From the NCBI RefSeq assembly GCF_007859765.1, contig NZ_SIHJ01000001.1:248767-312766 (forward strand): a DNA stretch of 64,000 nucleotides. Direction: 5' to 3'. The translations under genes were made by a program, and so were the position numbers. The notes under the pieces were generated by a model. That model saw nothing but the letters and a program-made list of their open reading frames with translations. It ran no database searches and was not told the DNA's origin. How positions within the stretch are numbered: position 1 is the stretch's first letter; each line of letters starts with the position of its first letter. This DNA is from Posidoniimonas corsicana (GTDB lineage Bacteria > Planctomycetota > Planctomycetia > Pirellulales > Lacipirellulaceae). Below are positions 1 to 64,000 of this stretch, piece after piece.

Positions 1-2134
<2,134 letters not shown>

Positions 2135-4561
2135 CTACTCAGCCGTGACCACCGCTGCCGAGTACGCGGGCAGCTCGAACGTCAGCTGCTTGCCGGCCAA
2201 CTCCACCGGGCCCAGCTCGATGTCGACGGCGTTGGGGTCGTCGAGCGTGTTGCGTGCCCTCAGGTCGCCCGGGGCGACGTACTGCATGGAGGCGGCCTTG
2301 GGAGTGAAGCCGCCGTCGAGTTCAACGGTCACGGTCGCCGTGGTGTCCTGCGGGTTCACCGCCTTGAGGATGACAGACTTGCCGTCCTCGCTGCGGGTCG
2401 CGACGATGTTGCACCCCGACTGGTCCCCTTCGAGCGAGAGGAATTGCAGGGCGTAGTTGTCCCACCACAGCTTCATCACGACGTAATTGGGCGCCGGGAA
2501 CCAGCCGGTGTGGTCGAAGTTGATAAACGCGTTGTCCCACCCGCCGGCCGACGTGTGCCGCAGGAACAGGGCAGGGCCGCCGAGCGTAAACTTGGCGCCC
2601 TGACGCTCGTACGCGTTGAGCAGTCCGCCCGCGTAGAGTCCCGTCCGCCAGTCGGTCGACTGCGCGTTCCACTCGGAGTTGTAGATCTCCATATCGGGGT
2701 TGTCGGAGTCGGCGATGTAGTCGGCCAGGTCCACCAGCAGCTGCTCGTACCGGGGCACGCCGCTCGCAAAGTTGTCGGGGTTCTCGTAGTTGTGGATGCT
2801 GATGTAGTCGAACAGCGGAGCGCAGGCGTCGATCAGGGTCCGGTTCCAACGCATGTCGAAGCGGTTGCCGCCGCAGGCGATGATCTTGATCGGCGTGCCC
2901 AGCTCTTTGGCCTTCGCCCTCAACGCCGGAGCGAATTCTTTCACCTTCTCGATGTAGGCGTCGACGCCGGCGCCCCAGGTTTCGTTGTCCAGCTCCCAGT
3001 ACTCGACGTTGTAGGGTTCGGGGTGGCCGTGCTTGGCACGCAGCGCGCCCATCGGCGTGGTGGCGTCGCCGTTGCAGTACTCCAGCCAATCGAGCGCGTA
3101 GGGAAGGTAGTCGTCCTTCGAGGCGAGCTGGAACTGCGCCGGCGCGCCGCAGCCGGAGTCGAGCACGCCCGTGTTGATCACCAGCATCGGCTCGGCGCCG
3201 ACCTTGTCGCACAGCGCCATGTACTCGTCGGTCCCCAGCGAGTTGATGTCCTGGTCCTCCCACATGTAAGCCGAGTAGATCCGCCGCTGGCTCTGCGGCC
3301 CGACGCCGTCCTTCCAGAGGTAGACCGACGCGAAGCAGCCGCCCGGCCAGCGGATGATCGGCGGGCGCAGGCCCTGCACCGCCTTGAGCAGGTCGGGGCG
3401 GAAGCCGTCGTGGTCGATGGCGTCCTGGCCCATCATCGTGAAGTGGTCGAGCTTGACGGTTCCCTCGCCGAGCGCCGTCAGGCGCACGGAGCCGTTCTCA
3501 GCAGCGTCCGACGCGACGATCTCAAACGGGTACTCCGCCCAGCCGGCGGTGGGCGGTCCAAGTACCGATTGGCCGAGCACGCGGTCGCCATCGAGCAGCT
3601 CGACCTTGACGCCTGCGGGAAGGTCGCCCTTCATGGCGAGCGATCCCTTGTACGCTTGCGGCACGAATCGGAAGTTGTCCTGCCGCAGCCCGGTGGCTTC
3701 GCCGCCGGCGGTGACCTGGGCGCTGTACTCGTTGTTGAACGCGTCTTTGACACGCTCGATCTGTCCCGGGCCGAAGGGCTCCCAGAAGTCGATGGCCACC
3801 GAAGTCGACGGCACGTCGGGCGTCGACTCAAGCAGCGTCCGGCTGCCATCGAGGCTGGTGACCCGCAGGTTGCGGAAGCGGGCCTGCGTGCCCCACGTGC
3901 CGAGCCCGATCATGCCCTTGAGGTGGGGCCGCCGCTCGTCGCGTGCGTCCACCACCTGATCGCCATCGAGCCAGCACTGGATGCGGCCGCCGTCGACGCG
4001 GATGCGGATGTCGTACCAGCGGCCCGACTCGATCCGTCCCTCGGATCCGCCGCCCAGCTGCCGGCGGTTGCTGTCGGATTCCTTCTCGATGGCGTGCCGC
4101 GTGTTGCCCCAACCACCGAGGTTGAGCCAGTAGAAGTTGTCCTCGTCGGCGGCGCGGAACAGCAGGAGGAAGCCCTCGGCGCCTTCTTCCTTGCGGGCCT
4201 GGAGCTTGACCTCGTAGTCGTCCCACGACGGGTCGCCAAACACGAATCTCACGTCGGTCGCGCTGGCGGACTGGACGATCTCACCGTTCTCGACCGACCA
4301 GTCGCCCCCGCCGCTGTTGCTCAGCTCGAAGCTGCGGTTCCAGATCAGCTCGCCCCACAGGCCGCCGTTGGCCGAGTGGTAGATATGCTCGTAGAAGTGC
4401 CCGTAGACGTTGGGGTTGACCTCGTGCAGCGTCTTTCCGGTATCGACAGTGAGTTGAACCTGACGGCCCTCCGTTTGCGCCGAGAGGGGCGCCACGGAAA
4501 GCACGAGGTGCAGTGCGGCGACAGCCAGTGCCGTCACGCGGCAGGTTGAAGCAGTTTGCAT
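2135..4561 (-). CDS. Secreted alpha-L-arabinofuranosidase (GH51) with inserted laminin-G-like domain
   Basis: An 808-residue exported enzyme predicted to release terminal arabinofuranosyl residues from arabinan or arabinoxylan. A signal peptide (about 1-29) ends in the SAQ region. The GH51 opening (NPNVYGHFYEHIYH, about 50-62) is followed by an insert of about 150 residues (about 85-235) of laminin-G/3-keto-disaccharide-hydrolase type (YWLNLGGWGN, WYDIRIRVDGGRIQCWLDG), then the catalytic barrel (RWPGGCFASVYLWKDGVG, about 404-421). The probable acid/base is Glu527 in YWELDNETWG and the nucleophile Glu630 in IYNSEWN. A C-terminal beta domain ends AYSAAVVTAE. It lies between GH2 and DUF5695-like genes on the same strand. 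The inserted domain makes it longer than a basic GH51 (about 500-650) and may bind substrate. The ATG at 4561 gives a proper leader. Confidence 0.93.
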   Translation of the reverse strand: MQTASTCRVTALAVAALHLVLSVAPLSAQTEGRQVQLTVDTGKTLHEVNPNVYGHFYEHIYHSANGGLWGELIWNRSFELSNSGGGDWSVENGEIVQSASATDVRFVFGDPSWDDYEVKLQARKEEGAEGFLLLFRAADEDNFYWLNLGGWGNTRHAIEKESDSNRRQLGGGSEGRIESGRWYDIRIRVDGGRIQCWLDGDQVVDARDERRPHLKGMIGLGTWGTQARFRNLRVTSLDGSRTLLESTPDVPSTSVAIDFWEPFGPGQIERVKDAFNNEYSAQVTAGGEATGLRQDNFRFVPQAYKGSLAMKGDLPAGVKVELLDGDRVLGQSVLGPPTAGWAEYPFEIVASDAAENGSVRLTALGEGTVKLDHFTMMGQDAIDHDGFRPDLLKAVQGLRPPIIRWPGGCFASVYLWKDGVGPQSQRRIYSAYMWEDQDINSLGTDEYMALCDKVGAEPMLVINTGVLDSGCGAPAQFQLASKDDYLPYALDWLEYCNGDATTPMGALRAKHGHPEPYNVEYWELDNETWGAGVDAYIEKVKEFAPALRAKAKELGTPIKIIACGGNRFDMRWNRTLIDACAPLFDYISIHNYENPDNFASGVPRYEQLLVDLADYIADSDNPDMEIYNSEWNAQSTDWRTGLYAGGLLNAYERQGAKFTLGGPALFLRHTSAGGWDNAFINFDHTGWFPAPNYVVMKLWWDNYALQFLSLEGDQSGCNIVATRSEDGKSVILKAVNPQDTTATVTVELDGGFTPKAASMQYVAPGDLRARNTLDDPNAVDIELGPVELAGKQLTFELPAYSAAVVTAE

Positions 4562-4820
4562 ATGAGGCCTGTGTCAATCGAGGAGATCGTGTGATGAAGA
4601 GTATGGACCGCGCCGGCAGGAGACCTCTCACCGCAAGCGCAGAGGTCGCTTCGCCGACCGACCCTGGCGAGGGTGGCATGCTAAGGACGACCCCGCTGGG
4701 CCCCATTGGAACGCGCGGGGCGTCGGGATTCTACTCGAATCTGGGTATTTGAGAGCGCATGCCGCAGCTCAGCCACGCGGCAATGGGCCACAGGAGTGAG
4801 GTCGCCGTCCGGTGAGTTGC

Positions 4821-7604
4821 CTAGCGGTTGCTGGGCCGTAGCGTGAGGACCGTCGGCTCGGCCGCGAGCGGCGCCACCCAGGCGGCGCGTTCCTGGTCGT
4901 AGCTGCCCGCGGGCGCGTACTCGCCGACACCGTCCAGATCGGCGGGACGTTCGATGCGGAGTAGCGCCTTAGCGGTGGCCTGATCGGCCGGAGCGAGCGT
5001 GAGCGTCACGTCGCCGCTGTCCGAGTGGTACTGGACCGACTCAAACCGGCCGGCGTCTAGCGTGAGGTACAGGCCAAGCGGGGCGAGGTACACGCGTTGG
5101 CGGAACGTGTCGTAGGGCGTCAGCGTAACGCCGTCGGTTGTGTCGACGCTGCCGCCGAAGCCGAGCCAGCCGAGCTCAGGGTGCTTGACGAGGTAGCTGC
5201 CGACGGTGGTCGCGTGGCCGAAGAAGTTGGGTCCGTTGTCCCCGGAGTAGTCGTCCCACTCCAGGCGGGCGGGGTTGGAGTGGAATGCGCACGCGGCGAA
5301 GCCCTCCTGGTCGATGGCCGACAGGGCGCCGCTGCTGCCGCCGTATCCGACCCGCAGGAGGTAGAAGTCGTCCGGACTGCGTCGGTAGGCGTCGAGCACG
5401 GGGATGCTGTTGAGGCCCGACCCGTAGTGGTGGATCTGGCGTTCGATGCCCTGGCCAGGCGCGCCGCCGTAGATGAAGTCCCAGTACCGACGCGCGTTGC
5501 CGTTGTAGCCCCAGTGCGGCACGGTCGGCATGTAGGCGAGCACCGCGTTGAGGGTCACCTCCGCCTTCTCGTCGAAGCCGAAGTGTCGGCACCAGGTGTA
5601 GACTTCCTCCTGCCCGGTAGAGTCCCACGCCATCTCCGATCCGTACGGGTACTTCAGCGAGTTCCAGTGCTCGGCGCGGTTGCGCATCAGGGCCTCGAGT
5701 TCGTCGGCCTGCTCGTCCCAGCCCTCGAATCGGAGGTCGTCCAGCACAAGCTTAAACACGCTGCCCTCCATCAGGCCCATGTTGCGCCAGCCAACGCCCA
5801 CATCGAACCCGCCGCCCAGGAACTTGGCAGTGTTGAACGCCTTGTCGAGGTACCAGCTCCAGTCGTGCTGGGCGTTCTCAACCAGCCCGGGGTGGTTGCG
5901 TAGCAGTCGGTACAGCGTCCAGTGCGCCGCGGTCACGTGCGGGTAGTTGTAGGCCCGACCGGTGTCGTCGGCGTGCTTCTTGTCCCAGCTCGTCCACGAC
6001 CCCCAGTCGCCCTCGATGTAGTCAAAGTCGGGCAGCAGTTTTGGCTCGTAGAAGAACATGCTCTTCTTCACGCCGTACTTCCGGGGTCCCTGGTCGAATT
6101 GGAGGCCCCCCCAGATGGTCTCATCGACGAAGCGGGCCAGCTTGGAGCATTCTTCGCGATTGGGCAGGCCCAGTTGCTTGGCGGTCCCTGCGACCCACGA
6201 GCCGCTGCCCGCCTCGTCGCTCAGGCCGGCGAACCAGACTCGCGTCGCTTGTGTTACCTGACGGTCGTGGCCGCGGTCGTAGGTGATGACCGACGGGGAA
6301 CGATTGAACGGGTCGCTCTGGTCGTCAAACCACTGCTTGTCAAAGAGAAAATCGCCGAGATCTCCGAACGCCTCGGCGAACGGCTTGGTTACGTAGTAGT
6401 GGATGGTCTGTTTGGCGCCGTCGCGGTAGGTGACGGTAAGCCGACTGCGACCCCACTGCTCGCCGCGCACCGAGACAGGCTCCCAGCCGTTCTCGCTAGT
6501 TTCGCTCTGCTTGATGGTTAGTGCGCCTTCGGGTTCGCAGGTAAGCGAATCGATAGCGCGCCCAGCGGGATCGATGAACAGTTGAATGTCCTGCCCCTGC
6601 GGCACGATATACCCGGGCACCCCCAGGGCCACAGGCCGCCCCGAATCGCGCAGCGTCTGGTCGACAGCACGCAGGTCGTCGGCCAGTGCGAATCGCAGGG
6701 CGTGGGTCACCTTCTTTCCCGGCGCCAGTGTCACCGAGGTAGGCTCGTTCCAGGGGATCGCGCCGCGCCACTCGGTCTGGGCCCACGCCTCGCTGTAGAC
6801 GACCCACGAGCTGATCCCTTCAAACGTCTGGCCGAGCCACGAGCGATCGGCAACCGGCCGGAAAGCCTCGAGCGGCGTCGGGTGCTCAGCGGACGGCATG
6901 ACAACGAGCACTTTACCGGTCCCCGTGAGGCGCGTGACTTGCAGGTAGCCGGCGTCCTGCCCGATGTAGGGGTCTACGAATGAGCAGACCGCGTGGGCTT
7001 CGTCCAGCGAACGCGGCCGCTTTGTCGTGAAGTCAAAGATCATGTTGTTGAACACGGCGGGGAACTCCAGCCCACCAACCGTGACGGGCGACTCGCCATC
7101 GTTGATCAGTTCAACTTCCATGGTCAGCACGCCATCGTCGCCCACACGCCAAGCCCGGACGACCCGCAGCGGGAAACCATCGCCGAACGTGGGGGTCAGG
7201 TCAGCGGCGGCCAACACCCCATCGCGGTCGACGGCCTCAACCGGGCGACGATTGGCGCTGCTGTCGAACGCCTGCCACTCGCCCTCATCGCCGACCCGCG
7301 TGAGCAGGGTCATGTCGCCGAGGTGGTGGAATCCGTTCTCACCCCGCACACTCATCTGGTCCGCGGGCGTAAAGTCAAAAGGTTTGCCTTCCCATCCCGA
7401 CTCGGCGCCTTTCGGGCTCAACGCGACGACGTTGTGCGAGCGTGGGTCGAGGCTCAGATGGAAGCCGGGCGTCTCAAACTTCAACGCGGGCGCGACGGCC
7501 GCGGGCGCCTCTTCGGCATCGACGGCAATCGCAGCTGTGATGAATCCAATCGAGGTGAGCACCAGGAACGCCACCGTGGCGGAGGGTCGGCTGAAGTGAC
7601 TCAA
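4821..7604 (-). CDS. Large secreted protein resembling DUF5695 (probable carbohydrate-active)
   Basis: A 927-residue exported protein with a signal peptide at about 1-30 (VAFLVLTSIGFITAAIAVDA). The N-terminal half is beta-rich (FETPGFHLSLDPRSHNVVAL, WRVGDDGVLTMEVELIN). The middle is rich in Trp and His and alpha-helical (IEGDWGSWTSWDKKHADDTG, GGGFDVGVGWRNMGLMEGSV), as in (alpha/alpha)-barrel glycosidases or lyases. The C-terminus is again beta-rich. It resembles the DUF5695 proteins of planctomycetes and some fungi as I remember them; no catalytic residue can be assigned. It is the first gene of the minus-strand run leading to GH51 and GH2, so a role in the same glycan utilisation is inferred. 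Confidence 0.85.
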   Translation of the reverse strand: MSHFSRPSATVAFLVLTSIGFITAAIAVDAEEAPAAVAPALKFETPGFHLSLDPRSHNVVALSPKGAESGWEGKPFDFTPADQMSVRGENGFHHLGDMTLLTRVGDEGEWQAFDSSANRRPVEAVDRDGVLAAADLTPTFGDGFPLRVVRAWRVGDDGVLTMEVELINDGESPVTVGGLEFPAVFNNMIFDFTTKRPRSLDEAHAVCSFVDPYIGQDAGYLQVTRLTGTGKVLVVMPSAEHPTPLEAFRPVADRSWLGQTFEGISSWVVYSEAWAQTEWRGAIPWNEPTSVTLAPGKKVTHALRFALADDLRAVDQTLRDSGRPVALGVPGYIVPQGQDIQLFIDPAGRAIDSLTCEPEGALTIKQSETSENGWEPVSVRGEQWGRSRLTVTYRDGAKQTIHYYVTKPFAEAFGDLGDFLFDKQWFDDQSDPFNRSPSVITYDRGHDRQVTQATRVWFAGLSDEAGSGSWVAGTAKQLGLPNREECSKLARFVDETIWGGLQFDQGPRKYGVKKSMFFYEPKLLPDFDYIEGDWGSWTSWDKKHADDTGRAYNYPHVTAAHWTLYRLLRNHPGLVENAQHDWSWYLDKAFNTAKFLGGGFDVGVGWRNMGLMEGSVFKLVLDDLRFEGWDEQADELEALMRNRAEHWNSLKYPYGSEMAWDSTGQEEVYTWCRHFGFDEKAEVTLNAVLAYMPTVPHWGYNGNARRYWDFIYGGAPGQGIERQIHHYGSGLNSIPVLDAYRRSPDDFYLLRVGYGGSSGALSAIDQEGFAACAFHSNPARLEWDDYSGDNGPNFFGHATTVGSYLVKHPELGWLGFGGSVDTTDGVTLTPYDTFRQRVYLAPLGLYLTLDAGRFESVQYHSDSGDVTLTLAPADQATAKALLRIERPADLDGVGEYAPAGSYDQERAAWVAPLAAEPTVLTLRPSNR

Positions 7605-8001
7605 GGGAATGTCTCCGGCTTGAGGAGGGTTGCCTGCAATGTGCGACCGGGTCCGTGCGGCAGAGTCGCTCCCCGCCTAGCGCACCACGCTTGCGACGAT
7701 GGTCGTAATCTATTGGAGTTTATCCACGCCACCCGTCGAAATCAATGGATTGTGCACAAAGGCAAGATGGTCCGCTTCATCGAAATGCGTCCAAAGAGCG
7801 AGTTGGGTACTTACTTCGCCGAGGCAGAACCTTGTGCGGCGGACTAGCTTGGTGAAGAGCGTGACGAACTCGTCACAATCCCATGAGTCCGAACCGCGAT
7901 TTGAGCCGTCGAACCGATGGAAGCAGCGACGGCCCCCGAGGCAGCGATCGGACGATCCGCTGGAATCCGTTGCAGAAACGCAACTTAGAGAGAGATCAAA
8001 G
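7605..8001. other. Gene-free upstream region of the glycan cluster
   Basis: No plausible gene on either strand. It should hold the promoter for the DUF5695-like gene on the minus strand. It is more AT-rich in parts (7700-7850) than its surroundings. No clear hairpin or operator was seen. Confidence 0.4.
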
Positions 8002-8075
8002 TAGCGGAGGAGGGACTCGAACCCCCGACACGCGGATTATGATTCCGCTGCTCTAACCGACTGAGCTACTCCGCC
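8002..8075 (-). tRNA. tRNA-Met(CAT), elongator type (tRNA-Ile2 not excluded)
   Basis: The minus strand folds as a complete cloverleaf: acceptor GGCGGAG/CTCCGCT (last pair G-U), D arm GCTC..GAGC, anticodon stem GCGGA/TCCGC with loop ATCATAA, T arm GGGGG TTCGAGT CCCTC. The anticodon is CAT. Lacking the initiator features seen at 52713-52786, it is the elongator Met tRNA or the lysidine-modified Ile tRNA. The acceptor and D-loop favour Met but do not decide it. Confidence 0.9.
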
Positions 8076-8138
8076 GAATTGGAAACCGAGATTTTAGCAG
8101 AAACCGGAATCCGTGGTAGGCCTGTTGCCCCCGGGGGA

Positions 8139-9357
8139 TTAGGCGGGCGTCTCTGGGCAGGACACGGGCCGAGGGGCCGCAGGTTCGCGGTCTGGGTGGC
8201 GCCTGGGTAGCAGCGGCGTGAGGGCGAGCACGGCTAGCCGGAGGCCCAGCCCGAGAGCGAGCGCGGGCACGTAGGCAGCTCTGTCAGAGGAGGCGCCGCT
8301 GAACAGCGGCTGCAGCAGCAGGCCGCCTAGCAGGATGGTGACTCCGCTGACCAGATCGTTGGCGGCGTAGTACAGCGCTAACGCAGGGGCGTTGTTGGTT
8401 TGCGGCGCTACGTCCAGCTTCATCGCGTCGAGACCGACGTTGAGGCCCGCGTAGGCGATCCATGCGGCGTACGCCCCAGCGATCCACCCAGCGGCCGGCC
8501 GCCGGCGCCGTCAGTGACTGGCCCGCACGCATCCCGACGGTGAGCGTCAGCATCGTCGGGTACGCGAGGCCGAGCACCCGATACGGGTAGACGCCCCGGG
8601 CAGCCGCGGCGATGCCGTTCGCGACCGACAACAGCATCGACCAGGCGAGCAGCCTTAGCAGGGGGGAGGTGAGCAGCTCGTTCAGGGCACGACGGTGCGA
8701 TCGCCCCGTGGCGAGCGAAGGCGGAGATCGGAGATTGGGCATGGCCGCCAGCGGCGCGACGGCCGACGCCATGAACAGGGCGCCGACGCACGTCGACGCG
8801 GCTAGCGGGACCCAGCGCGCGGTCGCGTTGTCGCCCCAGGTGGAGGTGATCAGGAATCCAGACAGGGCTCCGGCTATCTGGCCGCGCGTCAGCCACTTCT
8901 CGCGGACGCCTATCATCCTGCCCCGCACTCGCGGTGGATAGAGGTCACCGAGCCACGACCACAAGGCGGTGGTGCCGAAATACTCCAGCACTTGGTAGCC
9001 GGTCCAAAGCACGAGCAGCGTGGCGAGACCGGGCGTTGTCGTAGCGGATTCGGTCGGCGCAGAAGCGACCGGCAGCGCGGCCAGCAAACCCGCGCTGCCC
9101 GCGTAGCAAAAGACACAGACGCGTTTGCGCGACCCAAGCCAGCCGATGGCGGCGGGGACCAGCAGACGGAGCAGCCCGGCGAACCGTGGGGCCGCGAGCA
9201 CCCAGCTCACGCCAAACCCCTGGGCTCCGTGCTCCATCGCGAGGTACGTGACCAGCAGCGTGGGAGTGAGCCCAGCGCCTGTGGCCCACAGCGCCGCATT
9301 GACGTTTGCAAGTCGGACGGCCCGACGCAGGGGAAGGGAGGAGCGGGCGAATGCCAT
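8139..9357 (-). pseudogene. MFS-type transporter, frameshifted near its C-terminal third
   Basis: The frame from the ATG at 9357 encodes about ten hydrophobic segments of a major-facilitator-like permease (TGAGLTPTLLVTYLAMEHG, PPRVRGRMIGVREKWLTRG, LLAWSMLLSVANGIAAAARG). It then leaves the membrane pattern near AAGRWVDRWGVRRMDR (about 8440-8500). The hydrophobic continuation lies in another minus frame (AYAAWIAYAGLNVGLDAMKL, then LYYAANDLVSGVTILLGGLL) ending at 8139. The shift maps to a GC-rich GCC/GGC run at about 8480-8520. It is either a real disruption or a sequencing error. Substrate is unknown. It lies downstream of the kinase on the same strand with a 33 bp gap. Confidence 0.7.
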
Positions 9358-9390
9358 ACCCGCCTAGAGTAGTTACAGCTCAAGGGGCCT

Positions 9391-11439
9391 TCAAACGCGG
9401 CTCTGCCGGCCAACCAGCGCGTTGTACGCGACCGCCATGCGACGCGTCGCGGCGCCGGTGATCATGAACCCCGCCAGTCCGAGCACAATCAACCCCATCA
9501 ATAGCAGCCGCACGCCGATCGGTTCGGTGACCACCTTCTCTCCGTCGAGGAAGGCGATAACCGCGGGGGGCGCCAGCACCACCAGTCCGGCGAACAGCGG
9601 AATCGCGAAGCTCAGCACGTTGATCAGCGACAACCGGAACGGCGTGTTGGCCAGTTCGCGGCGGGCGACCTCGTGGAAGTTGGTCGGGTCGACCCACATC
9701 CGGGGGTAGAGCACGTGCAACGCGAGTATCTGCAGCCCACAGAACGAGTACGCCACCGCGATCAGCCCCGACAGGGTGAACGACATCAGGAACGCCGCGT
9801 AGACCTGCCCGCTGACCGGGGCTTCGAGTAGCCGGTCGAGCAGCCACGGAAAGAGGATCCCGCCCGGCAGCCAGCCCGCGGCAGCGATCCCGAGCATCCA
9901 GTAGGGCAGGGCGACCGCGCGGCGGCGGGCACGAGCGACCTCCTCCTCGCTGACCCGCTGGGCGGCCTTCAGCCGCTTCCAGGCGAGGAACACGGGGGCG
10001 ACCGCCGCCACGCCGACGCCGATCAGAGTTGGGTACACCAACGCGTTGTAGATCGGCACCAGTCTGGTCAGAAAGAACGCCCGCTGCTCCGGCGTAAGCA
10101 GCTCGGGGTTGCTGACGATCTCGGCAAAGTTGTAGGAAATGTTGACCACGCTGCCGATGGTCTGCGGTCCGATCGCCAGCAGAACCAGCCACAGGAACGG
10201 CGCCCGCCGCGCCGCGTGGGTGTACCACTTCGGCTTGGGCAGCTCTCGCTCAGCGGATCGCATCTCCCGGCACCCGTCCAGGGCGCCGGCGAATTTGGCG
10301 CCGCTGGTCCAGCGGTCCGGCTTCTCACCCTCGAGACCCTTGGCGATCACGCGCAGCAGAGTCTTGCGTGCAGAGGGCGGCACGTCGGTTATCGGCGGCG
10401 GCGAGTTACGGCGTGAGTCGGCCAGCGACTTGATAAATTGTGTGCGTTGGTCGGTGCGTTTCGGGTCGTCGAAGGGGCGCCTGCCCGTCAGCAGCTCGTG
10501 GATCACGATCGCCAGCGAGTAGACGTCCGATTGCTCGTCGACCTCGTCGGGCGAGACGCCGCTGAGCGGGTTGAACGCGTCGAGGTGCTCGGGCGCCATG
10601 AACGCGAGGGTGCCGCCGAAGGTCGAATCGGCCGACGCCCCTTCCTCGAACGACCGGAACGAGATGTTGAAGTCGGCCAGCATCGGCCGGCCGTACTGGT
10701 TGACCAGGATGTTGGCCGGCTTGATATCGCGGTGCAGCACGCCCTGGCGGTGGGCGTAGTCGACCGCCTCGGCCAGCCGCCCGCCGACCCAGGCGGACGC
10801 CTGCACGCTGTCGTAGCCGTGCAGCAGCTGCCGGTCGCGCAGGGCGGTGGTGTCGAGCACGTCGCTCACCTGTGCGCGGGACTCGACGACGGCCAGGTAG
10901 TCGGCCCCATTCCAGCCCTGGCGGTCGGCGCCCTCGCGGCGGTGGAGGTTGTAGATCACGCCCTCGAGCGAGGCGCCCGGCACCAGTTGCATGCACAGCA
11001 GCCGGAGCCGGCCCGACTCGTCAACCGCTTCGGAGAACACCTGCACGATGTAGTCGTGCTCGAGCCGGGCCATGGTGCGGCCCTCGCTCCCCTCGTTGGC
11101 CGCCACCTTGAGCGCGACCTGGCGGTCGAGCGAGACCTGTCGGGCCAGGTACACCACGCCAAACGCCCCCTTGCCGAGCACGCGCTCGACGACGAAATCG
11201 TCGAGCTGCTCGCCCGGCTCCAGCACGCTGACGCGGCGTTCGCCGGTCGGCTTGCCAACGGGGGGGCGGAAGCTGGGGGCGGGCAGTGTGTCGTCGCCGG
11301 CGAGCTGCACGTCCGAGGCGTGCGAGTCGAGCGTGGGCCGTTGGCTGGAGCTGATGTCCGGCAGGTCTTGATGCAGGGTGGGCTGGTGCGACTCGTCGTC
11401 GGCTCGCGGCGGCTGGGATTGAGAGGGCTTGTCTGCCAT
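9391..11439 (-). CDS. Membrane Ser/Thr protein kinase, ECF-sigma partner
   Basis: A 682-residue kinase. The start is placed at the ATG at 11439 (MADKPSQSQP); the longer open frame upstream overlaps the sigma-factor gene. After a Pro/Ser-rich leader come a glycine loop (GKGAFGVVYLARQ), Lys in VALKVAA, HRDIKPANIL, and MAPEHL as the APE site. The metal-binding DFG is DFN here (LADFNISF), a notable substitution. The C-terminal half has about six hydrophobic segments (FLWLVLLAIGPQTIG, LPYWMLGIAAAGWLPGG, LLLMGLIVLGLAGFMITG), so the kinase domain is cytoplasmic and membrane-tethered. It begins 17 bp after the ECF sigma gene, an arrangement common in planctomycetes, where such kinases are thought to control the paired sigma factor. 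Confidence 0.93.
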   Translation of the reverse strand: MADKPSQSQPPRADDESHQPTLHQDLPDISSSQRPTLDSHASDVQLAGDDTLPAPSFRPPVGKPTGERRVSVLEPGEQLDDFVVERVLGKGAFGVVYLARQVSLDRQVALKVAANEGSEGRTMARLEHDYIVQVFSEAVDESGRLRLLCMQLVPGASLEGVIYNLHRREGADRQGWNGADYLAVVESRAQVSDVLDTTALRDRQLLHGYDSVQASAWVGGRLAEAVDYAHRQGVLHRDIKPANILVNQYGRPMLADFNISFRSFEEGASADSTFGGTLAFMAPEHLDAFNPLSGVSPDEVDEQSDVYSLAIVIHELLTGRRPFDDPKRTDQRTQFIKSLADSRRNSPPPITDVPPSARKTLLRVIAKGLEGEKPDRWTSGAKFAGALDGCREMRSAERELPKPKWYTHAARRAPFLWLVLLAIGPQTIGSVVNISYNFAEIVSNPELLTPEQRAFFLTRLVPIYNALVYPTLIGVGVAAVAPVFLAWKRLKAAQRVSEEEVARARRRAVALPYWMLGIAAAGWLPGGILFPWLLDRLLEAPVSGQVYAAFLMSFTLSGLIAVAYSFCGLQILALHVLYPRMWVDPTNFHEVARRELANTPFRLSLINVLSFAIPLFAGLVVLAPPAVIAFLDGEKVVTEPIGVRLLLMGLIVLGLAGFMITGAATRRMAVAYNALVGRQSRV

Positions 11440-11456
11440 GAACGGGGTCGGGTTGG

Positions 11457-12218
11457 CTACGACGGTTCCTCGGCTTCCGCCGAGGCCTTCTTCTCGAAGG
11501 CCGGCCGGCAGTACTCCAGCAGATTGAGGTCGATCAGCTCCTCCTCCAGCCGCTGCATGCTCGCGTCGTCCAGCGAGTGCGCCACCTCTTCCAGCAGCAG
11601 GTCGGCGAACGCCTCGCGCGAGCGGTGCAGCAGCACCCGCGCTGCGCCCGCCTTCATCGGCTTGCCGAGCCGGTCGCTGAGCAGCTCGGCCAGCTCGGGC
11701 GAGCGGGCCTCGGGGTGCTCGACACGCAGGCGGAGCGCAGTGTGGTACGGCTTGCCGGTGGTCTGCTCGAGCGTCTCCAGGCTCTCCCAGGTCCGCGAGA
11801 GCAGGTCGTCTCGCCACGACTCGTTGAAGAGCTCACCCATGGACTCTTCATCGGCCGCTACCGGCTCGGGTGCATCGTCGCCCATCTGGGCTTCACGGGC
11901 GCCGCGCTTCTTCTTGCGCTGGTAGTCGACGATCAGGTGGTAGACGGTGGTCTTCAGAAAGCTGCGGAACCGCCCCTTCTCGGGGTTCGCCTTCTGGAAG
12001 TCGCCACGGACGAACCGGAGGGCGAACTCCTGGAAGACGTCGTCGGCCGCTTCCTCGTTGCGGAGGGCGGCCAGCGCGTAACGGCGGACCGCGCCGCCGT
12101 AGCGTTCCAGCAGTTCCCGCTGGGCCTCGCCCACCTCGGTCTGGCCATCGCCGTGCGCGCGGCGCACCATCGACCAGAGGGTTGGGATGCGACTGAGGCG
12201 ATCGTCCCACGATTCCAT
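11457..12218 (-). CDS. ECF-family RNA polymerase sigma factor
   Basis: A 253-residue sigma-70-like protein. Region 2 includes NEEAADDVFQEFALRFVRGD and a -10 recognition helix around RFRSFLKTTVYHLIVDYQRK. A charged linker (KKKRGAREAQMGDDAPEP) leads to a weak region 4 near ARSPELAELLSDRLGKPMKA with a helix-turn-helix-like AARVLLHRSREAFADLLLEE. It directly precedes the Ser/Thr kinase in the same orientation, matching the planctomycete sigma/kinase pairs. It would direct transcription of a stress or envelope regulon after a signal through the kinase, which is inferred from context. Target promoters cannot be read from the window. Confidence 0.92.
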   Translation of the reverse strand: MESWDDRLSRIPTLWSMVRRAHGDGQTEVGEAQRELLERYGGAVRRYALAALRNEEAADDVFQEFALRFVRGDFQKANPEKGRFRSFLKTTVYHLIVDYQRKKKRGAREAQMGDDAPEPVAADEESMGELFNESWRDDLLSRTWESLETLEQTTGKPYHTALRLRVEHPEARSPELAELLSDRLGKPMKAGAARVLLHRSREAFADLLLEEVAHSLDDASMQRLEEELIDLNLLEYCRPAFEKKASAEAEEPS

Positions 12219-12338
12219 AGTGACCGGTCCCGTGCGTGAAGAAGGGCGCCCTGCTGGACGGGCATTCTAACACGCATCCGCCCGCTGCGCACCCGGCGGC
12301 CGGCCTGGATTCTCGAGGGCGCCACAGCGGCGCCACGC

Positions 12339-12665
12339 CTACGGGCCGGGCGTGTGCTCAACCCGGTGGCTGGCGGGGTTGATGGTGTAGGACCCTCCCT
12401 GCGGCGGGTCCGGCGGGCCATCGGGCAGGAGCTGTGGCGCCAGGTCGTCCAGGCTGGTCGGCCAGGCGTCGTGCTCGATGTGGTGCAGCTCCACAAGGTG
12501 GTTGAGGTGGGCAATGTGGTGATCGCGAGTCTTGCCCTTGGCCGAGTCGGCCGAGACGGATACCCTCGGCACCACGATTGACGCGATGATGCCGATGATC
12601 ACCACGGCCACCATGAGCTCAAGAAACGAGAAGCCGCCGCGTCCAGGCGGTCCGTGCTTTTTCAT
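12339..12665 (-). CDS. Type II secretion pseudopilin (GspG/PulG-like)
   Basis: A 108-residue pseudopilin. The N-terminus MKKHGPPGRGG precedes the prepilin-peptidase site G^FSFLELMV with the conserved Glu at +5, then a transmembrane helix (AVVIIGIIASIVVPRVSVSA) and a short globular domain (HHIAHLNHLVELHHIEHDAWPTSL) ending in a Pro/Gly-rich tail. Such proteins build the pseudopilus of secretion systems or type IV pili. No other secretion component is adjacent. It is short but complete. Confidence 0.88.
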   Translation of the reverse strand: MKKHGPPGRGGFSFLELMVAVVIIGIIASIVVPRVSVSADSAKGKTRDHHIAHLNHLVELHHIEHDAWPTSLDDLAPQLLPDGPPDPPQGGSYTINPASHRVEHTPGP

Positions 12666-12804
12666 CGGGGATCCGGGTAATCTGCCCTGCTGCGTTTGCC
12701 GGCGCCGGCGAATAGGATAATAGTGGAGTATAGGTTGCCCACAAGCGACGCCCGGGCGCTGGCCCGGTTGGGGTGGCTGTGTCGATTGTTACGACAGGTT
12801 TGGC

Positions 12805-13983
12805 ATGCAGAAGCTTGCGACAGACGACTCCGTGTCCCACCCGAAGCGGCGACTGCTTGGTGCTGCCGCCGCACTGTTGGTGTTGTCTTCCGGCGTGCTG
12901 GCGGGCCCGCTTGTCGAGGTGACCTACGAGCGTGCTTCCGGCGAGCAGACCGCCCGTGGCGAGGTCTTCGCCGAGGATCAGCAGGGGGGCGTGTGCCTGC
13001 TGCAGGACGACGGCGCACTGCTGCTCCTGCAGTCCGACGAGGTCGTCAGCCGCACGGACCTCGACGAGCCGTTCACTCCCGCCGGCGCGGACGAGATTGA
13101 GCAGCGGCTCCGCGACGAGCTGGGGCCCGGTTTCGACTGCTACTCGACGCCTCACTACGTGGTGGCGTACAGCACCTCGCGCGAGTACGCGCGGTGGCTC
13201 AGCTCTCTGCTGGAACGCCTGCACAAGGCGTTCGTCAGCTACTGGGAGAAGCAGGGGCTGGAGCTAACGGAGCCACGCTTCCCGCTGGTGGTGGTAGTCT
13301 ACGCGGACGCGGCGTCCTACCAGAAGGCCTCGGCGGACGAGCTGGGCGGCGCCGGCGGGATCATCGGCTACTACAGCCTGACGACCAATCGGGTGTCGAT
13401 GTACGACCTGACCGGTGTGGAGAAGCGGCGCGCCGCGGCAGGCGGACGGACCTCCATGCGGGACATCAACCGCATGGTCGCGCGTCCCGCGGTCGCCCCA
13501 TTGGTCGCTACCATCGTCCACGAGGCGACCCATCAGGTAGCCTTCAACACGGGCGTGATGCAGCGGTTTGCCGACCTGTCGCTGTGGCTGGTGGAGGGCA
13601 TGGCCATCTACTTCGAGGCGCCCGACCTCTCCTCGGGGCGCGGCTGGCGCGGGATCGGCAAGGTCAACTACCCGCGGCTGCAGTCCTTCCACCGGAACGC
13701 GAGCGGCTGGAATCCCGAGAAGATGCGGCGGCTGGTCACCGACGACCGGCGGATGCGGGACGCCGGCACGGCCGCCGCCGCCTACGCCGAGGCCTGGGCC
13801 CTCAACTATTTTCTTATCAAGCAGCGGCCCGACGAGTACCGATCGTACCTGAAACAGGCCGCGGAGCTGAAGCCGTTCGACGAGCTGCCTGAGGGCGTCC
13901 GGATACGCACGTTCGAGCAGCACTTTGGCCCCGTCGACGACCTGAGCCGCGACTTTTACCGCGGGATGCTGCGGGTCGATTAA
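12805..13983 (+). CDS. Secreted DUF1570-type zinc metallopeptidase-like protein
   Basis: A 392-residue protein with a signal peptide (RRLLGAAAALLVLSSGVLAG, about 15-34). The zinc motif HEATH (His239, Glu240, His243) in VATIVHEATHQVAFNTG and a downstream WLVEGMAIYFE (Glu264) give the HExxH...E layout of gluzincins, as in DUF1570 proteins frequent in planctomycetes. Peptidase activity is inferred from the ligands; the substrate is unknown. It stands alone on the plus strand, divergent from the pseudopilin. Just after its stop, CGATTAATC occurs twice around a GGGCC/T spacer (13978-13999). Confidence 0.9.
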   Translation: MQKLATDDSVSHPKRRLLGAAAALLVLSSGVLAGPLVEVTYERASGEQTARGEVFAEDQQGGVCLLQDDGALLLLQSDEVVSRTDLDEPFTPAGADEIEQRLRDELGPGFDCYSTPHYVVAYSTSREYARWLSSLLERLHKAFVSYWEKQGLELTEPRFPLVVVVYADAASYQKASADELGGAGGIIGYYSLTTNRVSMYDLTGVEKRRAAAGGRTSMRDINRMVARPAVAPLVATIVHEATHQVAFNTGVMQRFADLSLWLVEGMAIYFEAPDLSSGRGWRGIGKVNYPRLQSFHRNASGWNPEKMRRLVTDDRRMRDAGTAAAAYAEAWALNYFLIKQRPDEYRSYLKQAAELKPFDELPEGVRIRTFEQHFGPVDDLSRDFYRGMLRVD

Positions 13984-14069
13984 TCGGGCCTCGATTAATC
14001 CCCACAGCCCCTTGGCGCCGCGGCCCTCCTGGCACTACAATGCCCGGCTTGCCGCTGAACCAGCGAAAC

Positions 14070-14142
<73 letters not shown>

Positions 14143-14193
14143 CTCTCTTAACTGCCATGTCGCAAAGACGTTAAGCGCTCTTTGGCAACTCTC

Positions 14194-15342
14194 TCAGGGG
14201 CGTGACGTTTGGTCCGTCCCACCCAGAATCTCACCCTCTTGGTTCTGCGCCGCTTTCCCGTGCAGCCGGCTCGCCAGGTCGTCCGCGTCGATCTCCACGT
14301 AGAAGTCCATCGTCGTTTGGATGGAAGCGTGGCGCATCAACTGCTGCAGGTCCGCCGGCATCACCCGCTTGGCCCACCTGGTGCCGAACGACCGCCGCAG
14401 GTCGTGTGAGGTCGCCGTCTTCCCCTTGCGGTTGACAATGATCCCCGCCCGCCTGCCCGCCTCCGACATCTGGTGAACGACCGTGTCGCGGTGCAGCCGA
14501 ACGCCTGCGACCAGCCCCTTGCGCTCGGCGGACGGAACCTTCTGGAGGATCTCGGCGAATTCGGGAGCGATCGGGAGCAGCCGGTCCTTCGCGCCCTTCT
14601 CCCCCTCGGAGAGGATTCGAAACATCGGGAACCGGCCCTTGAGGCAGACCGAGAAGTCCGCCTCCCAGTCCCAACTGAGCGAGACCGCCTCCGCCACCCG
14701 CAGCCCACCCCAGTACATGGAGTTGGCCAGGGTGATCCACTGCTCGGCGTCGGCGGGCCGGACCTTGCGGAGCGCCAGCACGAAGCGGTCGAACTCCTCG
14801 GCGTTGACCGGTCGGCTCCGCATCTTCGACCTGCGTCCCGCCGCTCGCTTCGACTTGCGGAACCGCGGGGCTTCCTTCAGCAGGCCCATGTCCACCGCCC
14901 AGTTCAACGCCGACCTCAGTGTTGTTAGGTAGCTGGCGATCGAACTCTCCGACAGCTCCCGGCGGCGGAACTCGCCAACCAGGTGCGAGAGCGCTGTCGC
15001 GTCGACATCGGTCAGCACGATCGGCTGGATGATCGTCTCGACGTGGTTCGCCACGGTGCGCCACGAGTCGCCATAGTCCTTGCTGTGCATCGACAGGTGC
15101 CGCTCGCGGTAGGCGCGATCGAAGAGCGACCACTCCACCTCGCTGTCGTGGGTCAGGTCGTTGCTGAGTTCTACCTCGAGTTCCGCCGCCTCCCTGTCCG
15201 CGCGCGACTTGAAGCTCTTGCGGGCGGGCACGCTCGAGGTTTTCTCGCGCACCCGACCGGTTGGCTCGGTCCAGCGCAGGACATACTTCGTCCGGCCACT
15301 CAGCAGCAGCGCCTTCACGCGGTAATGGTGGGATCGTCCCAC
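14194..15342 (-). CDS. int: Tyrosine-recombinase integrase
   Basis: About 382 residues. A GTG start at 15342 is preferred because GAGGAG lies 9 nt upstream; an in-frame ATG at 15399 exists without such a site. The N-terminal SAM-like core-binding region (EFRRRELSESSIASYLTTLR) leads to the catalytic domain with Arg in YWGGLRVAEAVSL, His-x-x-Arg in TSHDLRRSFGTRWA, His in QLMRHASIQTTMDF and the nucleophile Tyr in MDFYVEID. It recombines att sites and lies 52 bp from tRNA-Lys, pointing at it. It overlaps the Xis-like gene by 28 bp, so the two are probably co-transcribed. Confidence 0.94.
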   Translation of the reverse strand: MGRSHHYRVKALLLSGRTKYVLRWTEPTGRVREKTSSVPARKSFKSRADREAAELEVELSNDLTHDSEVEWSLFDRAYRERHLSMHSKDYGDSWRTVANHVETIIQPIVLTDVDATALSHLVGEFRRRELSESSIASYLTTLRSALNWAVDMGLLKEAPRFRKSKRAAGRRSKMRSRPVNAEEFDRFVLALRKVRPADAEQWITLANSMYWGGLRVAEAVSLSWDWEADFSVCLKGRFPMFRILSEGEKGAKDRLLPIAPEFAEILQKVPSAERKGLVAGVRLHRDTVVHQMSEAGRRAGIIVNRKGKTATSHDLRRSFGTRWAKRVMPADLQQLMRHASIQTTMDFYVEIDADDLASRLHGKAAQNQEGEILGGTDQTSRP

Positions 15343-15581
15343 GACTGTTTCTCCTCTAGGTCGATGTAACGGTTCCATGCCCAGCCAGGGATCAACCACT
15401 TGCCGGACACGACCTCTTTGGCGTAGACAAGTTTCGGCTCGAGCAGTTTCTCCCGGATCACCCGCTCGCTGATGTTCACCTCCCGGGCGAGGGCGAACAG
15501 GGTGTACGTGACGTCGGGGTAGACCCTGCCGGAGAACCCCTGACGCAGGTTCTGGGCGGGCTTGCTCTCTCGTGCTGGCAT
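15315..15581 (-). CDS. Excisionase-like small DNA-binding protein
   Basis: About 88 residues from the ATG at 15581, which has AAGGA 11 nt upstream; a second start at 15602 adds seven residues. The core TLFALAREVNISERVIREKL and GKWLIPGWAWNRYID resembles MerR/Xis-type winged helices that bind recombination arms or regulate an adjacent integrase. It overlaps the integrase start, supporting a joint role in integration and excision. The sequence is too short for certain family placement. Confidence 0.7.
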   Translation of the reverse strand: MPARESKPAQNLRQGFSGRVYPDVTYTLFALAREVNISERVIREKLLEPKLVYAKEVVSGKWLIPGWAWNRYIDLEEKQSWDDPTITA

Positions 15582-15753
15582 GACGGCTGCTGTCCTTGAC
15601 ACCCGCCCTGGCCGTTCGCAGAATGCGCGTACCGGCTATGGGCGGCCCATTTGGGTCGTTTCGAAAGTCGCCGCTCCCCCTGGCCGCAAACCTGACGGGA
15701 GTGGCAGTCCAAGGGCGCCCTCTTGGGTCGCCCGCCGTAATCTAGCGATCGTC

Positions 15754-15784
15754 GAGACGGGGTGATGTCAGTCACCCCGTTCTC
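15754..15784. promoter_or_regulatory. Perfect hairpin upstream of xis-like/int
   Basis: ACGGGGTGA and TCACCCCGT form a perfect 9 bp stem with a 6 nt loop, extended by GAG/TCTC with one bulge. There is no T-run, so an operator or recombination-arm structure is more likely than a terminator. Confidence 0.5.
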
Positions 15785-16049
15785 ATGCGCGATCCTCAGG
15801 GGCAGGTCAGGTGATGGGACACCTCCTGCCCGACGCGGGCGGCTGCGTGACGCGGCCGATTCGCCGCGTCTCCCAGGCAATTCTCTGAGGTGCTGAGCGC
15901 CGTCCTGGCGCCGCCAACAGCCAGATTGGGGTGCACCTCTGCTGCACGTAGCAGTCGGTGAAATCAACCGATGTGCGCAGCCGCGCACAGCTAGACGTGG
16001 CGTAACCGCCATGGCGTTTCCCGGGTTCGCGCTTGGGGAAATGTCCGTG

Positions 16050-16090
16050 GTCCCGATCCGCAGGTGCAACTGCGGATCGGGACGCCTTTT
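16050..16090 (+). terminator. Strong stem-loop, possible plus-strand terminator
   Basis: GTCCCGATCCGCAG (16050-16063) and CTGCGGATCGGGAC (16070-16083) make a perfect 14 bp stem with a 6 nt loop, followed by GCCTTTTG. A plus-strand rho-independent terminator fits, but no plus-strand gene ends here, so it could instead end a small non-coding transcript. Confidence 0.5.
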
Positions 16091-16143
16091 GAAGGAGCAG
16101 CGTCGATTGTGAACGCCGCCCGGCGGTTGTCAACGCGCGGCGA

Positions 16144-16160
16144 CGACACCGATCGTGTCG
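16144..16160. promoter_or_regulatory. Dyad CGACAC-N5-GTGTCG
   Basis: A 6 bp perfect inverted repeat with a 5 nt spacer in the gene-free region between the element's regulator and its integrase. It has the size and symmetry of an operator for a dimeric helix-turn-helix protein. The binding partner is unknown; the LexA-like protein at 16510-16755 is a candidate by proximity only. Confidence 0.35.
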
Positions 16161-16509
16161 AATGAGGCCACGCCCTCCACGGAAGCCCTTGGGAGGGCAG
16201 GAGATAGAAAGGGGGTCCGGCGATAGAGAACGCGTGACGTTTTTCTGTTCCGAAACCCTGCCGTGCGCACGACTGCGCTCGCTCTTCTGCCAGACCATCG
16301 GTTGCCCCCGGTTGCTGCAACCGCGCGCCGCTGCCTAACCCAGACGCGGCGTGCGGTGGGTGGATGCGTACCTCGCTCCATGCGCAGCGGCAGCGCAGGC
16401 GGCGCGCGGCGCATCCGAGGAGACTGGGTTAGGGCGGCCCCGCCCACTCGCGGCTGGCTCCGCGGCGGGCGGTACTCGGACGGACAACCTTGCCAGCGTC
16501 CGCGGGGGG

Positions 16510-16755
16510 CTAAGCCGCCCCGTGCAGCGTGATGGCGCGGGCCTGGTGGCTCACGCGGCGGAGGTAGCCCTTCCGCTCTAGCGCCTTAAGGTGACACAGC
16601 ACGCCGTACGGGCTCCGGATGCCGAGCAGCGCCGCCAACTCGCGCAGCGTGGGTGCGTATCCGTGCGTGGCGACGTAGCTCCGCAGTGCGACTAGAACGC
16701 GGGCTTGGCCGCGGCTGAGAGGAGAGTTTGGCATCAGAAAAGGCCCCGTCGGCAT
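16510..16755 (-). CDS. Stand-alone LexA-type winged-helix regulator (no peptidase domain)
   Basis: 81 residues; a second Met at residue 8 is an equally plausible start, and neither has a clear ribosome site. The sequence matches only the N-terminal DNA-binding domain of LexA: a helix like SRGQARVLVALRSYVATHGY, the turn PTLRELAALLGI, the recognition region SPYGVLCHLKALERKGYLRR, and a wing ending ARAITL. The Ser/Lys autoproteolysis domain is absent, so it cannot respond to RecA as LexA does. It could be the element's regulator or an SOS-box competitor. It sits in the integrase module on the same strand. Confidence 0.82.
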   Translation of the reverse strand: MPTGPFLMPNSPLSRGQARVLVALRSYVATHGYAPTLRELAALLGIRSPYGVLCHLKALERKGYLRRVSHQARAITLHGAA

Positions 16756-16792
16756 GGTGTACTGGCGTATAGGTGACGGGCCCTAGGATACT

Positions 16793-16861
16793 CACCCCAA
16801 TCGGCAAAGCAACCCACAATATGTGCACATTTTCTGCGCGGGCACGCTAGCGATTGGGGTG
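16793..16861. promoter_or_regulatory. Nested inverted repeats upstream of the LexA-like gene
   Basis: CACCCCAATCG (16793-16803) and CGATTGGGGTG (16851-16861) are perfect inverses 47 nt apart. Between them is the perfect palindrome ATGTGCACAT (16821-16830). On the minus strand, TTGCCG followed by TATCCT at a promoter-like distance could be -35/-10 for the LexA-like gene. An autoregulatory operator is suggested, not shown. Confidence 0.5.
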
Positions 16862-17020
16862 GCCTGTTTGCCCGTTCGAAAGCCGATGCACGAGCTGCAC
16901 AGACCGGCGCTGCGACCCCTGCGATAAGAATCAGGGACCTAAGCCGAGGGTCCGAAGCCGCTGTCTCGAATTCGCAGAGGTGGTGTACACCGACTGCAAT
17001 TGAAGGCTCGCTCTAGCGAC

Positions 17021-17081
17021 GGAGGTTGGGCAAACCGCTGCGAGTTCGCCTTCGGTGCAACTCCGAGCGGCTGGTCCAACC
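17021..17081. repeat. Dispersed palindromic element, copy 1
   Basis: GGTTGGGCAAACCGC ... GCGGCTGGTCCAACC forms an imperfect hairpin ending in GGTTGG/CCAACC. It lies 30 bp past the stop of the TIGR03032 gene. About 80% identical by eye, ungapped over about 63 nt, to the copy at 53007-53066; a more divergent copy is at 36012-36075. This resembles a REP-type intergenic palindrome. The rest of 16862-17110 shows nothing further. Confidence 0.7.
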
Positions 17082-17110
17082 GACGCGACTTGCCGCTGGC
17101 CTAGACCCGG

Positions 17111-18232
17111 TCATTTCCGCAGTTCGTCGGGCACGTCTGTCAATGCCGCATCGCTCAGCACGTAGCTGTGGCCGACGGTCTCTGGGTCGTGGTTCACCAG
17201 GTCCGGGAAACGCACGCCGGGCAGGACCTCCACGGCAAAGACCTCTTGCACGCCTTCTTCGAATCGGCAGAAGCCGAGGGTCTCGCCGGTCTCGGTGTTG
17301 AGCACCCAGACGCCGCAGGTGCGTTCTTCGGCTTCCTTCAATCGTTCGACGAGGGGGATTCCGCTGAAGATGGCCGACTCACGGACTTGCGAGAGGCCGA
17401 TGAAGGCTAGCGGTCCGAGGAAGCTCAGGCCGCGGGTGAAACCGGGGAACTGGGCGATCGGATGGTACCTACCGGTGTCGAGGTCAACCGTGCCGATCGT
17501 CCCCTCGCCGCTTTCGAGCACCCAGAGCTTGCCGTTGTACCACCGGGGCGAGTGCGGCATCGACAGGCCGCGGGCGAGGATCTCTTTCGAATCGACGTCA
17601 ATCAGCAGGCCGCCGTCCCGCTTGTTCTCACGCCAGCCGCCTGGCTCGTTGGTCTCGCCCTGGGCCGTGACGTACTTCGCTCGGCCGTCCCGGACCGCCA
17701 GACCGTTCAGGTGGCAGTGGTCACCCGGGGCGAGCTGGTTGGTAAACCCGGGTCGCCAGACCGCCTCGAAGCTGTTCTCGTCGCTCCGCACCGCGAGGCA
17801 ACTGAACGCCGTGTTGACGAACACGAGTTCGCCGTCCACGAACGCCATCTCGTGGATCTGCACGTCGCCCGTGCAGTGGCTGCGTCGCGGCAGGTAGCAC
17901 GCGTCGTGCTGCGCTTGCACGCTGGGGTAATCGTCCGACTTGTCGAGCTTCGCGCACACGGCCGGGACGTTGTGGAACTCCCAGATGTCGATGCTGCAAC
18001 CGATGGCCAGCTTGCCGCCGTCACGGGCCAGGCCCATCGGCTTGTTGAGGTTGCGGAAGTGCGTGTTCAAGATGCCCGCATCTTCGCGCAGCACAACTAA
18101 TTTGCCAGCTTGGTAAGTCGTCACCAAGACCGATGCGCCGAGCTGCTGAAGCAGCTCCGGGAAACTGGTCGTGTGCACGCTGCGGAGCGGATTGGGCGTG
18201 GGCTCGGCGGCCGTGGGTTCGACTCCGCTCAT
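17111..18232 (-). CDS. TIGR03032-family conserved protein
   Basis: A 373-residue protein matching the TIGR03032 family as remembered: opening FPELLQQLGASVLVTTYQAGKL, then LNKPMGLAR, IGCSIDIWEFHNVP, DACYLPR, GDVQIHEMAF, SCLAVRS, LAPGDHCHLNGLAVRDG, MPHSPRWYNGKLWVLESGEG. The repeating beta-strand pattern suggests a six-bladed propeller. Molecular function is unknown. The stop of the upstream exoprotein and this ATG share one base (TGATG at 18230-18234), implying translational coupling and a linked function, perhaps in processing or handling of the exoprotein. No signal peptide is seen. Confidence 0.9.
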   Translation of the reverse strand: MSGVEPTAAEPTPNPLRSVHTTSFPELLQQLGASVLVTTYQAGKLVVLREDAGILNTHFRNLNKPMGLARDGGKLAIGCSIDIWEFHNVPAVCAKLDKSDDYPSVQAQHDACYLPRRSHCTGDVQIHEMAFVDGELVFVNTAFSCLAVRSDENSFEAVWRPGFTNQLAPGDHCHLNGLAVRDGRAKYVTAQGETNEPGGWRENKRDGGLLIDVDSKEILARGLSMPHSPRWYNGKLWVLESGEGTIGTVDLDTGRYHPIAQFPGFTRGLSFLGPLAFIGLSQVRESAIFSGIPLVERLKEAEERTCGVWVLNTETGETLGFCRFEEGVQEVFAVEVLPGVRFPDLVNHDPETVGHSYVLSDAALTDVPDELRK

Positions 18233-21171
18233 CAGAACTCCCCGAACACTACGCCCAGGGTCGCGAGTTCTTCGCCTGCTGGTTCGGGTTCGTTCTGTTC
18301 GGCCAACCGATCAATGGTCTCATCCCAATCATCGGTTGCTGAGGTCGGCCGATCTAGGGCCAAGAGCAGTAGACTACCGTCCTTGCCAGGCTCAGCGGGC
18401 AGCGTCGCAACCGGCGTGTCGTCTTCGCTCGTCACGGCCGTTGCGGTTGGGGCAAACCACTGGGCGAAGGCCGCTTCGGCCGCGGGTTGCTCGCCGGCTG
18501 CCGCGACCGGCGCCGAGACCGGCGTCGGGGCGGGCGCCGGGGCGGGCGTCGTCGGCACAGTCGTGTTGCCGTAGTTGGCGCGCCACAAGAGGTAGTCGGC
18601 TCGGTCTATCTTGCCGGCGCTGGCGCCCGTATTGTCGCCGTTGGCGCGGAGGTCAGTGGTGCTGCCGAGCGTGTCGCGCCACACGGTATAGTCGGCCGCG
18701 TCGGCGACGCCGTCGTAGTTGTAGTCGCCGTCGGGAAAGTTGGGGACGCCCTGCAATTCGAACGCCCCGATGTCGACGCCCGCCCCATCGTCACGCAAGA
18801 AGGGCGCGCCGCGTTGGTCAAATCCACTGGCCAGGGCCGGATCACCCGCGTTGATCGCCGGACTGCCGGGCAGTAAGGCGTGCGTCTGCGTCGGTCCGCC
18901 GTTGTCGGCCAGCGGGCCGAGCAGCGGGTCGAACACGCTGCCCGCCGCGCCGATCAGGCTGTGGTCGATCGATACCGGGCTGCCTGGGTCGGGTCGCAGG
19001 TCGGGCGCCGCGCCACTGTCGGTGTTGCCGGCGATGATTGAGTTCTGCACGGTGATGGCGGGATTCGTGCCGGTATCGCTGACGAAAACACCTCCACCAG
19101 CCCCCTGAGATGCCTGATTGTTCGTGACGGTGCTGCTGGTTAGCGTCACCGCGCCCTCAAAAGTGTAGATGCCGCCGCCGTTGAAACGGCTTGCGTTGCC
19201 GCTGAGGGTGCTGCTGTTTAGCGTCACCCCGCCAGCAAGCGTCAAGATGCCGCCGCCGCGGTTATTGCTTGTGTTGCCGCTGAGGGTGCTGCTGGTTAGC
19301 GTCACCCCGCCAAAAAAATTGAAGATGCCGCCTCCGTAGAAATCGCATTTGTTGCCGCTGAGGGTGCTGTTGGTTAGCGTCACCTCGCCGTACCCGGCGT
19401 AAATGCCGCCGCCGCGGCCGTTGTAGCCGGTTGTGTTGCCGCTGAGGGTGCTGCTGGTTAGCGTCACCCCGCCAGCACGCGTGTAGATGCCGCCGCCGTC
19501 GAAATGGCTTGTGTTGCCGCTGAGGGTGCTCTCGATGAGCGCGAGCGTTCCGCTGCCGTTGAAGCGGATACCACCGCCTGATCCCGTGGCGCGTCCGCCG
19601 GTGAGCGTCAGGCCGGTGAGCGTCAGGTCGCCCGTCGTGGCGGAGAAGTTGAACACCCGCGAGTTGTCGTCCAACAGTCCTATGCCGCTGGCGGCTACGT
19701 CGGTGAGGAACGTGCCGGGCACCAGCGTGTCGTCGCCCGCCGCGTCGGCGGTGATCACCACGTCGGTGGCGCTCGACGCGTCGATCGTGAGCGTCTCGGT
19801 GATTTGTAGCTCCGCGCCCCTAAGCCGGATGACGCTATTCGCGCCCCCCGTGAACACATCCGGATCGAACGTGATTATATCGTCGCCGGGATTCGTGTTG
19901 CCCCCCGGTAAATCGGTGGCGATGGCGATGGCGATCGCTTCGCGGAGCGACAGATTCCCCACGGTGAAGTCACCGTCGATGAGATCGTTCGTGGTCGAAA
20001 CTTCAAGCCCCTGCGCGGGGAGCACCGTCTGCCACTCGTAGGCGCCGATGTCGACGCGGCCTAGTTGCACGCGGTCGAGTCCGCGCTGGTCTGTGCCGCT
20101 GTTGATAGCAGGGTCCCCCGCATTGATCGCCGGACTGCCGGGCAGCAGGGCGTGCGTCTGCGTCGGGCCGCCGTTGTCGGCCAGGCGTCCGAGCAGCGGG
20201 TTGCTGTTGAACAGGTTGTTCGCCCCCACGATGCCAGGGTTGGCTCCGGAGAACAAGTTGTAGTTGCCGGTAAGCGTACCGCTAAGCCACCACACCTCGT
20301 TGTCCACAATCGTGTGGTCTAGTTGAACCGTTGCGGAGCCGTAGCCGTTGGAGGTGAAGATTCCATCTCCTAAGCCGCTAGACGAGTTGCCGGTGATGGT
20401 GCTGTTGCGAATGACGAGGCCGGCATTGCCGCCAGTGGGGCCGTAGTTAGTAATGGCCCCGCCGGAGCCGTTGACGTCGGCAGTGTTGCCGGAGAGTGTG
20501 CTATCGATGATGACCAGTTCGCCACCATTTTCGATCGCACCTCCATTTCTATTGACTTGGTTGTTCGACAGTGTGCTGTTCTTGATCGTGAACGTGCCTT
20601 CTCGGTGATTGATGGCTCCGCCAAAATTGGAAGCGTTGCCGTCGATCGTCAGCCCGCTAAGCAGCACATTCTCACGGCTGCGGATTGCGCCGCCGTCGCC
20701 CAGATCGCCCCCGGTGAGCTTCATTCCGCTGATCGTGACTGACAAATCGGCGCCGTTAACGCCGTTGTCGATTTCGAAATGCCTGTACCCGTTCAGGTCG
20801 CCAATGCCGTTGCCGCCGCCGCCCGCGTCGATCGTAAGCAGGTCGGCCCCTGGGCCGGTGATCGTCAGATCGTCGGTGATGGTCGGCAATTGCGAGGCGA
20901 TCGCGATCGTCTGTGCGCTGGCAAACACGGCTGAGTCGAAGATGACCGTGTCGAGCCCCACCGAGCCGTTGGCCATGGTGATCGCATCGCGCAAGCTGCC
21001 GGCGCCGGTGTCGTTGAGATTATCGACCGTAAAGACGGCCAGCATCCGACGGTCTTCGAGCGGCTCGACGCGGAGCGTGCGGGAGTCAGACGTGCGAGAA
21101 CGTGTGCGCACGGACCGCGCCTTATTAGACGGATGAACCACAGAAAACCCTCTCCGGACAGAAACGCGCAC
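18232..21171 (-). CDS. Giant-repeat beta-helix exoprotein with planctomycete leader and dockerin
   Basis: A 979-residue surface or extracellular protein. The N-terminus is Arg/Ser-rich and carries [15 protein letters not shown], the planctomycete exoprotein leader type. Two [14 protein letters not shown]-like units (one near residue 53) introduce right-handed beta-helix regions. Two '[16 protein letters not shown]' blocks typify choice-of-anchor-Q proteins. About residues 545-710 hold tandem STLSGNT...GGGI repeats. Near the C-terminus [20 protein letters not shown] and [14 protein letters not shown] form a dockerin type I calcium-binding pair, suggesting cohesin binding. The tail is Ala/Pro-rich. 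It is likely an adhesin or carbohydrate-binding surface protein. The upstream repeats at 21467-21597 separate it from the phage genes. Confidence 0.92.
19120..19540 (-). repeat. In-frame tandem repeats of the beta-helix gene
   Basis: A unit containing GCTGAGGGTGCTGCTGGTTA (plus strand) recurs about every 75-90 bp, five to six times, with variable inserts between. It encodes the STLSGNT..GGGI turns. Unit lengths differ by multiples of three, so the frame is kept. Such repeats can expand or contract by recombination. Confidence 0.8.
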
Positions 21172-21636
21172 CCTCAGACCCCGCCGGGAGGTCCCTACGC
21201 ACCACTACCGAGTGTAGTTACGGCGAGCCGAATTTTCCACCTGATTGGGGGCGATCTCTCTTGATCGCAGCAGCCCCCTGCGACACCAAGGCCCAATCCG
21301 CCGGGTCAGGTGGGCCGAACCTATCCGTTGATTGAAGCTAGATTGAGGGCGATTTCCCTACACCGAAGGCCAGGCAGCATCGGCTCGGAACAACTTGTCA
21401 ACGCCTACTTTGAACCGGTTGCGATGCCAGGCGGCCGCCATAAGGATTGGAAGCCATCCACCTGCTTCGGTTGCATCGGCCGCTGCGCCGGAGAGCGGCA
21501 GCGAGCTCGCTGAGGTTGTCACAACCGCTGTCAGCTACGGAGCTTTCCAACGCCGCGCAGTGCAACTCACCTCAGCAAGGTAGCGAAGATGTAAACAACA
21601 ACCGGCCGCACCGTCCCACCCAACTCCCAACCGCCC
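21172..21636. other. Gene-free junction between exoprotein and phage late genes
   Basis: No coding sequence. It holds the presumed promoter of the exoprotein near 21172-21260 and a dispersed repeat (next entry). It marks the downstream end of the phage late genes. Confidence 0.5.
21467..21597. repeat. Dispersed intergenic repeat, composite copy
   Basis: 21467-21534 matches 63411-63479 (shared GGTTGCATCG, GCCGGAG, AGCGA.CTCGCTG.GGTTGTCACAACC) at roughly 80% by eye and includes the palindrome GGTTGT-C-ACAACC. 21551-21596 matches 40781-40826 (shared TTCACCTCAGCA/CTCACCTCAGCA and GAAGAYGTA). It looks like host intergenic repeat DNA at the edge of the phage genes. Confidence 0.6.
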
Positions 21637-23337
21637 CTACACCAGTTCGCCCTCCCTTAGCGGCGGCGTCAGCCCATCCAGCGCCGTGTGCTTCACGATG
21701 TCCGCTTGGTTGTTGTGGTCCAGCGGCTCACGGTCGACCGGTTCGTCGGCGCAATGCCGCTCGAAGGCGTTGTCCAACCGCAGCATCCGGTAGCGGTAGT
21801 AGAGCGAGTCCGACGACCCCTCCGGGCGGCGGACGTACGCGTAGGCGTCGCTCGGCCGGTAGAGCATCTCGAGCGGACGCGGGAGTGAGCTGTGCGTGTC
21901 CGTCACGTAGCCGCGGAGGATGCTCAAATCGTCGTCTAGCATCAGCAGCAGCCGCGTCACGAAGCCACTGCTCGCCCCCGGCGTGGGGCCATAGTAATTG
22001 GCGATGTATGCGATCCGGTCGCCCGTGTCGTCGGGGAAGCTGCTCACGGTCCGGTAGACCGCGTGGAAGTCCGTCAGCTCCATCCCTTCGTAGTCGACGC
22101 CGTCGTGGCTCACGTCGCAGTCGTCGATGTCCGCGTGGTGCTCGGTCCCGTTGACGCTCAGGCGGATCGCAGGGTTCGTCTCGGTGTTGGTCGCCAGGCC
22201 GAGGCTGGGCGGCTTGTACAGCAGCACGTAGCCGCCGGCCGCGTTCTCGGCGAACCCGGTCACGGTCGGCGAGCGGATTCCGGGCGGGGGCGTGTCGGTC
22301 GAGGGCGTGTTCGGCGGGTAGCCGTTGTGAAAGTACTCGTCCCCAAAGAACGCGTCCTTCACGGCGGTCGCGATGCCGCTGATGCTGCGCAGGCGGAGGT
22401 TCTCGAACGCGTGCGAGTAGCTCCACGACTCCAGCACCGAATCGGCCGCGTCCTCCTCCATCTCGAACGCGCTGCCGCCCAGCGTCCCCCGCACGATCGA
22501 GATCGTGATGTCGGCCGAGCCGTCGACCTTGTAGTGCGTCCCGAAGCCGCCGAACTCGTCGGCGTGCGGCCCGGTGTAGCTGTAGTCGAGGTTCGCCCAC
22601 TCCACCTTGACGCCCGCGACCCGCTCGCCGTTGTTCGGGTCGGCCGACTGCGGGCACGGCGCGTCGGTCCAGGCATGGCCGCCGCTGGAGTAGCCGGGGA
22701 ACACGCTGTTGATGTCGACCACGCCGACCCCCGCCTCCGAGAACTCGACCGACCGCAGGTCCTCGTGGAAGTCGAAGCCGTGCAGGACGCCCACCTGCCG
22801 GGCCGTCGACACGGCCGTTTTCCAACTCGGCTGCAGCGCAGTCCAGCTGTAGGCGAGCTGCACCCGGGCGGTGAGGTGGTTGAACAACGAGACGCGTTCG
22901 GTCGTGTCGACGCCCCGGTTGACCGGGACCGAGTGGGAAACGGTATGGACGCCGCCTCCGCTTCCCGAGATGTAGTCGCCGAAGGCCGGGTGCGTGTTCT
23001 CGGACGCCAGCCACGCGCCGAGCTCCTTTTGCTCATTCGCGTCCAGCATCGCCAGACACCAGTCCCCGTCGACCTCGTACACCACCCACACGACCTCCTT
23101 CACGCCGTCGTGGCAGGACCGCACCCAGAACACGTCGGACGGATCGGCGGAGGGATTAGTAAGCGGAACCGACCAGACCGGCTCGGTGTTGTAGCGCGAG
23201 TTGCTCGCGTAGGCGACGTCGTCGCTCCCGCTCATCCGCGAGAACTGGTTGCGGCCCTCGCCCCACCCGTCGGTCAGCGCCGCGTAGAGGTCGTACCAGC
23301 CGCGGCAGCAGCAGCGGAACGTGAACCCGAAACTCAT
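21637..23337 (-). CDS. Phage tail-tip region protein, unknown function
   Basis: 566 residues, the last gene of the late run, 5 bp after its upstream neighbour. No known domain recognised. Cys and Trp are frequent at the N-terminus (FRCCCRGWYDLYAAL); the rest is beta-rich, acidic and Asp/Tyr-rich, as in structural tail proteins. Position after tape measure and two further tail genes suggests a tail-tip, adsorption or host-specificity role. No ATP, protease or lysozyme motif seen. Confidence 0.75.
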   Translation of the reverse strand: MSFGFTFRCCCRGWYDLYAALTDGWGEGRNQFSRMSGSDDVAYASNSRYNTEPVWSVPLTNPSADPSDVFWVRSCHDGVKEVVWVVYEVDGDWCLAMLDANEQKELGAWLASENTHPAFGDYISGSGGGVHTVSHSVPVNRGVDTTERVSLFNHLTARVQLAYSWTALQPSWKTAVSTARQVGVLHGFDFHEDLRSVEFSEAGVGVVDINSVFPGYSSGGHAWTDAPCPQSADPNNGERVAGVKVEWANLDYSYTGPHADEFGGFGTHYKVDGSADITISIVRGTLGGSAFEMEEDAADSVLESWSYSHAFENLRLRSISGIATAVKDAFFGDEYFHNGYPPNTPSTDTPPPGIRSPTVTGFAENAAGGYVLLYKPPSLGLATNTETNPAIRLSVNGTEHHADIDDCDVSHDGVDYEGMELTDFHAVYRTVSSFPDDTGDRIAYIANYYGPTPGASSGFVTRLLLMLDDDLSILRGYVTDTHSSLPRPLEMLYRPSDAYAYVRRPEGSSDSLYYRYRMLRLDNAFERHCADEPVDREPLDHNNQADIVKHTALDGLTPPLREGELV

Positions 23338-23342
23338 CGCAC

Positions 23343-24845
23343 CTACCCGTCAAAGGAAAAACTATCGCCGGCGCAGTCCCGCGATTCGAGCACGTAGACG
23401 CCGTCCTTGAGCGTCAACCGACCCATCAGCCCCCGCCCCTCCGCGAGGTCCAGGGCCGCGTGGGACGGGTTCTGGATGTCGATCCGGTTTTCCGCTTCCA
23501 GCGTGAAGGTGACCAGCCCGCGGATAATCCCGTCGTCGTGGGCCCAGCTCTCCGCCCCGGTTAGACCCGCCGTGGCCTGCGTCTTGGTGGTGGCGTAGAA
23601 GTCGGTCGCCTGCAGCCCGCTCAGCTCGTCGTCCAGGTCGAACAGCGTGTCGCCGGCGCCGGTGTCGCTGAAGTCGCCGTCGACCTCCGTGCGGACCGCG
23701 CAGCGCACCACCAGCGCGTTGTCGAACTCGGCGGTGGTCTGCGGCGACGTGTTGCTGTTGGTGAAGCCCGCGACGCCGCCCGTCTTGCGGACTCCGCGGT
23801 AGACGGCCACCGCGGCGCCGTTCTTCTCGGTGAGCGCGAAGTCGACGCCCAGGTTGTTCAGGCTGTCGCCCTCGTCCACCTCGGCGATCCACACCTCAAC
23901 CCACGGCTGATCGGTCCCGCCCCCCTCCTCGCGGAGACGCACCCAGTCGCCGGCGACCGTGTCGATATCGTCGACGTAGGTCCCCGAACTATCGTCCCAC
24001 CCCCAGGCGAACAGCACCGCCAAGTCGCCCTCCTCGAGGTTGTCGGGCAGCGTGAGCGTCAGCGCGTTGGTCTCGCCGGTGTCGCTGTCGGAACCAACCA
24101 GCGTGGCGGCGCCGCCGTTCTGGTAGCTCAGCGGGTAGCCCTCGCCGTCCCATTCGCCGCACAGCACCGCCTTCCCCTCGCCGGGCACCACCTTCTCGGC
24201 GCCGCTCGCGTAGGCCGCCGCGGTGAGCGGCGTGCAGACCACGCAGTGGTGGTGCGAATGATCGGCCGCGCCGCCCTCGGCGTCGCCGGCGCCACCCCCG
24301 CCAAGCACTACCAGGCACCACTGCTCGCCCGTCGACGCGGTCTCTCTCCACCAGATCTCCGCCCCGGCCGACCCGCTGGCCAGCCGCGTCGCGTCGCCGG
24401 CCGCCAGGCCCGCGTGCGTGTGGTCCGCGTCGGTGACGTTCACCCGCGCGAGCGTCAGCCCGCCGAAGCACGCCTCCACCACGTCGCCCTGTTCGGCGCC
24501 GTCCTGCAGCACCAGCATCCGCTGGCCGTGCGAAGCGGCCGGCGTGCCGCCCTCCAGCAGCATTGCCCGCGACCGGTCGACCGCCTCGTCCAGGTCCGCC
24601 ACGCCGTCGGGCAGGCCGTCGAACCCCAGCACCGAGAACGGCTCGAGCGCGCCGGCGTGGTGGCTGATCACCTTCACCGTCTGCTGATGCGGCGACAGCA
24701 GCGTCTGCGTCCGGGAGATCCACGCCTCGCGCCAGTCGCCCGATTCCTGCAGCGCCTCGGACACCGCCGCGACGAGCTGCTTCATGCGCCGCCCGGGGAA
24801 CCCTTGCAGCTTCTCGCCGATCTCGAATTCCGGGAGGTCGCTCAT
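23343..24845 (-). CDS. Phage tail protein, unknown function
   Basis: 500 residues from the ATG at 24845, which overlaps the upstream stop as ATGA. The frame extends further upstream only in a low-complexity shadow of the preceding gene. The N-terminus (MSDLPEFEIGEKLQGFPGRR) is charged. A HSHHHCVVC cluster near residue 175 might bind metal. The C-terminal half is beta-rich and regular, like tail-fibre or distal-tail proteins. Function is deduced only from position downstream of tape measure. Confidence 0.78.
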   Translation of the reverse strand: MSDLPEFEIGEKLQGFPGRRMKQLVAAVSEALQESGDWREAWISRTQTLLSPHQQTVKVISHHAGALEPFSVLGFDGLPDGVADLDEAVDRSRAMLLEGGTPAASHGQRMLVLQDGAEQGDVVEACFGGLTLARVNVTDADHTHAGLAAGDATRLASGSAGAEIWWRETASTGEQWCLVVLGGGGAGDAEGGAADHSHHHCVVCTPLTAAAYASGAEKVVPGEGKAVLCGEWDGEGYPLSYQNGGAATLVGSDSDTGETNALTLTLPDNLEEGDLAVLFAWGWDDSSGTYVDDIDTVAGDWVRLREEGGGTDQPWVEVWIAEVDEGDSLNNLGVDFALTEKNGAAVAVYRGVRKTGGVAGFTNSNTSPQTTAEFDNALVVRCAVRTEVDGDFSDTGAGDTLFDLDDELSGLQATDFYATTKTQATAGLTGAESWAHDDGIIRGLVTFTLEAENRIDIQNPSHAALDLAEGRGLMGRLTLKDGVYVLESRDCAGDSFSFDG

Positions 24846-25663
24846 AAGATCAGGTTGTTGAGGTCGGCCCGCGGGGGCAGCCGCAGCTGGTACGCGGCCC
24901 GCACGTTGGGGACCACCAGCTTGCGGGAGGCGACGGTGACCGTCTTGGTCCGCTTGATCAGCTGCAACTGGTCGCCGCCCTGCAGGTTGAGCGTGTCGCC
25001 CAGGAACGTGTAGCTGAACCCGGCGTCGTAGCCGAAGCCGAGCTGCGCGGCGTAGCTGGCGTCGTCGCGTTGCTGGATTGACGCGGCCACCAGGCAGACC
25101 GACCCCGCCGGCCTGCCCTGGAACGGGGCGCTGTTCCACGCCCCCGGGTCGACGCACATCGCCTGGATCAGCGAGATGTAGGTCCCGGTCCACGCCGTGT
25201 TGGGGATGATGAACCGCACCGTGTCCGCGATCGACGGGGGCGTCACCAGCACGCCGCGGTGCACGTACTCCGAGCCCTGCCAGTCGAAGCCGACCAGGTC
25301 GTCGGGCAGGTCCGGCGCAACCGACGGCGCCTTTGCAACCGGCGCCCCGACCTCGTACCGCTTCGGCTTCGCGCGGAACTGGAAGCCCCGGATCTCGGTC
25401 GCCGCCTGCAGCGGGGTCAGGTACCGCAGCCGCCGGGAGTAGCTCAGCGAGACCCGCCAGTAGTGGTCGTTGATCTGCTGGCGCGAGAGCGGCCCGGCGT
25501 AGGCGCCGTCGATGCTGGCCGGGGCGACCGCCAGCACGGCCGCCATCGCGGCCGACTCGCTCACTGTGGCGCCGCCCGGGTCCGCGTCGTCCTCCACCCA
25601 GTAGGTCCGCGACGGCGCCTCCTCGGAATCGTTGATCAGTTCTAGGGTAGCGACCGCGCTCAT
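24842..25663 (-). CDS. Phage minor tail protein, unknown
   Basis: 273 residues, joined to both neighbours by 4 bp ATGA overlaps, so tightly coupled in translation. It immediately follows the tape measure, where distal tail or baseplate hub proteins lie in siphophages. No motif was recognised; the C-terminal part (LGDTLNLQGGDQLQLIKRTK) looks like a beta-rich structural domain. Confidence 0.78.
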   Translation of the reverse strand: MSAVATLELINDSEEAPSRTYWVEDDADPGGATVSESAAMAAVLAVAPASIDGAYAGPLSRQQINDHYWRVSLSYSRRLRYLTPLQAATEIRGFQFRAKPKRYEVGAPVAKAPSVAPDLPDDLVGFDWQGSEYVHRGVLVTPPSIADTVRFIIPNTAWTGTYISLIQAMCVDPGAWNSAPFQGRPAGSVCLVAASIQQRDDASYAAQLGFGYDAGFSYTFLGDTLNLQGGDQLQLIKRTKTVTVASRKLVVPNVRAAYQLRLPPRADLNNLIL

Positions 25664-27291
25664 TCGTTCGTGACCGAGAGGCCCTCCTTCTTCTTGAGCT
25701 CGTCCTTCGTTTGCTTCTGTTCGGACAGCTGCTCGCCCAGCAGCTTCTCCATGGCGGCGGTCTGCTTCTCGATCAGGTCCGGCATCCGCTTGAGGGCCTC
25801 GATCGCGTCAGCCTCGGGTCGGTTCATTGAGTCGCTGAAGAACCCCTCGCGACCGGTCTGCCCGTACATCGCGGCGCCCAGCCCCAGCACCATATTCGAG
25901 AGACCCACCCCCGTCGCCGCGACGGGGCTGGGCATTGTGTTCGAAAACTCTGCCACGCCTCTTTGGTAGACGCCGTCGGTGATCAGCCGCCGCGCGGCCA
26001 GCGACTCCGTCTCCAGCGACGCCTGCGCGTCGGCCGACCGCTTCAGCCGCGCCGCCTCGCCCAGCGGGTCGACGAACCGCGTCTTGCGGTCGATGGCCGA
26101 GCGGTCGAAGTTGGCCCGGTTGACGCTCCCCAGCACCTGCTGCAGCAGCGGCAGCTGGTTCTCCAGGTCGGTGTACGCGCGGACCGCCTCCTTGCGGCCC
26201 AGCCCGCCCTGGCTGGGCGACTTCAGCAGGTCCGCCACCGACAGGTTCTTGCTCTTGAGCAGCCGCACCCGCTCGGTGATCGACTTGCCCTCGAACTCCT
26301 CCACCTGCGCCGTCGACGACAAGAACGACCGCAGCGCCGTGGCGCCAACGCTGGCCGATCCGGTGGAGGTCGCCAGCAGCGCCGTCGCCGCCAGCGTCTC
26401 CTCGTCGGAGATCCCCAGCGCCCGCGCGGTGCCGCCCGGCAGCGACGCCGCCTCCAGCAGCTCCTCGACGCTGGCCGGCGAGTAGGCCGACGCGGCGAAC
26501 GCCTTGCTAGCGATCTGCACCGCGTCGCCCGTCTCGTCGCGGCCGAACGCCGCCAGCTGCGTGCGGATCGCCCGCGCGAAGGTCCCCAGGTCCGGCACGA
26601 CGCCGCGGGCGCCCAGCTGCAGGAACAGCGCCTCCGCCTCCTCGTTCAAGAGGCCGGCGGAGCTGAGCGAGAACACCGCGCCCGCCGCCTCGCCCTTGGT
26701 CTCGGTCGCGCCCGACAGGTACAGCCGGTTCGCGGCGCCCTTGAGCTGGTCGAACTCGGCCTGCGAGTCCGCCAGCTGCCGCAGCTGGCCGATGCTTGCC
26801 CGGCTCTCCAGCACGCCCTCGCCGCTCTTGCGGATCGAGGACTCGATCTCCTGGTAGCCCTGCCGGATCGTCGACATGAAACTGACCGCCGCCAGCAGCC
26901 GCGGCCCCCACCCGGCGATCGCATCGCCGAAGCGGTTAGCCGAGTCCTCCATCTCGTCCATGCCGTCGGTGGTCGACCCGGCGAACTTCTTGAACTGCCC
27001 CTCGTTCTGCTTGTAGTCCTGCTCCAGCTTGCGGATCGCCTTGCCGTACTGCTCGGTCGAAAGCTTGTTCTGGTCCCAGCCGCGGTAGATCTCGCTCCGC
27101 AGTCGCTTGAACCGCTGCTGCTGCGTCTCGATGTCGCGGATGATGCGGTTGGCGGCGGCGCTCGAGACCTTGGCGGCCTTCGCGAACTCGTTGTTCGTCT
27201 CGTCCTGCGAGCGGCGCAGCTTCTCGTTCTCGCTGAGCGCGCCCGACGCGTCGCCGCCGATCCGGAAGTTGATGCCGTCGCCGCGAGCCAT
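25660..27291 (-). CDS. Phage tail tape measure protein (TP901-like)
   Basis: 543 residues. The N-terminal 130 residues are helical and charged (KAAKVSSAAANRIIRDIETQ, KLEQDYKQNEGQFKKFAG), as expected of a coiled-coil tape measure. The middle matches TP901-type cores, with repeated Ala/Ser helices (GTARALGISDEETLAATALL). A hydrophobic stretch (VAATGVGLSNMVLGLGAAMYG) could insert in the host membrane during DNA ejection. It sets tail length; 543 residues imply a short to medium tail (about 80 nm at 0.15 nm per residue). It starts 1 bp after the stop of the frameshifted chaperone, the canonical position. Confidence 0.9.
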   Translation of the reverse strand: MARGDGINFRIGGDASGALSENEKLRRSQDETNNEFAKAAKVSSAAANRIIRDIETQQQRFKRLRSEIYRGWDQNKLSTEQYGKAIRKLEQDYKQNEGQFKKFAGSTTDGMDEMEDSANRFGDAIAGWGPRLLAAVSFMSTIRQGYQEIESSIRKSGEGVLESRASIGQLRQLADSQAEFDQLKGAANRLYLSGATETKGEAAGAVFSLSSAGLLNEEAEALFLQLGARGVVPDLGTFARAIRTQLAAFGRDETGDAVQIASKAFAASAYSPASVEELLEAASLPGGTARALGISDEETLAATALLATSTGSASVGATALRSFLSSTAQVEEFEGKSITERVRLLKSKNLSVADLLKSPSQGGLGRKEAVRAYTDLENQLPLLQQVLGSVNRANFDRSAIDRKTRFVDPLGEAARLKRSADAQASLETESLAARRLITDGVYQRGVAEFSNTMPSPVAATGVGLSNMVLGLGAAMYGQTGREGFFSDSMNRPEADAIEALKRMPDLIEKQTAAMEKLLGEQLSEQKQTKDELKKKEGLSVTNE

Positions 27292-27292
27292 G

Positions 27293-28161
27293 TCAGAGCC
27301 TCACGTTTTCAAGCAACACCAGGTCGGCGACCGACGGCCGGAACCACGGGGACAGGCCCCGCGCCCACGTCAGCCACCGCCAGTACCGGTCGCCTCTTTT
27401 TTTTTGACCATCGCCAGCAGCGACGGCCAGTCGACCACCGCCTCCAGCACCCGCAGCGCCACCTGGCTGTCGCGGGCGAACCACCCCAGCACGGACGCCT
27501 CGACGGGGCCCGCCAGGTAGTTGAAGCCGAGCGCTGCTGTGGCGTCGCTCAGCGCCTCGGCCTTCGAGAGCGTGACCTCCAACTCCTCCGCCGGCCCCAG
27601 CTGCTCCCCCAACGCATCGCGGCCCCGCTGGTTCTCGCGCCGCATCCACTCGTCAAACCGCGTGGCGATCTGCCACAGCGGCTCGTACCGCGGGTCGACT
27701 TTGCCAGGGCCCCACTGGGCGGCGACCGGGTCGTAGACGGCGCCCCGCGGCAGCGCGGCGGTGTGCGCCGACAAGGCAGCGTCCCACTGCAGGGCCACGG
27801 GCGCGACCCAACCGAGGCCGTCGCCCAGCTCCACCTCATGGCCTGGCAACGCCGTCGAGCGCAGCAGGTTCGACGGCTGGGGCGGAGCGTCCGACCAGCA
27901 GCCAACGTGCAGCTCGGGTCGCGTGTCGCCCGTCGCCGGGCTGTGGAGCGACCACACCTGCCGCGGCCGACCCCGGGCGATCAACGCCCGCGCGTCCTGC
28001 CGCTTCAGGTCGGTAAACAGCCGGCCCCGGCCGAGCTCCGGGTGGTTGCACTCCGCGTCGACCGGCTCGTTTTCGCATGCGTACCCCAGGCCCCACTCCT
28101 CGGCGAGCCTGCGCGTGACGGGCTGACGCCAGCCCTTGGCGAAGTACAGGAAGCCTGCCAT
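27293..28161 (-). CDS. Predicted -1 frameshift extension of the tail chaperone
   Basis: If ribosomes slip -1 after the third AAA, translation continues from 27397 with 34 residues rich in Trp and Arg (RGDRYWRWLTWARGLSPW...) and stops with TGA at 27293-27295, one base before the tape-measure ATG. The total is about 289 residues. This mirrors the lambda gpG/gpGT arrangement: slippery sequence near the 3' end, extension ending at the tape measure gene. GC-rich sequence just downstream (27360-27392) could stimulate slippage. Seen: the A-run and open -1 frame. Inferred: that frameshifting occurs. Confidence 0.65.
27370..28161 (-). CDS. Phage tail assembly chaperone candidate, 0-frame product
   Basis: 263 residues, ending LLAMVKKKEATGTGGG. 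No strong domain, but it lies just upstream of the tape measure where G/GT-type chaperones sit. A run of nine A (minus strand, 27397-27405) encodes the three Lys and is a strong slippery site; slipping by -1 yields a longer protein (next entry). The N-terminus MAGFLYFAKGWRQPV starts 9 bp after the preceding stop. It is larger than lambda gpG (140), so it may combine chaperone and another function. Confidence 0.75.
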   Translation of the reverse strand: MAGFLYFAKGWRQPVTRRLAEEWGLGYACENEPVDAECNHPELGRGRLFTDLKRQDARALIARGRPRQVWSLHSPATGDTRPELHVGCWSDAPPQPSNLLRSTALPGHEVELGDGLGWVAPVALQWDAALSAHTAALPRGAVYDPVAAQWGPGKVDPRYEPLWQIATRFDEWMRRENQRGRDALGEQLGPAEELEVTLSKAEALSDATAALGFNYLAGPVEASVLGWFARDSQVALRVLEAVVDWPSLLAMVKKKEATGTGGG

Positions 28162-28170
28162 GCGACTAGG

Positions 28171-28485
28171 CTACTCCTCAGTTCGGATGCTGGCCGCCGG
28201 CGGCTCTTCGGCCGGCTCCGGCTTCAGCGCATCGGTGTCGTCCGTGCCCTTGAGGCGCTCCAGGTGGGCCCGCCAGATCTTGCGGAAGCGGGGGGACGCG
28301 TCCGCTGCCAGCTCCAAGGTCGGCGGCTGGCCCGCCTGGTCGGCCGGCTTCTCGACAGCCAGCGCCGCGAACGCCTCCACCTCGTCGGGCGCCAGCTCTT
28401 CCAGGTACACCACGGCCCGCGCGTGGGACTGGAACACAAACCGGCAGCGCTCGGCCACCGCAATCGAATACTGGGACTCAGGCAT
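28171..28485 (-). CDS. Small phage tail-region protein
   Basis: 104 residues, acidic and Pro/Glu-rich at the C-terminus (LKPEPAEEPPAASIRTEE), with a good GAGG ribosome site. It sits between the presumed tail tube and the chaperone, so it may be a first tail chaperone or a tail-tube partner. The N-terminal half (YSIAVAERCRFVFQSHARAV) is mixed alpha/beta. Not recognised by family. Confidence 0.72.
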   Translation of the reverse strand: MPESQYSIAVAERCRFVFQSHARAVVYLEELAPDEVEAFAALAVEKPADQAGQPPTLELAADASPRFRKIWRAHLERLKGTDDTDALKPEPAEEPPAASIRTEE

Positions 28486-28498
28486 GAGGTCCTCGGGG

Positions 28499-29458
28499 TT
28501 AGGTCAGCGCCACGCCGGTCTGGAGCAGGAGCGGCGCGGCGCCGCTGGCGGTCTCGATCGTGATGTCCGACGTGCTGGTCCCCTCGCCGTCCGCCTGGTA
28601 GGCGGAACCGACATAGACCTTGCCGGCGATCGGGATCTTGATGTGGGCGCTGCTCGCCGGGTCGACCCAGTGCCCGTCCGGGTCGATCTGCACCAGCTGC
28701 AGCTCGGTGTCCGCCTGCGTGACCGGCTCGCCGATGCTGGCGACGATCGAATCCAGGACCGAAGGGTCGGACAAGTTAACGTCGATCGTCTGCCGGTACT
28801 TGCCAACCCGCGCCTTCGATGGCCAGATCGTGCCGTTGGGCTCCCGCGGCTTCTCGAGCGGTTCGTAGTTGAACTGGATCGAGACGCTCGTGACCTCGGC
28901 GAGCGCGGCGTCGAGCAGGGTGAACCCGTAGAAGGCGAACGCCTTCTCGGCGTCCGGGTTCTGCGTCAGGTTGATCGCGGCCGCCAGCGCCTGGTCGTAC
29001 GCCTGCGCCAGCGGGGCGTCGCCGGTCGCGTTGGTCAGCAGGTGGGAGGTGAGCGACAGCGTCGCCGCCTGGTCGGGCGAGAGCTGCAGCTGGTCGAGCA
29101 GCACCAGGCCCCGTTGAGAGACGCCCGCCAGGTGCACGTCGTCGTCGGCGCGGCCCTCCGTCCCGCACATCTCCAGCCGGTTCGCCAGGTAGCGGAACTC
29201 CTTGTGGGTCGTGCCGGCGTCGTCCGCGTCGAAGCAGAGCCCCTGCAGCCCCACCAGGTCGAGCGCCTGCTTGATCGCCTCGGTCGTGAAGCTGACCGTC
29301 GGCTCCTGCCGGACCACCCGCCGCGCACGGTCGTACGCGGCGCCGGTGGCGGGCGCGGTGAGCTGGCTGTTCAGCTGCGAACGGATCGCGGTCACCAGAC
29401 CGATGTCGACCGGGTCGCTAGCGGTAGTCAGGCGGATGCGGTCGTTGACGTGGCTCAT
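28499..29458 (-). CDS. Probable phage major tail (tube) protein
   Basis: 319 residues. Gene order (capsid, neck genes, this gene, chaperone, tape measure) places it at the lambda V position. The C-terminus (IKIPIAGKVYVGSAYQADGE, then a Thr/Ser-rich beta segment) fits a tube protein with an extra beta domain. No sequence motif confirms this. Confidence 0.7.
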   Translation of the reverse strand: MSHVNDRIRLTTASDPVDIGLVTAIRSQLNSQLTAPATGAAYDRARRVVRQEPTVSFTTEAIKQALDLVGLQGLCFDADDAGTTHKEFRYLANRLEMCGTEGRADDDVHLAGVSQRGLVLLDQLQLSPDQAATLSLTSHLLTNATGDAPLAQAYDQALAAAINLTQNPDAEKAFAFYGFTLLDAALAEVTSVSIQFNYEPLEKPREPNGTIWPSKARVGKYRQTIDVNLSDPSVLDSIVASIGEPVTQADTELQLVQIDPDGHWVDPASSAHIKIPIAGKVYVGSAYQADGEGTSTSDITIETASGAAPLLLQTGVALT

Positions 29459-29481
29459 GGCCGGCTCACTGGGTGTGTTGG

Positions 29482-29988
29482 TTAGGCGTTAAGACGCACG
29501 GTAACGCGTTGGTTCGATCCGATCCGCCGCAGGTGGTAGACGATCCGCTGACGCAGCACCTTCTGCAGCTTGACCCGCTCGCGGGGGCTCCACGCCCGCC
29601 ACTCCGACCGCATGTCGATCGGCCGGCGGCGACCCTTGGTCCGGGGCCGGTAGTTCAGCTTGCGGGGCCCGCGAATCCAGACCTCCAAGCCGCCCCGCCG
29701 GCGGACCGCCGCGCCGACCTTCCGCTGCTGCGAGTCCCGCCGCGCCTCGCCGCTGTAGTCCAGCGGCCGGTTGTGACCCTTCTCGGCGACCTTCTTGCGG
29801 CGGTAGGGCCGGCTCCGCTTCCGGGCGCCGTACTCGGAATACGCCTGCTCGCTGAACCGCTTGGGGCGGTAGTGGATATGCCAGTAGACGCCGACGTCCT
29901 CGCCCGCCGCGCGCAGGGCCTGGTTCCACTGCCGCGGCCGGACCGTGGGCGTGCCTCTCATCTCGACGCTTACCGACAGCCTGGTCAA
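29482..29988 (-). CDS. Phage tail completion/neck protein, basic
   Basis: 168 residues, very rich in Arg/Lys (RKRSRPYRRKKVAEKGHN, RPRTKGRRRP). The start is TTG at 29988 with GGAGGA 6 nt before it, overlapping the end of the preceding gene region. It lies at the position of lambda Z/U or HK97 gp10-like tail completion proteins. The strong positive charge suggests DNA or capsid contact. Family not recognised. Confidence 0.7.
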   Translation of the reverse strand: MTRLSVSVEMRGTPTVRPRQWNQALRAAGEDVGVYWHIHYRPKRFSEQAYSEYGARKRSRPYRRKKVAEKGHNRPLDYSGEARRDSQQRKVGAAVRRRGGLEVWIRGPRKLNYRPRTKGRRRPIDMRSEWRAWSPRERVKLQKVLRQRIVYHLRRIGSNQRVTVRLNA

Positions 29989-29991
29989 TCA

Positions 29992-30549
29992 TCATCCTCC
30001 GCCCGCCCTCCGCAGGTCCGGGTGGCCCCAGTCGAACGACAGCATCGCCTCGTACACGTGCCCGGCCGAGTGCTGCAGCTTCCGCGGCCGGTGGTTGGGG
30101 CCGTACTCCACGCTCACCGTGCCGAGCCAGCCGCGGCCCTGGTTCACCTCGCACCACACGCAGAACTCCTTCACGAGGTCCCCGATCCAGTTGCGGGCGA
30201 CGCGGTCGTTCTCGTCGCGGAGGATCTCGTCGTTCTTTCTGACCAGCCGCACAATCTTGACCTGCATCCGGCCGGCGCCCATCGCGCGGCCGTTGACGAT
30301 CGCGTGCCGGTAGGGGTGGTCGTCGGTAGGCTTCACCATCGCGCCGCCCAGGAACGACTCCGCCTGTTGCCGGGTGATCGCCTCGCCGTCCCACGCAGAC
30401 GGCCAGTAGTCCAGGAAGATCTTCTCCGCCGCCGCCGCCGCGTCGGTGGTTTCGGTGAGCGACTGAAACGCCGGCAGGCTGGCGAGCCCGGCGGCGACCG
30501 CATCCTGCGCCCTGGTCCAACAGTTGGTTCCGGCGGTGACGGTGGGCAT
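29992..30549 (-). CDS. Phage neck/tail-terminator region protein
   Basis: 185 residues of mixed alpha/beta character (AAAAEKIFLDYWPSAWDGEA, KEFCVWCEVNQGRGWLGTVS). Placed between the small head-completion-like gene and the basic protein, where head-tail connector or tail terminator genes occur. No motif; function from position only. Confidence 0.68.
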   Translation of the reverse strand: MPTVTAGTNCWTRAQDAVAAGLASLPAFQSLTETTDAAAAAEKIFLDYWPSAWDGEAITRQQAESFLGGAMVKPTDDHPYRHAIVNGRAMGAGRMQVKIVRLVRKNDEILRDENDRVARNWIGDLVKEFCVWCEVNQGRGWLGTVSVEYGPNHRPRKLQHSAGHVYEAMLSFDWGHPDLRRAGGG

Positions 30550-30566
30550 CGTAGGTCACGCTCTTG

Positions 30567-30995
30567 CTACTGGACGCCGGAGCGCCCACGGTTGATCTCT
30601 TGGGTGAACACGATCACCAGCCGCGTCGCTGCCGAGTCGGCCGCGGTGATCTCCTCGACCGCCCACGCTTCCGCCGGCTCGGTCGCGGTGAACTCGAACA
30701 CGCCCTCCAACTCCACGCGGCCGGGCAGCCGCCCCGCCTCGGCGCCGTGCCACAGCCTGAGCGTGCGGGTCCGCTGCTTGGTGGTGTAGGTCTCGACGTC
30801 CCCCTGCTCCGACTCGAACGCCTCCACGACGCGCTCCGGCCCCAGCGCGACCGCCAGCCGCCGTCGCGCCCCGCGCGGATCTATGTAGTCTGCCGCCGTC
30901 AGGTCAACGCGGCCCTGCTCGTCGCGTTCCGCCATCGCGTGACGCATCAGCGGGGCGCCGTGGCGACGCATCAGGTGGCGGAACAGGCTCGGCAC
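30567..30995 (-). CDS. Phage head-tail connector candidate
   Basis: About 142 residues from a GTG at 30995; an ATG at 30971 would make it eight residues shorter, and neither has a good ribosome site. The frame remains open further upstream, but that part is Arg/Pro-rich shadow coding. The C-terminal half (RVELEGVFEFTATEPAEAWA) is beta-rich, suiting a connector. It follows the capsid gene at the lambda FII position. Confidence 0.6.
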   Translation of the reverse strand: MPSLFRHLMRRHGAPLMRHAMAERDEQGRVDLTAADYIDPRGARRRLAVALGPERVVEAFESEQGDVETYTTKQRTRTLRLWHGAEAGRLPGRVELEGVFEFTATEPAEAWAVEEITAADSAATRLVIVFTQEINRGRSGVQ

Positions 30996-31123
30996 TGGTT
31001 GGTCATTTCGGTTGGACCCCAACCGCACGCCCGCCGCCGGTCCGGCGGCGGCAGCCGGAGGGCGGCGGGCGGCGATGGGGTGCGGGGGACGTTTGCTCCT
31101 CGGCGCCGCCAACTCCGCTACGA

Positions 31124-32122
31124 TCAGTCGGGGTTGGCCTGGCCGTGGATCAGGATCAGGCGGGCCGCCTCGGGGTGCCAGATCTTCCTGCCCCAGTTGG
31201 CGCGGCGCCGCACGCGGCTGCCGGCCACCTCCGGCTTCTCGTAGCTCTCCGCCCAGACGCCGATCCGGTCGCCGTCCACCACGCCCATCGGCGACCACAC
31301 CGGGGAGCGGCCCAGGCAGACCTCCGCCGGGTCGTCGGTCTGGGCGATGTACGCCATCACCGCGACGCCCACCGGCCAGATCCGCGACAGGTTGCGCGTG
31401 TTGCCGGTGTTCTTCAGCGAGTTGGCGACGATCACCTCCGGGATGTCCAGCGCCTGCGCCAGGTTGGCCGCGTTGGCGTTCAGCGAACCGGGGCGGGCGT
31501 CCTGGAAGTTCTGGTTCTTGATCCGGCCGAGCGTGTCGTCGGCGTTGAGCGCCGCCCGCATGTCCGACCGCGCCAGGAACAACGCGTTGGGCTCCTTACC
31601 GAAGTCCAGGAAGAACGCCTCCCGCTCCGCGTCGATGTTCGCGTACGGCGCCGCGCTGGCGGCGTTGAGCCAGCTGGTCAGCCCGCCGGTGGTCCGCGAC
31701 GCGGCGTAGTTCGCCGGGGTCGTGAAATAGCTGACCACGTCGATCTCGAACGCCCGCAGGATGCACTCCTCGATCAACCGGCTGACGCGCGCCTCCGCGT
31801 CGGTCAGGTCGTCGTACCGCTCGAGCGTCTCGTCGTCGATCTGCGACTCGAGGCCCTTGGACTGCGTGTCGTACGAGTCGCTGGAGTACTCCAGCGTCAT
31901 CAGCTTGAACGACCCGTCCGGGTTGCGGTTCACGTCGATGTCCTGCATCGTCTCTTCCAAAGGCAGACGCGGCACCTTGCCCGCCTTCTTGTCCTTGGGC
32001 ATCGGCGGCAGCAGGCGGTGGCCGACGTAGCCGGCCTTGTTCATCTCGAGGTCGAACTCCTCGATCGTCAGCGACAGGTCCTCGCGGACGTCGAAGTCCG
32101 CGTTGACGGGGTTGGCGGCCAT
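31124..32122 (-). CDS. Phage major capsid protein (lambda gpE / HK97-fold type)
   Basis: 332 residues with an AAGGAGA ribosome site. The sequence shows the layout of lambda-E-like coat proteins: N-terminal arm, E-loop region (VPRLPLEETMQDIDVNRN), a long helix around DDLTDAEARVSRLIEECILR, and an A-domain near the C-terminus (VWSPMGVVDGDRIGVWAESY). It follows the decoration protein and protease/scaffold genes as in lambda. It forms the icosahedral shell. Confidence 0.85.
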   Translation of the reverse strand: MAANPVNADFDVREDLSLTIEEFDLEMNKAGYVGHRLLPPMPKDKKAGKVPRLPLEETMQDIDVNRNPDGSFKLMTLEYSSDSYDTQSKGLESQIDDETLERYDDLTDAEARVSRLIEECILRAFEIDVVSYFTTPANYAASRTTGGLTSWLNAASAAPYANIDAEREAFFLDFGKEPNALFLARSDMRAALNADDTLGRIKNQNFQDARPGSLNANAANLAQALDIPEVIVANSLKNTGNTRNLSRIWPVGVAVMAYIAQTDDPAEVCLGRSPVWSPMGVVDGDRIGVWAESYEKPEVAGSRVRRRANWGRKIWHPEAARLILIHGQANPD

Positions 32123-32191
32123 GGCCGGGGTCTCCTTGTCTTAGTTCGTGCGGGGCGTCCGTCGCCCCGGTCGGGTGGGGTGAGTCAGCCG

Positions 32192-32560
32192 CTACGCGGT
32201 GCGGAGCACCAGCACGTGGTCCAGGTCGCCGGCCGCCTCGGTCAGCGCGACGCCCGGGTCGACGGCGCCCCCCGTGCCGGTCACCACCTTGCCGCCCGCG
32301 GTCGAGGTCACACTCGCCCCGGGGGCGATCGCGCCGCCGGCGACGAACACGTCGTAGCCGTGCTTGGCGATCAGCGTGGCGGCGTCGCCGGCCGCCTTGG
32401 TCCGCCGCACCAGCGTGCCGATCCAGTCCTCGTCGCCGGCGGCGGTCAACACGCCGAACGTGGCCGACATCTTCATCCGGGTGTTGGGCGGGTACGCGCC
32501 GTCCGCGGTGAACGCGTGCGGCACGACCCGGTTCGTGTCGTTCTGCTGCAGCTTGGGCAT
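32192..32560 (-). CDS. Probable head decoration protein (gpD position)
   Basis: 122 residues from MPKLQQND at 32560; the longer frame to 32629 lacks a ribosome site and overlaps the protease gene. The sequence is small, Gly/Ala/Val-rich (GGAIAPGASVTSTAGGKVVT) and ends in a beta motif (LDHVLVLRTA), as in lambda-D-like or DUF2190 capsid-cement proteins. Position between protease/scaffold and capsid genes agrees. Confidence 0.72.
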   Translation of the reverse strand: MPKLQQNDTNRVVPHAFTADGAYPPNTRMKMSATFGVLTAAGDEDWIGTLVRRTKAAGDAATLIAKHGYDVFVAGGAIAPGASVTSTAGGKVVTGTGGAVDPGVALTEAAGDLDHVLVLRTA

Positions 32561-32612
32561 CGGTGGGGTTCCTGATTCAGTCGGTTTGGTTGGGGAAGGG
32601 AGCGAGCGGCCG

Positions 32613-33077
32613 CTAGCCCGGCAGCACACCGCGGATGAACTGCCGCCGCGCCTCCTCGCCGTGCTCGCGCTGCACGCGGCGGCACGCCTCGCGGTAGGTA
32701 ATGCCTTTTTCTTTGGCCAGCGTGCGGGCGACGGCGCGGAAGTCGGTCGGCGTGTCGGCGTCGGCCGCTTCGCCCGGGCTTCCCTTGGGCAGCGACGCGC
32801 CGCGGCCGCTCTTGGCGGGCTCGGTCTTCTGGGCGGGCTGCTGCGCCTGCTCGGCGGCCTTCTCCGCTTCCGCCTTGGCCTCGTCCCGCTCCTGGCGGGC
32901 CTGCTCGGCCTGCTCCTCCTGGAACTGCGCGTAGGCGACCGCGGCGTCGGCCATCGTCGCGCCCGCCTCGGTCTGCTCCTCGCGCCACTCGGCGGTCGAC
33001 TTCGGGAACGTCTTCTTGAGTTCCGCGGTGCTGGCCGGCTTCGGCTCGGCCGCCTGCGGGGTTGCTTGATCTGCCAT
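32613..33077 (-). CDS. Nested in-frame scaffold protein (Nu3-like)
   Basis: Inside the protease gene, an ATG at 33077 is preceded by GAGGAGCCAGCC, a strong ribosome site 6 nt away. In the same frame it would make a 154-residue Ala/Glu-rich coiled-coil protein equal to the protease C-terminus. In lambda, Nu3 is made this way from within gene C. Ribosome site and position are seen; expression is inferred. Confidence 0.68.
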   Translation of the reverse strand: MADQATPQAAEPKPASTAELKKTFPKSTAEWREEQTEAGATMADAAVAYAQFQEEQAEQARQERDEAKAEAEKAAEQAQQPAQKTEPAKSGRGASLPKGSPGEAADADTPTDFRAVARTLAKEKGITYREACRRVQREHGEEARRQFIRGVLPG

Positions 33078-33911
33078 GGCTGGCTCCTCGGGGGAAGAAA
33101 GGGTCGCCGAGTCGTTGCCGGCGGGGTTGGTTGACTTGCTTTGCACGCCGTCGTGCAGCCGGGCGGCGAGCGCCTGCTCCGCGTACCAGCTGCCGCCGTT
33201 GGCCACCTCGGCCAGCGCCGCGCCCGACAGGCCGCGGAACGCGGCGACGTCGCCCCGGAACGCGGCGAAGATGAACTCGACCCGCTCCCGCAGGTGAGCC
33301 CTCTGCTCCGCGGTGACCGGCAGACCGGGGTAGCCGATCCCCTTGAGCGGCCCGGTGGTGATCTCGACGGGCTCCACGCCCAGCTTCTCGTACAGCTTGC
33401 TGCTGTCGTCCAAGCGGGCGTACACGCCGATCGATCCGATGATGGACCCGGCCGACGCGGTTAGCTTCTCGGCCGTGGTCGCCAGCCAGTAGGCGGCGCT
33501 GCAGCACAGCCCGTCGGCGTGCGCGGTGAGCGGCTTGGCGGCGGCGAACTCCCGCGCGGCGGCCATCAGGTCCGCGTGCCCGGCGACCGTCCCGCCCGGC
33601 GAGTTGAGCAGCAGCACCCCGATCTGGATCTGCTCGTCGGCCGCGGCGGCGCGGAGCGCGGCGGCCAGCTCGGCCGTGCCGACCTCGCCCGGCCACTCCG
33701 CCTCGGGGACCATCACGCCCTCCACGTGGAACGTGGCGACGCCGTTCCGCTGCTCGACCCGCAGCTCGTCGGGCCCTTCGAACGAGAACCCGAGCAGGGC
33801 CGCGTTGGTGACGTGCTTCACCAGCGCGTCGTGCTCGACGCACAGCACGTCGCGGTTGAATCGGGCGAGCGCCTGCTGCGTCGCGGCAAGCTCCTGGGCG
33901 GCGTCAGGCAT
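32613..33911 (-). CDS. S49-family prohead protease fused to scaffold domain
   Basis: 432 residues. The N-terminal half is SppA/lambda-C-like: LLLNSPGGTVAGHADLM, the nucleophile Ser region GLCCSAAYWLATTAEKL, then ASAGSIIGSIGVYARLDD. The C-terminal third (about 290-432) is Ala/Glu/Lys-rich coiled coil, typical of a scaffold. It would mature the procapsid and be degraded or expelled. It overlaps the portal gene by 8 bp. A separate scaffold start inside this gene is listed next. Confidence 0.87.
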   Translation of the reverse strand: MPDAAQELAATQQALARFNRDVLCVEHDALVKHVTNAALLGFSFEGPDELRVEQRNGVATFHVEGVMVPEAEWPGEVGTAELAAALRAAAADEQIQIGVLLLNSPGGTVAGHADLMAAAREFAAAKPLTAHADGLCCSAAYWLATTAEKLTASAGSIIGSIGVYARLDDSSKLYEKLGVEPVEITTGPLKGIGYPGLPVTAEQRAHLRERVEFIFAAFRGDVAAFRGLSGAALAEVANGGSWYAEQALAARLHDGVQSKSTNPAGNDSATLSSPEEPAMADQATPQAAEPKPASTAELKKTFPKSTAEWREEQTEAGATMADAAVAYAQFQEEQAEQARQERDEAKAEAEKAAEQAQQPAQKTEPAKSGRGASLPKGSPGEAADADTPTDFRAVARTLAKEKGITYREACRRVQREHGEEARRQFIRGVLPG

Positions 33912-35550
33912 CGGCGGCCTCCTGCGCCGGGTCGGCGCTCATCGTGATCTGGGTCCGGTCGCCGATCGGGCCCGGGGCGTAGCGGCTGGCCCACCGCTCG
34001 ATCACCTCCAGCGGGGCGTCCTTCTGGCCGATGCTCGCCAGGTCCGCGATCGCCTGCTGGACGCCCAGCATCCAGTAGTCGCGGTTGCCGGTGACCACGC
34101 GGCGGGCCTGCTCCTCGCCGGTGCGGTCCAGCTGGCGGGCGATCGTGTCGCGGTCCATCACGCCGGTCGCCAGCCCGACGGCGTTGGCCTGCGCGTCCTT
34201 CAGCGCGTCGACCGCCGGCCAGCCCGGCAGCGTCCAGCTGTGCCGCAGGAAGTTGAACCGGTCCGCCTTGGGCCGGCGGCGGCGGGCCTCGCGGTAGGTC
34301 CGCTCGCGGTAGCGGGCGACCGACGCGTCCTCGTCCGCCCAGCGGTGCAGGTAGTGCTCGACCACCGGCGTGTGCCACATGCCGGCCAGCCAGCCCTGCG
34401 CGTCGCGGAACGCCTCGCGGGCCTCCACCAGCGCGCCGCGGTAGCCGTGGAAGTTGGTGTCGGCCGTGTCGAGCATGATCAGCACGTACGGCACGCCCAG
34501 CGCCACGCCCATGATCCGCAGCACCAGCCGCATGTGGTCGAACCACTCGTTGGCCGGGATGTTGGCGCTCAAGAGGTCGATCTGCTCGCCCGGCAGGCCC
34601 TGCAGCTCGGCGCCCGGGTACAGCTCCTCCAGCAGCCGGGCGACCTCGGTCTCCTGGTCGGACTCCACGCCGCTGCGGAGCCGCTTGCCCAGCATCTTGG
34701 GGTTGAAGTCGACGTCACGCTGCCGCTTGAGCAGGAACATGTTGGCCAGCTGCTGCTTGACCAGCTGCTGGAACTGCTGGTCCTCGAACATGCCGAGGTA
34801 ATCGAAGATCGGCGCGAAGATCGACACGCCGCGGGTCTGCGTCACCCGCTTGGGGTCGCGGAGGTGCAGCACGTTGGGCGTCTTCCAGTCGCCGTCGATG
34901 CTCTCCGCCTCGACGAAGTACAGGTCCTCGTGCTTGACCGACGGGCTCAGCGGGCTGATCGGGCTGTGGGTGAAGTGGTAGCCGACGCGGCGGCGGTCCT
35001 CGTCCAGCTCCACGCCCAGCACGTTGTTCCTGTGCTTGACGCCGCGGATGCGGGGCTGGCGGCACTCATGCGCCTCGCGGGTCGCCAGCGGCCCGTCGGC
35101 GGTGAACACGCCGAACGCGTCGCCCGCCGCGTACGTGTCGCGCAGCACCATCCGCGTGAGCTGGGCGAACGTGTACTGACCCTGCACGTCGATCCGCTTG
35201 GGGTCGGCCAGCAGCTCGTCGATGTACTGCTTGGCCTCCGCGTCGAACTTGGCGTCGCCCGTGTTGGGGTGGTAGTCGAACCCCCGCTGCGTCACGTTCT
35301 TGACCAGCACGTCCAAGAGCCGCGAGCCGATCGGCGTGTTGCGGTCGTACTCGCGGCCCAGCTCGCCCACCCACAGGTGGTCGCTCTGGTTGCGGAAGTG
35401 CCAGTCGGCGCCGGAGCCCTGTGAGCTGATGCCCCGGGGCTTGGGCCGCAGCTTGGTCTGCCGCTTGCTCGCCCGGTAGTCGCACTGCTCCCCGTGCGCG
35501 CTGCTAAGCGCTCGGGTGGCGGACGTCGACGGGGTCAGCGTGCGGGGCAC
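33904..35550 (-). CDS. Phage portal protein (lambda gpB family)
   Basis: 548 residues. Typical lambda-type portal: N-terminal DHLWVGELGREYDRNTPIGS, FAQLTRMVLRDTYAAGDAFG, a central EDLYFVEAESIDG region, the RLVLRIMGVALGVPYVLIML helix, and SWTLPGWPAVDALKDAQANA near the end. It forms the dodecameric DNA gate and tail-attachment vertex. It shares one base with the gpW-position gene upstream and overlaps the protease gene downstream. Confidence 0.93.
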   Translation of the reverse strand: MPRTLTPSTSATRALSSAHGEQCDYRASKRQTKLRPKPRGISSQGSGADWHFRNQSDHLWVGELGREYDRNTPIGSRLLDVLVKNVTQRGFDYHPNTGDAKFDAEAKQYIDELLADPKRIDVQGQYTFAQLTRMVLRDTYAAGDAFGVFTADGPLATREAHECRQPRIRGVKHRNNVLGVELDEDRRRVGYHFTHSPISPLSPSVKHEDLYFVEAESIDGDWKTPNVLHLRDPKRVTQTRGVSIFAPIFDYLGMFEDQQFQQLVKQQLANMFLLKRQRDVDFNPKMLGKRLRSGVESDQETEVARLLEELYPGAELQGLPGEQIDLLSANIPANEWFDHMRLVLRIMGVALGVPYVLIMLDTADTNFHGYRGALVEAREAFRDAQGWLAGMWHTPVVEHYLHRWADEDASVARYRERTYREARRRRPKADRFNFLRHSWTLPGWPAVDALKDAQANAVGLATGVMDRDTIARQLDRTGEEQARRVVTGNRDYWMLGVQQAIADLASIGQKDAPLEVIERWASRYAPGPIGDRTQITMSADPAQEAADA

Positions 35551-35855
35551 TAGGAGTCTCGCCAGTTGTCGGCGGGCAGATAGCTAATGGGCGGGGCGAC
35601 GCACGCCTGCTCAAGGCTCAGCCAGGCGACGGCCTCCGCGAGGTTCTCCTGCAGCACCCGCAGGTCCTGCGACAGGCGGTCGCCGTTCTCTTCGACCTCG
35701 GCGATCGCCGGCAGCAGCAGCATTCGGGCGGCCGCGATGTAGTTCTGGGCCATGACCTGGTCGTTCAGCAGGTCGTAGCGCGCCGACTCGCGGGCGATCT
35801 GCCAGAGTCGCTCGTCGGATACGTCGCCGGTGAAGTCGTGCAGCCGGGTCGCCAT
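35550..35855 (-). CDS. Small gpW-position head protein
   Basis: 101 residues, all-helical, acidic (VEENGDRLSQDLRVLQENLA). In lambda the W gene lies just upstream of the portal gene, as here (one-base overlap). It could be a head-completion protein, but sequence similarity to gpW is not evident. It is the first gene after the inserted kinase region. Confidence 0.7.
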   Translation of the reverse strand: MATRLHDFTGDVSDERLWQIARESARYDLLNDQVMAQNYIAAARMLLLPAIAEVEENGDRLSQDLRVLQENLAEAVAWLSLEQACVAPPISYLPADNWRDS

Positions 35856-36011
35856 AGAGGGCGAAGATAGCGCGCAGCGGCGCTGGCGCGGCCACCTGGG
35901 GCCGCTGAGGGGGCTGAGACTGCAGAGAGGAAACCAAGCTACGCCAGGAATGCAGCGCGAGACCGGCTCAGGCCGGGCAGCCTACGCCAGCGCTGCCATG
36001 CGAAGCGTGCG

Positions 36012-36075
36012 GGAGGTTGCCGCTACCTCTGCAGATTGATGCCTAGCTGAACTCGCCGAGGCTGGTCCAACCTCC
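36012..36075. repeat. Dispersed palindromic element, copy 3 (divergent)
   Basis: GGAGGTTG at 36012-36019 pairs with the CCAACCTCC end of GGCTGGTCCAACCTCC (36060-36075). The right arm is identical to the 17 kb and 53 kb copies over GGCTGGTCCAACC; the middle differs. It lies 59 bp past the stop of the histidine kinase. The rest of 35856-36133 holds no gene. Confidence 0.55.
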
Positions 36076-36133
36076 TGCTGATTCAATCTTTGGCGCCGGT
36101 GAGTTGATATCTAGCGCTAGAGTCGATTCGAGA

Positions 36134-39100
36134 CTATATGCTCAAGAATAGCTGCTGTAGATCGGCGGCGCCGATAGGTTTCACAAGGTGCTTGTCGAAG
36201 CCCGCCGCTTTGGACCGCTGCCGGTCTACCTCCTGGCCGTTGCCCGTGACGGCGACCAGAGTGATCGTTTTTCCCCAGGGCTCGGTCCGGATCCGACGCG
36301 CTGCTTCACACCCGTCGAGCACCGGCATGTGCATGTCCATCAGCACAACTTGCGGGCGGAAGTGCGCTGCTTCCTCGACAGCTTGGAGTCCATCGCTTGC
36401 CTTGCGGACGTCATTGCCGAATTTCTGGCAAAGCACGCTTAGCAGGTGCGCTGCGCCTCGGTTGTCATCGACCACCAGAACTCGGAACCCGAAGTCGGTT
36501 GGCAGCTCCTCGATATCCGCTTCGCAATCTCGCTCGTTCTCGGCAGCAGCGTAATCGGCTGGGAGCGGAAGCCGAATGCGGAACTCACTGCCTGCGCCCG
36601 CGCCTTCACTTTCGACCTCAACGGTTCCATCGTGCATCTCAACCAGCGTCTTCACCAGCGTCAAGCCGATCCCAAGTCCCGCGTGGCCGTTCTCTACTGA
36701 TCGTCCTCCCTGGTCGAACATCTCAAATACCTGTTGCTGCAAATCCGCCGGGATCCCGACGCCAGAATCCTTGACGCTGCCGATTACTTCGCCATCACCG
36801 ATGGTGCATGTTAGATTGATGCTTCCCCCAGGCGGCGTGTATCTGGCCGCATTGGTCAGCAAGTTCGAGAAGACTTGAGCCATCCGATTTGGGTCGACGT
36901 CCAGCCAAGTGGGCGTGTTGGGTAGCGTCACCGTGAGCCGGTGACTCGCCTCTTCTATTAGTGGAGTCGAGGCTTCGACCGCGCTACGCACTACTTCATC
37001 CAACCTCACCCTGGCCCGGCGTAAGTTAAGGTTGCCACGCGTGATCCGTGAGACGTCCAGTAGGTCGTCGACTAGCGCGATCAGCTGCAACGTCTGCCGC
37101 TCCATCACTTGGCGCGTCGCCTCCGAAGCATCTGGGTCATCCTTTGATAGTCGCAACAACTCAAGACCGGTCCGGATCGGAGCGAGCGGGTTGCGGAGTT
37201 CGTGCGCCAGGGTCGCCAGGAACACATCTTTGCGGCGGTCGGCTTCTGCAAGTTTAGCGGCGATTTCTTGCAGTTCCTCCCGCATCCGGCGTTGCTCTGT
37301 GACATCCATCAGGGTCCCGTCAAAGCTAGTCACGCGGCGGCCCCGCTCACCGTCCTCAAAGCTTGCGCGCCCCTTCGCGTAGACCCAGCGGATCTCTCCA
37401 TTGGGATGAATTACGCGGTATTCTTCCGCATAGGTTGTAGGGTCGGTTGGAGAGGTGGCGGCCGCGATCGCATCAATCACTCGTTGACGATCATCGGGGT
37501 GGAGAGCGGCTACAGCCTCCTCGTAGCTAATGGGCTGATCCTGTCCTTGGAAGATAATGCGGAACCGCTCGTCAGTGGTGAGTTGGACGCTAGAGGGGTC
37601 TATGTTCCAAGTGCCGAGCTCAGCTGCTTCCAGAGCCAGGTGCAGCCGCTCTTCGCTGTCCAGCAGCGCTTCTTCAAACTGTTTGCGGTCGGTGATATCC
37701 ACCACAACGCCCGGCATTCGTACGGCCTGTCCGGCGGCGTCTCGTTCGACCCTCCCTCGGGCGATCACCCAGCGAACGCCGGAATCGCCGACCGCGAGCC
37801 GGTATTCAGTCTCATAGGTGTCTCCTCCTTCGAGCGACTCTTCGACCGCGGTGATCACCCTTTGCCTGTCGTCGGGATGTATCGAACCGAGAAAGGCCGA
37901 AAGTGATTGGCCGTTGGAATCGTCGACAGAAATGCCAAACATTCTCGCAAGGTTCAGATCGGCCCTCACGACATCGTTGATCGGATCGAATTCCCAGGTT
38001 CCTACTTCGGCGGCCGAGAGGGTTGAATCCAAGCGGGATCGGGCCTCTTGCAACTCTCGCTCGATCTCGAGTTTCTCAGTGAGATCGAGCATAGATCCCA
38101 CCATGCGGATCGGCTTGCCCTGCTCGTCACGGAGCACTCGGCCTCGGTCGAGCAGCGATGCGAAGCCGCCGTCCGCTCGCTGGAAACGGTACTCTTCGAG
38201 CCAAAGGTCGTTGCTGCCACCGATGACAGCGTGGATGCTGTCCACGACTCGCTGGCGGTCGTCGGGGTGGATGTGCTCGGTCCACCAGGTGGCGTCTTCG
38301 CCAACCTGCATCTCAGAATACCCGAAGCGGACTTGCACTCCTTCGTTCCAGGTGACCTTGTTGGTTGCGAGGTCCCAGTCCCAGATCGCGTCGTTGGCCG
38401 CCTGGCCAACCATCCGGTACCTCAATTCGCTCTCGCGGAGCGCGGCGTCTGCCTCTTTGCGCTGCAAGAACTGAGCGACTTGCTCTGCGAGCGGCACAAG
38501 GCCGCTAAACACCACGTCAGAAAATGCCTCGCGGCCAAACATCGCAATGACGCCTCGCACCCGACCTTCGGCCAGCAGCGGGTATCCAGCGAATGAGACC
38601 ATGCCTTGCTCGGCCGCCCATTCAGCATCACTGACGTTTGGGTCGTTCGGCACGTCGTTTGTCAGATGGGGCTGCTGGGTGGCTGCTATGCGACCGATCT
38701 TGAGCGCACCATACTGGACGCGGCTGTGAGGTCCATCAAGGTGCGTGTACTGACCAGCGCTTGCCTTGAGCACCAGATCGCCTTCCGGTTGGTCCATGGT
38801 CCAGATGCGGGCGAACGCTACTCCGAGGTGCTCCACCAGCGCTTCGCAACAGGACTGCAACGCCGTAGAGGTTTCCTCCCTCAGAACTAGGGAGGTGCTG
38901 ACATCGGCTCTCACAGCGACCAGCCGCGTCCGTTCAGCTGCCTCGGACTCGGCGCGTTTGAGAACGGTGATGTCCGTGTTAGCGCCGATCCATTCTCGAA
39001 CGTTTCCGTCCTCCCCGAGAACCGGAACTCCGCGCACCGACATCCACCGGAACTTTCCGTCGTGCCGCAGCACACGGTACTCGATGGTGTAGATGCTCTT

Positions 39101-40441
39101 GTCACGCACGGCTCGCGACCAGACTTCGGCCGTTCGCTCGCGGTCCTCAGGATGGATCGCGTTCAGCCAGCCCAACCCCTTCCACTGCTCGAACGTCTGG
39201 CCTGTGTACGCGCGCCAAGAAGGCGAGTCCTCGATCGTGTGGCCATCCGGGTTGGTGGTCCACACAATCTGTGAGGTAGCGGTCCCCAGCGCTCGGTATC
39301 GTTCTTCGCTGTGCCGGATGCGAAGCTCGGAGTCACGCCGCTGCGTTGCATCCCGGAAGACCAACACGCACCCCACCACAGTCCCGTCGGTATTGCGGAT
39401 GGGCGAGGCGCTGTCGTCGATCGGCAACTCTCTGCCGTCCCGCGCGAGGAGAACGGTGTGGTTAGCCAAGGCCACTACACAGCCCTCACGGAGGGCCGTT
39501 ACGGCAGGGTTAGCCTCTTCCTCCCGGGTTTGCTCGTTGACGATCCGGAAGATCTCTTGCACAGGCTTGCCGTGAGCGTCATGCCCCGACCAGCCGGTGA
39601 GTTGTTCGGCGACAGGATTCAAACTCGTGACGCGTCCCTTCTCATCAGTCACGACCACCGCGTCGCCTATGCATGAGAGAGTGACCCTCAGCAACTCGGC
39701 TTGCTCACGCTCCTTCCGCAGTTCGATCAGCTCTCTAACCAGAACCTGGGCAGTCTCGCCGTCGCTCTTGGTGGAGTCGTCCAACACGCACTTGGCCAAA
39801 GCCTCCTGAACGTTGAGCAGCTCAGAAATGTCGCGTTCGTGTTGAAGCTCGGGGTGCACCTTCGTCCAGAAGTGTGCCGTCCTTACGAACGTAAGGAATA
39901 CCAGCAGGTACTGCAGGTTGGTTTCTCCACAGGCGTAGCGGAGCACTTCGAGACTCCTGGCGGCGTCTTCGTTCTGCAGGAACACATGGGAACAGCATGC
40001 AAACAACGCCTCCTCGGCGAACGACTCGGCGTCGGGAAACGTGTCGAGCGGAGCTTCACACGAACGAAAGAATTCCAGGTAGGGATCGAGCTCTCGGCCC
40101 CGAGGCAAAGGGCGTCGAATCAACCGTACGACTTCCTCGATGGTCTCGGGCGGGCAGTCGCGGTCGCCCGCGGGTCGGCCGAGACCAACCAGGAACCCAA
40201 CGTGGCGGGAGATACAGTACCGAACATCACAGAACTGAGAGAGGTAGACGAACAGCCGTTCCTTGAACGAAGACGGGAGCGGGTTGTCGAGGTAGCCGAA
40301 CTTAGCAAAGCCCCACAGGTTCCCGGTAATCTCCGGTGTGTCTGGGCCCAATTGGAAGAAGTTGGGCAATAGACCAAACCGATCGGCAACTTCCTGCTGC
40401 AAAGCAGTTGGGCAAACGGTCGCTTTTCGTTCCTCACCCAT
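36134..40441 (-). CDS. Hybrid histidine kinase with AhpD-like N-domain, five PAS and one GAF
   Basis: 1435 residues with GGAGGG 6 nt before the ATG. Domains by eye: AhpD/carboxymuconolactone-decarboxylase-like, about 10-200 (FKERLFVYLSQFCDVRYC, ISRHVGFLVGLG); PAS at about 245-370 and 375-500; GAF at about 510-660; PAS at about 675-800, 805-930 and 935-1060; HisKA with phospho-His in LATLAHELRNPLAPI; HATPase_c with NLLTNAARYTPPGG and HAGLGIGLTLVKTL; C-terminal receiver with Asp in VVLMDMHMPVLDG and Lys in KHLVKPIG. No transmembrane segments, so cytoplasmic sensing. It lies in the phage late region in the same orientation, but with more ordinary base composition than the GC-rich phage genes and with host-type repeats on both sides. 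Signal and target are unknown. Confidence 0.93.
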   Translation of the reverse strand: MGEERKATVCPTALQQEVADRFGLLPNFFQLGPDTPEITGNLWGFAKFGYLDNPLPSSFKERLFVYLSQFCDVRYCISRHVGFLVGLGRPAGDRDCPPETIEEVVRLIRRPLPRGRELDPYLEFFRSCEAPLDTFPDAESFAEEALFACCSHVFLQNEDAARSLEVLRYACGETNLQYLLVFLTFVRTAHFWTKVHPELQHERDISELLNVQEALAKCVLDDSTKSDGETAQVLVRELIELRKEREQAELLRVTLSCIGDAVVVTDEKGRVTSLNPVAEQLTGWSGHDAHGKPVQEIFRIVNEQTREEEANPAVTALREGCVVALANHTVLLARDGRELPIDDSASPIRNTDGTVVGCVLVFRDATQRRDSELRIRHSEERYRALGTATSQIVWTTNPDGHTIEDSPSWRAYTGQTFEQWKGLGWLNAIHPEDRERTAEVWSRAVRDKSIYTIEYRVLRHDGKFRWMSVRGVPVLGEDGNVREWIGANTDITVLKRAESEAAERTRLVAVRADVSTSLVLREETSTALQSCCEALVEHLGVAFARIWTMDQPEGDLVLKASAGQYTHLDGPHSRVQYGALKIGRIAATQQPHLTNDVPNDPNVSDAEWAAEQGMVSFAGYPLLAEGRVRGVIAMFGREAFSDVVFSGLVPLAEQVAQFLQRKEADAALRESELRYRMVGQAANDAIWDWDLATNKVTWNEGVQVRFGYSEMQVGEDATWWTEHIHPDDRQRVVDSIHAVIGGSNDLWLEEYRFQRADGGFASLLDRGRVLRDEQGKPIRMVGSMLDLTEKLEIERELQEARSRLDSTLSAAEVGTWEFDPINDVVRADLNLARMFGISVDDSNGQSLSAFLGSIHPDDRQRVITAVEESLEGGDTYETEYRLAVGDSGVRWVIARGRVERDAAGQAVRMPGVVVDITDRKQFEEALLDSEERLHLALEAAELGTWNIDPSSVQLTTDERFRIIFQGQDQPISYEEAVAALHPDDRQRVIDAIAAATSPTDPTTYAEEYRVIHPNGEIRWVYAKGRASFEDGERGRRVTSFDGTLMDVTEQRRMREELQEIAAKLAEADRRKDVFLATLAHELRNPLAPIRTGLELLRLSKDDPDASEATRQVMERQTLQLIALVDDLLDVSRITRGNLNLRRARVRLDEVVRSAVEASTPLIEEASHRLTVTLPNTPTWLDVDPNRMAQVFSNLLTNAARYTPPGGSINLTCTIGDGEVIGSVKDSGVGIPADLQQQVFEMFDQGGRSVENGHAGLGIGLTLVKTLVEMHDGTVEVESEGAGAGSEFRIRLPLPADYAAAENERDCEADIEELPTDFGFRVLVVDDNRGAAHLLSVLCQKFGNDVRKASDGLQAVEEAAHFRPQVVLMDMHMPVLDGCEAARRIRTEPWGKTITLVAVTGNGQEVDRQRSKAAGFDKHLVKPIGAADLQQLFLSI

Positions 40442-40698
40442 TCCGATCCCTCCTGCCGAATTGGCTGGGGTCCGCAGATCCGCGGATTGTCTCTATCAAG
40501 TCCCACCCATTGACAATTCTATCCTCAGATAGACAGGACCGCTTTGTTGAGCGCCCCAGTCGCGTGCACGAGCTTGCGCACACCCGTTCCGGCAATTTTG
40601 GTATACGTTAGGATAGCAAAGCGTGCCGCTCACTTCTATCAGCTGCGGTGCTAGTTGCTGCTTTCAAGGAAGCAGTACAGGGGCTGAAGCAGGAGGGC

Positions 40699-40764
40699 GC
40701 CGGGTGCCACTATCGGAGACAACCTCGACCTGCAGGCACACTGGCGTAGCCAGTGGCACCCGGC
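40699..40764. repeat. Perfect 13 bp inverted repeat with competing inner hairpin
   Basis: GCCGGGTGCCACT (40699-40711) and AGTGGCACCCGGC (40752-40764) are exact inverses 40 nt apart. Near the right arm, CACTGGC-GTA-GCCAGTG forms an alternative hairpin sharing part of the arm, so two mutually exclusive folds are possible. It lies downstream of the ABC/GNAT gene and upstream of the kinase. Confidence 0.7.
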
Positions 40765-40780
40765 GGGCATGGGCCGCTAA

Positions 40781-40826
40781 CTCGCAGCGGTGTACTTCAC
40801 CTCAGCAGGGTGCTGAAGACGTACTG
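40781..40826. repeat. Dispersed intergenic repeat, partial copy
   Basis: Matches 21551-21596 by eye (CGCAG, CACCTCAGCA, GAAGAYGTA). It adjoins the 13 bp inverted repeat and so may be part of one larger host repeat unit beside the kinase. Confidence 0.45.
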
Positions 40827-40905
40827 AGACGTTACGACCCGCTGCTGTCCCCGCAGAGAACTCGTTGGACGGCCAGGACGTCCGAGGCAAGTATTCTCCA
40901 ACGCG

Positions 40906-42375
40906 CTAGGAATCAAGCGGCTCGAACGCGATCCGCGCGCGACCGACGCGGAACTCGCGCAGGTAGCCCTCGGCCGCCAGCGTGCGGAGCGACTTGAGGG
41001 CGTGCGTCGCCGAGCGGCCGGTGCGGCGGGCGACGGCCGCCGCGGTGACGCCGCCCCGCTCGCGGGCGATCGCCAGCGCCTCCCGCTCCGCGTCGCTGAG
41101 GCAGAACGGCCGCGGCCTGGCGGCCAGCATCGCGTCTGCCTGCGCGCGATCCATCGCTGGGCCGACGTAGACGAACCCGCCGGTGATGCGATCGCGGGAG
41201 TTGGCCGCGTTAGCATGCAGCCCCTGCGACTCGCACCACTTGGCCAGGATGCCGGTCTTGGTCGACGGCGCGTGGCCGTGCCGCGTGCAGGCCCACAGCG
41301 GCGACGCGGCCCGGTAGCGGATCATCCCCGGGTGCCCGGTAGTCGAATAGACCCGCATCCCCTGCGAGGCGTAGAGGCTCGCGCAGTACTCGCTCAGCCG
41401 GTTGCCGATGCCCACGCCCTGGTAGTCGGGCAGCACCACCGTGCGGTGCTCGCGCATCGCCTTCCGCGCATTGCCGCGGATCATGGCCCGCCACCACGCC
41501 GAGAACGCCACCGGCTCCCACACGCCCGACGGCTGCGGCCAGAACGCGCAGAAGCACTGCGCGGCCCGCTGGATCGACGTGTTCAGATAGTGATGCCGCC
41601 GAAACAGCTCCCAGGCGCCACGGTGGACCGGAGCGACCTGGAGCTCAATTGCCGGTCGCCCGTCGGGGAAACGTCGAAGCCGCCCCCTTGCCAGCTGCTG
41701 GCTGCTCATGTCCAACACCCAGTCCGGCTCGAGCCAGTCGAGCACGTCGTAATGGCAGGTGACCGCGACGAACTTCTTGTCGGCGCCGAAGCGGTCTTTG
41801 CGGAGGCTCTTGGCGATCGCCGCCGAGCCGATCTTGGCGACGGTCCGGTCGACCACACTCGTGAACTCGTCGAACGCCACCAGATCCACCGGGGGCGTTG
41901 CGACCGCCCCACGGGCGTCGCCGCGCGGCCGGGTCGCAACCGGCCCGCTGGAGCAGAGCAGCGCCCGGGCCAGGTCGCAGCGGAACCGCTCGCCGCCCGA
42001 CAGCACGTGGTGCGGCTTGACCCACGCCGGCGGGCTGCTGAAGCCGACCGCGTTGAGCGTCTGCGTGACGGTCTTCATGCTGTGCCCGGCGAACTGGTCG
42101 CAGACCGCCTTGGCCTTCTCCCAGCGGAACCCGCCCTCGCGGAACCGCTTGCCGTACACGTCGCGGGCGACGGTCGTCTTGCCGCTGCCCGAGGGGCCGA
42201 CGATCACGCCGATCCGCCAGGGGCGGCCGTCGATCAGCTCGTCGTCGGCGGGCACGTCCACGACGAACGTCTCGCTGGCGGTCTTCTCCGGCTTGAGGTC
42301 GAACATACCACGCACCTGGTCGACGGCGAAGCCGGCGGGCACGGGGCAGCTGACGGTGATCTCGTGTTCTGGCAT
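40906..42375 (-). CDS. ABC-type ATPase fused to GNAT acetyltransferase and winged helix
   Basis: 489 residues from the ATG at 42375, preceded by GAGGAG. First domain: ABC ATPase with Walker A (GPSGSGKTTVARDVYG), signature LSGGERFRCDLARALL and Walker B VDLVAFDEFTSVVD. Second: GNAT acetyltransferase with substrate segment FRRHHYLNTSIQRAAQCFCA and the acetyl-CoA loop DYQGVGIGNRLSEYCA. Third: C-terminal winged helix (GVTAAAVARRTGRSATHAL). It resembles COG2401-type 'ABC ATPase fused to acetyltransferase' proteins. No membrane domain exists, so this is not a transporter. It shares one base (TGATG) with the nuclease-like gene upstream and lies in a packaging-side cluster with a ParB-like gene. The acetylation target is unknown. 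Confidence 0.88.
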   Translation of the reverse strand: MPEHEITVSCPVPAGFAVDQVRGMFDLKPEKTASETFVVDVPADDELIDGRPWRIGVIVGPSGSGKTTVARDVYGKRFREGGFRWEKAKAVCDQFAGHSMKTVTQTLNAVGFSSPPAWVKPHHVLSGGERFRCDLARALLCSSGPVATRPRGDARGAVATPPVDLVAFDEFTSVVDRTVAKIGSAAIAKSLRKDRFGADKKFVAVTCHYDVLDWLEPDWVLDMSSQQLARGRLRRFPDGRPAIELQVAPVHRGAWELFRRHHYLNTSIQRAAQCFCAFWPQPSGVWEPVAFSAWWRAMIRGNARKAMREHRTVVLPDYQGVGIGNRLSEYCASLYASQGMRVYSTTGHPGMIRYRAASPLWACTRHGHAPSTKTGILAKWCESQGLHANAANSRDRITGGFVYVGPAMDRAQADAMLAARPRPFCLSDAEREALAIARERGGVTAAAVARRTGRSATHALKSLRTLAAEGYLREFRVGRARIAFEPLDS

Positions 42376-42749
42376 CAGAACTCCTCGCGGTTGAACTCGC
42401 CTCGGTTGCGGCTGCCTCTCGCCTCGGTGTAGCCGGCGAACACGAACTCGGGGTACTGCTCGGCGCAGACCTTGATCTTGATGCGGGTGTGCTGCTCCCA
42501 ACCGCCGGAGCCCTTTACGTCCACGAACTCGACCAGGCCGTCGGCGCGGTTGACCATGAAGTCGGGCGTGTAGAAGGTGTTATTCGCCAGACGGAACTTG
42601 ACCGCCTCGTACCGCCAGGACTTGACCTCACCGGCCGCCTTGAGCGTCCACAGTACGTTCTGCTCGAACCGCTTCTCGGTGGCGTTCATGCGGCCGGGCT
42701 CTTTGGGCGGCCGCCAGCGGGCTTTCGTCACACGGTCAGAACGCGGCAT
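42375..42749 (-). CDS. Small DUF1064-like putative endonuclease
   Basis: 124 residues from MPRSDRVT at 42749; longer starts overlap the ParB-like gene heavily. The core TPDFMVNRADGLVEFVDVKG has the D...E-x-x-D-x-K pattern of PD-(D/E)xK nucleases and resembles phage DUF1064 proteins. It may process phage DNA. It overlaps the ParB-like gene by 22 bp and is coupled to the ABC/GNAT gene by TGATG. Family assignment is tentative. Confidence 0.7.
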   Translation of the reverse strand: MPRSDRVTKARWRPPKEPGRMNATEKRFEQNVLWTLKAAGEVKSWRYEAVKFRLANNTFYTPDFMVNRADGLVEFVDVKGSGGWEQHTRIKIKVCAEQYPEFVFAGYTEARGSRNRGEFNREEF

Positions 42750-43378
42750 CTCCAACCCTTCTTGCTGAGCAGTTCGTGCACCTCGCGCTGCTGGTCCTCG
42801 TCGTCGCAGTCGACCACCACCTGGTAGGTCTCCGCCACACCGACATTCTTGGGGTCTTCCAGGCCGACGTCGACCAGGTCGACCAGCAAGAGCTCGTCCC
42901 ACGCGCTGCCCAACTCCTCGGTCGCCTCCGGCTCGACCTCGAACAGGAACTGCGACAGGTCCTCGGTGAACCTGCCCTGCGTCTTCTGATTGTTGGCCGC
43001 CACGTTGGCGGTCCGCTGCTTGCCCTTCGACCAGTCGACCACGCGGACGGTGAAGGCGTGAGTCGCATCGACGCGGATGATCCCCAGCTCCGCCTCGGCG
43101 TCCAGCACCTCGATCGGCTGGTCGCCATACTCCGCGCGGATCTGGCTCATCCGCTGGTGGCCGCAGACCAGCTCGCCCGTGCGGCGGTTGTAGACGATGC
43201 CCGACAGGTCGCCGAACCGCTTGAGGCTCGACCGCAGGCCGGCCGCCCCCTCGTCGCTGATGCTGCGGGGGTTGGCCGCGTCGGCCTGCAGGTCGGCCGT
43301 GTCGTCCAGCACGAACGCGGCGGGCGCCGCGGCCGGCTTGCTAGCCGCTTTTTTGCGGCTGACTTTTTTCTTGGCCAT
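42728..43378 (-). CDS. ParB/Srx-domain protein
   Basis: 216 residues. A Lys-rich N-terminus (MAKKKVSRKKAASKPAA) precedes a ParB N-terminal-like domain: ANPRSISDEGAAGLRSSLKR, GDLSGIVYNRRTG, and the nucleotide-binding GHQRMSQIRAEYG. The C-terminal part (SQFLFEVEPEATEELG, TYQVVVDCDDEDQQREVHEL) is typical of the phage-borne versions. Such proteins may hydrolyse nucleotides, nick DNA or assist packaging. It lies between the terminase and ABC/GNAT genes. Confidence 0.85.
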   Translation of the reverse strand: MAKKKVSRKKAASKPAAAPAAFVLDDTADLQADAANPRSISDEGAAGLRSSLKRFGDLSGIVYNRRTGELVCGHQRMSQIRAEYGDQPIEVLDAEAELGIIRVDATHAFTVRVVDWSKGKQRTANVAANNQKTQGRFTEDLSQFLFEVEPEATEELGSAWDELLLVDLVDVGLEDPKNVGVAETYQVVVDCDDEDQQREVHELLSKKGWRCRVLTV

Positions 43379-43381
43379 GAC

Positions 43382-43780
43382 TCAGAACACCAGGTTGGGG
43401 TTGTCCAATAGCTTCTCGCCGGTCGCCTGCTCGTGCGCGTCGGCCACACGGTCCAGCAGCCACCGCACCGCGTTGCCGTACCCGTCGACCGGCTTGCGGC
43501 CGCGGGCGCTGTAGACCTCGCACTCCTCGTTCAGGTAACACGCGGTCAGGATCGCCTTGAGCGCCGCGCCCTGGCGACGCGTCAGGTCGGTGCTGATCTT
43601 CCGTGGGGCGAAGCCGTCGTCGGGGCGGGCCAGCGGGAAGGTGATGCCGCTGTGCGTCGCGGTGCGGGGCTCGTCGGACGCCTCGCCCACCTTCTCGACC
43701 GGGTCGGCCTCCGCCTCGGGCGTGGGGGCATCCTTCACGCGGGCGGCGCCCACCGGGGCGGTCTTGCGTCGCTTGGTCAT
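43382..43780 (-). CDS. Hypothetical phage protein downstream of terminase
   Basis: 132 residues with a strong AGGAGA ribosome site. The N-terminal half is disordered (EAEADPVEKVGEASDEPRTA). The C-terminal half (STDLTRRQGAALKAILTACY, GNAVRWLLDRVADAHEQATG) looks helical. No family recognised. It sits 9 bp after terminase and 3 bp before the ParB-like gene. Confidence 0.75.
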   Translation of the reverse strand: MTKRRKTAPVGAARVKDAPTPEAEADPVEKVGEASDEPRTATHSGITFPLARPDDGFAPRKISTDLTRRQGAALKAILTACYLNEECEVYSARGRKPVDGYGNAVRWLLDRVADAHEQATGEKLLDNPNLVF

Positions 43781-43789
43781 ACTCGTCTC

Positions 43790-46003
43790 CTATCGTTGGG
43801 TGGCCAGAAACTTCTGATCGCCGGGCGTGCGGACCGGCTCACGCGCCGCGCGGGCCGGCGGCGTTGGCTCGTCACGCGGCAGCACGTTGATGGGCAGGTC
43901 GAGCACCGACGCCGCCACCAGGCTGTAGTAGTCCGCGTCGCCGAAGTGGTTGGGGCGGCGGGCCTTGTTCTCGAACACGATCACGCGGCTGCGGCCGATG
44001 ACCGGCTTGCTGATCCGCTCCTCGGCCACCAGCTGCTTGGCGTACTCGCGCAGCTGCCGTTTTTCTTCGCGCGTGAACGCGTTGAAGCTGCAGCCCGCGC
44101 CGTCCTCGCCGATCGGCGTGTCGCCGTAGCTGGTCCGCAGCAGCTGCTTGAAGTGGTCGGAGTTGGCGATCGCGTAGCTGGCGGGGTTCTCCGCGCCGGC
44201 CTGGGCGAACTTGTGCGCGTGCTTGGCGCTGCGGCGGATGTGCACCTGCTCGCCGGCCCACAGCACGCGGTTAGGGTCCTTGCGGCCGCCCAGCCGCTGG
44301 GGGTGGCTGTAGCTGCCCTTGCCGGGCGGCTCGCTCTGGCCGCGGCCCAGCACCATCAGCCAGCCCGCGCCGCCCACCTGGTCGTTCTTGAGCAGGTCCA
44401 ACAGCGACAGCCAGACCAAATCCTCCTGCTGCTTGCCGAGCTCCTTGCCCTGGTAGCCGCCGTCGGCGCACCGCAGCGTGACCGGCAGCCGGCCGGCCGC
44501 CTCGTTGCCCCAGATGCCGTAGCCCATGTTAAATCGATTGCTGAGCTCCGCGAACGCCTTGGGCAGCGCCTTCTTGATGCCCAGCTGGTCGGTCTCGACC
44601 GGAGCCTCGCCCAGGTCGATAATCCGGTGGTTCACGCCGGCCGGGGTCTCGTAGAACGCCCGCACCACGAAGTGCAGCCACCGCTTGCCGACGTCGACGC
44701 CGGCCACGATGCCGACGGTCTGCGGCGGCGCGTACCGCAGTGGAATCGTCCGCCGCCAGTCGGTCGCGGGCGAACCGGCAGGGTGCGCCCGCTCCACGAT
44801 GTCGCGGACGTACAGCTGCGACACGGTGAACACGTCCGGCTCCGCCGGGATGGTCCACGCGTGCTGACGCCGCTCGAGGTCCTTGTCGTCCGGGTTGCGG
44901 GAGTAGAGCGCGAGCCACTCCTCCTCGGCGATGTTGGCGCAGGTCCAGAACCGGTTGTGGAACGCGTTCCAGGTGAAGCCCAGCCGGTTCGTGGGGACCA
45001 GCTCGCCCTCGACCAGCGCGGCGCCGTCGGTCCCGATGCGGACCGACTGGCCGCGGCCGACCGGGACCAGCCGCTCCAGCATCGCCTGCCGGTCCGCCTC
45101 GCTCCACGACCGCCGGCAGTCGGGGCAGCGGAAGTGCCCGGCCCGCTTCGCCGCCTCGACGTCCTTGGCGTCCTCCACGCCGTGGAAGTCATCGCGGCCG
45201 GGGCAGACCAGCCCGCGGCAGTGCACGCACGACACGTGCAGCTTGTGGTTGGTCGACTCCTGGATCTCCAGCCAAATGCGGCCGGTCTCCTCGGTGACGG
45301 TGCACTCTTCGTAGCTGAACGCCTGGTTGGTCGCCTGGTAGGCTTTGGTGCGGTTGTCGATCTGCTCGGGCGGAGACGACTCCCGCGACACGGCGCCAGG
45401 CGTGTCGTAGCGGTCCACCTCCGTCTTGAAGACTACGTGGACCGTGAAGTTGGAGCGGTGCTTGTCCTTCCCCTCGCCGCTGATGAACCGCAGCGTGGCG
45501 CCGTTCTTGAACCTGATCAGCGACGGCGTGCCGCCCTTGGAGCCCTCGCCCGACTCGGGCAGCATCTTCCGCAGCTCCGGCGACGCCATGATCACCGGCA
45601 GGAACTCTTGGTGCCACTTGTCACGGGCCGACTGGTCCAGGTCCGGCACCGCGTAGCCGACGTCCTCGCCCCGCTCCAGCAGGTGCCACAGCACGCAGAT
45701 CACGCCGACAAAACTCTTGCCGCTCTGCACGCACCCGCTGAACCGGTACTTGCGGTGCGGCAGCTCGTCCATCAGCCGCAGCACGGTGGCGCAGTAGGGC
45801 TGGAACTCCGGCCGCCAGTTGAACCCCTCGTGCGGCCCCTCCGGCAGCACCACGCACGCGCGGGCGAACTCCCGCCGCGAGCGGATGCGCCGGCCGCGGG
45901 CGATGCGGGCGAACCGGCGCACCTCCCGCGCCAGCGGCCGCCGCCAGTAGGCGGGTTCAGCCCGCTCCGAGCTGTTCGAACGCGGCGTCGACGTAGCCTT
46001 CAT
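43790..46003 (-). CDS. Phage terminase large subunit (GpA family)
   Basis: 737 residues. The packaging ATPase has the P-loop-like GCVQSGKS (about 90-97), a YAVPDLDQSARDKWHQEFLP region and a zinc-ribbon-like CVHC...CPDC pair near the middle, as in GpA-family terminases. The nuclease domain follows with VGIVAGVDVGKRWLHFV (RNase-H fold, Asp). It cleaves and translocates phage DNA. The start overlaps the small-subunit gene by 47 bp, as lambda A and Nu1 are closely spaced. Confidence 0.94.
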   Translation of the reverse strand: MKATSTPRSNSSERAEPAYWRRPLAREVRRFARIARGRRIRSRREFARACVVLPEGPHEGFNWRPEFQPYCATVLRLMDELPHRKYRFSGCVQSGKSFVGVICVLWHLLERGEDVGYAVPDLDQSARDKWHQEFLPVIMASPELRKMLPESGEGSKGGTPSLIRFKNGATLRFISGEGKDKHRSNFTVHVVFKTEVDRYDTPGAVSRESSPPEQIDNRTKAYQATNQAFSYEECTVTEETGRIWLEIQESTNHKLHVSCVHCRGLVCPGRDDFHGVEDAKDVEAAKRAGHFRCPDCRRSWSEADRQAMLERLVPVGRGQSVRIGTDGAALVEGELVPTNRLGFTWNAFHNRFWTCANIAEEEWLALYSRNPDDKDLERRQHAWTIPAEPDVFTVSQLYVRDIVERAHPAGSPATDWRRTIPLRYAPPQTVGIVAGVDVGKRWLHFVVRAFYETPAGVNHRIIDLGEAPVETDQLGIKKALPKAFAELSNRFNMGYGIWGNEAAGRLPVTLRCADGGYQGKELGKQQEDLVWLSLLDLLKNDQVGGAGWLMVLGRGQSEPPGKGSYSHPQRLGGRKDPNRVLWAGEQVHIRRSAKHAHKFAQAGAENPASYAIANSDHFKQLLRTSYGDTPIGEDGAGCSFNAFTREEKRQLREYAKQLVAEERISKPVIGRSRVIVFENKARRPNHFGDADYYSLVAASVLDLPINVLPRDEPTPPARAAREPVRTPGDQKFLATQR

Positions 46004-46664
46004 GGATTACCTCCGCCTGGCGTTCGATCGCATCGGCAATGTCGTCGAACCCCTGCGCCACGACCCGCGCCGCCTCGGGCGGCAGCGTGCGTTCCAGGTA
46101 CTCGCGTTTCTTGGCGATCAGCTGCGCCGCCTCGGCGAGAACCTGCTGCACCTCGACGGTCGGCAGGTGCGACTCGCGGGCCAAGAGCAACTCGTGCTCC
46201 TTCTGCTGGATCACCAGCCGCCGCTCGACAATCCGCTGCCGCAGGAACTCGTCCTTGAGCTCCTGCGAAGCGCCGACCAGGAGCACGTCGTCCTCGGTCA
46301 GCCCGCCCGGCTTGGCGTCGGGGAGCGGGTGCTCGATGAAGTACCGCCAGAGCCACCGCAGCAGCTCGATGAGGTTGACCCGTTCCTTGTTCCCCTCGGG
46401 CCAAGGGAACCCGCGGTTCCGCATCGCGTCGCGGATCTGCTTGCTCTGCGTGTCCAGCAGCCAGGCCGACAGCGTCTTGCCGACCGACCCCAGCAGCCGC
46501 ACCAGCGTCGACTCCTCGTTCTTTCGGACCGCGGCCTTTTCTGCCCCGCTCAGACCGCGGAAGCCCTTCGCCTTGGCGCTGCGCAGCAGCTCGGCCTGCT
46601 CCTGCTGCTCGATCTGTTCGCTCAGCGTAGCCGCCTGCGCGGCCCGCTGCTGCTTCTTTGCCAT
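45957..46664 (-). CDS. Phage terminase small subunit candidate
   Basis: 235 residues, mostly helical and charged (LSEQIEQQEQAELLRSAKAK, RIVERRLVIQQKEHELLLAR). Position just upstream of GpA-type terminase, overlap and length fit a DNA-recognition subunit. A helix-turn-helix is not obvious. No closer family assigned. Confidence 0.75.
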   Translation of the reverse strand: MAKKQQRAAQAATLSEQIEQQEQAELLRSAKAKGFRGLSGAEKAAVRKNEESTLVRLLGSVGKTLSAWLLDTQSKQIRDAMRNRGFPWPEGNKERVNLIELLRWLWRYFIEHPLPDAKPGGLTEDDVLLVGASQELKDEFLRQRIVERRLVIQQKEHELLLARESHLPTVEVQQVLAEAAQLIAKKREYLERTLPPEAARVVAQGFDDIADAIERQAEVIHEGYVDAAFEQLGAG

Positions 46665-46736
46665 GTACCACGGTCACCCCACCGCCGCCCGCAGGCGTCA
46701 AAATTACTTACCGCAGCCCTCGGATCTGCCCCGCAC

Positions 46737-46767
46737 AAAAAAACCCTTCGATCGCTCCGGGCGGAGC
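46737..46767 (-). terminator. Possible terminator between tail-fibre and terminase genes
   Basis: On the minus strand GCTCCG-CC-CGGAGC is followed, after about 10 nt, by seven T. The gap before the T-run weakens it. If active it would separate the 46.8-52.7 kb cargo operon from the packaging operon. Confidence 0.4.
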
Positions 46768-46847
46768 CCCCACGGGGGTCGTCTGGGAAGGACCCCAAGG
46801 CCCCCGCCCCCCCTCGCCAAAGGACTTAGGGCGACGCCCGCACGCGC

Positions 46848-48188
46848 CTACTGCACCGGATCAATCACCTCCACCAGCACCCGCCGCCGGTCCTCAGTCC
46901 CCTCAGTAGGCTGCACCACCACCGGCAGCGACAACTCGGCCCCCGCCGCCACGCCGGCCGCCAGCACCACCTCGAACATCGCCCAGCTGCGGTTCACGCC
47001 GTACTCCTCGCTCACCGTCATCGCCACAGCGTCGGGCGTCACCGGCAGCTCCATGCCGTACAACCACGCGTCAGGGTCCGCGTACGCCAGCGCCACCAGC
47101 ACCCGTTCACCCGGCGCCGCCCGCACCCGGTCCTGCGTGTGCCGGCTGTCGGCGCGGTCGCTGACGTCAATCACCTTGCCCGGCTTGCGGTTCAGGAACG
47201 GCGTCCGCGACACCGTCGCCGCACCGGCCGCCAGGGCAGCCGCCTCCGCGTCACCGGCGGCGCCGGCCGCCGCGATCGCGTTCGCGCTGGCGTCCGCCGC
47301 GGCGCTCGCCGCCAGCGTTGACTGCGCGACCGCTGTCGAGATCCCCGCGTTATCCGGCGCCGTGTACCCAGCCGCCGCCAGCCGAGACGAAACCGCCGCG
47401 TCCAGCCGCCCCAGCTCCGTCGCCAGCTCGCTCCGCACCGCACCAGCGATCGCCGCCAGCTCCAGCGCCGGCACGTCCAGGCTGCTGTTGATCACCGTCA
47501 GGATCGCGTCGATCAGCTGCTGGCCGTCCCCCTCGTTGATCAGCGCCGCCTCGATCTGCGCCGCCGTTGGCACGTCCGAGACGTCCGCCGGGTTGGCCGG
47601 CAGGTTGTCGGTTTTTGCCCGGATCGCATCCGCCACCGCCTTGCCGGCCGCGATATCCACCGCGAGGCTGGCCCCCACGGGCACGCCCAGCTTGGCGAGC
47701 TGCGTGCTGCTGCTGTCCATCTCCGCCCGGTTCTCCGCCGCGGTGGGGATGTCCCCGACGGCGGCCGGACTCTCCGGCAGGTTGTCGGTCCTGGCCCGCA
47801 CCGCGGCGATGCCCGCGTTGTCCGGCGGGTTGTAGCCGTCCGCACGCAACCGGGACGAAACCGTCGTATCCAATCGGGCCGCGACCAGCGGCGACCAGCC
47901 GTCGGTCCGGCCGTTCGCCCGATTCACAACATGCACGTAGGTCGAGCCCGACGAGCTCACCGGCACAAACAGCAGGTGGTCCGCGTTGGTCTCGGCCTGC
48001 GTCAGGTCGAACACGTAGTAGCCGCTCTCCAGCTCCACCGGGCTCGCGTCGCCCAACGCCGCCAGCGAGCCGTGGTCCTTCGCCACCTTGCAGCTGATGT
48101 TGGCCGCGTCCCCGGTGACCGGCGCGCCGGCCCCGTCACGCGCCTGCACGCACAGCTTCTGGCCCGCGGTGTTCTTGAGCAGTGGCAT
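46848..48188 (-). CDS. Tail-fibre-like protein with RTDNLP repeats
   Basis: 446 residues. The middle holds repeated RADGYNPPDNAGIAAVRART-NLP type units alternating with Ala-rich helices, typical of phage fibres. The N-terminus (KLCVQARDGAGAPVTGDAAN) and C-terminus (LSLPVVVQPTEGTEDRRRVL) are beta-rich. It may recognise the host surface. It lies upstream of the terminase genes, unusual for a fibre gene of a lambda-like phage, suggesting a rearranged order or a virion head fibre. Confidence 0.75.
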   Translation of the reverse strand: MPLLKNTAGQKLCVQARDGAGAPVTGDAANISCKVAKDHGSLAALGDASPVELESGYYVFDLTQAETNADHLLFVPVSSSGSTYVHVVNRANGRTDGWSPLVAARLDTTVSSRLRADGYNPPDNAGIAAVRARTDNLPESPAAVGDIPTAAENRAEMDSSSTQLAKLGVPVGASLAVDIAAGKAVADAIRAKTDNLPANPADVSDVPTAAQIEAALINEGDGQQLIDAILTVINSSLDVPALELAAIAGAVRSELATELGRLDAAVSSRLAAAGYTAPDNAGISTAVAQSTLAASAAADASANAIAAAGAAGDAEAAALAAGAATVSRTPFLNRKPGKVIDVSDRADSRHTQDRVRAAPGERVLVALAYADPDAWLYGMELPVTPDAVAMTVSEEYGVNRSWAMFEVVLAAGVAAGAELSLPVVVQPTEGTEDRRRVLVEVIDPVQ

Positions 48189-48229
48189 CGGTTCGTCTCT
48201 CAGCTGGAGTTGGGGCGCCGCCCGCCTGC

Positions 48230-48745
48230 TTAGGCGCTCGCCTGCACGCCGCCGTAGAACAGGCTGGCCAACTCCGCCAGCACCGTCCCGTCGCCCAGGT
48301 CACGCAGCACCCGACCGAGCGCCGAGCTGACGCCCCCCACGGGAACCACCTCAAAGTCGTTCAGCGTCGTGCCGCCGTCCTCGCACGCCCCAACGAAGCT
48401 GCCCGGGTTCACGGAGCCCGACCGCAGCGTCAACAGGAACGGCCCCCTCGTGGCGATCGCGATGTCGCCGCCCGACCCGCTGGCCGACGCCTGCAGCGCC
48501 ACGCCGGCGAACACGCTACGGAACGACTGCTGGTTGAGCGACAGCGACCCCTGGTCGAACAGCGTTGAGGCAGGCCGCACGTCGTCCGTCTCCAGGTAGC
48601 AGAACGCCCCGAGCGTGATCTCGGTCGCCGCGTCAACCGGCGCGAGCACGACGCCGTAGTGCGCCGCGGCCAGCTCGGAGTACGCCGGGTTCTCGGAGTA
48701 AGCGAGCGGCCGTGCAAACGGCAGGCTCGGCGTAGGGACAATCAT
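48230..48745 (-). CDS. Hypothetical phage structural protein (capsid-cement-like)
   Basis: 171 residues with AAGGA before the ATG. Beta-rich, Gly/Ser-rich (SVFAGVALQASASGSGGDIA, FLLTLRSGSVNPGSFVGACE), resembling small capsid-decoration proteins such as DUF2190 in composition. No certain family. It lies between fibre and holin-like genes. Confidence 0.65.
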   Translation of the reverse strand: MIVPTPSLPFARPLAYSENPAYSELAAAHYGVVLAPVDAATEITLGAFCYLETDDVRPASTLFDQGSLSLNQQSFRSVFAGVALQASASGSGGDIAIATRGPFLLTLRSGSVNPGSFVGACEDGGTTLNDFEVVPVGGVSSALGRVLRDLGDGTVLAELASLFYGGVQASA

Positions 48746-48790
48746 CGACGGGGTCCTTGTTCTAGTTCGTTGGACAAATAGGCCGCACGC

Positions 48791-49084
48791 TCACGGAACC
48801 TGCGCAGTCAGCAGATACGCTGCCAGGCCGCCGGCCAGCGTGAGCGTCTGCAGCCCGATCGCCGCCGCGGTGCCGTACACGACCCACGAGATCCGGTCCA
48901 CCTTCTCGGCGAGCACACCCACCGCGATGCGTTCCGCCGCCAGCGCCTCGTTGTCGCGTTGGCGGTCAATCTTCACCGCCTCGAGATCCGCGTGCAGCTG
49001 CTTGACCGTCGCCGTCAGCGACTCCAACGCGCACGTGTTCCGGATGATCTCCTTGCGATCGTCGTCGCTCATCGCTTCGTCCAC
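48791..49084 (-). CDS. Holin-like small membrane protein
   Basis: 97 residues, GTG start at 49084 with AGGAG 6 nt upstream. Coiled coil (NTCALESLTATVKQLHADLE, DRQRDNEALAAERIAVGVLA) followed by a C-terminal membrane helix (GTAAAIGLQTLTLAGGLAAY). This matches hemolysin-XhlA/holin-type proteins with an N-terminal coiled coil. It could permeabilise the membrane at lysis. Confidence 0.65.
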   Translation of the reverse strand: MDEAMSDDDRKEIIRNTCALESLTATVKQLHADLEAVKIDRQRDNEALAAERIAVGVLAEKVDRISWVVYGTAAAIGLQTLTLAGGLAAYLLTAQVP

Positions 49085-49165
49085 AGTGGACTCCTAGGCC
49101 AGCGTCTACACATGGCCCCGCCGCCAGCGTGGGACGCCGACGACGGGGCCGATCTAGGGCGTCTC

Positions 49166-49471
49166 TTAGTACCCGCGGGCGAATCCACGCACGGCGCCAT
49201 GCGCCGCCGCGACACCACGCCGCACGGGCGCGAACGCGACCGGCCGCCGGTGCACCCGGTTCGGCAGGATCAACGCCTGCGGCTGCACAAACGCTTGCCG
49301 GTGCACAACCTGCTGCTGCACGAACGGCTGGGCGTACACCGCCTGCGGAGCGCTAAAGCTAAACACAGCGCCGCCGCCCGCCACCGGCCCGCAAGCCTGC
49401 GACGGAGCAGCCACCAGCAACAGCGGGGCAACCATCAGCAAGGCCGCCCCCATCAATCGAAGCCTAGACAC
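49166..49471 (-). CDS. Small exported Gln/Val-rich protein
   Basis: 101 residues with a signal peptide (LLMVAPLLLVAAPSQACG). GTG at 49471 has AAGGA 9 nt upstream; an ATG at 49453 is possible. The mature part is rich in Gln, Val and Arg (AVYAQPFVQQQVVHRQAFVQ), with a Cys near the cleavage site. It resembles small planctomycete exported proteins rather than phage proteins. Function unknown. Confidence 0.65.
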   Translation of the reverse strand: MSRLRLMGAALLMVAPLLLVAAPSQACGPVAGGGAVFSFSAPQAVYAQPFVQQQVVHRQAFVQPQALILPNRVHRRPVAFAPVRRGVAAAHGAVRGFARGY

Positions 49472-49560
49472 AGATCACCATCCTTTCGGGGTTGGAACTC
49501 TCGAGGTCGTTTGCCCTCTCCGCTCAACGCTCTTGCCGGGGTTATCCGCCCGGCGGCGGG

Positions 49561-50238
49561 TTACTGGTCGGCGGCCGCCTGCCTGGCGGTCAGCCACTCC
49601 TGGTAGAGCCCCCCCAGCACCGCCTGTTGCTCATCCGGTAGAAGCGGGACGGCGGGGGGCATGGAGCCGTCAAGCACACGCTCCGCCGCGCTGTTGAGCT
49701 GCTCGGGCGTGGCGTCATCGAAGCTGAACCCGCCCTTGGCCTGGTCCCCGCTGTGGCACTGCGCGCACGACTGGTCGAGCTGCGACGGCGGCGCGGTGAA
49801 GCTGAACGGGGGCGGCTGGTGGCCCTGCTGCGGCGCCGGCGGCGGACAGGTGGGGCACGCCTGCTGGGGCGCCGCGTAGTGCTGCGGGGGTGGGTAGTGC
49901 TGGGGCTGCTGGACCGGCTGCGGCGCCGCCCGATACGTCGTGGTCGTCTTGGTGGTCGTCTGCGTCGCCTGCAGCTGCTGGAACTTCTCCCACATCCGCT
50001 CGGCGGCCAGCTCGGCGACCGCATCCTCACGAACCCCCAGCCCGGCGTAGTAGGCCGGCACCGGGACCGCGACGTGCACCGGCTCCACCACCTTCTGAAC
50101 AACGACGTTCGCCGCCCGGTGGTGCACCACCGGGGCGCAGACAGCAGCCTCGCAGCGGCCGCCGGCCCGGCAGCAACTGGCGACGATCAGGGCGGTCAGC
50201 ATCGCGAAAGCGAGCCCCGCAGCGGGTTTCCAGTTCAT
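49561..50238 (-). CDS. Exported c-type heme protein in phage region (1)
   Basis: 225 residues from MNWKPAAG at 50238, sharing one base with the upstream stop. A lipoprotein- or signal-peptide-like leader (AMLTALIVASCC) precedes a Gln/Pro-rich linker (PQPVQQPQHYPPPQHYAAPQ) and a C-terminal heme motif CAQCH (158-162). The end (LDGSMPPAVPLLPDEQQAVL) recalls the Met ligand segment of mono-heme cytochromes c (M-P-P). It should act outside the cytoplasm in electron transfer. A cytochrome is not expected in a phage late region. Confidence 0.8.
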   Translation of the reverse strand: MNWKPAAGLAFAMLTALIVASCCRAGGRCEAAVCAPVVHHRAANVVVQKVVEPVHVAVPVPAYYAGLGVREDAVAELAAERMWEKFQQLQATQTTTKTTTTYRAAPQPVQQPQHYPPPQHYAAPQQACPTCPPPAPQQGHQPPPFSFTAPPSQLDQSCAQCHSGDQAKGGFSFDDATPEQLNSAAERVLDGSMPPAVPLLPDEQQAVLGGLYQEWLTARQAAADQ

Positions 50239-51554
50239 CAGTCTCGCAGCTCCCAAGCGTGGAGGCGCTGGCGCGCCTCGTGATAGGTGTCCTCCCACGC
50301 ACTCCGGGTGATGGTCCGGCCGTGGGCTAGTCCCGCCACCCGCGCGGGCAGCGTTGACGTCTGCGTCGACGCGTAGCCGATCGCTCGCTTCCAGTCGTCC
50401 GGCGCGGCGCCCAGCTCCCGCGCGGTCGCCGCCAGGTCCAGCGGCGCGTCGTGCCGGTTCACCGCCGCCTTGAAGGCTTTGCTGGCGGCCGCCGAGTCGA
50501 CCCCGGTCACCCGCCGCACGATCGCCTGAAAATCCTCGTTCGCCCGCTCCAGCGACCGCTCGACGCGGCCGAGGTGAAACGCCTCAATCTGGTCCTGCTT
50601 CGCCTTGTCGCCGAGGAACACGACGTCCACGCCGTCGGCGATCAGCTGGCGGAAGTCGTTGGTGCTCGGCGCGTTCAGCCCAGCCGCGTGGCACTGCACG
50701 CAGCTGCCGGGGTTGCGCACCGCCCGCTGGCGGCGGAACAGCGTCGAGTCTTCGACCAGGTCGACCGGCGCCTCCTCAACCAGGCGTCCGGCGCCGTTGG
50801 CGAGCGCGTAGACCTGCAGCGTCCCACGATCGCCAGACGCGATGTCAACCTTAGGGATGCCAACGATCCACTCCTCTCCGTCGTGCCGGAAGCCGCCATC
50901 GGGGTTCTCCAGCGGGTCGGTGCCCCGGCGAACCTCCAGCACGTCGCGGGTGCCCCACGCGTAGCCGCCCAGGGTCGGGTGGTTCTCCATCCAACGGGCC
51001 GGCTGCTTGGCGACGCCGCTCTCCGACTCGATCAGCCCGAACCGCAGCGCGTCGAAGCCCTCGCCGCGTTCCCGCGACACCTTCAGCAGGTCAAGCCAGT
51101 CGTCCCGCTGCTTGGGGAGGCGGTCCCCGCCGAACAGCAGCCGGAAGTAGGCGTCGCCCTCCGTCTGGTCCGACAGCTGCAGCAGCAGCCAGTCCGCCCG
51201 CACCACCAGCGGCAGCTGGGCGTCGCTGTACGGGTAATCGGCCAGCACCTGCTTCCAATCGCCGGGGTTCCACTGCAGGTCCCGCAGGTCGATGTGCAGC
51301 AGCGTCGGCGTCACGTGCTGCGGCGTGCACCGCTCGACGATCGGCTGCAGCGAGCTGCTGGCCACCATCAGCTTGACCGCGACCGCCAGGTCGGCCTGGT
51401 GCTCGGGCGCCGCGGCCGCGCAGCTCAGGTAGTAGTGGTAGCCCCACTCCTCGGGCGGGAACTGCCGCCGGTGGGCGAGCGCAGCCTCCGCCTCGGTCGC
51501 CGGGGTGGCCGCGACCGCCAGCAGCATTGCGATTGGCAGCATGGCTCGGGTCAT
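50238..51554 (-). CDS. Exported c-type heme protein in phage region (2)
   Basis: 438 residues from the ATG at 51554, overlapping the matrixin stop as ATGA. A signal peptide (MLPIAMLLAVAATPATEAEA) leads to a Trp-rich N-domain (EEWGYHYYLSCAAAAPEHQA) and a single heme motif CVQCH (285-289). N- and C-terminal parts are largely helical. It looks like planctomycete multidomain cytochrome-like proteins. Its coupling to gene (1) and the matrixin suggests one translational unit. Confidence 0.8.
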   Translation of the reverse strand: MTRAMLPIAMLLAVAATPATEAEAALAHRRQFPPEEWGYHYYLSCAAAAPEHQADLAVAVKLMVASSSLQPIVERCTPQHVTPTLLHIDLRDLQWNPGDWKQVLADYPYSDAQLPLVVRADWLLLQLSDQTEGDAYFRLLFGGDRLPKQRDDWLDLLKVSRERGEGFDALRFGLIESESGVAKQPARWMENHPTLGGYAWGTRDVLEVRRGTDPLENPDGGFRHDGEEWIVGIPKVDIASGDRGTLQVYALANGAGRLVEEAPVDLVEDSTLFRRQRAVRNPGSCVQCHAAGLNAPSTNDFRQLIADGVDVVFLGDKAKQDQIEAFHLGRVERSLERANEDFQAIVRRVTGVDSAAASKAFKAAVNRHDAPLDLAATARELGAAPDDWKRAIGYASTQTSTLPARVAGLAHGRTITRSAWEDTYHEARQRLHAWELRD

Positions 51555-52204
51555 TGCTTCACGAGTTGGTAGACGCCCGCCGCGAGCGTGGCGGACAGTT
51601 CGATCGACGCCAGCCCCGGCACGGGGTCGCCGGAGTCGGGGGTGTCGGCGATGGGCGGGCCGTAGCGATAGACTGCCTGCTTCGCGTCCAGCTCTCGGGG
51701 ACTCAGAACGTCCGGGCGGTACATGGGGTTCAGCAGCGCCACGCCCTGCGACGTCGGCACGTGCTCGATCCCCAGCGCGTGGCCGAACTCGTGGCAGATC
51801 ACGGCGCCCAGATGGATCATGCCGCGGCCGGGGCTGCTGTCGGGGTCCTTGTGCCAGCTCTCGCTGGTGTCGACCAGGCCGTCGAGCTGCTTGTCGGGGC
51901 CGTACGGCAGGTGCATGTACGCCAGCGTGCCGCTCGGGCCGTCGATCGGCCCCTGCTCGATGTTCACGCTGGCCGCCCGCGGGTTGCTCTCCCACTCGAC
52001 CTCGAGAGCGCAGACCTTCATCCACTCGCGGACCGCCCAGATGGTTGCCAGCTTGCACCAGTCGGGGGCGTGGACTGTGAGCTGCAGGGCCGCGGGCTCG
52101 CCGATCCAGCCGGTCCCGTTCCAGGGGGTCTTGTCCCACCGGGCGAGCCGGTTGCTGGCCGGTTCTTTGTTGCCGCAAACCAGGATCTGCTGCGGAGCGG
52201 TCAT
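51551..52204 (-). CDS. Matrixin-type zinc metallopeptidase
   Basis: 217 residues from MTAPQQIL at 52204. Zinc motif HEFGHALGIEH (His138, Glu139, His142, His148) with a Met-turn at NPMY (161), the exact M10 matrixin arrangement. No signal peptide is visible, so it may be released by lysis, packaged, or act on capsid or cell material. Other residues (TLAYMHLPYGPDKQLDGLVD) are also matrixin-like. It is coupled with the heme-protein gene downstream. A virion-associated or lytic protease is one possible role. Confidence 0.9.
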   Translation of the reverse strand: MTAPQQILVCGNKEPASNRLARWDKTPWNGTGWIGEPAALQLTVHAPDWCKLATIWAVREWMKVCALEVEWESNPRAASVNIEQGPIDGPSGTLAYMHLPYGPDKQLDGLVDTSESWHKDPDSSPGRGMIHLGAVICHEFGHALGIEHVPTSQGVALLNPMYRPDVLSPRELDAKQAVYRYGPPIADTPDSGDPVPGLASIELSATLAAGVYQLVKQ

Positions 52205-52274
52205 CGCGTGGCCCTCGGTGGGGGATGAAGGCCGGCGCCCCCTGTTTCGCACGGGAGGCCGGCCGCGACCCTGC

Positions 52275-52670
52275 CTACTTGGTGAACACCCGCCCCAGGA
52301 TCTGCAGCAAGAGCGGCAGGCCCCACGACAACGCCCTCTCGAGCAGCGGCCCGTTGAGAAACGCCTCGCGGCGCTCGGGGGTCGGCAGCTGGCGAACCAG
52401 GTCCTGCTTCACCGCGTCGGGCATCACGGACACCGCCAGCGCGCCCTCGGGGATCTGCTCCTGCCGGCTGATCTCGTCGGCCGCCCACTGCAGGGCCAGG
52501 TCCGAGTTGTGCAGCGCCTGCCACATGTCGACCGCGGCGTCGTCGACCAGCGTCTCGGTCTTCTCGGCCGCACTGCGGGCCAGCGGCAGGATCATCTCGA
52601 TAGCGCTTCGGACCGCCTGGCGGTCAGGCAGCAGGTCGGCGACGGTAAACGCTTGGGCATCGGGGGACAT
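52275..52670 (-). CDS. Hypothetical protein at the edge of the phage region
   Basis: 131 residues from MSPDAQAF at 52670. Mostly helical (DRQAVRSAIEMILPLARSAA, MWQALHNSDLALQWAADEIS), with a short hydrophobic C-terminus (ALSWGLPLLLQILGRVF) that could be a membrane anchor. First gene of the late run, 42 bp after the initiator tRNA. No family recognised; a regulatory or membrane role is conceivable. Confidence 0.72.
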   Translation of the reverse strand: MSPDAQAFTVADLLPDRQAVRSAIEMILPLARSAAEKTETLVDDAAVDMWQALHNSDLALQWAADEISRQEQIPEGALAVSVMPDAVKQDLVRQLPTPERREAFLNGPLLERALSWGLPLLLQILGRVFTK

Positions 52671-52712
52671 GACAGGGAGGCTCCAACGGGCGGGACGGGC
52701 AGCGGAAACAAG

Positions 52713-52786
52713 TGGCCCCGGCTGGATTCGAACCAGCGTCCTCCAGGTTATGAGCCTGGCGAGATACCCAACTTCTCCACGGGGCA
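52713..52786 (-). tRNA. Initiator tRNA-fMet(CAT), atypical
   Basis: The cloverleaf matches initiators: unpaired position 1-72 (T.C), A11-T24 pair (D stem GAGA/TCTC), loop CTCATAA with anticodon CAT, T arm GCTGG TTCGAAT CCAGC. The anticodon stem is CCAGG/CCTGG, so only two of the usual three G-C pairs below the loop are present (A29-T41 replaces one). Its 3' end faces the phage genes; its 5' end abuts a terminator, leaving no room for its own promoter. Confidence 0.85.
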
Positions 52787-52845
52787 ATAAAAAAACCGCG
52801 GCCCCCTGCGAGCTCCAAAGAGCGAAGGCAAGGGACCGCGGTTTT
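52787..52845 (-). terminator. Rho-independent terminator facing the minus strand
   Basis: AAAACCGCGG at the outer ends pairs with CCGCGGTTTT across about 25 nt, with GCCCCC/GGGAC adding partial pairing. On the minus strand the stem is followed by seven T (52789-52795), directly before the tRNA. It would stop readthrough from the metal-efflux side and isolate the phage region. Confidence 0.85.
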
Positions 52846-53164
52846 CAGCCGGCGGGTCGGCAATCAGGTTGTGCGGTTCATTAAAGCGCTAGACGTCCGA
52901 TCCGTCAAGCCAGTTTATCGGCCCAACCGATCGGCAGTGACGCTAACCCCAGAAGCCGCGTAAAAGATTCACGCCAGCGCATCGAAGAGGTAGGACAAGA
53001 GTCGCCGAGGTTGGGCACACCGCGGCGCATTAGACTCGGCTGCAACTCAGGTCGGCTGGTCCAACCGCTGCTCGGACGAGTAGCTGGGCGAAACCGTGCC
53101 GGTTCGCGCGTGGTAGCGGCGCCTTCCACGGCTACAGGCCCGACCGATGAGCTTCTGGAAGGCG
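52846..53164. other. Gene-free stretch with palindromic element
   Basis: No coding sequence between the terminator and the permease gene. Contains copy 2 of the GGTTGG/CCAACC palindrome (next). Nothing else recognised. Confidence 0.5.
53007..53066. repeat. Dispersed palindromic element, copy 2
   Basis: GAGGTTGGGCACACCGC ... GTCGGCTGGTCCAACC, same orientation and length as 17021-17081. It is 99 bp past the stop of the permease. Like copies 1 and 3 it follows a minus-strand gene end. Confidence 0.7.
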
Positions 53165-54370
53165 TTATCGAGGAATCAAGCCAACGCACAGCCCGCCCGC
53201 CAGCCACACAAACGACGCGTACGCCAGCCACGTCAGCAGGCGGTCGCCGAGGCTGGTGTCGCTGTGGTCGTGATCCATGGGCTGACCGGTCTTCTTGAGC
53301 CACCCCAATCCTACGGAAATTGCCAGGAAGACGAGATTCAGGAAGAACGTGTAGTCGAACTTGAACCGCTCGGCCGGCTCGACCGACTCGCGGGAGCCAC
53401 CTTCGGGGAGCAGCGAGAGCGCGGCGAATCCGTAGTGCAGCAGGAGCGACGCCGTGACCAGGACTACCAGGAATACGGCGAGAATATACATCGCCATTTT
53501 CCAGCCGTAGTACTTGGCGTTGATCCGGAGCACCGGGAAGACGACCAAGTCGCTGAAGATGAACGCCATGATCCCGGCAAAGCTCACCCCGTTCGCCAGC
53601 AGCAGCGAGGCCAGCGGGATGTTGCCCATCGAGCCGATGAACGTGAAGAACGCCGCAACCGGGCCGATCAGCGACTGCAGCAGCACCTGCCAAAATGCGG
53701 GGTCCGATTCCCCGCCCGCTCCGACGAACAGCGTAGTGAAGAAGGCCCGCGGCACAAACGCGCTGATGATCCCGGCAATCGTGAACCCGAAGGTCACGTC
53801 GCGCCAGACCATCCCCCACTCCATGAAGTACTGCCTGGCGACCCGACGCCACCCGTCGAGGCTCGTGATCAGCTTCTTCCAATTGGCCACCTCACCCTCG
53901 TCGCCCTCGTCCGCGATGTTGTTCCGGGCTTCTTCCTCAAGCGACTTGGGAAGCGTCAGCTTGACCGCAAGCCACATCAACAAGATCAGCAGGACGCCAC
54001 CCACGTACTCGCCGACTACGAACTGCCAACTGAGGAAGACGGCGATGAGGATTCCTAGCTCGATGACCAGGTTCGTCGACGCCAGCAGGAACGCTAGCGA
54101 CGGAACCAACCCGGCGCCCTTCTTGAAGAGCGACTTCGATGTGGACAGGGCTGCGAAGCTGCAGGAGCTCGAGATAAACCCGAAGAATGTCGCCAGGGCA
54201 ACGCTCCTGGCGCCTGCCTTGCCCATCGCCAGCTTCATCCGCTCGCGGGTCACGAAAACCTGAATGCAACTGCTGATGATGTACCCGAGCACGAATGCCC
54301 AGAATGCCATCCAGAAGAACCCAAGAGAAGTCAGCGACGCGTCGGACCATTTTTCAAGAAACGCTTGCAT
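53165..54370 (-). CDS. Permease of the SO_0444/DUF318 (ArsP-like) metal-efflux type
   Basis: 401 residues with about ten membrane helices in two halves separated by a soluble linker (LPKSLEEEARNNIADEGDEG). Helix motifs GFISSSCSFAALSTSKSLFK and FLLASTNLVIELGIL, and FFTFIGSMGNIPLASLLLAN in the second half, are typical of two-domain permeases once called DUF318, which include ArsP and putative Cu/Zn exporters. A His-rich HDHSD tail is near the C-terminus. It exports a metal or metalloid species across the inner membrane; the adjacent Cus-type genes make copper or silver likely. Substrate is inferred. Confidence 0.85.
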   Translation of the reverse strand: MQAFLEKWSDASLTSLGFFWMAFWAFVLGYIISSCIQVFVTRERMKLAMGKAGARSVALATFFGFISSSCSFAALSTSKSLFKKGAGLVPSLAFLLASTNLVIELGILIAVFLSWQFVVGEYVGGVLLILLMWLAVKLTLPKSLEEEARNNIADEGDEGEVANWKKLITSLDGWRRVARQYFMEWGMVWRDVTFGFTIAGIISAFVPRAFFTTLFVGAGGESDPAFWQVLLQSLIGPVAAFFTFIGSMGNIPLASLLLANGVSFAGIMAFIFSDLVVFPVLRINAKYYGWKMAMYILAVFLVVLVTASLLLHYGFAALSLLPEGGSRESVEPAERFKFDYTFFLNLVFLAISVGLGWLKKTGQPMDHDHSDTSLGDRLLTWLAYASFVWLAGGLCVGLIPR

Positions 54371-54498
54371 GGGGATCTAGCTTGCTGCTGGAATCGATTG
54401 GAGCGGGCGGACTGCCCGCCGATACTACACTGAGAACTCCAAGAGAGTGGCGGGACGGCGAGCAGGTGCTGCTCGCCGCCCTCACCTCCAGCTTCGTG

Positions 54499-55737
54499 CT
54501 ACTTCGCGGCGGGCGGAGTAATACCCTGCTCGTGCAGTTTGGCGAGGTACTTCTCTGGTTCGGCCTGCAGCTTCTTCGCGCAGCCAGGGCAGCAGATGTA
54601 AACAGCCCGCCCGTCCACGTTGACCCGGTAGGGCCCGCCCATCCCGTCGAGCGGCTCGTCCATCACCGGGCAGAGTTTCTGGGCAGCGACGAACGGCGAC
54701 TCACTCGCAGTGGCCTTGAAGACGCCCGGACGCACCTCTTCCCCGCTAGCAGCAACGACGCCCGCGTCGGCCGACCGCAGCGTCGGCGCTGTGACGCCCT
54801 GGTCGGCCAGTACCTGCAGGTACTTGGCTGGCTCGGCCTGGATCTTCTTCGCGCAGCCGGCGCAGCAGATGTAGATCGCCTTGCCATTCGCGTGCACCTT
54901 TAGCGGGGCCCCCATGCCGCCGAGCGGCTCATCCATCACCGGGCACTTCTGTTGAGCCGCGATGAAGGGCTGGTCGGCCGCGACGGTCTTAAACACGCCA
55001 GGCCGTACCTCGTCGCTTCCTCGGGGCGCCAAGCCGGTTGGTCCGTTGAGCTGTGCCAGATACTTCGAGAACTCGGCTTTCACTTTGCCCACACACCCAG
55101 CGCAGCAAACGTAGATCGTGTCATCCCCCACTGTGACGGGTATTGGGTCGCCCATCGATCCGAGCGGCTGGTTGCTCACGGGGCACACCTTCTGCGCCGC
55201 GATCGCGTTGGCGACCTTCTGCTGCTCGGTCACGGGACCAACGAACCCGGTCGTGAACTTGGTCGGCCGGCGATTGTCGGTCAGGCCGACTAGCTGAAAC
55301 CTCAGCGTGCCCTCGCGTCCTGCGATCTGACGAAGGTCGACGCGGACGCTCAGGGCGTTGGCCGCTTGGTCCTGCCCCACTTCGGGAAACAGATCGTAGC
55401 GGTAGCGTTTAGCGGCGCCGTCGAGCGTCAACGTCGCCACGCCCTTCGCATTCCTCAGATCGAGCAGCTGACCTTGGGCGTTGTAGGCATAAACTCGGAC
55501 GCCGCCGGGATCGACCACGGACTCAAGTTGCATGCCGTCGGCGGACTCGAGCGAGCCGCCATGAGGCCCCTTGCCTGCCGGGGTGGCGCCTCCGGCGCCA
55601 TGGGCGCCCGCAGCCGCCGGCACGGCGGACCCCGACTCGGTGTGCTGATGCATGGTCGGGTCGTGTTGAGCATACGAGGGTCCGCCCATCAGCAACGCCG
55701 CGGTGAAAAGGGCGCCCAGTTTCGCTTGCATCTTCAT
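54499..55737 (-). CDS. Exported protein with three YHS/TRASH-like metal-binding repeats
   Basis: 412 residues from the ATG at 55737, which has GGGAG 7-8 nt upstream. Signal peptide (LFTAALLMGGPSYAQ), then a His/Gly-rich linker (HQHTESGSAVPAA), a beta-sandwich region (VRVYAYNAQGQLLDLRNAKG) and three repeats of about 95 residues. Each repeat has CPV...(D/N)(E/Q)PLG-like and (Y/V)(I/V)CC(A/P)GC motifs (CCAGCVGKV, CCAGCAKKI, CCPGCAKKL). The paired Cys clusters suit Cu(I)/Ag(I) or Zn binding, so it is likely a periplasmic metal scavenger or chaperone for the neighbouring efflux pump. Confidence 0.88.
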   Translation of the reverse strand: MKMQAKLGALFTAALLMGGPSYAQHDPTMHQHTESGSAVPAAAGAHGAGGATPAGKGPHGGSLESADGMQLESVVDPGGVRVYAYNAQGQLLDLRNAKGVATLTLDGAAKRYRYDLFPEVGQDQAANALSVRVDLRQIAGREGTLRFQLVGLTDNRRPTKFTTGFVGPVTEQQKVANAIAAQKVCPVSNQPLGSMGDPIPVTVGDDTIYVCCAGCVGKVKAEFSKYLAQLNGPTGLAPRGSDEVRPGVFKTVAADQPFIAAQQKCPVMDEPLGGMGAPLKVHANGKAIYICCAGCAKKIQAEPAKYLQVLADQGVTAPTLRSADAGVVAASGEEVRPGVFKATASESPFVAAQKLCPVMDEPLDGMGGPYRVNVDGRAVYICCPGCAKKLQAEPEKYLAKLHEQGITPPAAK

Positions 55738-55786
55738 CTCACACTCCCTTCGAAAGAATCTAGCCATACTAGCCGAACGTCTTTCC

Positions 55787-58700
55787 CTAGACGCTCGGCG
55801 CCAAATCTTGAAGTGAGCCGGCGGACTCGACGCCTTCCCAGTGGCGGTCCGCCAGCCCCATTTGCATCTTGAATTCTTTGTAGCCGCAGAAGACGACCGG
55901 CACGACGAACAGCGTGATCAGCTCGACGACCATCCCGCCGAACACCGGCAGGGCCATGGCCCTCGCCACGTCCGCTCCGCGACCGGTCGAAAGCAGCACC
56001 GGCCCGAGGGCGAGCACCGTCGTAGCAGTGGTCATCAGGCAGGGTCGGATGCGCCGCTTGCCGGCTTCAATCGTCGCAACGCGGATGTCTTCGACGCTTG
56101 CCAGCTTGAGCCGCGTGAAGACCTGATTCAGGTAGGTAGCAATCACGACGCCGTCGTCGACGGCGATCCCGAACAACGCGATGAAGCCGACCCACACCGC
56201 GGTGTTCATCTCCGTGCCGTAGAGGGCCAGAAAAATCATGCCCCCGGCAAAGGCCACGGGGATGCCTGCGAACACGGCGAGCGTGATCGGCCAGTGTCGG
56301 AACTGCAGGTAGATGATCAGCAGGTTGATCAGCACCACCAGGGGGACCAGCCAGACGAGCCGACGGTTGGCTTCGATCTGGTTGCGGAAGCTGCCGACCG
56401 CTTCGAGCGAGTAGCCCGCGGGCAACGTCAGCCGGTTGGGGTCTCCCTCCTCGAGGTCCTGTGCATCGAACAACGACTGCTCAACTGCCGCCACCGACTC
56501 CAGGTCGCCCGCCACGCCGCTGCTCGCGAAGGCGACGTGGGCGACTAGCCGGGCGTTCTCGCTGTTGATCGCGCCGGGGCCCCAGGTCGTCTCGAGCTTG
56601 GCGATCTCCTCTAGGGGAACAACGGCGCCGGAGTGGGTAACGACCGGCAGCCTTGCTAGCTCGTCAATCCGTTCACGGAGGTCCCGCCGATACCGCAGCC
56701 GCACCGGGTAGCGCTCGCGTCCTTCGACGGTCTTGATCAGGTTCATCCCGCCGAGCGCGGTTTCAACGACGCTGTTCACCATCTCGACCGTCATCCCGTA
56801 CCGAGCGGCGGCCTCGCGGTCGACGGTGAATTCGACGTAGGGCTTCCCGAGCACAATGTCGGGGTTGACCGTGCCGGCGTTGACGTAGGGCGACTGCCTC
56901 AGGTGCTCCGCCACCGACATCGCCGCTTCGGCAAGTTCCTCAAGCCGATCGCCGTAAATGCGGATCGCCATCGGCGCTTTGATGCCGCTCTGCAGCATCA
57001 CCACCCGACCCTCGATTGGCTGTAGTGGGCTGGCCGGGGTGACGCCCGGCAGCGTGGCCGCGGCGTTGATGTCGTCCCACACGTCTCGTGCGGTGACCCC
57101 GCTGCGCCACTCTTCCTTGGGCTTGAGCATGACATAAGTCTCAATCATTGCCGCGGGCGCGGGGTCGAGCGCCGACTCGACGCGGCCGATCTTGCCGAGC
57201 ACGTCCTGTACCTCGGGGATCTGTTTGATCAGGTAGTCCTGAGCCTGGAGCACCTGCATCGCCTGGCTGAAACTCGCCGCCGGGTACAGCGTTGGCATGT
57301 AGAACCAGCTCCCCTCATCGAGCGCGATCCAGTCGTCGGACTCGAGCCCCGTGAAGGTGTGCTTCAAGGCGACATACCCGGGAAGATCGTTCGGCCGCGT
57401 TCCGAGCGACTCGGCGAATCGTTCTAGCGGCCTTAGCACGGTCGGCAGGCCAAACCAGCCGCCAAACCCTAGCGCGATAATCGCCGCCGGGACGAGCAGA
57501 AACGAGAACTTATGCGCGAGGAAGAGCCGGAGCGTCGGCACGTAGGCGCCAACGATCGCTCGGCTGACGATGCTCTCTTCGACCGGACGGATACGCTCCC
57601 TAGTTAGCTGCCAGCCCGCCAAACCGCCCAGCAGCAAGCCAATGGCCGTCGAGGCCCAGGGGGCCAGACCGTAGGCGCCCGCGATTGCATCGGCCCAGAC
57701 AAACAGCACCAGCCCGCCTGCCAGCACCGCGGCAGCCGCCGCCATGGCCAGGCTCGCCAGCGGCTTGAACCTGGCGCTTCTCAGCATCAGCCGGCACAAG
57801 GCAGGGACCAGGGTGATGGCGACCGCCAGTGCGGACGCGATGGCGAACGTCTTGGTCCAAGCCAGCGGGCTGAACAGCTTGTAGTCGCGGCCGGTCAGGA
57901 AGAAGACCGGCAAGAAGCTGACGATGGTCGTCGTGACGGCTGTAACCACAGCCGGGGCCACCTCCGCGGCCGCCTCGGAGATCAGCGTCGTGCGTCGGGT
58001 CGCGCCGCCCGGGGCGCCGTCCCGCTCCCAGTCAGCCAGGTGCTGATAGATATTCTCCGAGACAATGATCCCCATGTCGACCATCGTTCCGATGGCGATC
58101 GCGATTCCTGCCAGCGACATGATGTTGGCGCTGACTCCGAAGACCTTCATCGCGACGAACGAAAGCAGCACGGCCACGGGCAGCGTAGCGGCGACTATGA
58201 AGCTGCTGCGGATGTGGAGCAAGAACAGCAGGATGACCACGGCGGTGATGACAATCTCTTCGCGCAACGCCGTGGTGAGCGTCCCGACGGTCTCGTCGAT
58301 CAAGCCGGTGCGGTCATACACCGCCTTGATCTCAACGCCGCCGAGGGCCGGCTTGATCTGCTCAATCCGCTCCTTCACGCGATCGATGACCGCGCGCGGG
58401 TTCTCGCCGTACCGCATCACCACCACGCCGCCGACCGCCTCGCCGCCGTTGTAGTCAAGGGCGCCCCGGCGGAAGTCGGGCCCGAGTTGCACGCGCGCGA
58501 CGTCTTCGATCCGCAGCGGCACGCCATCCCGTTGCTCGATAACCGTCTGCTCAATGTCGCGGACCGCCTTCGACGTGTCGCCGCCGCTCCCAAGGAACCC
58601 CTTGCCGCGGACAATAAACTCCATGCCCGAAGACTCGATCGTCTTGGCGCCCACGTCGACGTTCGACCCCTTCACCGCCATCATCAGGCGGTCGAGCGTG

Positions 58701-59302
58701 ACGTTGTGGAATCGCAGCTTGTCCGGGTCGACCTCGATCTGGTACTGCCGGACGTAGCCTCCGATCGAGGCGACTTCGCTGACCCCCTCCACCGCCTGCA
58801 GCTCGTACTTGACGACGAAGTCTTGCAGCGAGCGCAGTTCGGCAAGGCTCTTGCCCGATTCTGGCGGCACAAGCACGTAGTAAAATACCTGGCCGAGCCC
58901 GGTCGCGTCGGGCCCCAGCTGCGGCGTCACGCCGTCCGGGAGCTGCGAGGCCGCGGAAGTGAGCTGCTCCGAGACGCGGCTCCGAGCCCAGTAGAAGTCG
59001 ACGCTGTCCTTGAACGTGACCTGCACGAACGAGTAGCCAAACATACTCTTGCCGCGGACGCTCTCGGCGCCCGGCACCGCCAGGAGCGACACCCCCAGCG
59101 GGTACGTGACCTGGTCTTCGATATCCTTGGGCGATCGGCCGGGCCACGGCGTGAGCACAATGACCTGGTTCTCCCCGATGTTGGGGATCGCGTCGATCGG
59201 CACGGTCCGGTAGCTGTACCAGCCGAAAGCGATGAGCCCGGCGGCCAGCAGCACCACCAGGGACGCTTCTTTCACACAGAACCTGACGAGACTAGTGAGC
59301 AT
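55787..59302 (-). CDS. cusA: Heavy-metal RND efflux pump, CusA/CzcA family
   Basis: 1171 residues; the ATG at 59302 follows GAGGAGG and overlaps the adaptor gene by 11 bp. Classical RND layout: N-terminal helix (LVVLLAAGLIAFGWYSYRTV), porter domain with PIDAIPNIGENQV, a cluster of helices with the proton-relay Asp motif IGTMVDMGIIVSENIY, a second porter domain, and a C-terminal helix cluster (VGFIALFGIAVDDGVVIATY). Extra hydrophobic segments near 530-600 enlarge the central linker. It drives metal export with proton motive force. The gene symbol reflects family, not proven substrate. Confidence 0.94.
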   Translation of the reverse strand: MLTSLVRFCVKEASLVVLLAAGLIAFGWYSYRTVPIDAIPNIGENQVIVLTPWPGRSPKDIEDQVTYPLGVSLLAVPGAESVRGKSMFGYSFVQVTFKDSVDFYWARSRVSEQLTSAASQLPDGVTPQLGPDATGLGQVFYYVLVPPESGKSLAELRSLQDFVVKYELQAVEGVSEVASIGGYVRQYQIEVDPDKLRFHNVTLDRLMMAVKGSNVDVGAKTIESSGMEFIVRGKGFLGSGGDTSKAVRDIEQTVIEQRDGVPLRIEDVARVQLGPDFRRGALDYNGGEAVGGVVVMRYGENPRAVIDRVKERIEQIKPALGGVEIKAVYDRTGLIDETVGTLTTALREEIVITAVVILLFLLHIRSSFIVAATLPVAVLLSFVAMKVFGVSANIMSLAGIAIAIGTMVDMGIIVSENIYQHLADWERDGAPGGATRRTTLISEAAAEVAPAVVTAVTTTIVSFLPVFFLTGRDYKLFSPLAWTKTFAIASALAVAITLVPALCRLMLRSARFKPLASLAMAAAAAVLAGGLVLFVWADAIAGAYGLAPWASTAIGLLLGGLAGWQLTRERIRPVEESIVSRAIVGAYVPTLRLFLAHKFSFLLVPAAIIALGFGGWFGLPTVLRPLERFAESLGTRPNDLPGYVALKHTFTGLESDDWIALDEGSWFYMPTLYPAASFSQAMQVLQAQDYLIKQIPEVQDVLGKIGRVESALDPAPAAMIETYVMLKPKEEWRSGVTARDVWDDINAAATLPGVTPASPLQPIEGRVVMLQSGIKAPMAIRIYGDRLEELAEAAMSVAEHLRQSPYVNAGTVNPDIVLGKPYVEFTVDREAAARYGMTVEMVNSVVETALGGMNLIKTVEGRERYPVRLRYRRDLRERIDELARLPVVTHSGAVVPLEEIAKLETTWGPGAINSENARLVAHVAFASSGVAGDLESVAAVEQSLFDAQDLEEGDPNRLTLPAGYSLEAVGSFRNQIEANRRLVWLVPLVVLINLLIIYLQFRHWPITLAVFAGIPVAFAGGMIFLALYGTEMNTAVWVGFIALFGIAVDDGVVIATYLNQVFTRLKLASVEDIRVATIEAGKRRIRPCLMTTATTVLALGPVLLSTGRGADVARAMALPVFGGMVVELITLFVVPVVFCGYKEFKMQMGLADRHWEGVESAGSLQDLAPSV

Positions 59303-60974
59303 GGGCTGCCTCCTCGACCGGCGCCGACGCCTCGCTCTCAAGCTTTGATGGGTCCATCAGCGATGGCTTCCCCGCTAGCTGCATCTGCGAATCGATCAAG
59401 AAGTTGCCGTCGGTTGCGACGGTCTCGCCAACCTCGAGGCCGCTCACGATGACGGCGTCGTCCCTGGTCATGACCGCGACAGAAACCTCACGGAGCTCGA
59501 ACAACCCCGGCTCGGTCTCGACGTACACAACGGAGTTGCCGCCCGCCATCAGCACCGCGCTCCGGGGCGCCACTGTCACCAACTGCTCGGGCAGCGGCTC
59601 GTCGGAGTAGCCCAGGTTTGAGGTGGGCACCAGGTCCATCCCGCAGATAGGGCACCGCCCAGCGGCTTCGCGGATGATCTGCGGGTGCATCGGGCTGATC
59701 CACCTACCGGCTAGAGACGGGTCGTACACCAGATCGCTCGCAACGGCCGGGACGCGGACGGTCGCGGTCGCGAAGTCGCCCGGCTTCAGCCGTCCGTCGA
59801 AGTTCGACATCTCAACGCGCACCGCCACGGTGCGTGTTTTCTCATCCACCAGTGGATCGACGAACGCGACGCGGCCGGTGTAGACCTCGCCCGGCAGCGA
59901 GGCGATTTCGGCCTCCACCTGCTGCCCAAACCGGACCGCCGCCGCATCGCTAGGGTAGAGGTCCAGCATCAGCCACACCATCGACAGGTCGGCGACCCGG
60001 TAGACGGGCTCCCCTGTCCTGACGTAGTCCCCCTCGACCTTCTGCTTGGCGATGATCGTGCCGCCGATCGGCGAGGCGATCCGCAGCCGCTTCTGGGCCT
60101 TCCCGTCCTCTCGCAGCCGGTCGATCTGCGCGGCTGTCATGCCCAGTTCGGAGAGGTTGTCCCGCGCGACGTCGCTCAGTTGCTCGCCCCCGCCCCCCAG
60201 CGCGCTGAGCGCAGGCGTTCTGAGGCTCGAGAGGAATTCGACCTGCGCCGAGTAGAGAGCAGGGCTGTAGAGCACGGCGAGCGGGTCTCCCTTCGCTACC
60301 TGCACCCCTTCGTAGTCGGCGAAGAGTTCCTCCAACCGACCGTCGACGTAAGCGGCGATTGTCGAGACGCGTTTCTCGTCATACTCAATACGCCCAACTG
60401 TACTAATCTGGCGGTAGACTTCACGCCGCGACACCTGCGCGGTCCGGATGCCTAGAATTCGGCGGGCCGCTGCGTCAATCGACACCGAGCGACCCTGCCC
60501 GCCGGCATCGGCAGACGCCTTCACGAGGTCCATTGCGCACACCGGGCACTTCCCCGGTTCGCTTTGAGGCGGCGTGCACATCATCGGGCAGATATAGCGA
60601 TCACCGTTGGCGCCGCTGTCGGTTTCCTTTGGCGTTGCCTGGTTCGTCTCCGTCAGGGGGACCAGATCCATCTCGCAGATCGGGCACTTGCCCGGCGAGT
60701 CCTGGCGGATCTCAGGATGCATCGGGCAGGTGTACCGCGTGGCGCGAACGGTCGTCGAACTGGATTTGGAAGTCCCGCCGGCGGCTCGAATCCACCCCGT
60801 TCTCTGGGCGAGCCCTACGAGGACGATTGCCAGGACAACCGTGGCCAGCAGCAATCCGCTCTGGATGCCGAGGCGCAGCAGCCAACGCACGCCCGAGGAA
60901 TTGGTTGGCGTTTCTTTACGCCGAATCGGTTTCGCACCAGCCGCACCCGGCTGGTGTCCTTGATTCTCTGCCAT
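59292..60974 (-). CDS. cusB: RND membrane-fusion adaptor with three metal-binding motifs
   Basis: 560 residues. One membrane helix (LLLATVVLAIVLVGLAQRTG), then two heavy-metal-binding domains (YTCPMHPEIRQDSPGKCPIC and YICPMMCTPPQSEPGKCPVC) and a third inside the barrel region (WISPMHPQI...CPICGMD). Barrel-sandwich and hairpin parts follow CusB (GRLEELFADYEGVQVAKGDP, GTIIAKQKVEGDYVRTGEP). The C-terminus is His-rich (EEAAHAH). It links the pump to the outer-membrane channel and hands metal over. Three such motifs exceed the usual zero to one. Overlap with the pump gene suggests one operon. Confidence 0.93.
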   Translation of the reverse strand: MAENQGHQPGAAGAKPIRRKETPTNSSGVRWLLRLGIQSGLLLATVVLAIVLVGLAQRTGWIRAAGGTSKSSSTTVRATRYTCPMHPEIRQDSPGKCPICEMDLVPLTETNQATPKETDSGANGDRYICPMMCTPPQSEPGKCPVCAMDLVKASADAGGQGRSVSIDAAARRILGIRTAQVSRREVYRQISTVGRIEYDEKRVSTIAAYVDGRLEELFADYEGVQVAKGDPLAVLYSPALYSAQVEFLSSLRTPALSALGGGGEQLSDVARDNLSELGMTAAQIDRLREDGKAQKRLRIASPIGGTIIAKQKVEGDYVRTGEPVYRVADLSMVWLMLDLYPSDAAAVRFGQQVEAEIASLPGEVYTGRVAFVDPLVDEKTRTVAVRVEMSNFDGRLKPGDFATATVRVPAVASDLVYDPSLAGRWISPMHPQIIREAAGRCPICGMDLVPTSNLGYSDEPLPEQLVTVAPRSAVLMAGGNSVVYVETEPGLFELREVSVAVMTRDDAVIVSGLEVGETVATDGNFLIDSQMQLAGKPSLMDPSKLESEASAPVEEAAHAH

Positions 60975-61139
60975 GGGAGGCGCCCTAGTCGTCTGCGGAA
61001 TCTGCCCGCGAGATAGCCAACAGACAACGAGGGCCCGCGGCTATTAGCAAGAGGAACGACGACCGGTGCAAAAAAAGAGCGTTGCGGGCTCACAGCGGTT
61101 GGCTGCGTTTCGCAATGCGCGCACCGGTAGCGGGAAGAA

Positions 61140-61685
61140 TCAAATCCGCCAGACGCTGAGGCACCGTTGGGCGTCCCCATGAGAGAGCGAGGGGGGCGTC
61201 GAACCCCTCGGTTGAGCGACGATCGGCAACGGGTCGACGTCCAGCTCGATCGCGCTTGGGCATCCGACAATCAGCGTCCGGACGAGCTGTTCGCTCGCGA
61301 GCCGACCCTCAGCAGGGGGAGCGGTCGGCAGGGCCGGGGCCTCTCCGCACATACATATCGTAAGGTGCTCCGACGAGTCCTCTGGCGCCTCAGCTACTGC
61401 GTCGCCATGCGCCTCAACCGCCATGTCGTCGGAGCAGCAGCCGGCCTCGGGGGCCTCTAACCTCTCATCGCGCCGCGGTGCGGGTTGCGAGCAGCAGCCA
61501 CAGCGGTCCCCCGACAGGGCGACTTCGCAGCACCCGCACCCAGGGCAGGTGGCGTTGCTAGCAGCGTGCTCACCGCAAGCAGACCGCTCAGTGCCGAGGA
61601 TTCCAGCCCGCCCCGCGGACGAAACGATGAACGCTCCGATCACGCAGAGAGTAACGGCTGCTCGGGTTGAACGGGACTTCAGCAT
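61140..61685 (-). CDS. Cys-rich exported protein, putative metal-binding
   Basis: 181 residues from MLKSRSTR at 61685; a start at 61769 would add 28 residues. Signal peptide (AAVTLCVIGAFIVSSAGRAG). The mature part has clustered Cys (CPGCGCCEVAL, RCGCC, GCCSDD, ICMCG) typical of metal ligands. Between the adaptor and the divergent TolC gene, it is probably a metal-sequestering periplasmic protein or sensor. Not a known family by eye. Confidence 0.65.
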   Translation of the reverse strand: MLKSRSTRAAVTLCVIGAFIVSSAGRAGILGTERSACGEHAASNATCPGCGCCEVALSGDRCGCCSQPAPRRDERLEAPEAGCCSDDMAVEAHGDAVAEAPEDSSEHLTICMCGEAPALPTAPPAEGRLASEQLVRTLIVGCPSAIELDVDPLPIVAQPRGSTPPSLSHGDAQRCLSVWRI

Positions 61686-61815
61686 TCTGCCGGTCGATAG
61701 CAACGAGGGGCTTAATCCAGAGTTTGCATTATCCGCGGGCCGGTTCCCTACTTCAAGGTTACTGCGCATCTCCGCCCGACCAGCTTTATTCCAGCGAGCT
61801 TAGGACGACCGGAGC

Positions 61816-63309
61816 GTGAACCAGCGGCAATCCCTCACACTGACGGTCTCAACACTCGGAGCGGTGGGGCTGTCCCTGGTTGCTGGGTGCCGAAGCGGGG
61901 CCACTCACGCCCCGCCGCACGCCGTGGCCGCCGCCAGTATTCCTGCCGCCGGGGCTCAGGTCTCATTAGACACCGCGGCCTCCCCCGGCTCGCCCTTGCG
62001 GCTTGCCCAATTCGAGGGGCAAGACGAGGGGACCGCTCCTGCCCCCTCCGCAACGCCGAATGAGGCACCCCTTCCGTTGGCAACCGGCAACGCCGCAGCG
62101 AGCCAACCGGTCGATTACTTCGTGGGTATGGCGGTCGGCAGCCACCCCCGAATCCGGGCGGCCAGGGCGCGGGTTGCGGCGGCCATTCAGCGAGCCCCCC
62201 AAGCCCGGGCGCTGGATGACCCCTTGCTGACCAACAGCTTCTACCCGATTTCTGACCAAGCCCTGCAGACAGCGGCGGGGCGGGCCGGCAACACGATGGC
62301 GCTCTCGCAGAAGTACCCCTGGCCAGAGAAGCGGTGCACTAGGGCCGCGATCGCCGATCGCGAGACGCAGATGGCCATGGCCCGCCTCGACCAACTGGAG
62401 CTAGAGATCGAGGAGATGGTGCGGTTGGCGTACTACGAGCTTTGGTTCGCCGATCGGTCACTGGAGATAAGCAGGCGGAACCGCGAGATCGCGGCCGAAT
62501 TGATCACGCTGGCAAAGGCCCGCAACCAGGCCGGGGGCAGCCAGCAAGACGTGCTCCGGGCGCAGCTGCAGGTCGACGCCATCGACGACCGCCTGATCGG
62601 CCTCGCCCGCCAGAAGGCTCTCGCCCAGGCCGACCTCGCGGCGCTTGTCGGAGATCCCGGCCGCGCCAACATCGAACCCACTCGCGAGCTTGACAACGCG
62701 GCGTTGCCGGACAGCGTCGAAGAATTGTTCGCCGTGGCGGGCGAGTGCAGCCCACGACTACGGGAGCTCCAGTGGGCCGTGTCGCGCGACCGCCAGAAGC
62801 AGCAGCTTGCCTGCCTCAACCGCTACCCGGACTTCACGATGGGCGCATCGTGGCAGTCGATCACGGAGTCGGCCGCCATCTCGCCAGTGGCCAACGGTCA
62901 CGACAACGTCGGCTTCATGGTGGGCGTAACGCTGCCGATCTGGCGAGAGAAGATCAACGCCTCAATCCGAGAGGCGTCGGCCGAGGTCACCGCGTCAAAC
63001 CGTAATTTTAACGCCGCCCGCGACGACACCTACCGCCAGATCCGTCGCCTCGTCGAGCAGGTCGGCGCCGCCGAGGAGCAGCTGCGGCTCTACAACGAAC
63101 GGGTCCTCCCACGCGCCAAGCAGGCCCTGAAGCTAGCCTCGGCAGACTACCGTGGCCGACTCGTCGACTTCGGCGAAGTCACCGACGGCTTTACTGAAGT
63201 GCTGATGTTTGAGCTGCAGGTCGCCCGAGCCGAGGCGACGCTCGCCGGGACAATGGCTCAATTGAGACGAGCTGTAGGATGCGAAGCGATGACGGCAGAT
63301 TCGCGGTAG
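61816..63309 (+). CDS. TolC-family outer-membrane efflux factor (CusC-like)
   Basis: 497 residues, GTG start. The leader ends in SLVAGC, a lipobox, so it is a probable lipoprotein. The rest has the two-repeat TolC helical hairpins (ARARVAAAIQRAPQARALDD, EIAAELITLAKARNQAGGSQ, VLPRAKQALKLASADYRGRL). It provides the outer channel for the RND pump. It is divergently oriented from the pump operon, with an intergenic stretch of about 130 bp from 61686 that may hold both promoters. Confidence 0.9.
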   Translation: MNQRQSLTLTVSTLGAVGLSLVAGCRSGATHAPPHAVAAASIPAAGAQVSLDTAASPGSPLRLAQFEGQDEGTAPAPSATPNEAPLPLATGNAAASQPVDYFVGMAVGSHPRIRAARARVAAAIQRAPQARALDDPLLTNSFYPISDQALQTAAGRAGNTMALSQKYPWPEKRCTRAAIADRETQMAMARLDQLELEIEEMVRLAYYELWFADRSLEISRRNREIAAELITLAKARNQAGGSQQDVLRAQLQVDAIDDRLIGLARQKALAQADLAALVGDPGRANIEPTRELDNAALPDSVEELFAVAGECSPRLRELQWAVSRDRQKQQLACLNRYPDFTMGASWQSITESAAISPVANGHDNVGFMVGVTLPIWREKINASIREASAEVTASNRNFNAARDDTYRQIRRLVEQVGAAEEQLRLYNERVLPRAKQALKLASADYRGRLVDFGEVTDGFTEVLMFELQVARAEATLAGTMAQLRRAVGCEAMTADSR

Positions 63310-63650
63310 TTGGATAGCACGCGCAACAAGCTACGGTTTCTCTCTCTCGACACATGTGTGACCCGCAATTCCAGCCCGGCCAGGCGAATCATCGACTTGG
63401 CCAAATGTCTTGCGGTTGCATCGACCGCGGTGCCGGAGGGCGGTAGCGAACTCGCTGGGGTTGTCACAACCTTGGTCAGTTTCAGGATTCCCGAAAACGC
63501 GCAGGATTCGTCGTCCTGTGCAGGTTAGGGCTCGATTCTCGAGGCGGCGTTGGGAAGGACCAGGCGGGAGGCGTTGGCTGCGTATGAGTTTCACGCCGGT
63601 GTAGATTGAGAGAATATCTTCGATGCTCAGGACGACGCCTCCTGTTCAGG
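63310..63650. other. Gene-free stretch carrying dispersed repeat
   Basis: No coding frame. Contains the repeat at 63411-63479; nothing else recognised. Confidence 0.5.
63411..63479. repeat. Dispersed intergenic repeat copy
   Basis: Matches 21467-21534 (shared CGGTTGCATCG, GGTTGTCACAACC core) at about 80% by eye. The core is a palindrome GGTTGT-C-ACAACC. It lies after the TolC gene, again beyond a gene end. Confidence 0.6.
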
Positions 63651-64000
63651 TTAGCGAGTGCGTTCACCTTCCCGTAATTCCCGTTCTATGGAGGCACATT
63701 GTCTCCGAACCGCTGAGTCTAGAGCTGCACCAAGCTCGGTACTGCATCGGTCCACACGGAACCCTGGCCAGTCAGGGCAAGCTTCCAGCACTTGCTCCCA
63801 AGCATCGCGATACTGTTCGTCAGGCTGATTGCGAATCAACGAGCGACGGTACAGCAACAAGTCTTTGAAACGGTAGTTTTCGGGGTCAACCTCCATACAG
63901 CATGCCCCGACTTCGAACAGCATCTCGTCTGTCCAGTAGAAACAAAGCGACGAGAGTTCCAGTTCGCGATTAGCAGACCTGTCCCACCGTGCTTGCCCTA
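63651..64000 (-). CDS. Hypothetical protein, 5' part beyond window
   Basis: The frame stays open from 63923 to the window edge. The readable part includes WDRSANRELELSSLCFYWTD and YRFKDLLLYRRSLIRNQPDE, with an acidic helical C-terminus (CASIERELREGERTR). Codon use and composition look like a real gene. No family recognised; likely a conserved planctomycete hypothetical. An ATG at 63923 exists but the frame continues upstream. Confidence 0.6.
   Translation of the reverse strand, partial: GQARWDRSANRELELSSLCFYWTDEMLFEVGACCMEVDPENYRFKDLLLYRRSLIRNQPDEQYRDAWEQVLEACPDWPGFRVDRCSTELGAALDSAVRRQCASIERELREGERTR

Follow-up and report, generated by a model that had tools for sequence, protein, structure and literature searches.

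An ABC ATPase–acetyltransferase fusion in a Posidoniimonas corsicana prophage and its viral relatives: a candidate DNA base acyltransferase

A three-gene locus in a planctomycete prophage

The stretch of DNA analyzed here (64,000 nucleotides; hereafter, the window) comes from the 6.77-Mb genome of Posidoniimonas corsicana, a member of the family Lacipirellulaceae in the planctomycete order Pirellulales (contig NZ_SIHJ01000001.1, positions 248,767 to 312,766) and carries the genes of a prophage on its minus strand, from roughly 52 kb down to 21.6 kb. Inspection of open reading frames confirms, on this strand, the three genes with overlapping ends that the original prediction had placed at 40906–43378, as well as the adjoining terminase, a GpA-type gene that lies upstream of the locus with one small gene between them. 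The genes of the locus and its prophage setting are as follows.

40906..42375, minus strand: ABC ATPase–GNAT–winged-helix fusion (489 aa; phrog_11143 family)
42375..42749, minus strand: PD-(D/E)xK nuclease-like gene (TPDF ... EFVDVKG; 124 aa; DUF1064/phrog_190-like)
42728..43378, minus strand: ParB/Srx-like gene with a GHQR motif (216 aa)
42731..42832, minus strand: conserved C-terminal tail module of the ParB-like protein (residues 183–216)
43790..46003, minus strand: GpA-type terminase large subunit, given for context (Pfam and PHROGs)
33904–35550, minus strand: lambda-type portal
32613–33911, minus strand: S49 protease
31124–32122, minus strand: major head protein
25660–27291, minus strand: tape measure

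For the fusion, the most likely start codon is the ATG at 42375, the longer open frame (up to 42501) being probably not translated, and the nuclease gene most likely spans 42375–42749. The fusion start and the nuclease stop then share a single base (TGATG), and the nuclease and ParB-like genes overlap by 22 bases.

The predicted union of an ABC ATPase, an acetyltransferase, and a winged helix is seen by three routes. In Pfam, ABC_tran scores 28.8 bits against a cut-off of 25, with GNAT (PF13508, 20.2 bits) and the winged helix (PF09339, 20.1 bits) each under its own cut-off; in PHROGs, the phrog_11143 match covers residues 17–409 and, hence, both the ABC and the GNAT part (E value, 1.3e-86); and all three parts are visible in an AlphaFold model (mean pLDDT, 87.9), with which Foldseek retrieves ABC ATPases, SufC among them, and GNATs. 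The motifs of the fusion are as follows.

42175..42198, minus strand: Walker A, GPSGSGKT (residues 60–67)
41980..42003, minus strand: ABC signature, LSGGERFR (residues 125–132)
41863..41889, minus strand: Walker B, VDLVAFDEF, with catalytic Glu170 (residues 163–171)
41746..41757, minus strand: H-loop, CHYD (residues 207–210)
41584..41595, minus strand: GNAT N-terminal HHYL motif (residues 261–264)
41404..41436, minus strand: acyl-CoA binding motif A, VLPDYQGVGIG (residues 314–324)
40909..41100, minus strand: C-terminal winged helix (residues 426–489)

All four ABC motifs (Walker A, signature, Walker B with its glutamate, and H-loop) are intact, and they vary little or not at all across 51 aligned proteins; the CoA-binding motif is likewise intact and near-invariant across 50 aligned GNAT domains, in all of which Tyr263 of the HHYL motif is invariant. 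An assembly artifact is ruled out as the source of the fusion, since three viral contigs (L005, L006, and L007; 55 to 62% identical) align with it through residues 480, 470, and 484, i.e., into the winged helix. The alignment of L014 reaches residue 460, and those of the other viral relatives stop at residue 423 or earlier. COG2401, to which the fusion had been likened, returned no match in a literature search.

The protein predicted to be nuclease-like from its D..ExxDxK motif does possess the PD-(D/E)xK residues, with DUF1064 (PF06356) falling just short of its gathering cut-off (23.9 versus 24.7 bits), and in PHROGs it best matches a family named Holliday junction resolvase. The ParB-like identity is supported by PHROGs (phrog_620 [ParB], E value of 1.8e-13; the best match, phrog_9353 at 1.9e-15, is annotated as of unknown function), and no Pfam ParB family, including ParB_N (PF02195), matches the protein of the window at an E value of ≤1; relatives at loci L089, L087, and L091 match PF02195 at E values of 1.4e-5 to 7.3e-4, under its cut-off. 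Matches in PADLOC are weak throughout, namely mad3 (36 bits) and mad8 (15 bits) for the fusion and a type II methyltransferase (23 bits) for the ParB-like protein, such that we reject assignment to a known defense system and find little support for the defense role that had been suggested.

Genes linked to ABC-GNAT proteins

We surveyed the neighborhoods of 90 ABC-GNAT loci, comprising the best 80 of 92 viral relatives, nine annotated phage regions, and the window; many of these loci are related, and they reduce to 50 non-redundant loci at 70% identity. The nuclease gene occurs in only three of the 90 (87 with upstream DNA): the window, L007, and L012. The three genes are thus not a conserved unit, and the companion that does recur is the ParB-like protein or, more precisely, its C terminus. 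A tail of ~35 residues ends just upstream of the fusion (within 160 bases, or 460 where the nuclease intervenes) in at least 73 of 87 loci and 40 of 48 non-redundant loci, with L006, L014, and L032 left out for having too little upstream DNA; the count is a lower bound because the tail profile, built from nine seeds, missed 14 loci, some of which (L082 and L091) show the tail by eye. In 34 loci (seven non-redundant), this tail makes up the bulk of a small protein; elsewhere, it is the C terminus of a ParB-like protein. Because an iterated ParB profile also caught such short tail-only proteins, the counts given here come from one profile for the tail and another for the N-domain; the latter places a ParB N-domain no farther than 3 kb away in 48 of 84 loci (37 of 45 non-redundant). 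From these frequencies, counted at ABC-GNAT loci alone, it is the tail module that is the near-constant partner of ABC-GNAT. The tail module may dock on ABC-GNAT. A profile search of the locus of phage pT24 detected neither ParB nor tail.

Two kinds of accessory gene nearby could supply an acyl group. Among the 83 loci kept for these counts (those with ≤500 bases of downstream DNA being left out), a formyltransferase lies within 1.5 kb of ABC-GNAT in 43 (18 of 49 non-redundant). The linkage is also seen in reverse: viral loci matching the formyltransferase of phage Komp_PAO1_1 contain ABC-GNAT in 25 of 25 cases and a tail or ParB protein in 24 of 25. In a phage collection, 64 records match this formyltransferase, and 18 of the 60 listed are also in the ABC-GNAT list; many of the other listed records resemble, by their titles, bacterial contamination, gut contigs, or cyanophages.

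A profile of 13 accessory formyltransferases scores highest against 10-formyl-THF dehydrogenase (FDH), in its hydrolase domain (142 bits), followed by Met-tRNA formyltransferase (88 bits), sugar formyltransferase (79 bits), PurN (62 bits), and HypX/HoxX (47 bits). The His and Asp are kept, and the catalytic Asn (N-x-H motif) of the amine formyltransferases PurN, Fmt, and ArnA is present in none of 46 open frames (some of them redundant). According to the respective papers, amine formyltransferases require this Asn (PMC4388273), FDH hands its formyl group to a 4′-phosphopantetheine thiol (PMC8748788), and HypX has been proposed to hand formyl to CoA, with the authors stating that direct evidence is lacking (PMC6802093). 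The absence of the Asn together with the FDH match speaks against a formyltransferase that caps a glycyl amine in the manner of PurN. The phage protein is closest to the hydrolase domain of FDH (ALDH1L1) but, unlike that domain or the N-terminal domain of HypX, stands alone beside the GNAT, at about 160 to 215 aa; its product may be formyl-CoA.

The second kind consists of an aspartate decarboxylase and a CoA-transferase-like gene, which jointly follow ABC-GNAT in L021, L024, L059, and phage Jace (L023 and L089 being one and the same phage). The decarboxylase matches PF02261 (E value, 2e-33) and, under the cut-off, TIGR00223 (94 versus 106 bits). Its neighbor yields no whole-length match to family III CoA-transferases: PF02515 matches the N-terminal half only (E value, 2e-8; profile positions 4–109 of 366), and the protein is short (about 230 versus 366 aa). 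The GD motif, which is catalytic in family III CoA-transferases, is invariant in all five of the aligned proteins. A natural reading of the pair would be the conversion of beta-alanine into beta-alanyl-CoA. A reverse search recovers Jace and two further contigs carrying both genes, L129 and L130, all three with ParB, ABC-GNAT, and aspartate decarboxylase, and in the phage collection, the CoA-transferase-like gene is restricted to the two Jace records. The window has no match to the formyltransferase, CoA-transferase, or aspartate decarboxylase profiles, for which reason any acyl donor named for its copy is a guess. A literature search on the accessory genes returned nothing that looked relevant among the matches listed.

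An ASCH gene was considered as a further partner and rejected, its profile matching within 1.5 kb in one of 83 loci, with Pfam adding L087. Copies of ASCH lie farther off in L005 to L007, L021, and L022.

The slot shared with Mom and the Pirellulales cluster

Ten closely related Porphyromonas phage records share a flank next to a single variable slot, which holds ABC-GNAT plus a formyltransferase in five records, a Mom protein in four, and no gene in one. The ABC-GNAT cassette was read directly in phage 007a, where it includes the small tail protein, and was placed from match positions in 006a, 008a, 009a, and 011a. The Porphyromonas Mom (289 aa) is 33% identical to Mom of phage Mu (E value, about 1e-26), and the flanks of 007a and 015a are 88.6% and 82.8% identical as far as the exchange point. 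Given how closely these phages are related and how alike the Mom proteins of the four are (99 to 100% identical), the 5:4:1 split may represent only one or two exchanges. The slot is at the genome end and could hold any cargo; in all nine filled cases, it holds either Mom or ABC-GNAT. This exchange is the best evidence, albeit not proof, that ABC-GNAT fills the role of an enzyme that modifies DNA.

The two enzymes share, besides this slot, an HY motif near the domain start, whereas Mom, a DNA adenine modification enzyme in Mu, lacks an ABC ATPase and, in an alignment of 10 Mom proteins, shows no QGxGxG CoA motif. Mom is placed in the GNAT superfamily in PMC7824862. The ABC-linked GNAT cannot be counted as a Mom by sequence, given a non-significant hhalign result (probability, 2.7%; E value, 0.017; 51 columns) from a method that has little power for Mom, since the link between Mom and ordinary host GNATs fails as well (3.5%, versus 96.5% for the ABC-linked GNAT and the same host GNATs; 10 of 12 host loci used, with L149 and L154 dropped for an unclear reading frame). 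No match to ParB, ABC-GNAT, or formyltransferase occurs in 33 viral Mom loci, an unfair control in that these loci are too redundant, with every listed identity to Mu ≥85%.

Relatives of the fusion also occur beside capsid and packaging genes in Pirellulales. Matches to phrog_11143 at E values of <1e-30 occur in 50 of 59 genomes (that of the window and its relatives); at 1e-3, all 14 control genomes match too, as expected because the fusion is an ABC ATPase. In 13 of 15 cut-outs, ABC-GNAT precedes a terminase of the same family, and portal, decoration-like, and capsid genes mostly come after; at L178, the terminase, portal, and capsid are confirmed by PHROGs and Pfam. Of 117 genomes sampled across Pirellulales, 82 have this cluster terminase, 71 of them with a single match (some matches, such as those of family f15, cover the C-terminal part only), and three have the terminase of the window's own prophage. 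Among 56 loci from named genomes, of which 51 are labelled planctomycete, ParB or the tail lies upstream in 46 of the 47 with enough DNA and the cluster TerL lies downstream in 41 of the 45 with enough DNA. By eye, genomes of different genera share apparent host genes beside the cluster, such as that for histidyl-tRNA synthetase. We take it for an apparently fixed and inherited set of packaging genes, possibly a gene transfer agent; a search on gene transfer agents in planctomycetes found no title reporting such a cluster among the matches listed.

A candidate DNA base acyltransferase and its alternatives

The observed facts are the domains and their preserved motifs, the almost invariable partner, the linked accessory genes, and the exchange with Mom, and we consider it reasonably probable that the fusion is an ATP-driven, acyl-CoA-dependent acyltransferase that marks bases of phage DNA. 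We infer from them a DNA substrate, a coupling to ATP, the timing, the acyl groups, and the target base, as follows. The ParB-type protein would dock on ABC-GNAT via its C-terminal tail and take it to DNA; upon ATP binding, the ABC part would dimerize on the DNA and put a base into the GNAT site, where the acyl group of CoA would be transferred to an exocyclic amine. The adjoining FDH-like enzyme of many relatives would make formyl-CoA as the donor; in others, the aspartate decarboxylase and CoA-transferase-like enzyme would make beta-alanyl-CoA; and in the window's prophage, with neither supply gene nearby, a host acyl-CoA such as acetyl-CoA might serve. The mark would probably be made late, close to packaging, and would probably protect phage DNA from restriction. 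A DNA modification tied to packaging, one of the roles in the original prediction, is the best-supported reading, although the three genes are not a conserved trio.

Less likely than not to hold in full, and offered tentatively, is a broader scheme in which one shared writer (ABC-GNAT with the tail or a ParB tail) is combined with an interchangeable acyl-CoA supply to yield formyl, beta-alanyl, or acetyl marks and has been kept in the Pirellulales cluster, perhaps as part of a gene transfer agent. If true, there would be new base marks and a modular way of choosing among them, and a DNA-modifying enzyme would sit inside a widely inherited capsid gene cluster. The accessory genes, or their absence, suggest which acyl groups to expect: beta-alanyl (+71.04 Da) in Rhodococcus phage Jace, formyl (+27.99 Da; N-formyl groups may be labile) in Gordonia phage Yago84, and acetyl (+42.01 Da) in Arthrobacter phage EastWest, where no accessory gene was found.

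The acylation of a DNA base by an ABC ATPase-coupled GNAT was reportedly predicted by Iyer et al. 2013 (gkt573). An as-yet-uncharacterized acyl modification of this kind is also predicted, with phage pT24 named, in the available part of PMC7824862; going by the phage name, the pT24 protein is our homologue H37, with 33.4% identity to the fusion and the same ABC and GNAT domain pair. That part of PMC7824862 contains neither accessory acyl-CoA genes nor the tail partner nor the exchange with Mom, some of which may be in Iyer et al. 2013. DNA acylation by ABC-GNAT is, as such, already predicted in print, and what appears to be new here is the linkage to formyltransferases, the linkage to aspartate decarboxylase and CoA-transferase genes, and the Mom exchange.

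The alternative that fares best, though we think it improbable, is that the GNAT has a protein as its substrate, be it terminase, capsid, or one from the host such as RNA polymerase, with the ABC part as a switch and DNA as a mere scaffold. The GNAT profile resembles ordinary GNATs, and a structural search with the GNAT part returns generic GNATs alone, the top matches being protein and small-molecule acetyltransferases; moreover, the genes lie near a terminase in the window and within the head-gene cluster of Pirellulales. A protein target, however, would not lead one to expect that Mom and ABC-GNAT alternate at one genomic site, nor that putative acyl-donor genes are linked, as a plain protein acetyltransferase could use acetyl-CoA. 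An ATPase-GNAT that acts on a nucleobase amine does have a counterpart in TmcA and NAT10, which are RNA cytidine acetyltransferases, but there the ATPase is of the helicase type, the substrate is RNA, and the similarity is that of generic GNATs only, with NAT10 (chain 9j3c) at rank 47 of the GNAT structural matches.

Less probable still is a unit akin to restriction-modification, in which ABC-GNAT would mark phage DNA and the PD-(D/E)xK nuclease would cut unmarked DNA of the host or of rivals. The position of the nuclease gene between the ParB-like gene and the fusion, with overlapping ends, would suit such a unit, yet, of the 90 loci surveyed, only the window and L007 and L012, which are among its closest relatives, have the gene, and its best PHROG is a resolvase by name. 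Finally, the proximity to terminase, seen both in the window and at the Pirellulales loci, could mean that the ABC ATPase is mainly a factor for packaging or DNA-end handling and the GNAT a regulatory remnant, which we regard as very unlikely given a near-invariant CoA-binding motif and two Streptococcus phages in which the ATPase and the GNAT are separate adjoining genes, both of them kept.

Flanks and interior of the window prophage

The prophage region on the minus strand of the window lies between two tRNA-Met genes, which possibly represent its attachment-site context. Within it, a gene of 1,435 aa, recognized by eye as a PAS/histidine kinase, separates the ABC ATPase–GNAT–winged helix fusion gene from the portal gene.

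8001-8075, minus strand: tRNA-Met, on one side of the prophage region
36134-40441, minus strand: PAS/histidine kinase (by eye), 1,435 aa, between the fusion and portal genes
52712-52786, minus strand: tRNA-Met, on the other side of the prophage region

The GC content of this putative kinase gene is ~60%, versus ~70% for the surrounding prophage, and the gene looks to have been inserted into it.

Copies in the same genome and across Pirellulales

Two further loci occur in the P. corsicana genome itself. The first (L175, positions 8866-11738; contig C2) is the remnant of a prophage similar to that of the window: the fusion survives as a segment of 110 residues (97% identity) that runs directly into the gene lying upstream of the terminase gene (95%), and both terminase and the ParB region are missing. 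The second (L176, positions 8396-9900; contig C5) encodes the ABC and GNAT parts on two overlapping open frames, reflecting either a true split or a frameshift, and is this genome's copy of a cluster found across Pirellulales. In loci L176 to L190 and most of L234 to L285 (from Pirellulales and other planctomycete genomes), ParB and ABC-GNAT genes reside inside a head and packaging gene cluster. Across Pirellulales, gene order in this cluster is conserved, as is, in part, chromosomal position, and its terminase is present in 82 of the 117 genomes sampled; the cluster may represent a gene transfer agent or a domesticated prophage.

Other gene partnerships

In Microbacterium phage Antuna (L131, positions 3469-4621), a gene for Mom, the DNA-modifying enzyme of the GNAT superfamily known from phage Mu, begins within a ParB-like gene. 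Judged by eye, this ParB-like gene lacks the conserved C-terminal tail module; the arrangement gives a second instance of ParB alongside a DNA-modifying GNAT.

Formyltransferase genes also accompany ABC-GNAT elsewhere: one viral contig (L010) contains two ABC-GNAT genes (positions 1150-2109 and 3561-4700) with a formyltransferase between them, and bacterial contigs from Paenimyroides and Flavobacterium (L288 and L289) carry ABC-GNAT and an FDH-like formyltransferase, both within the fetched stretch.
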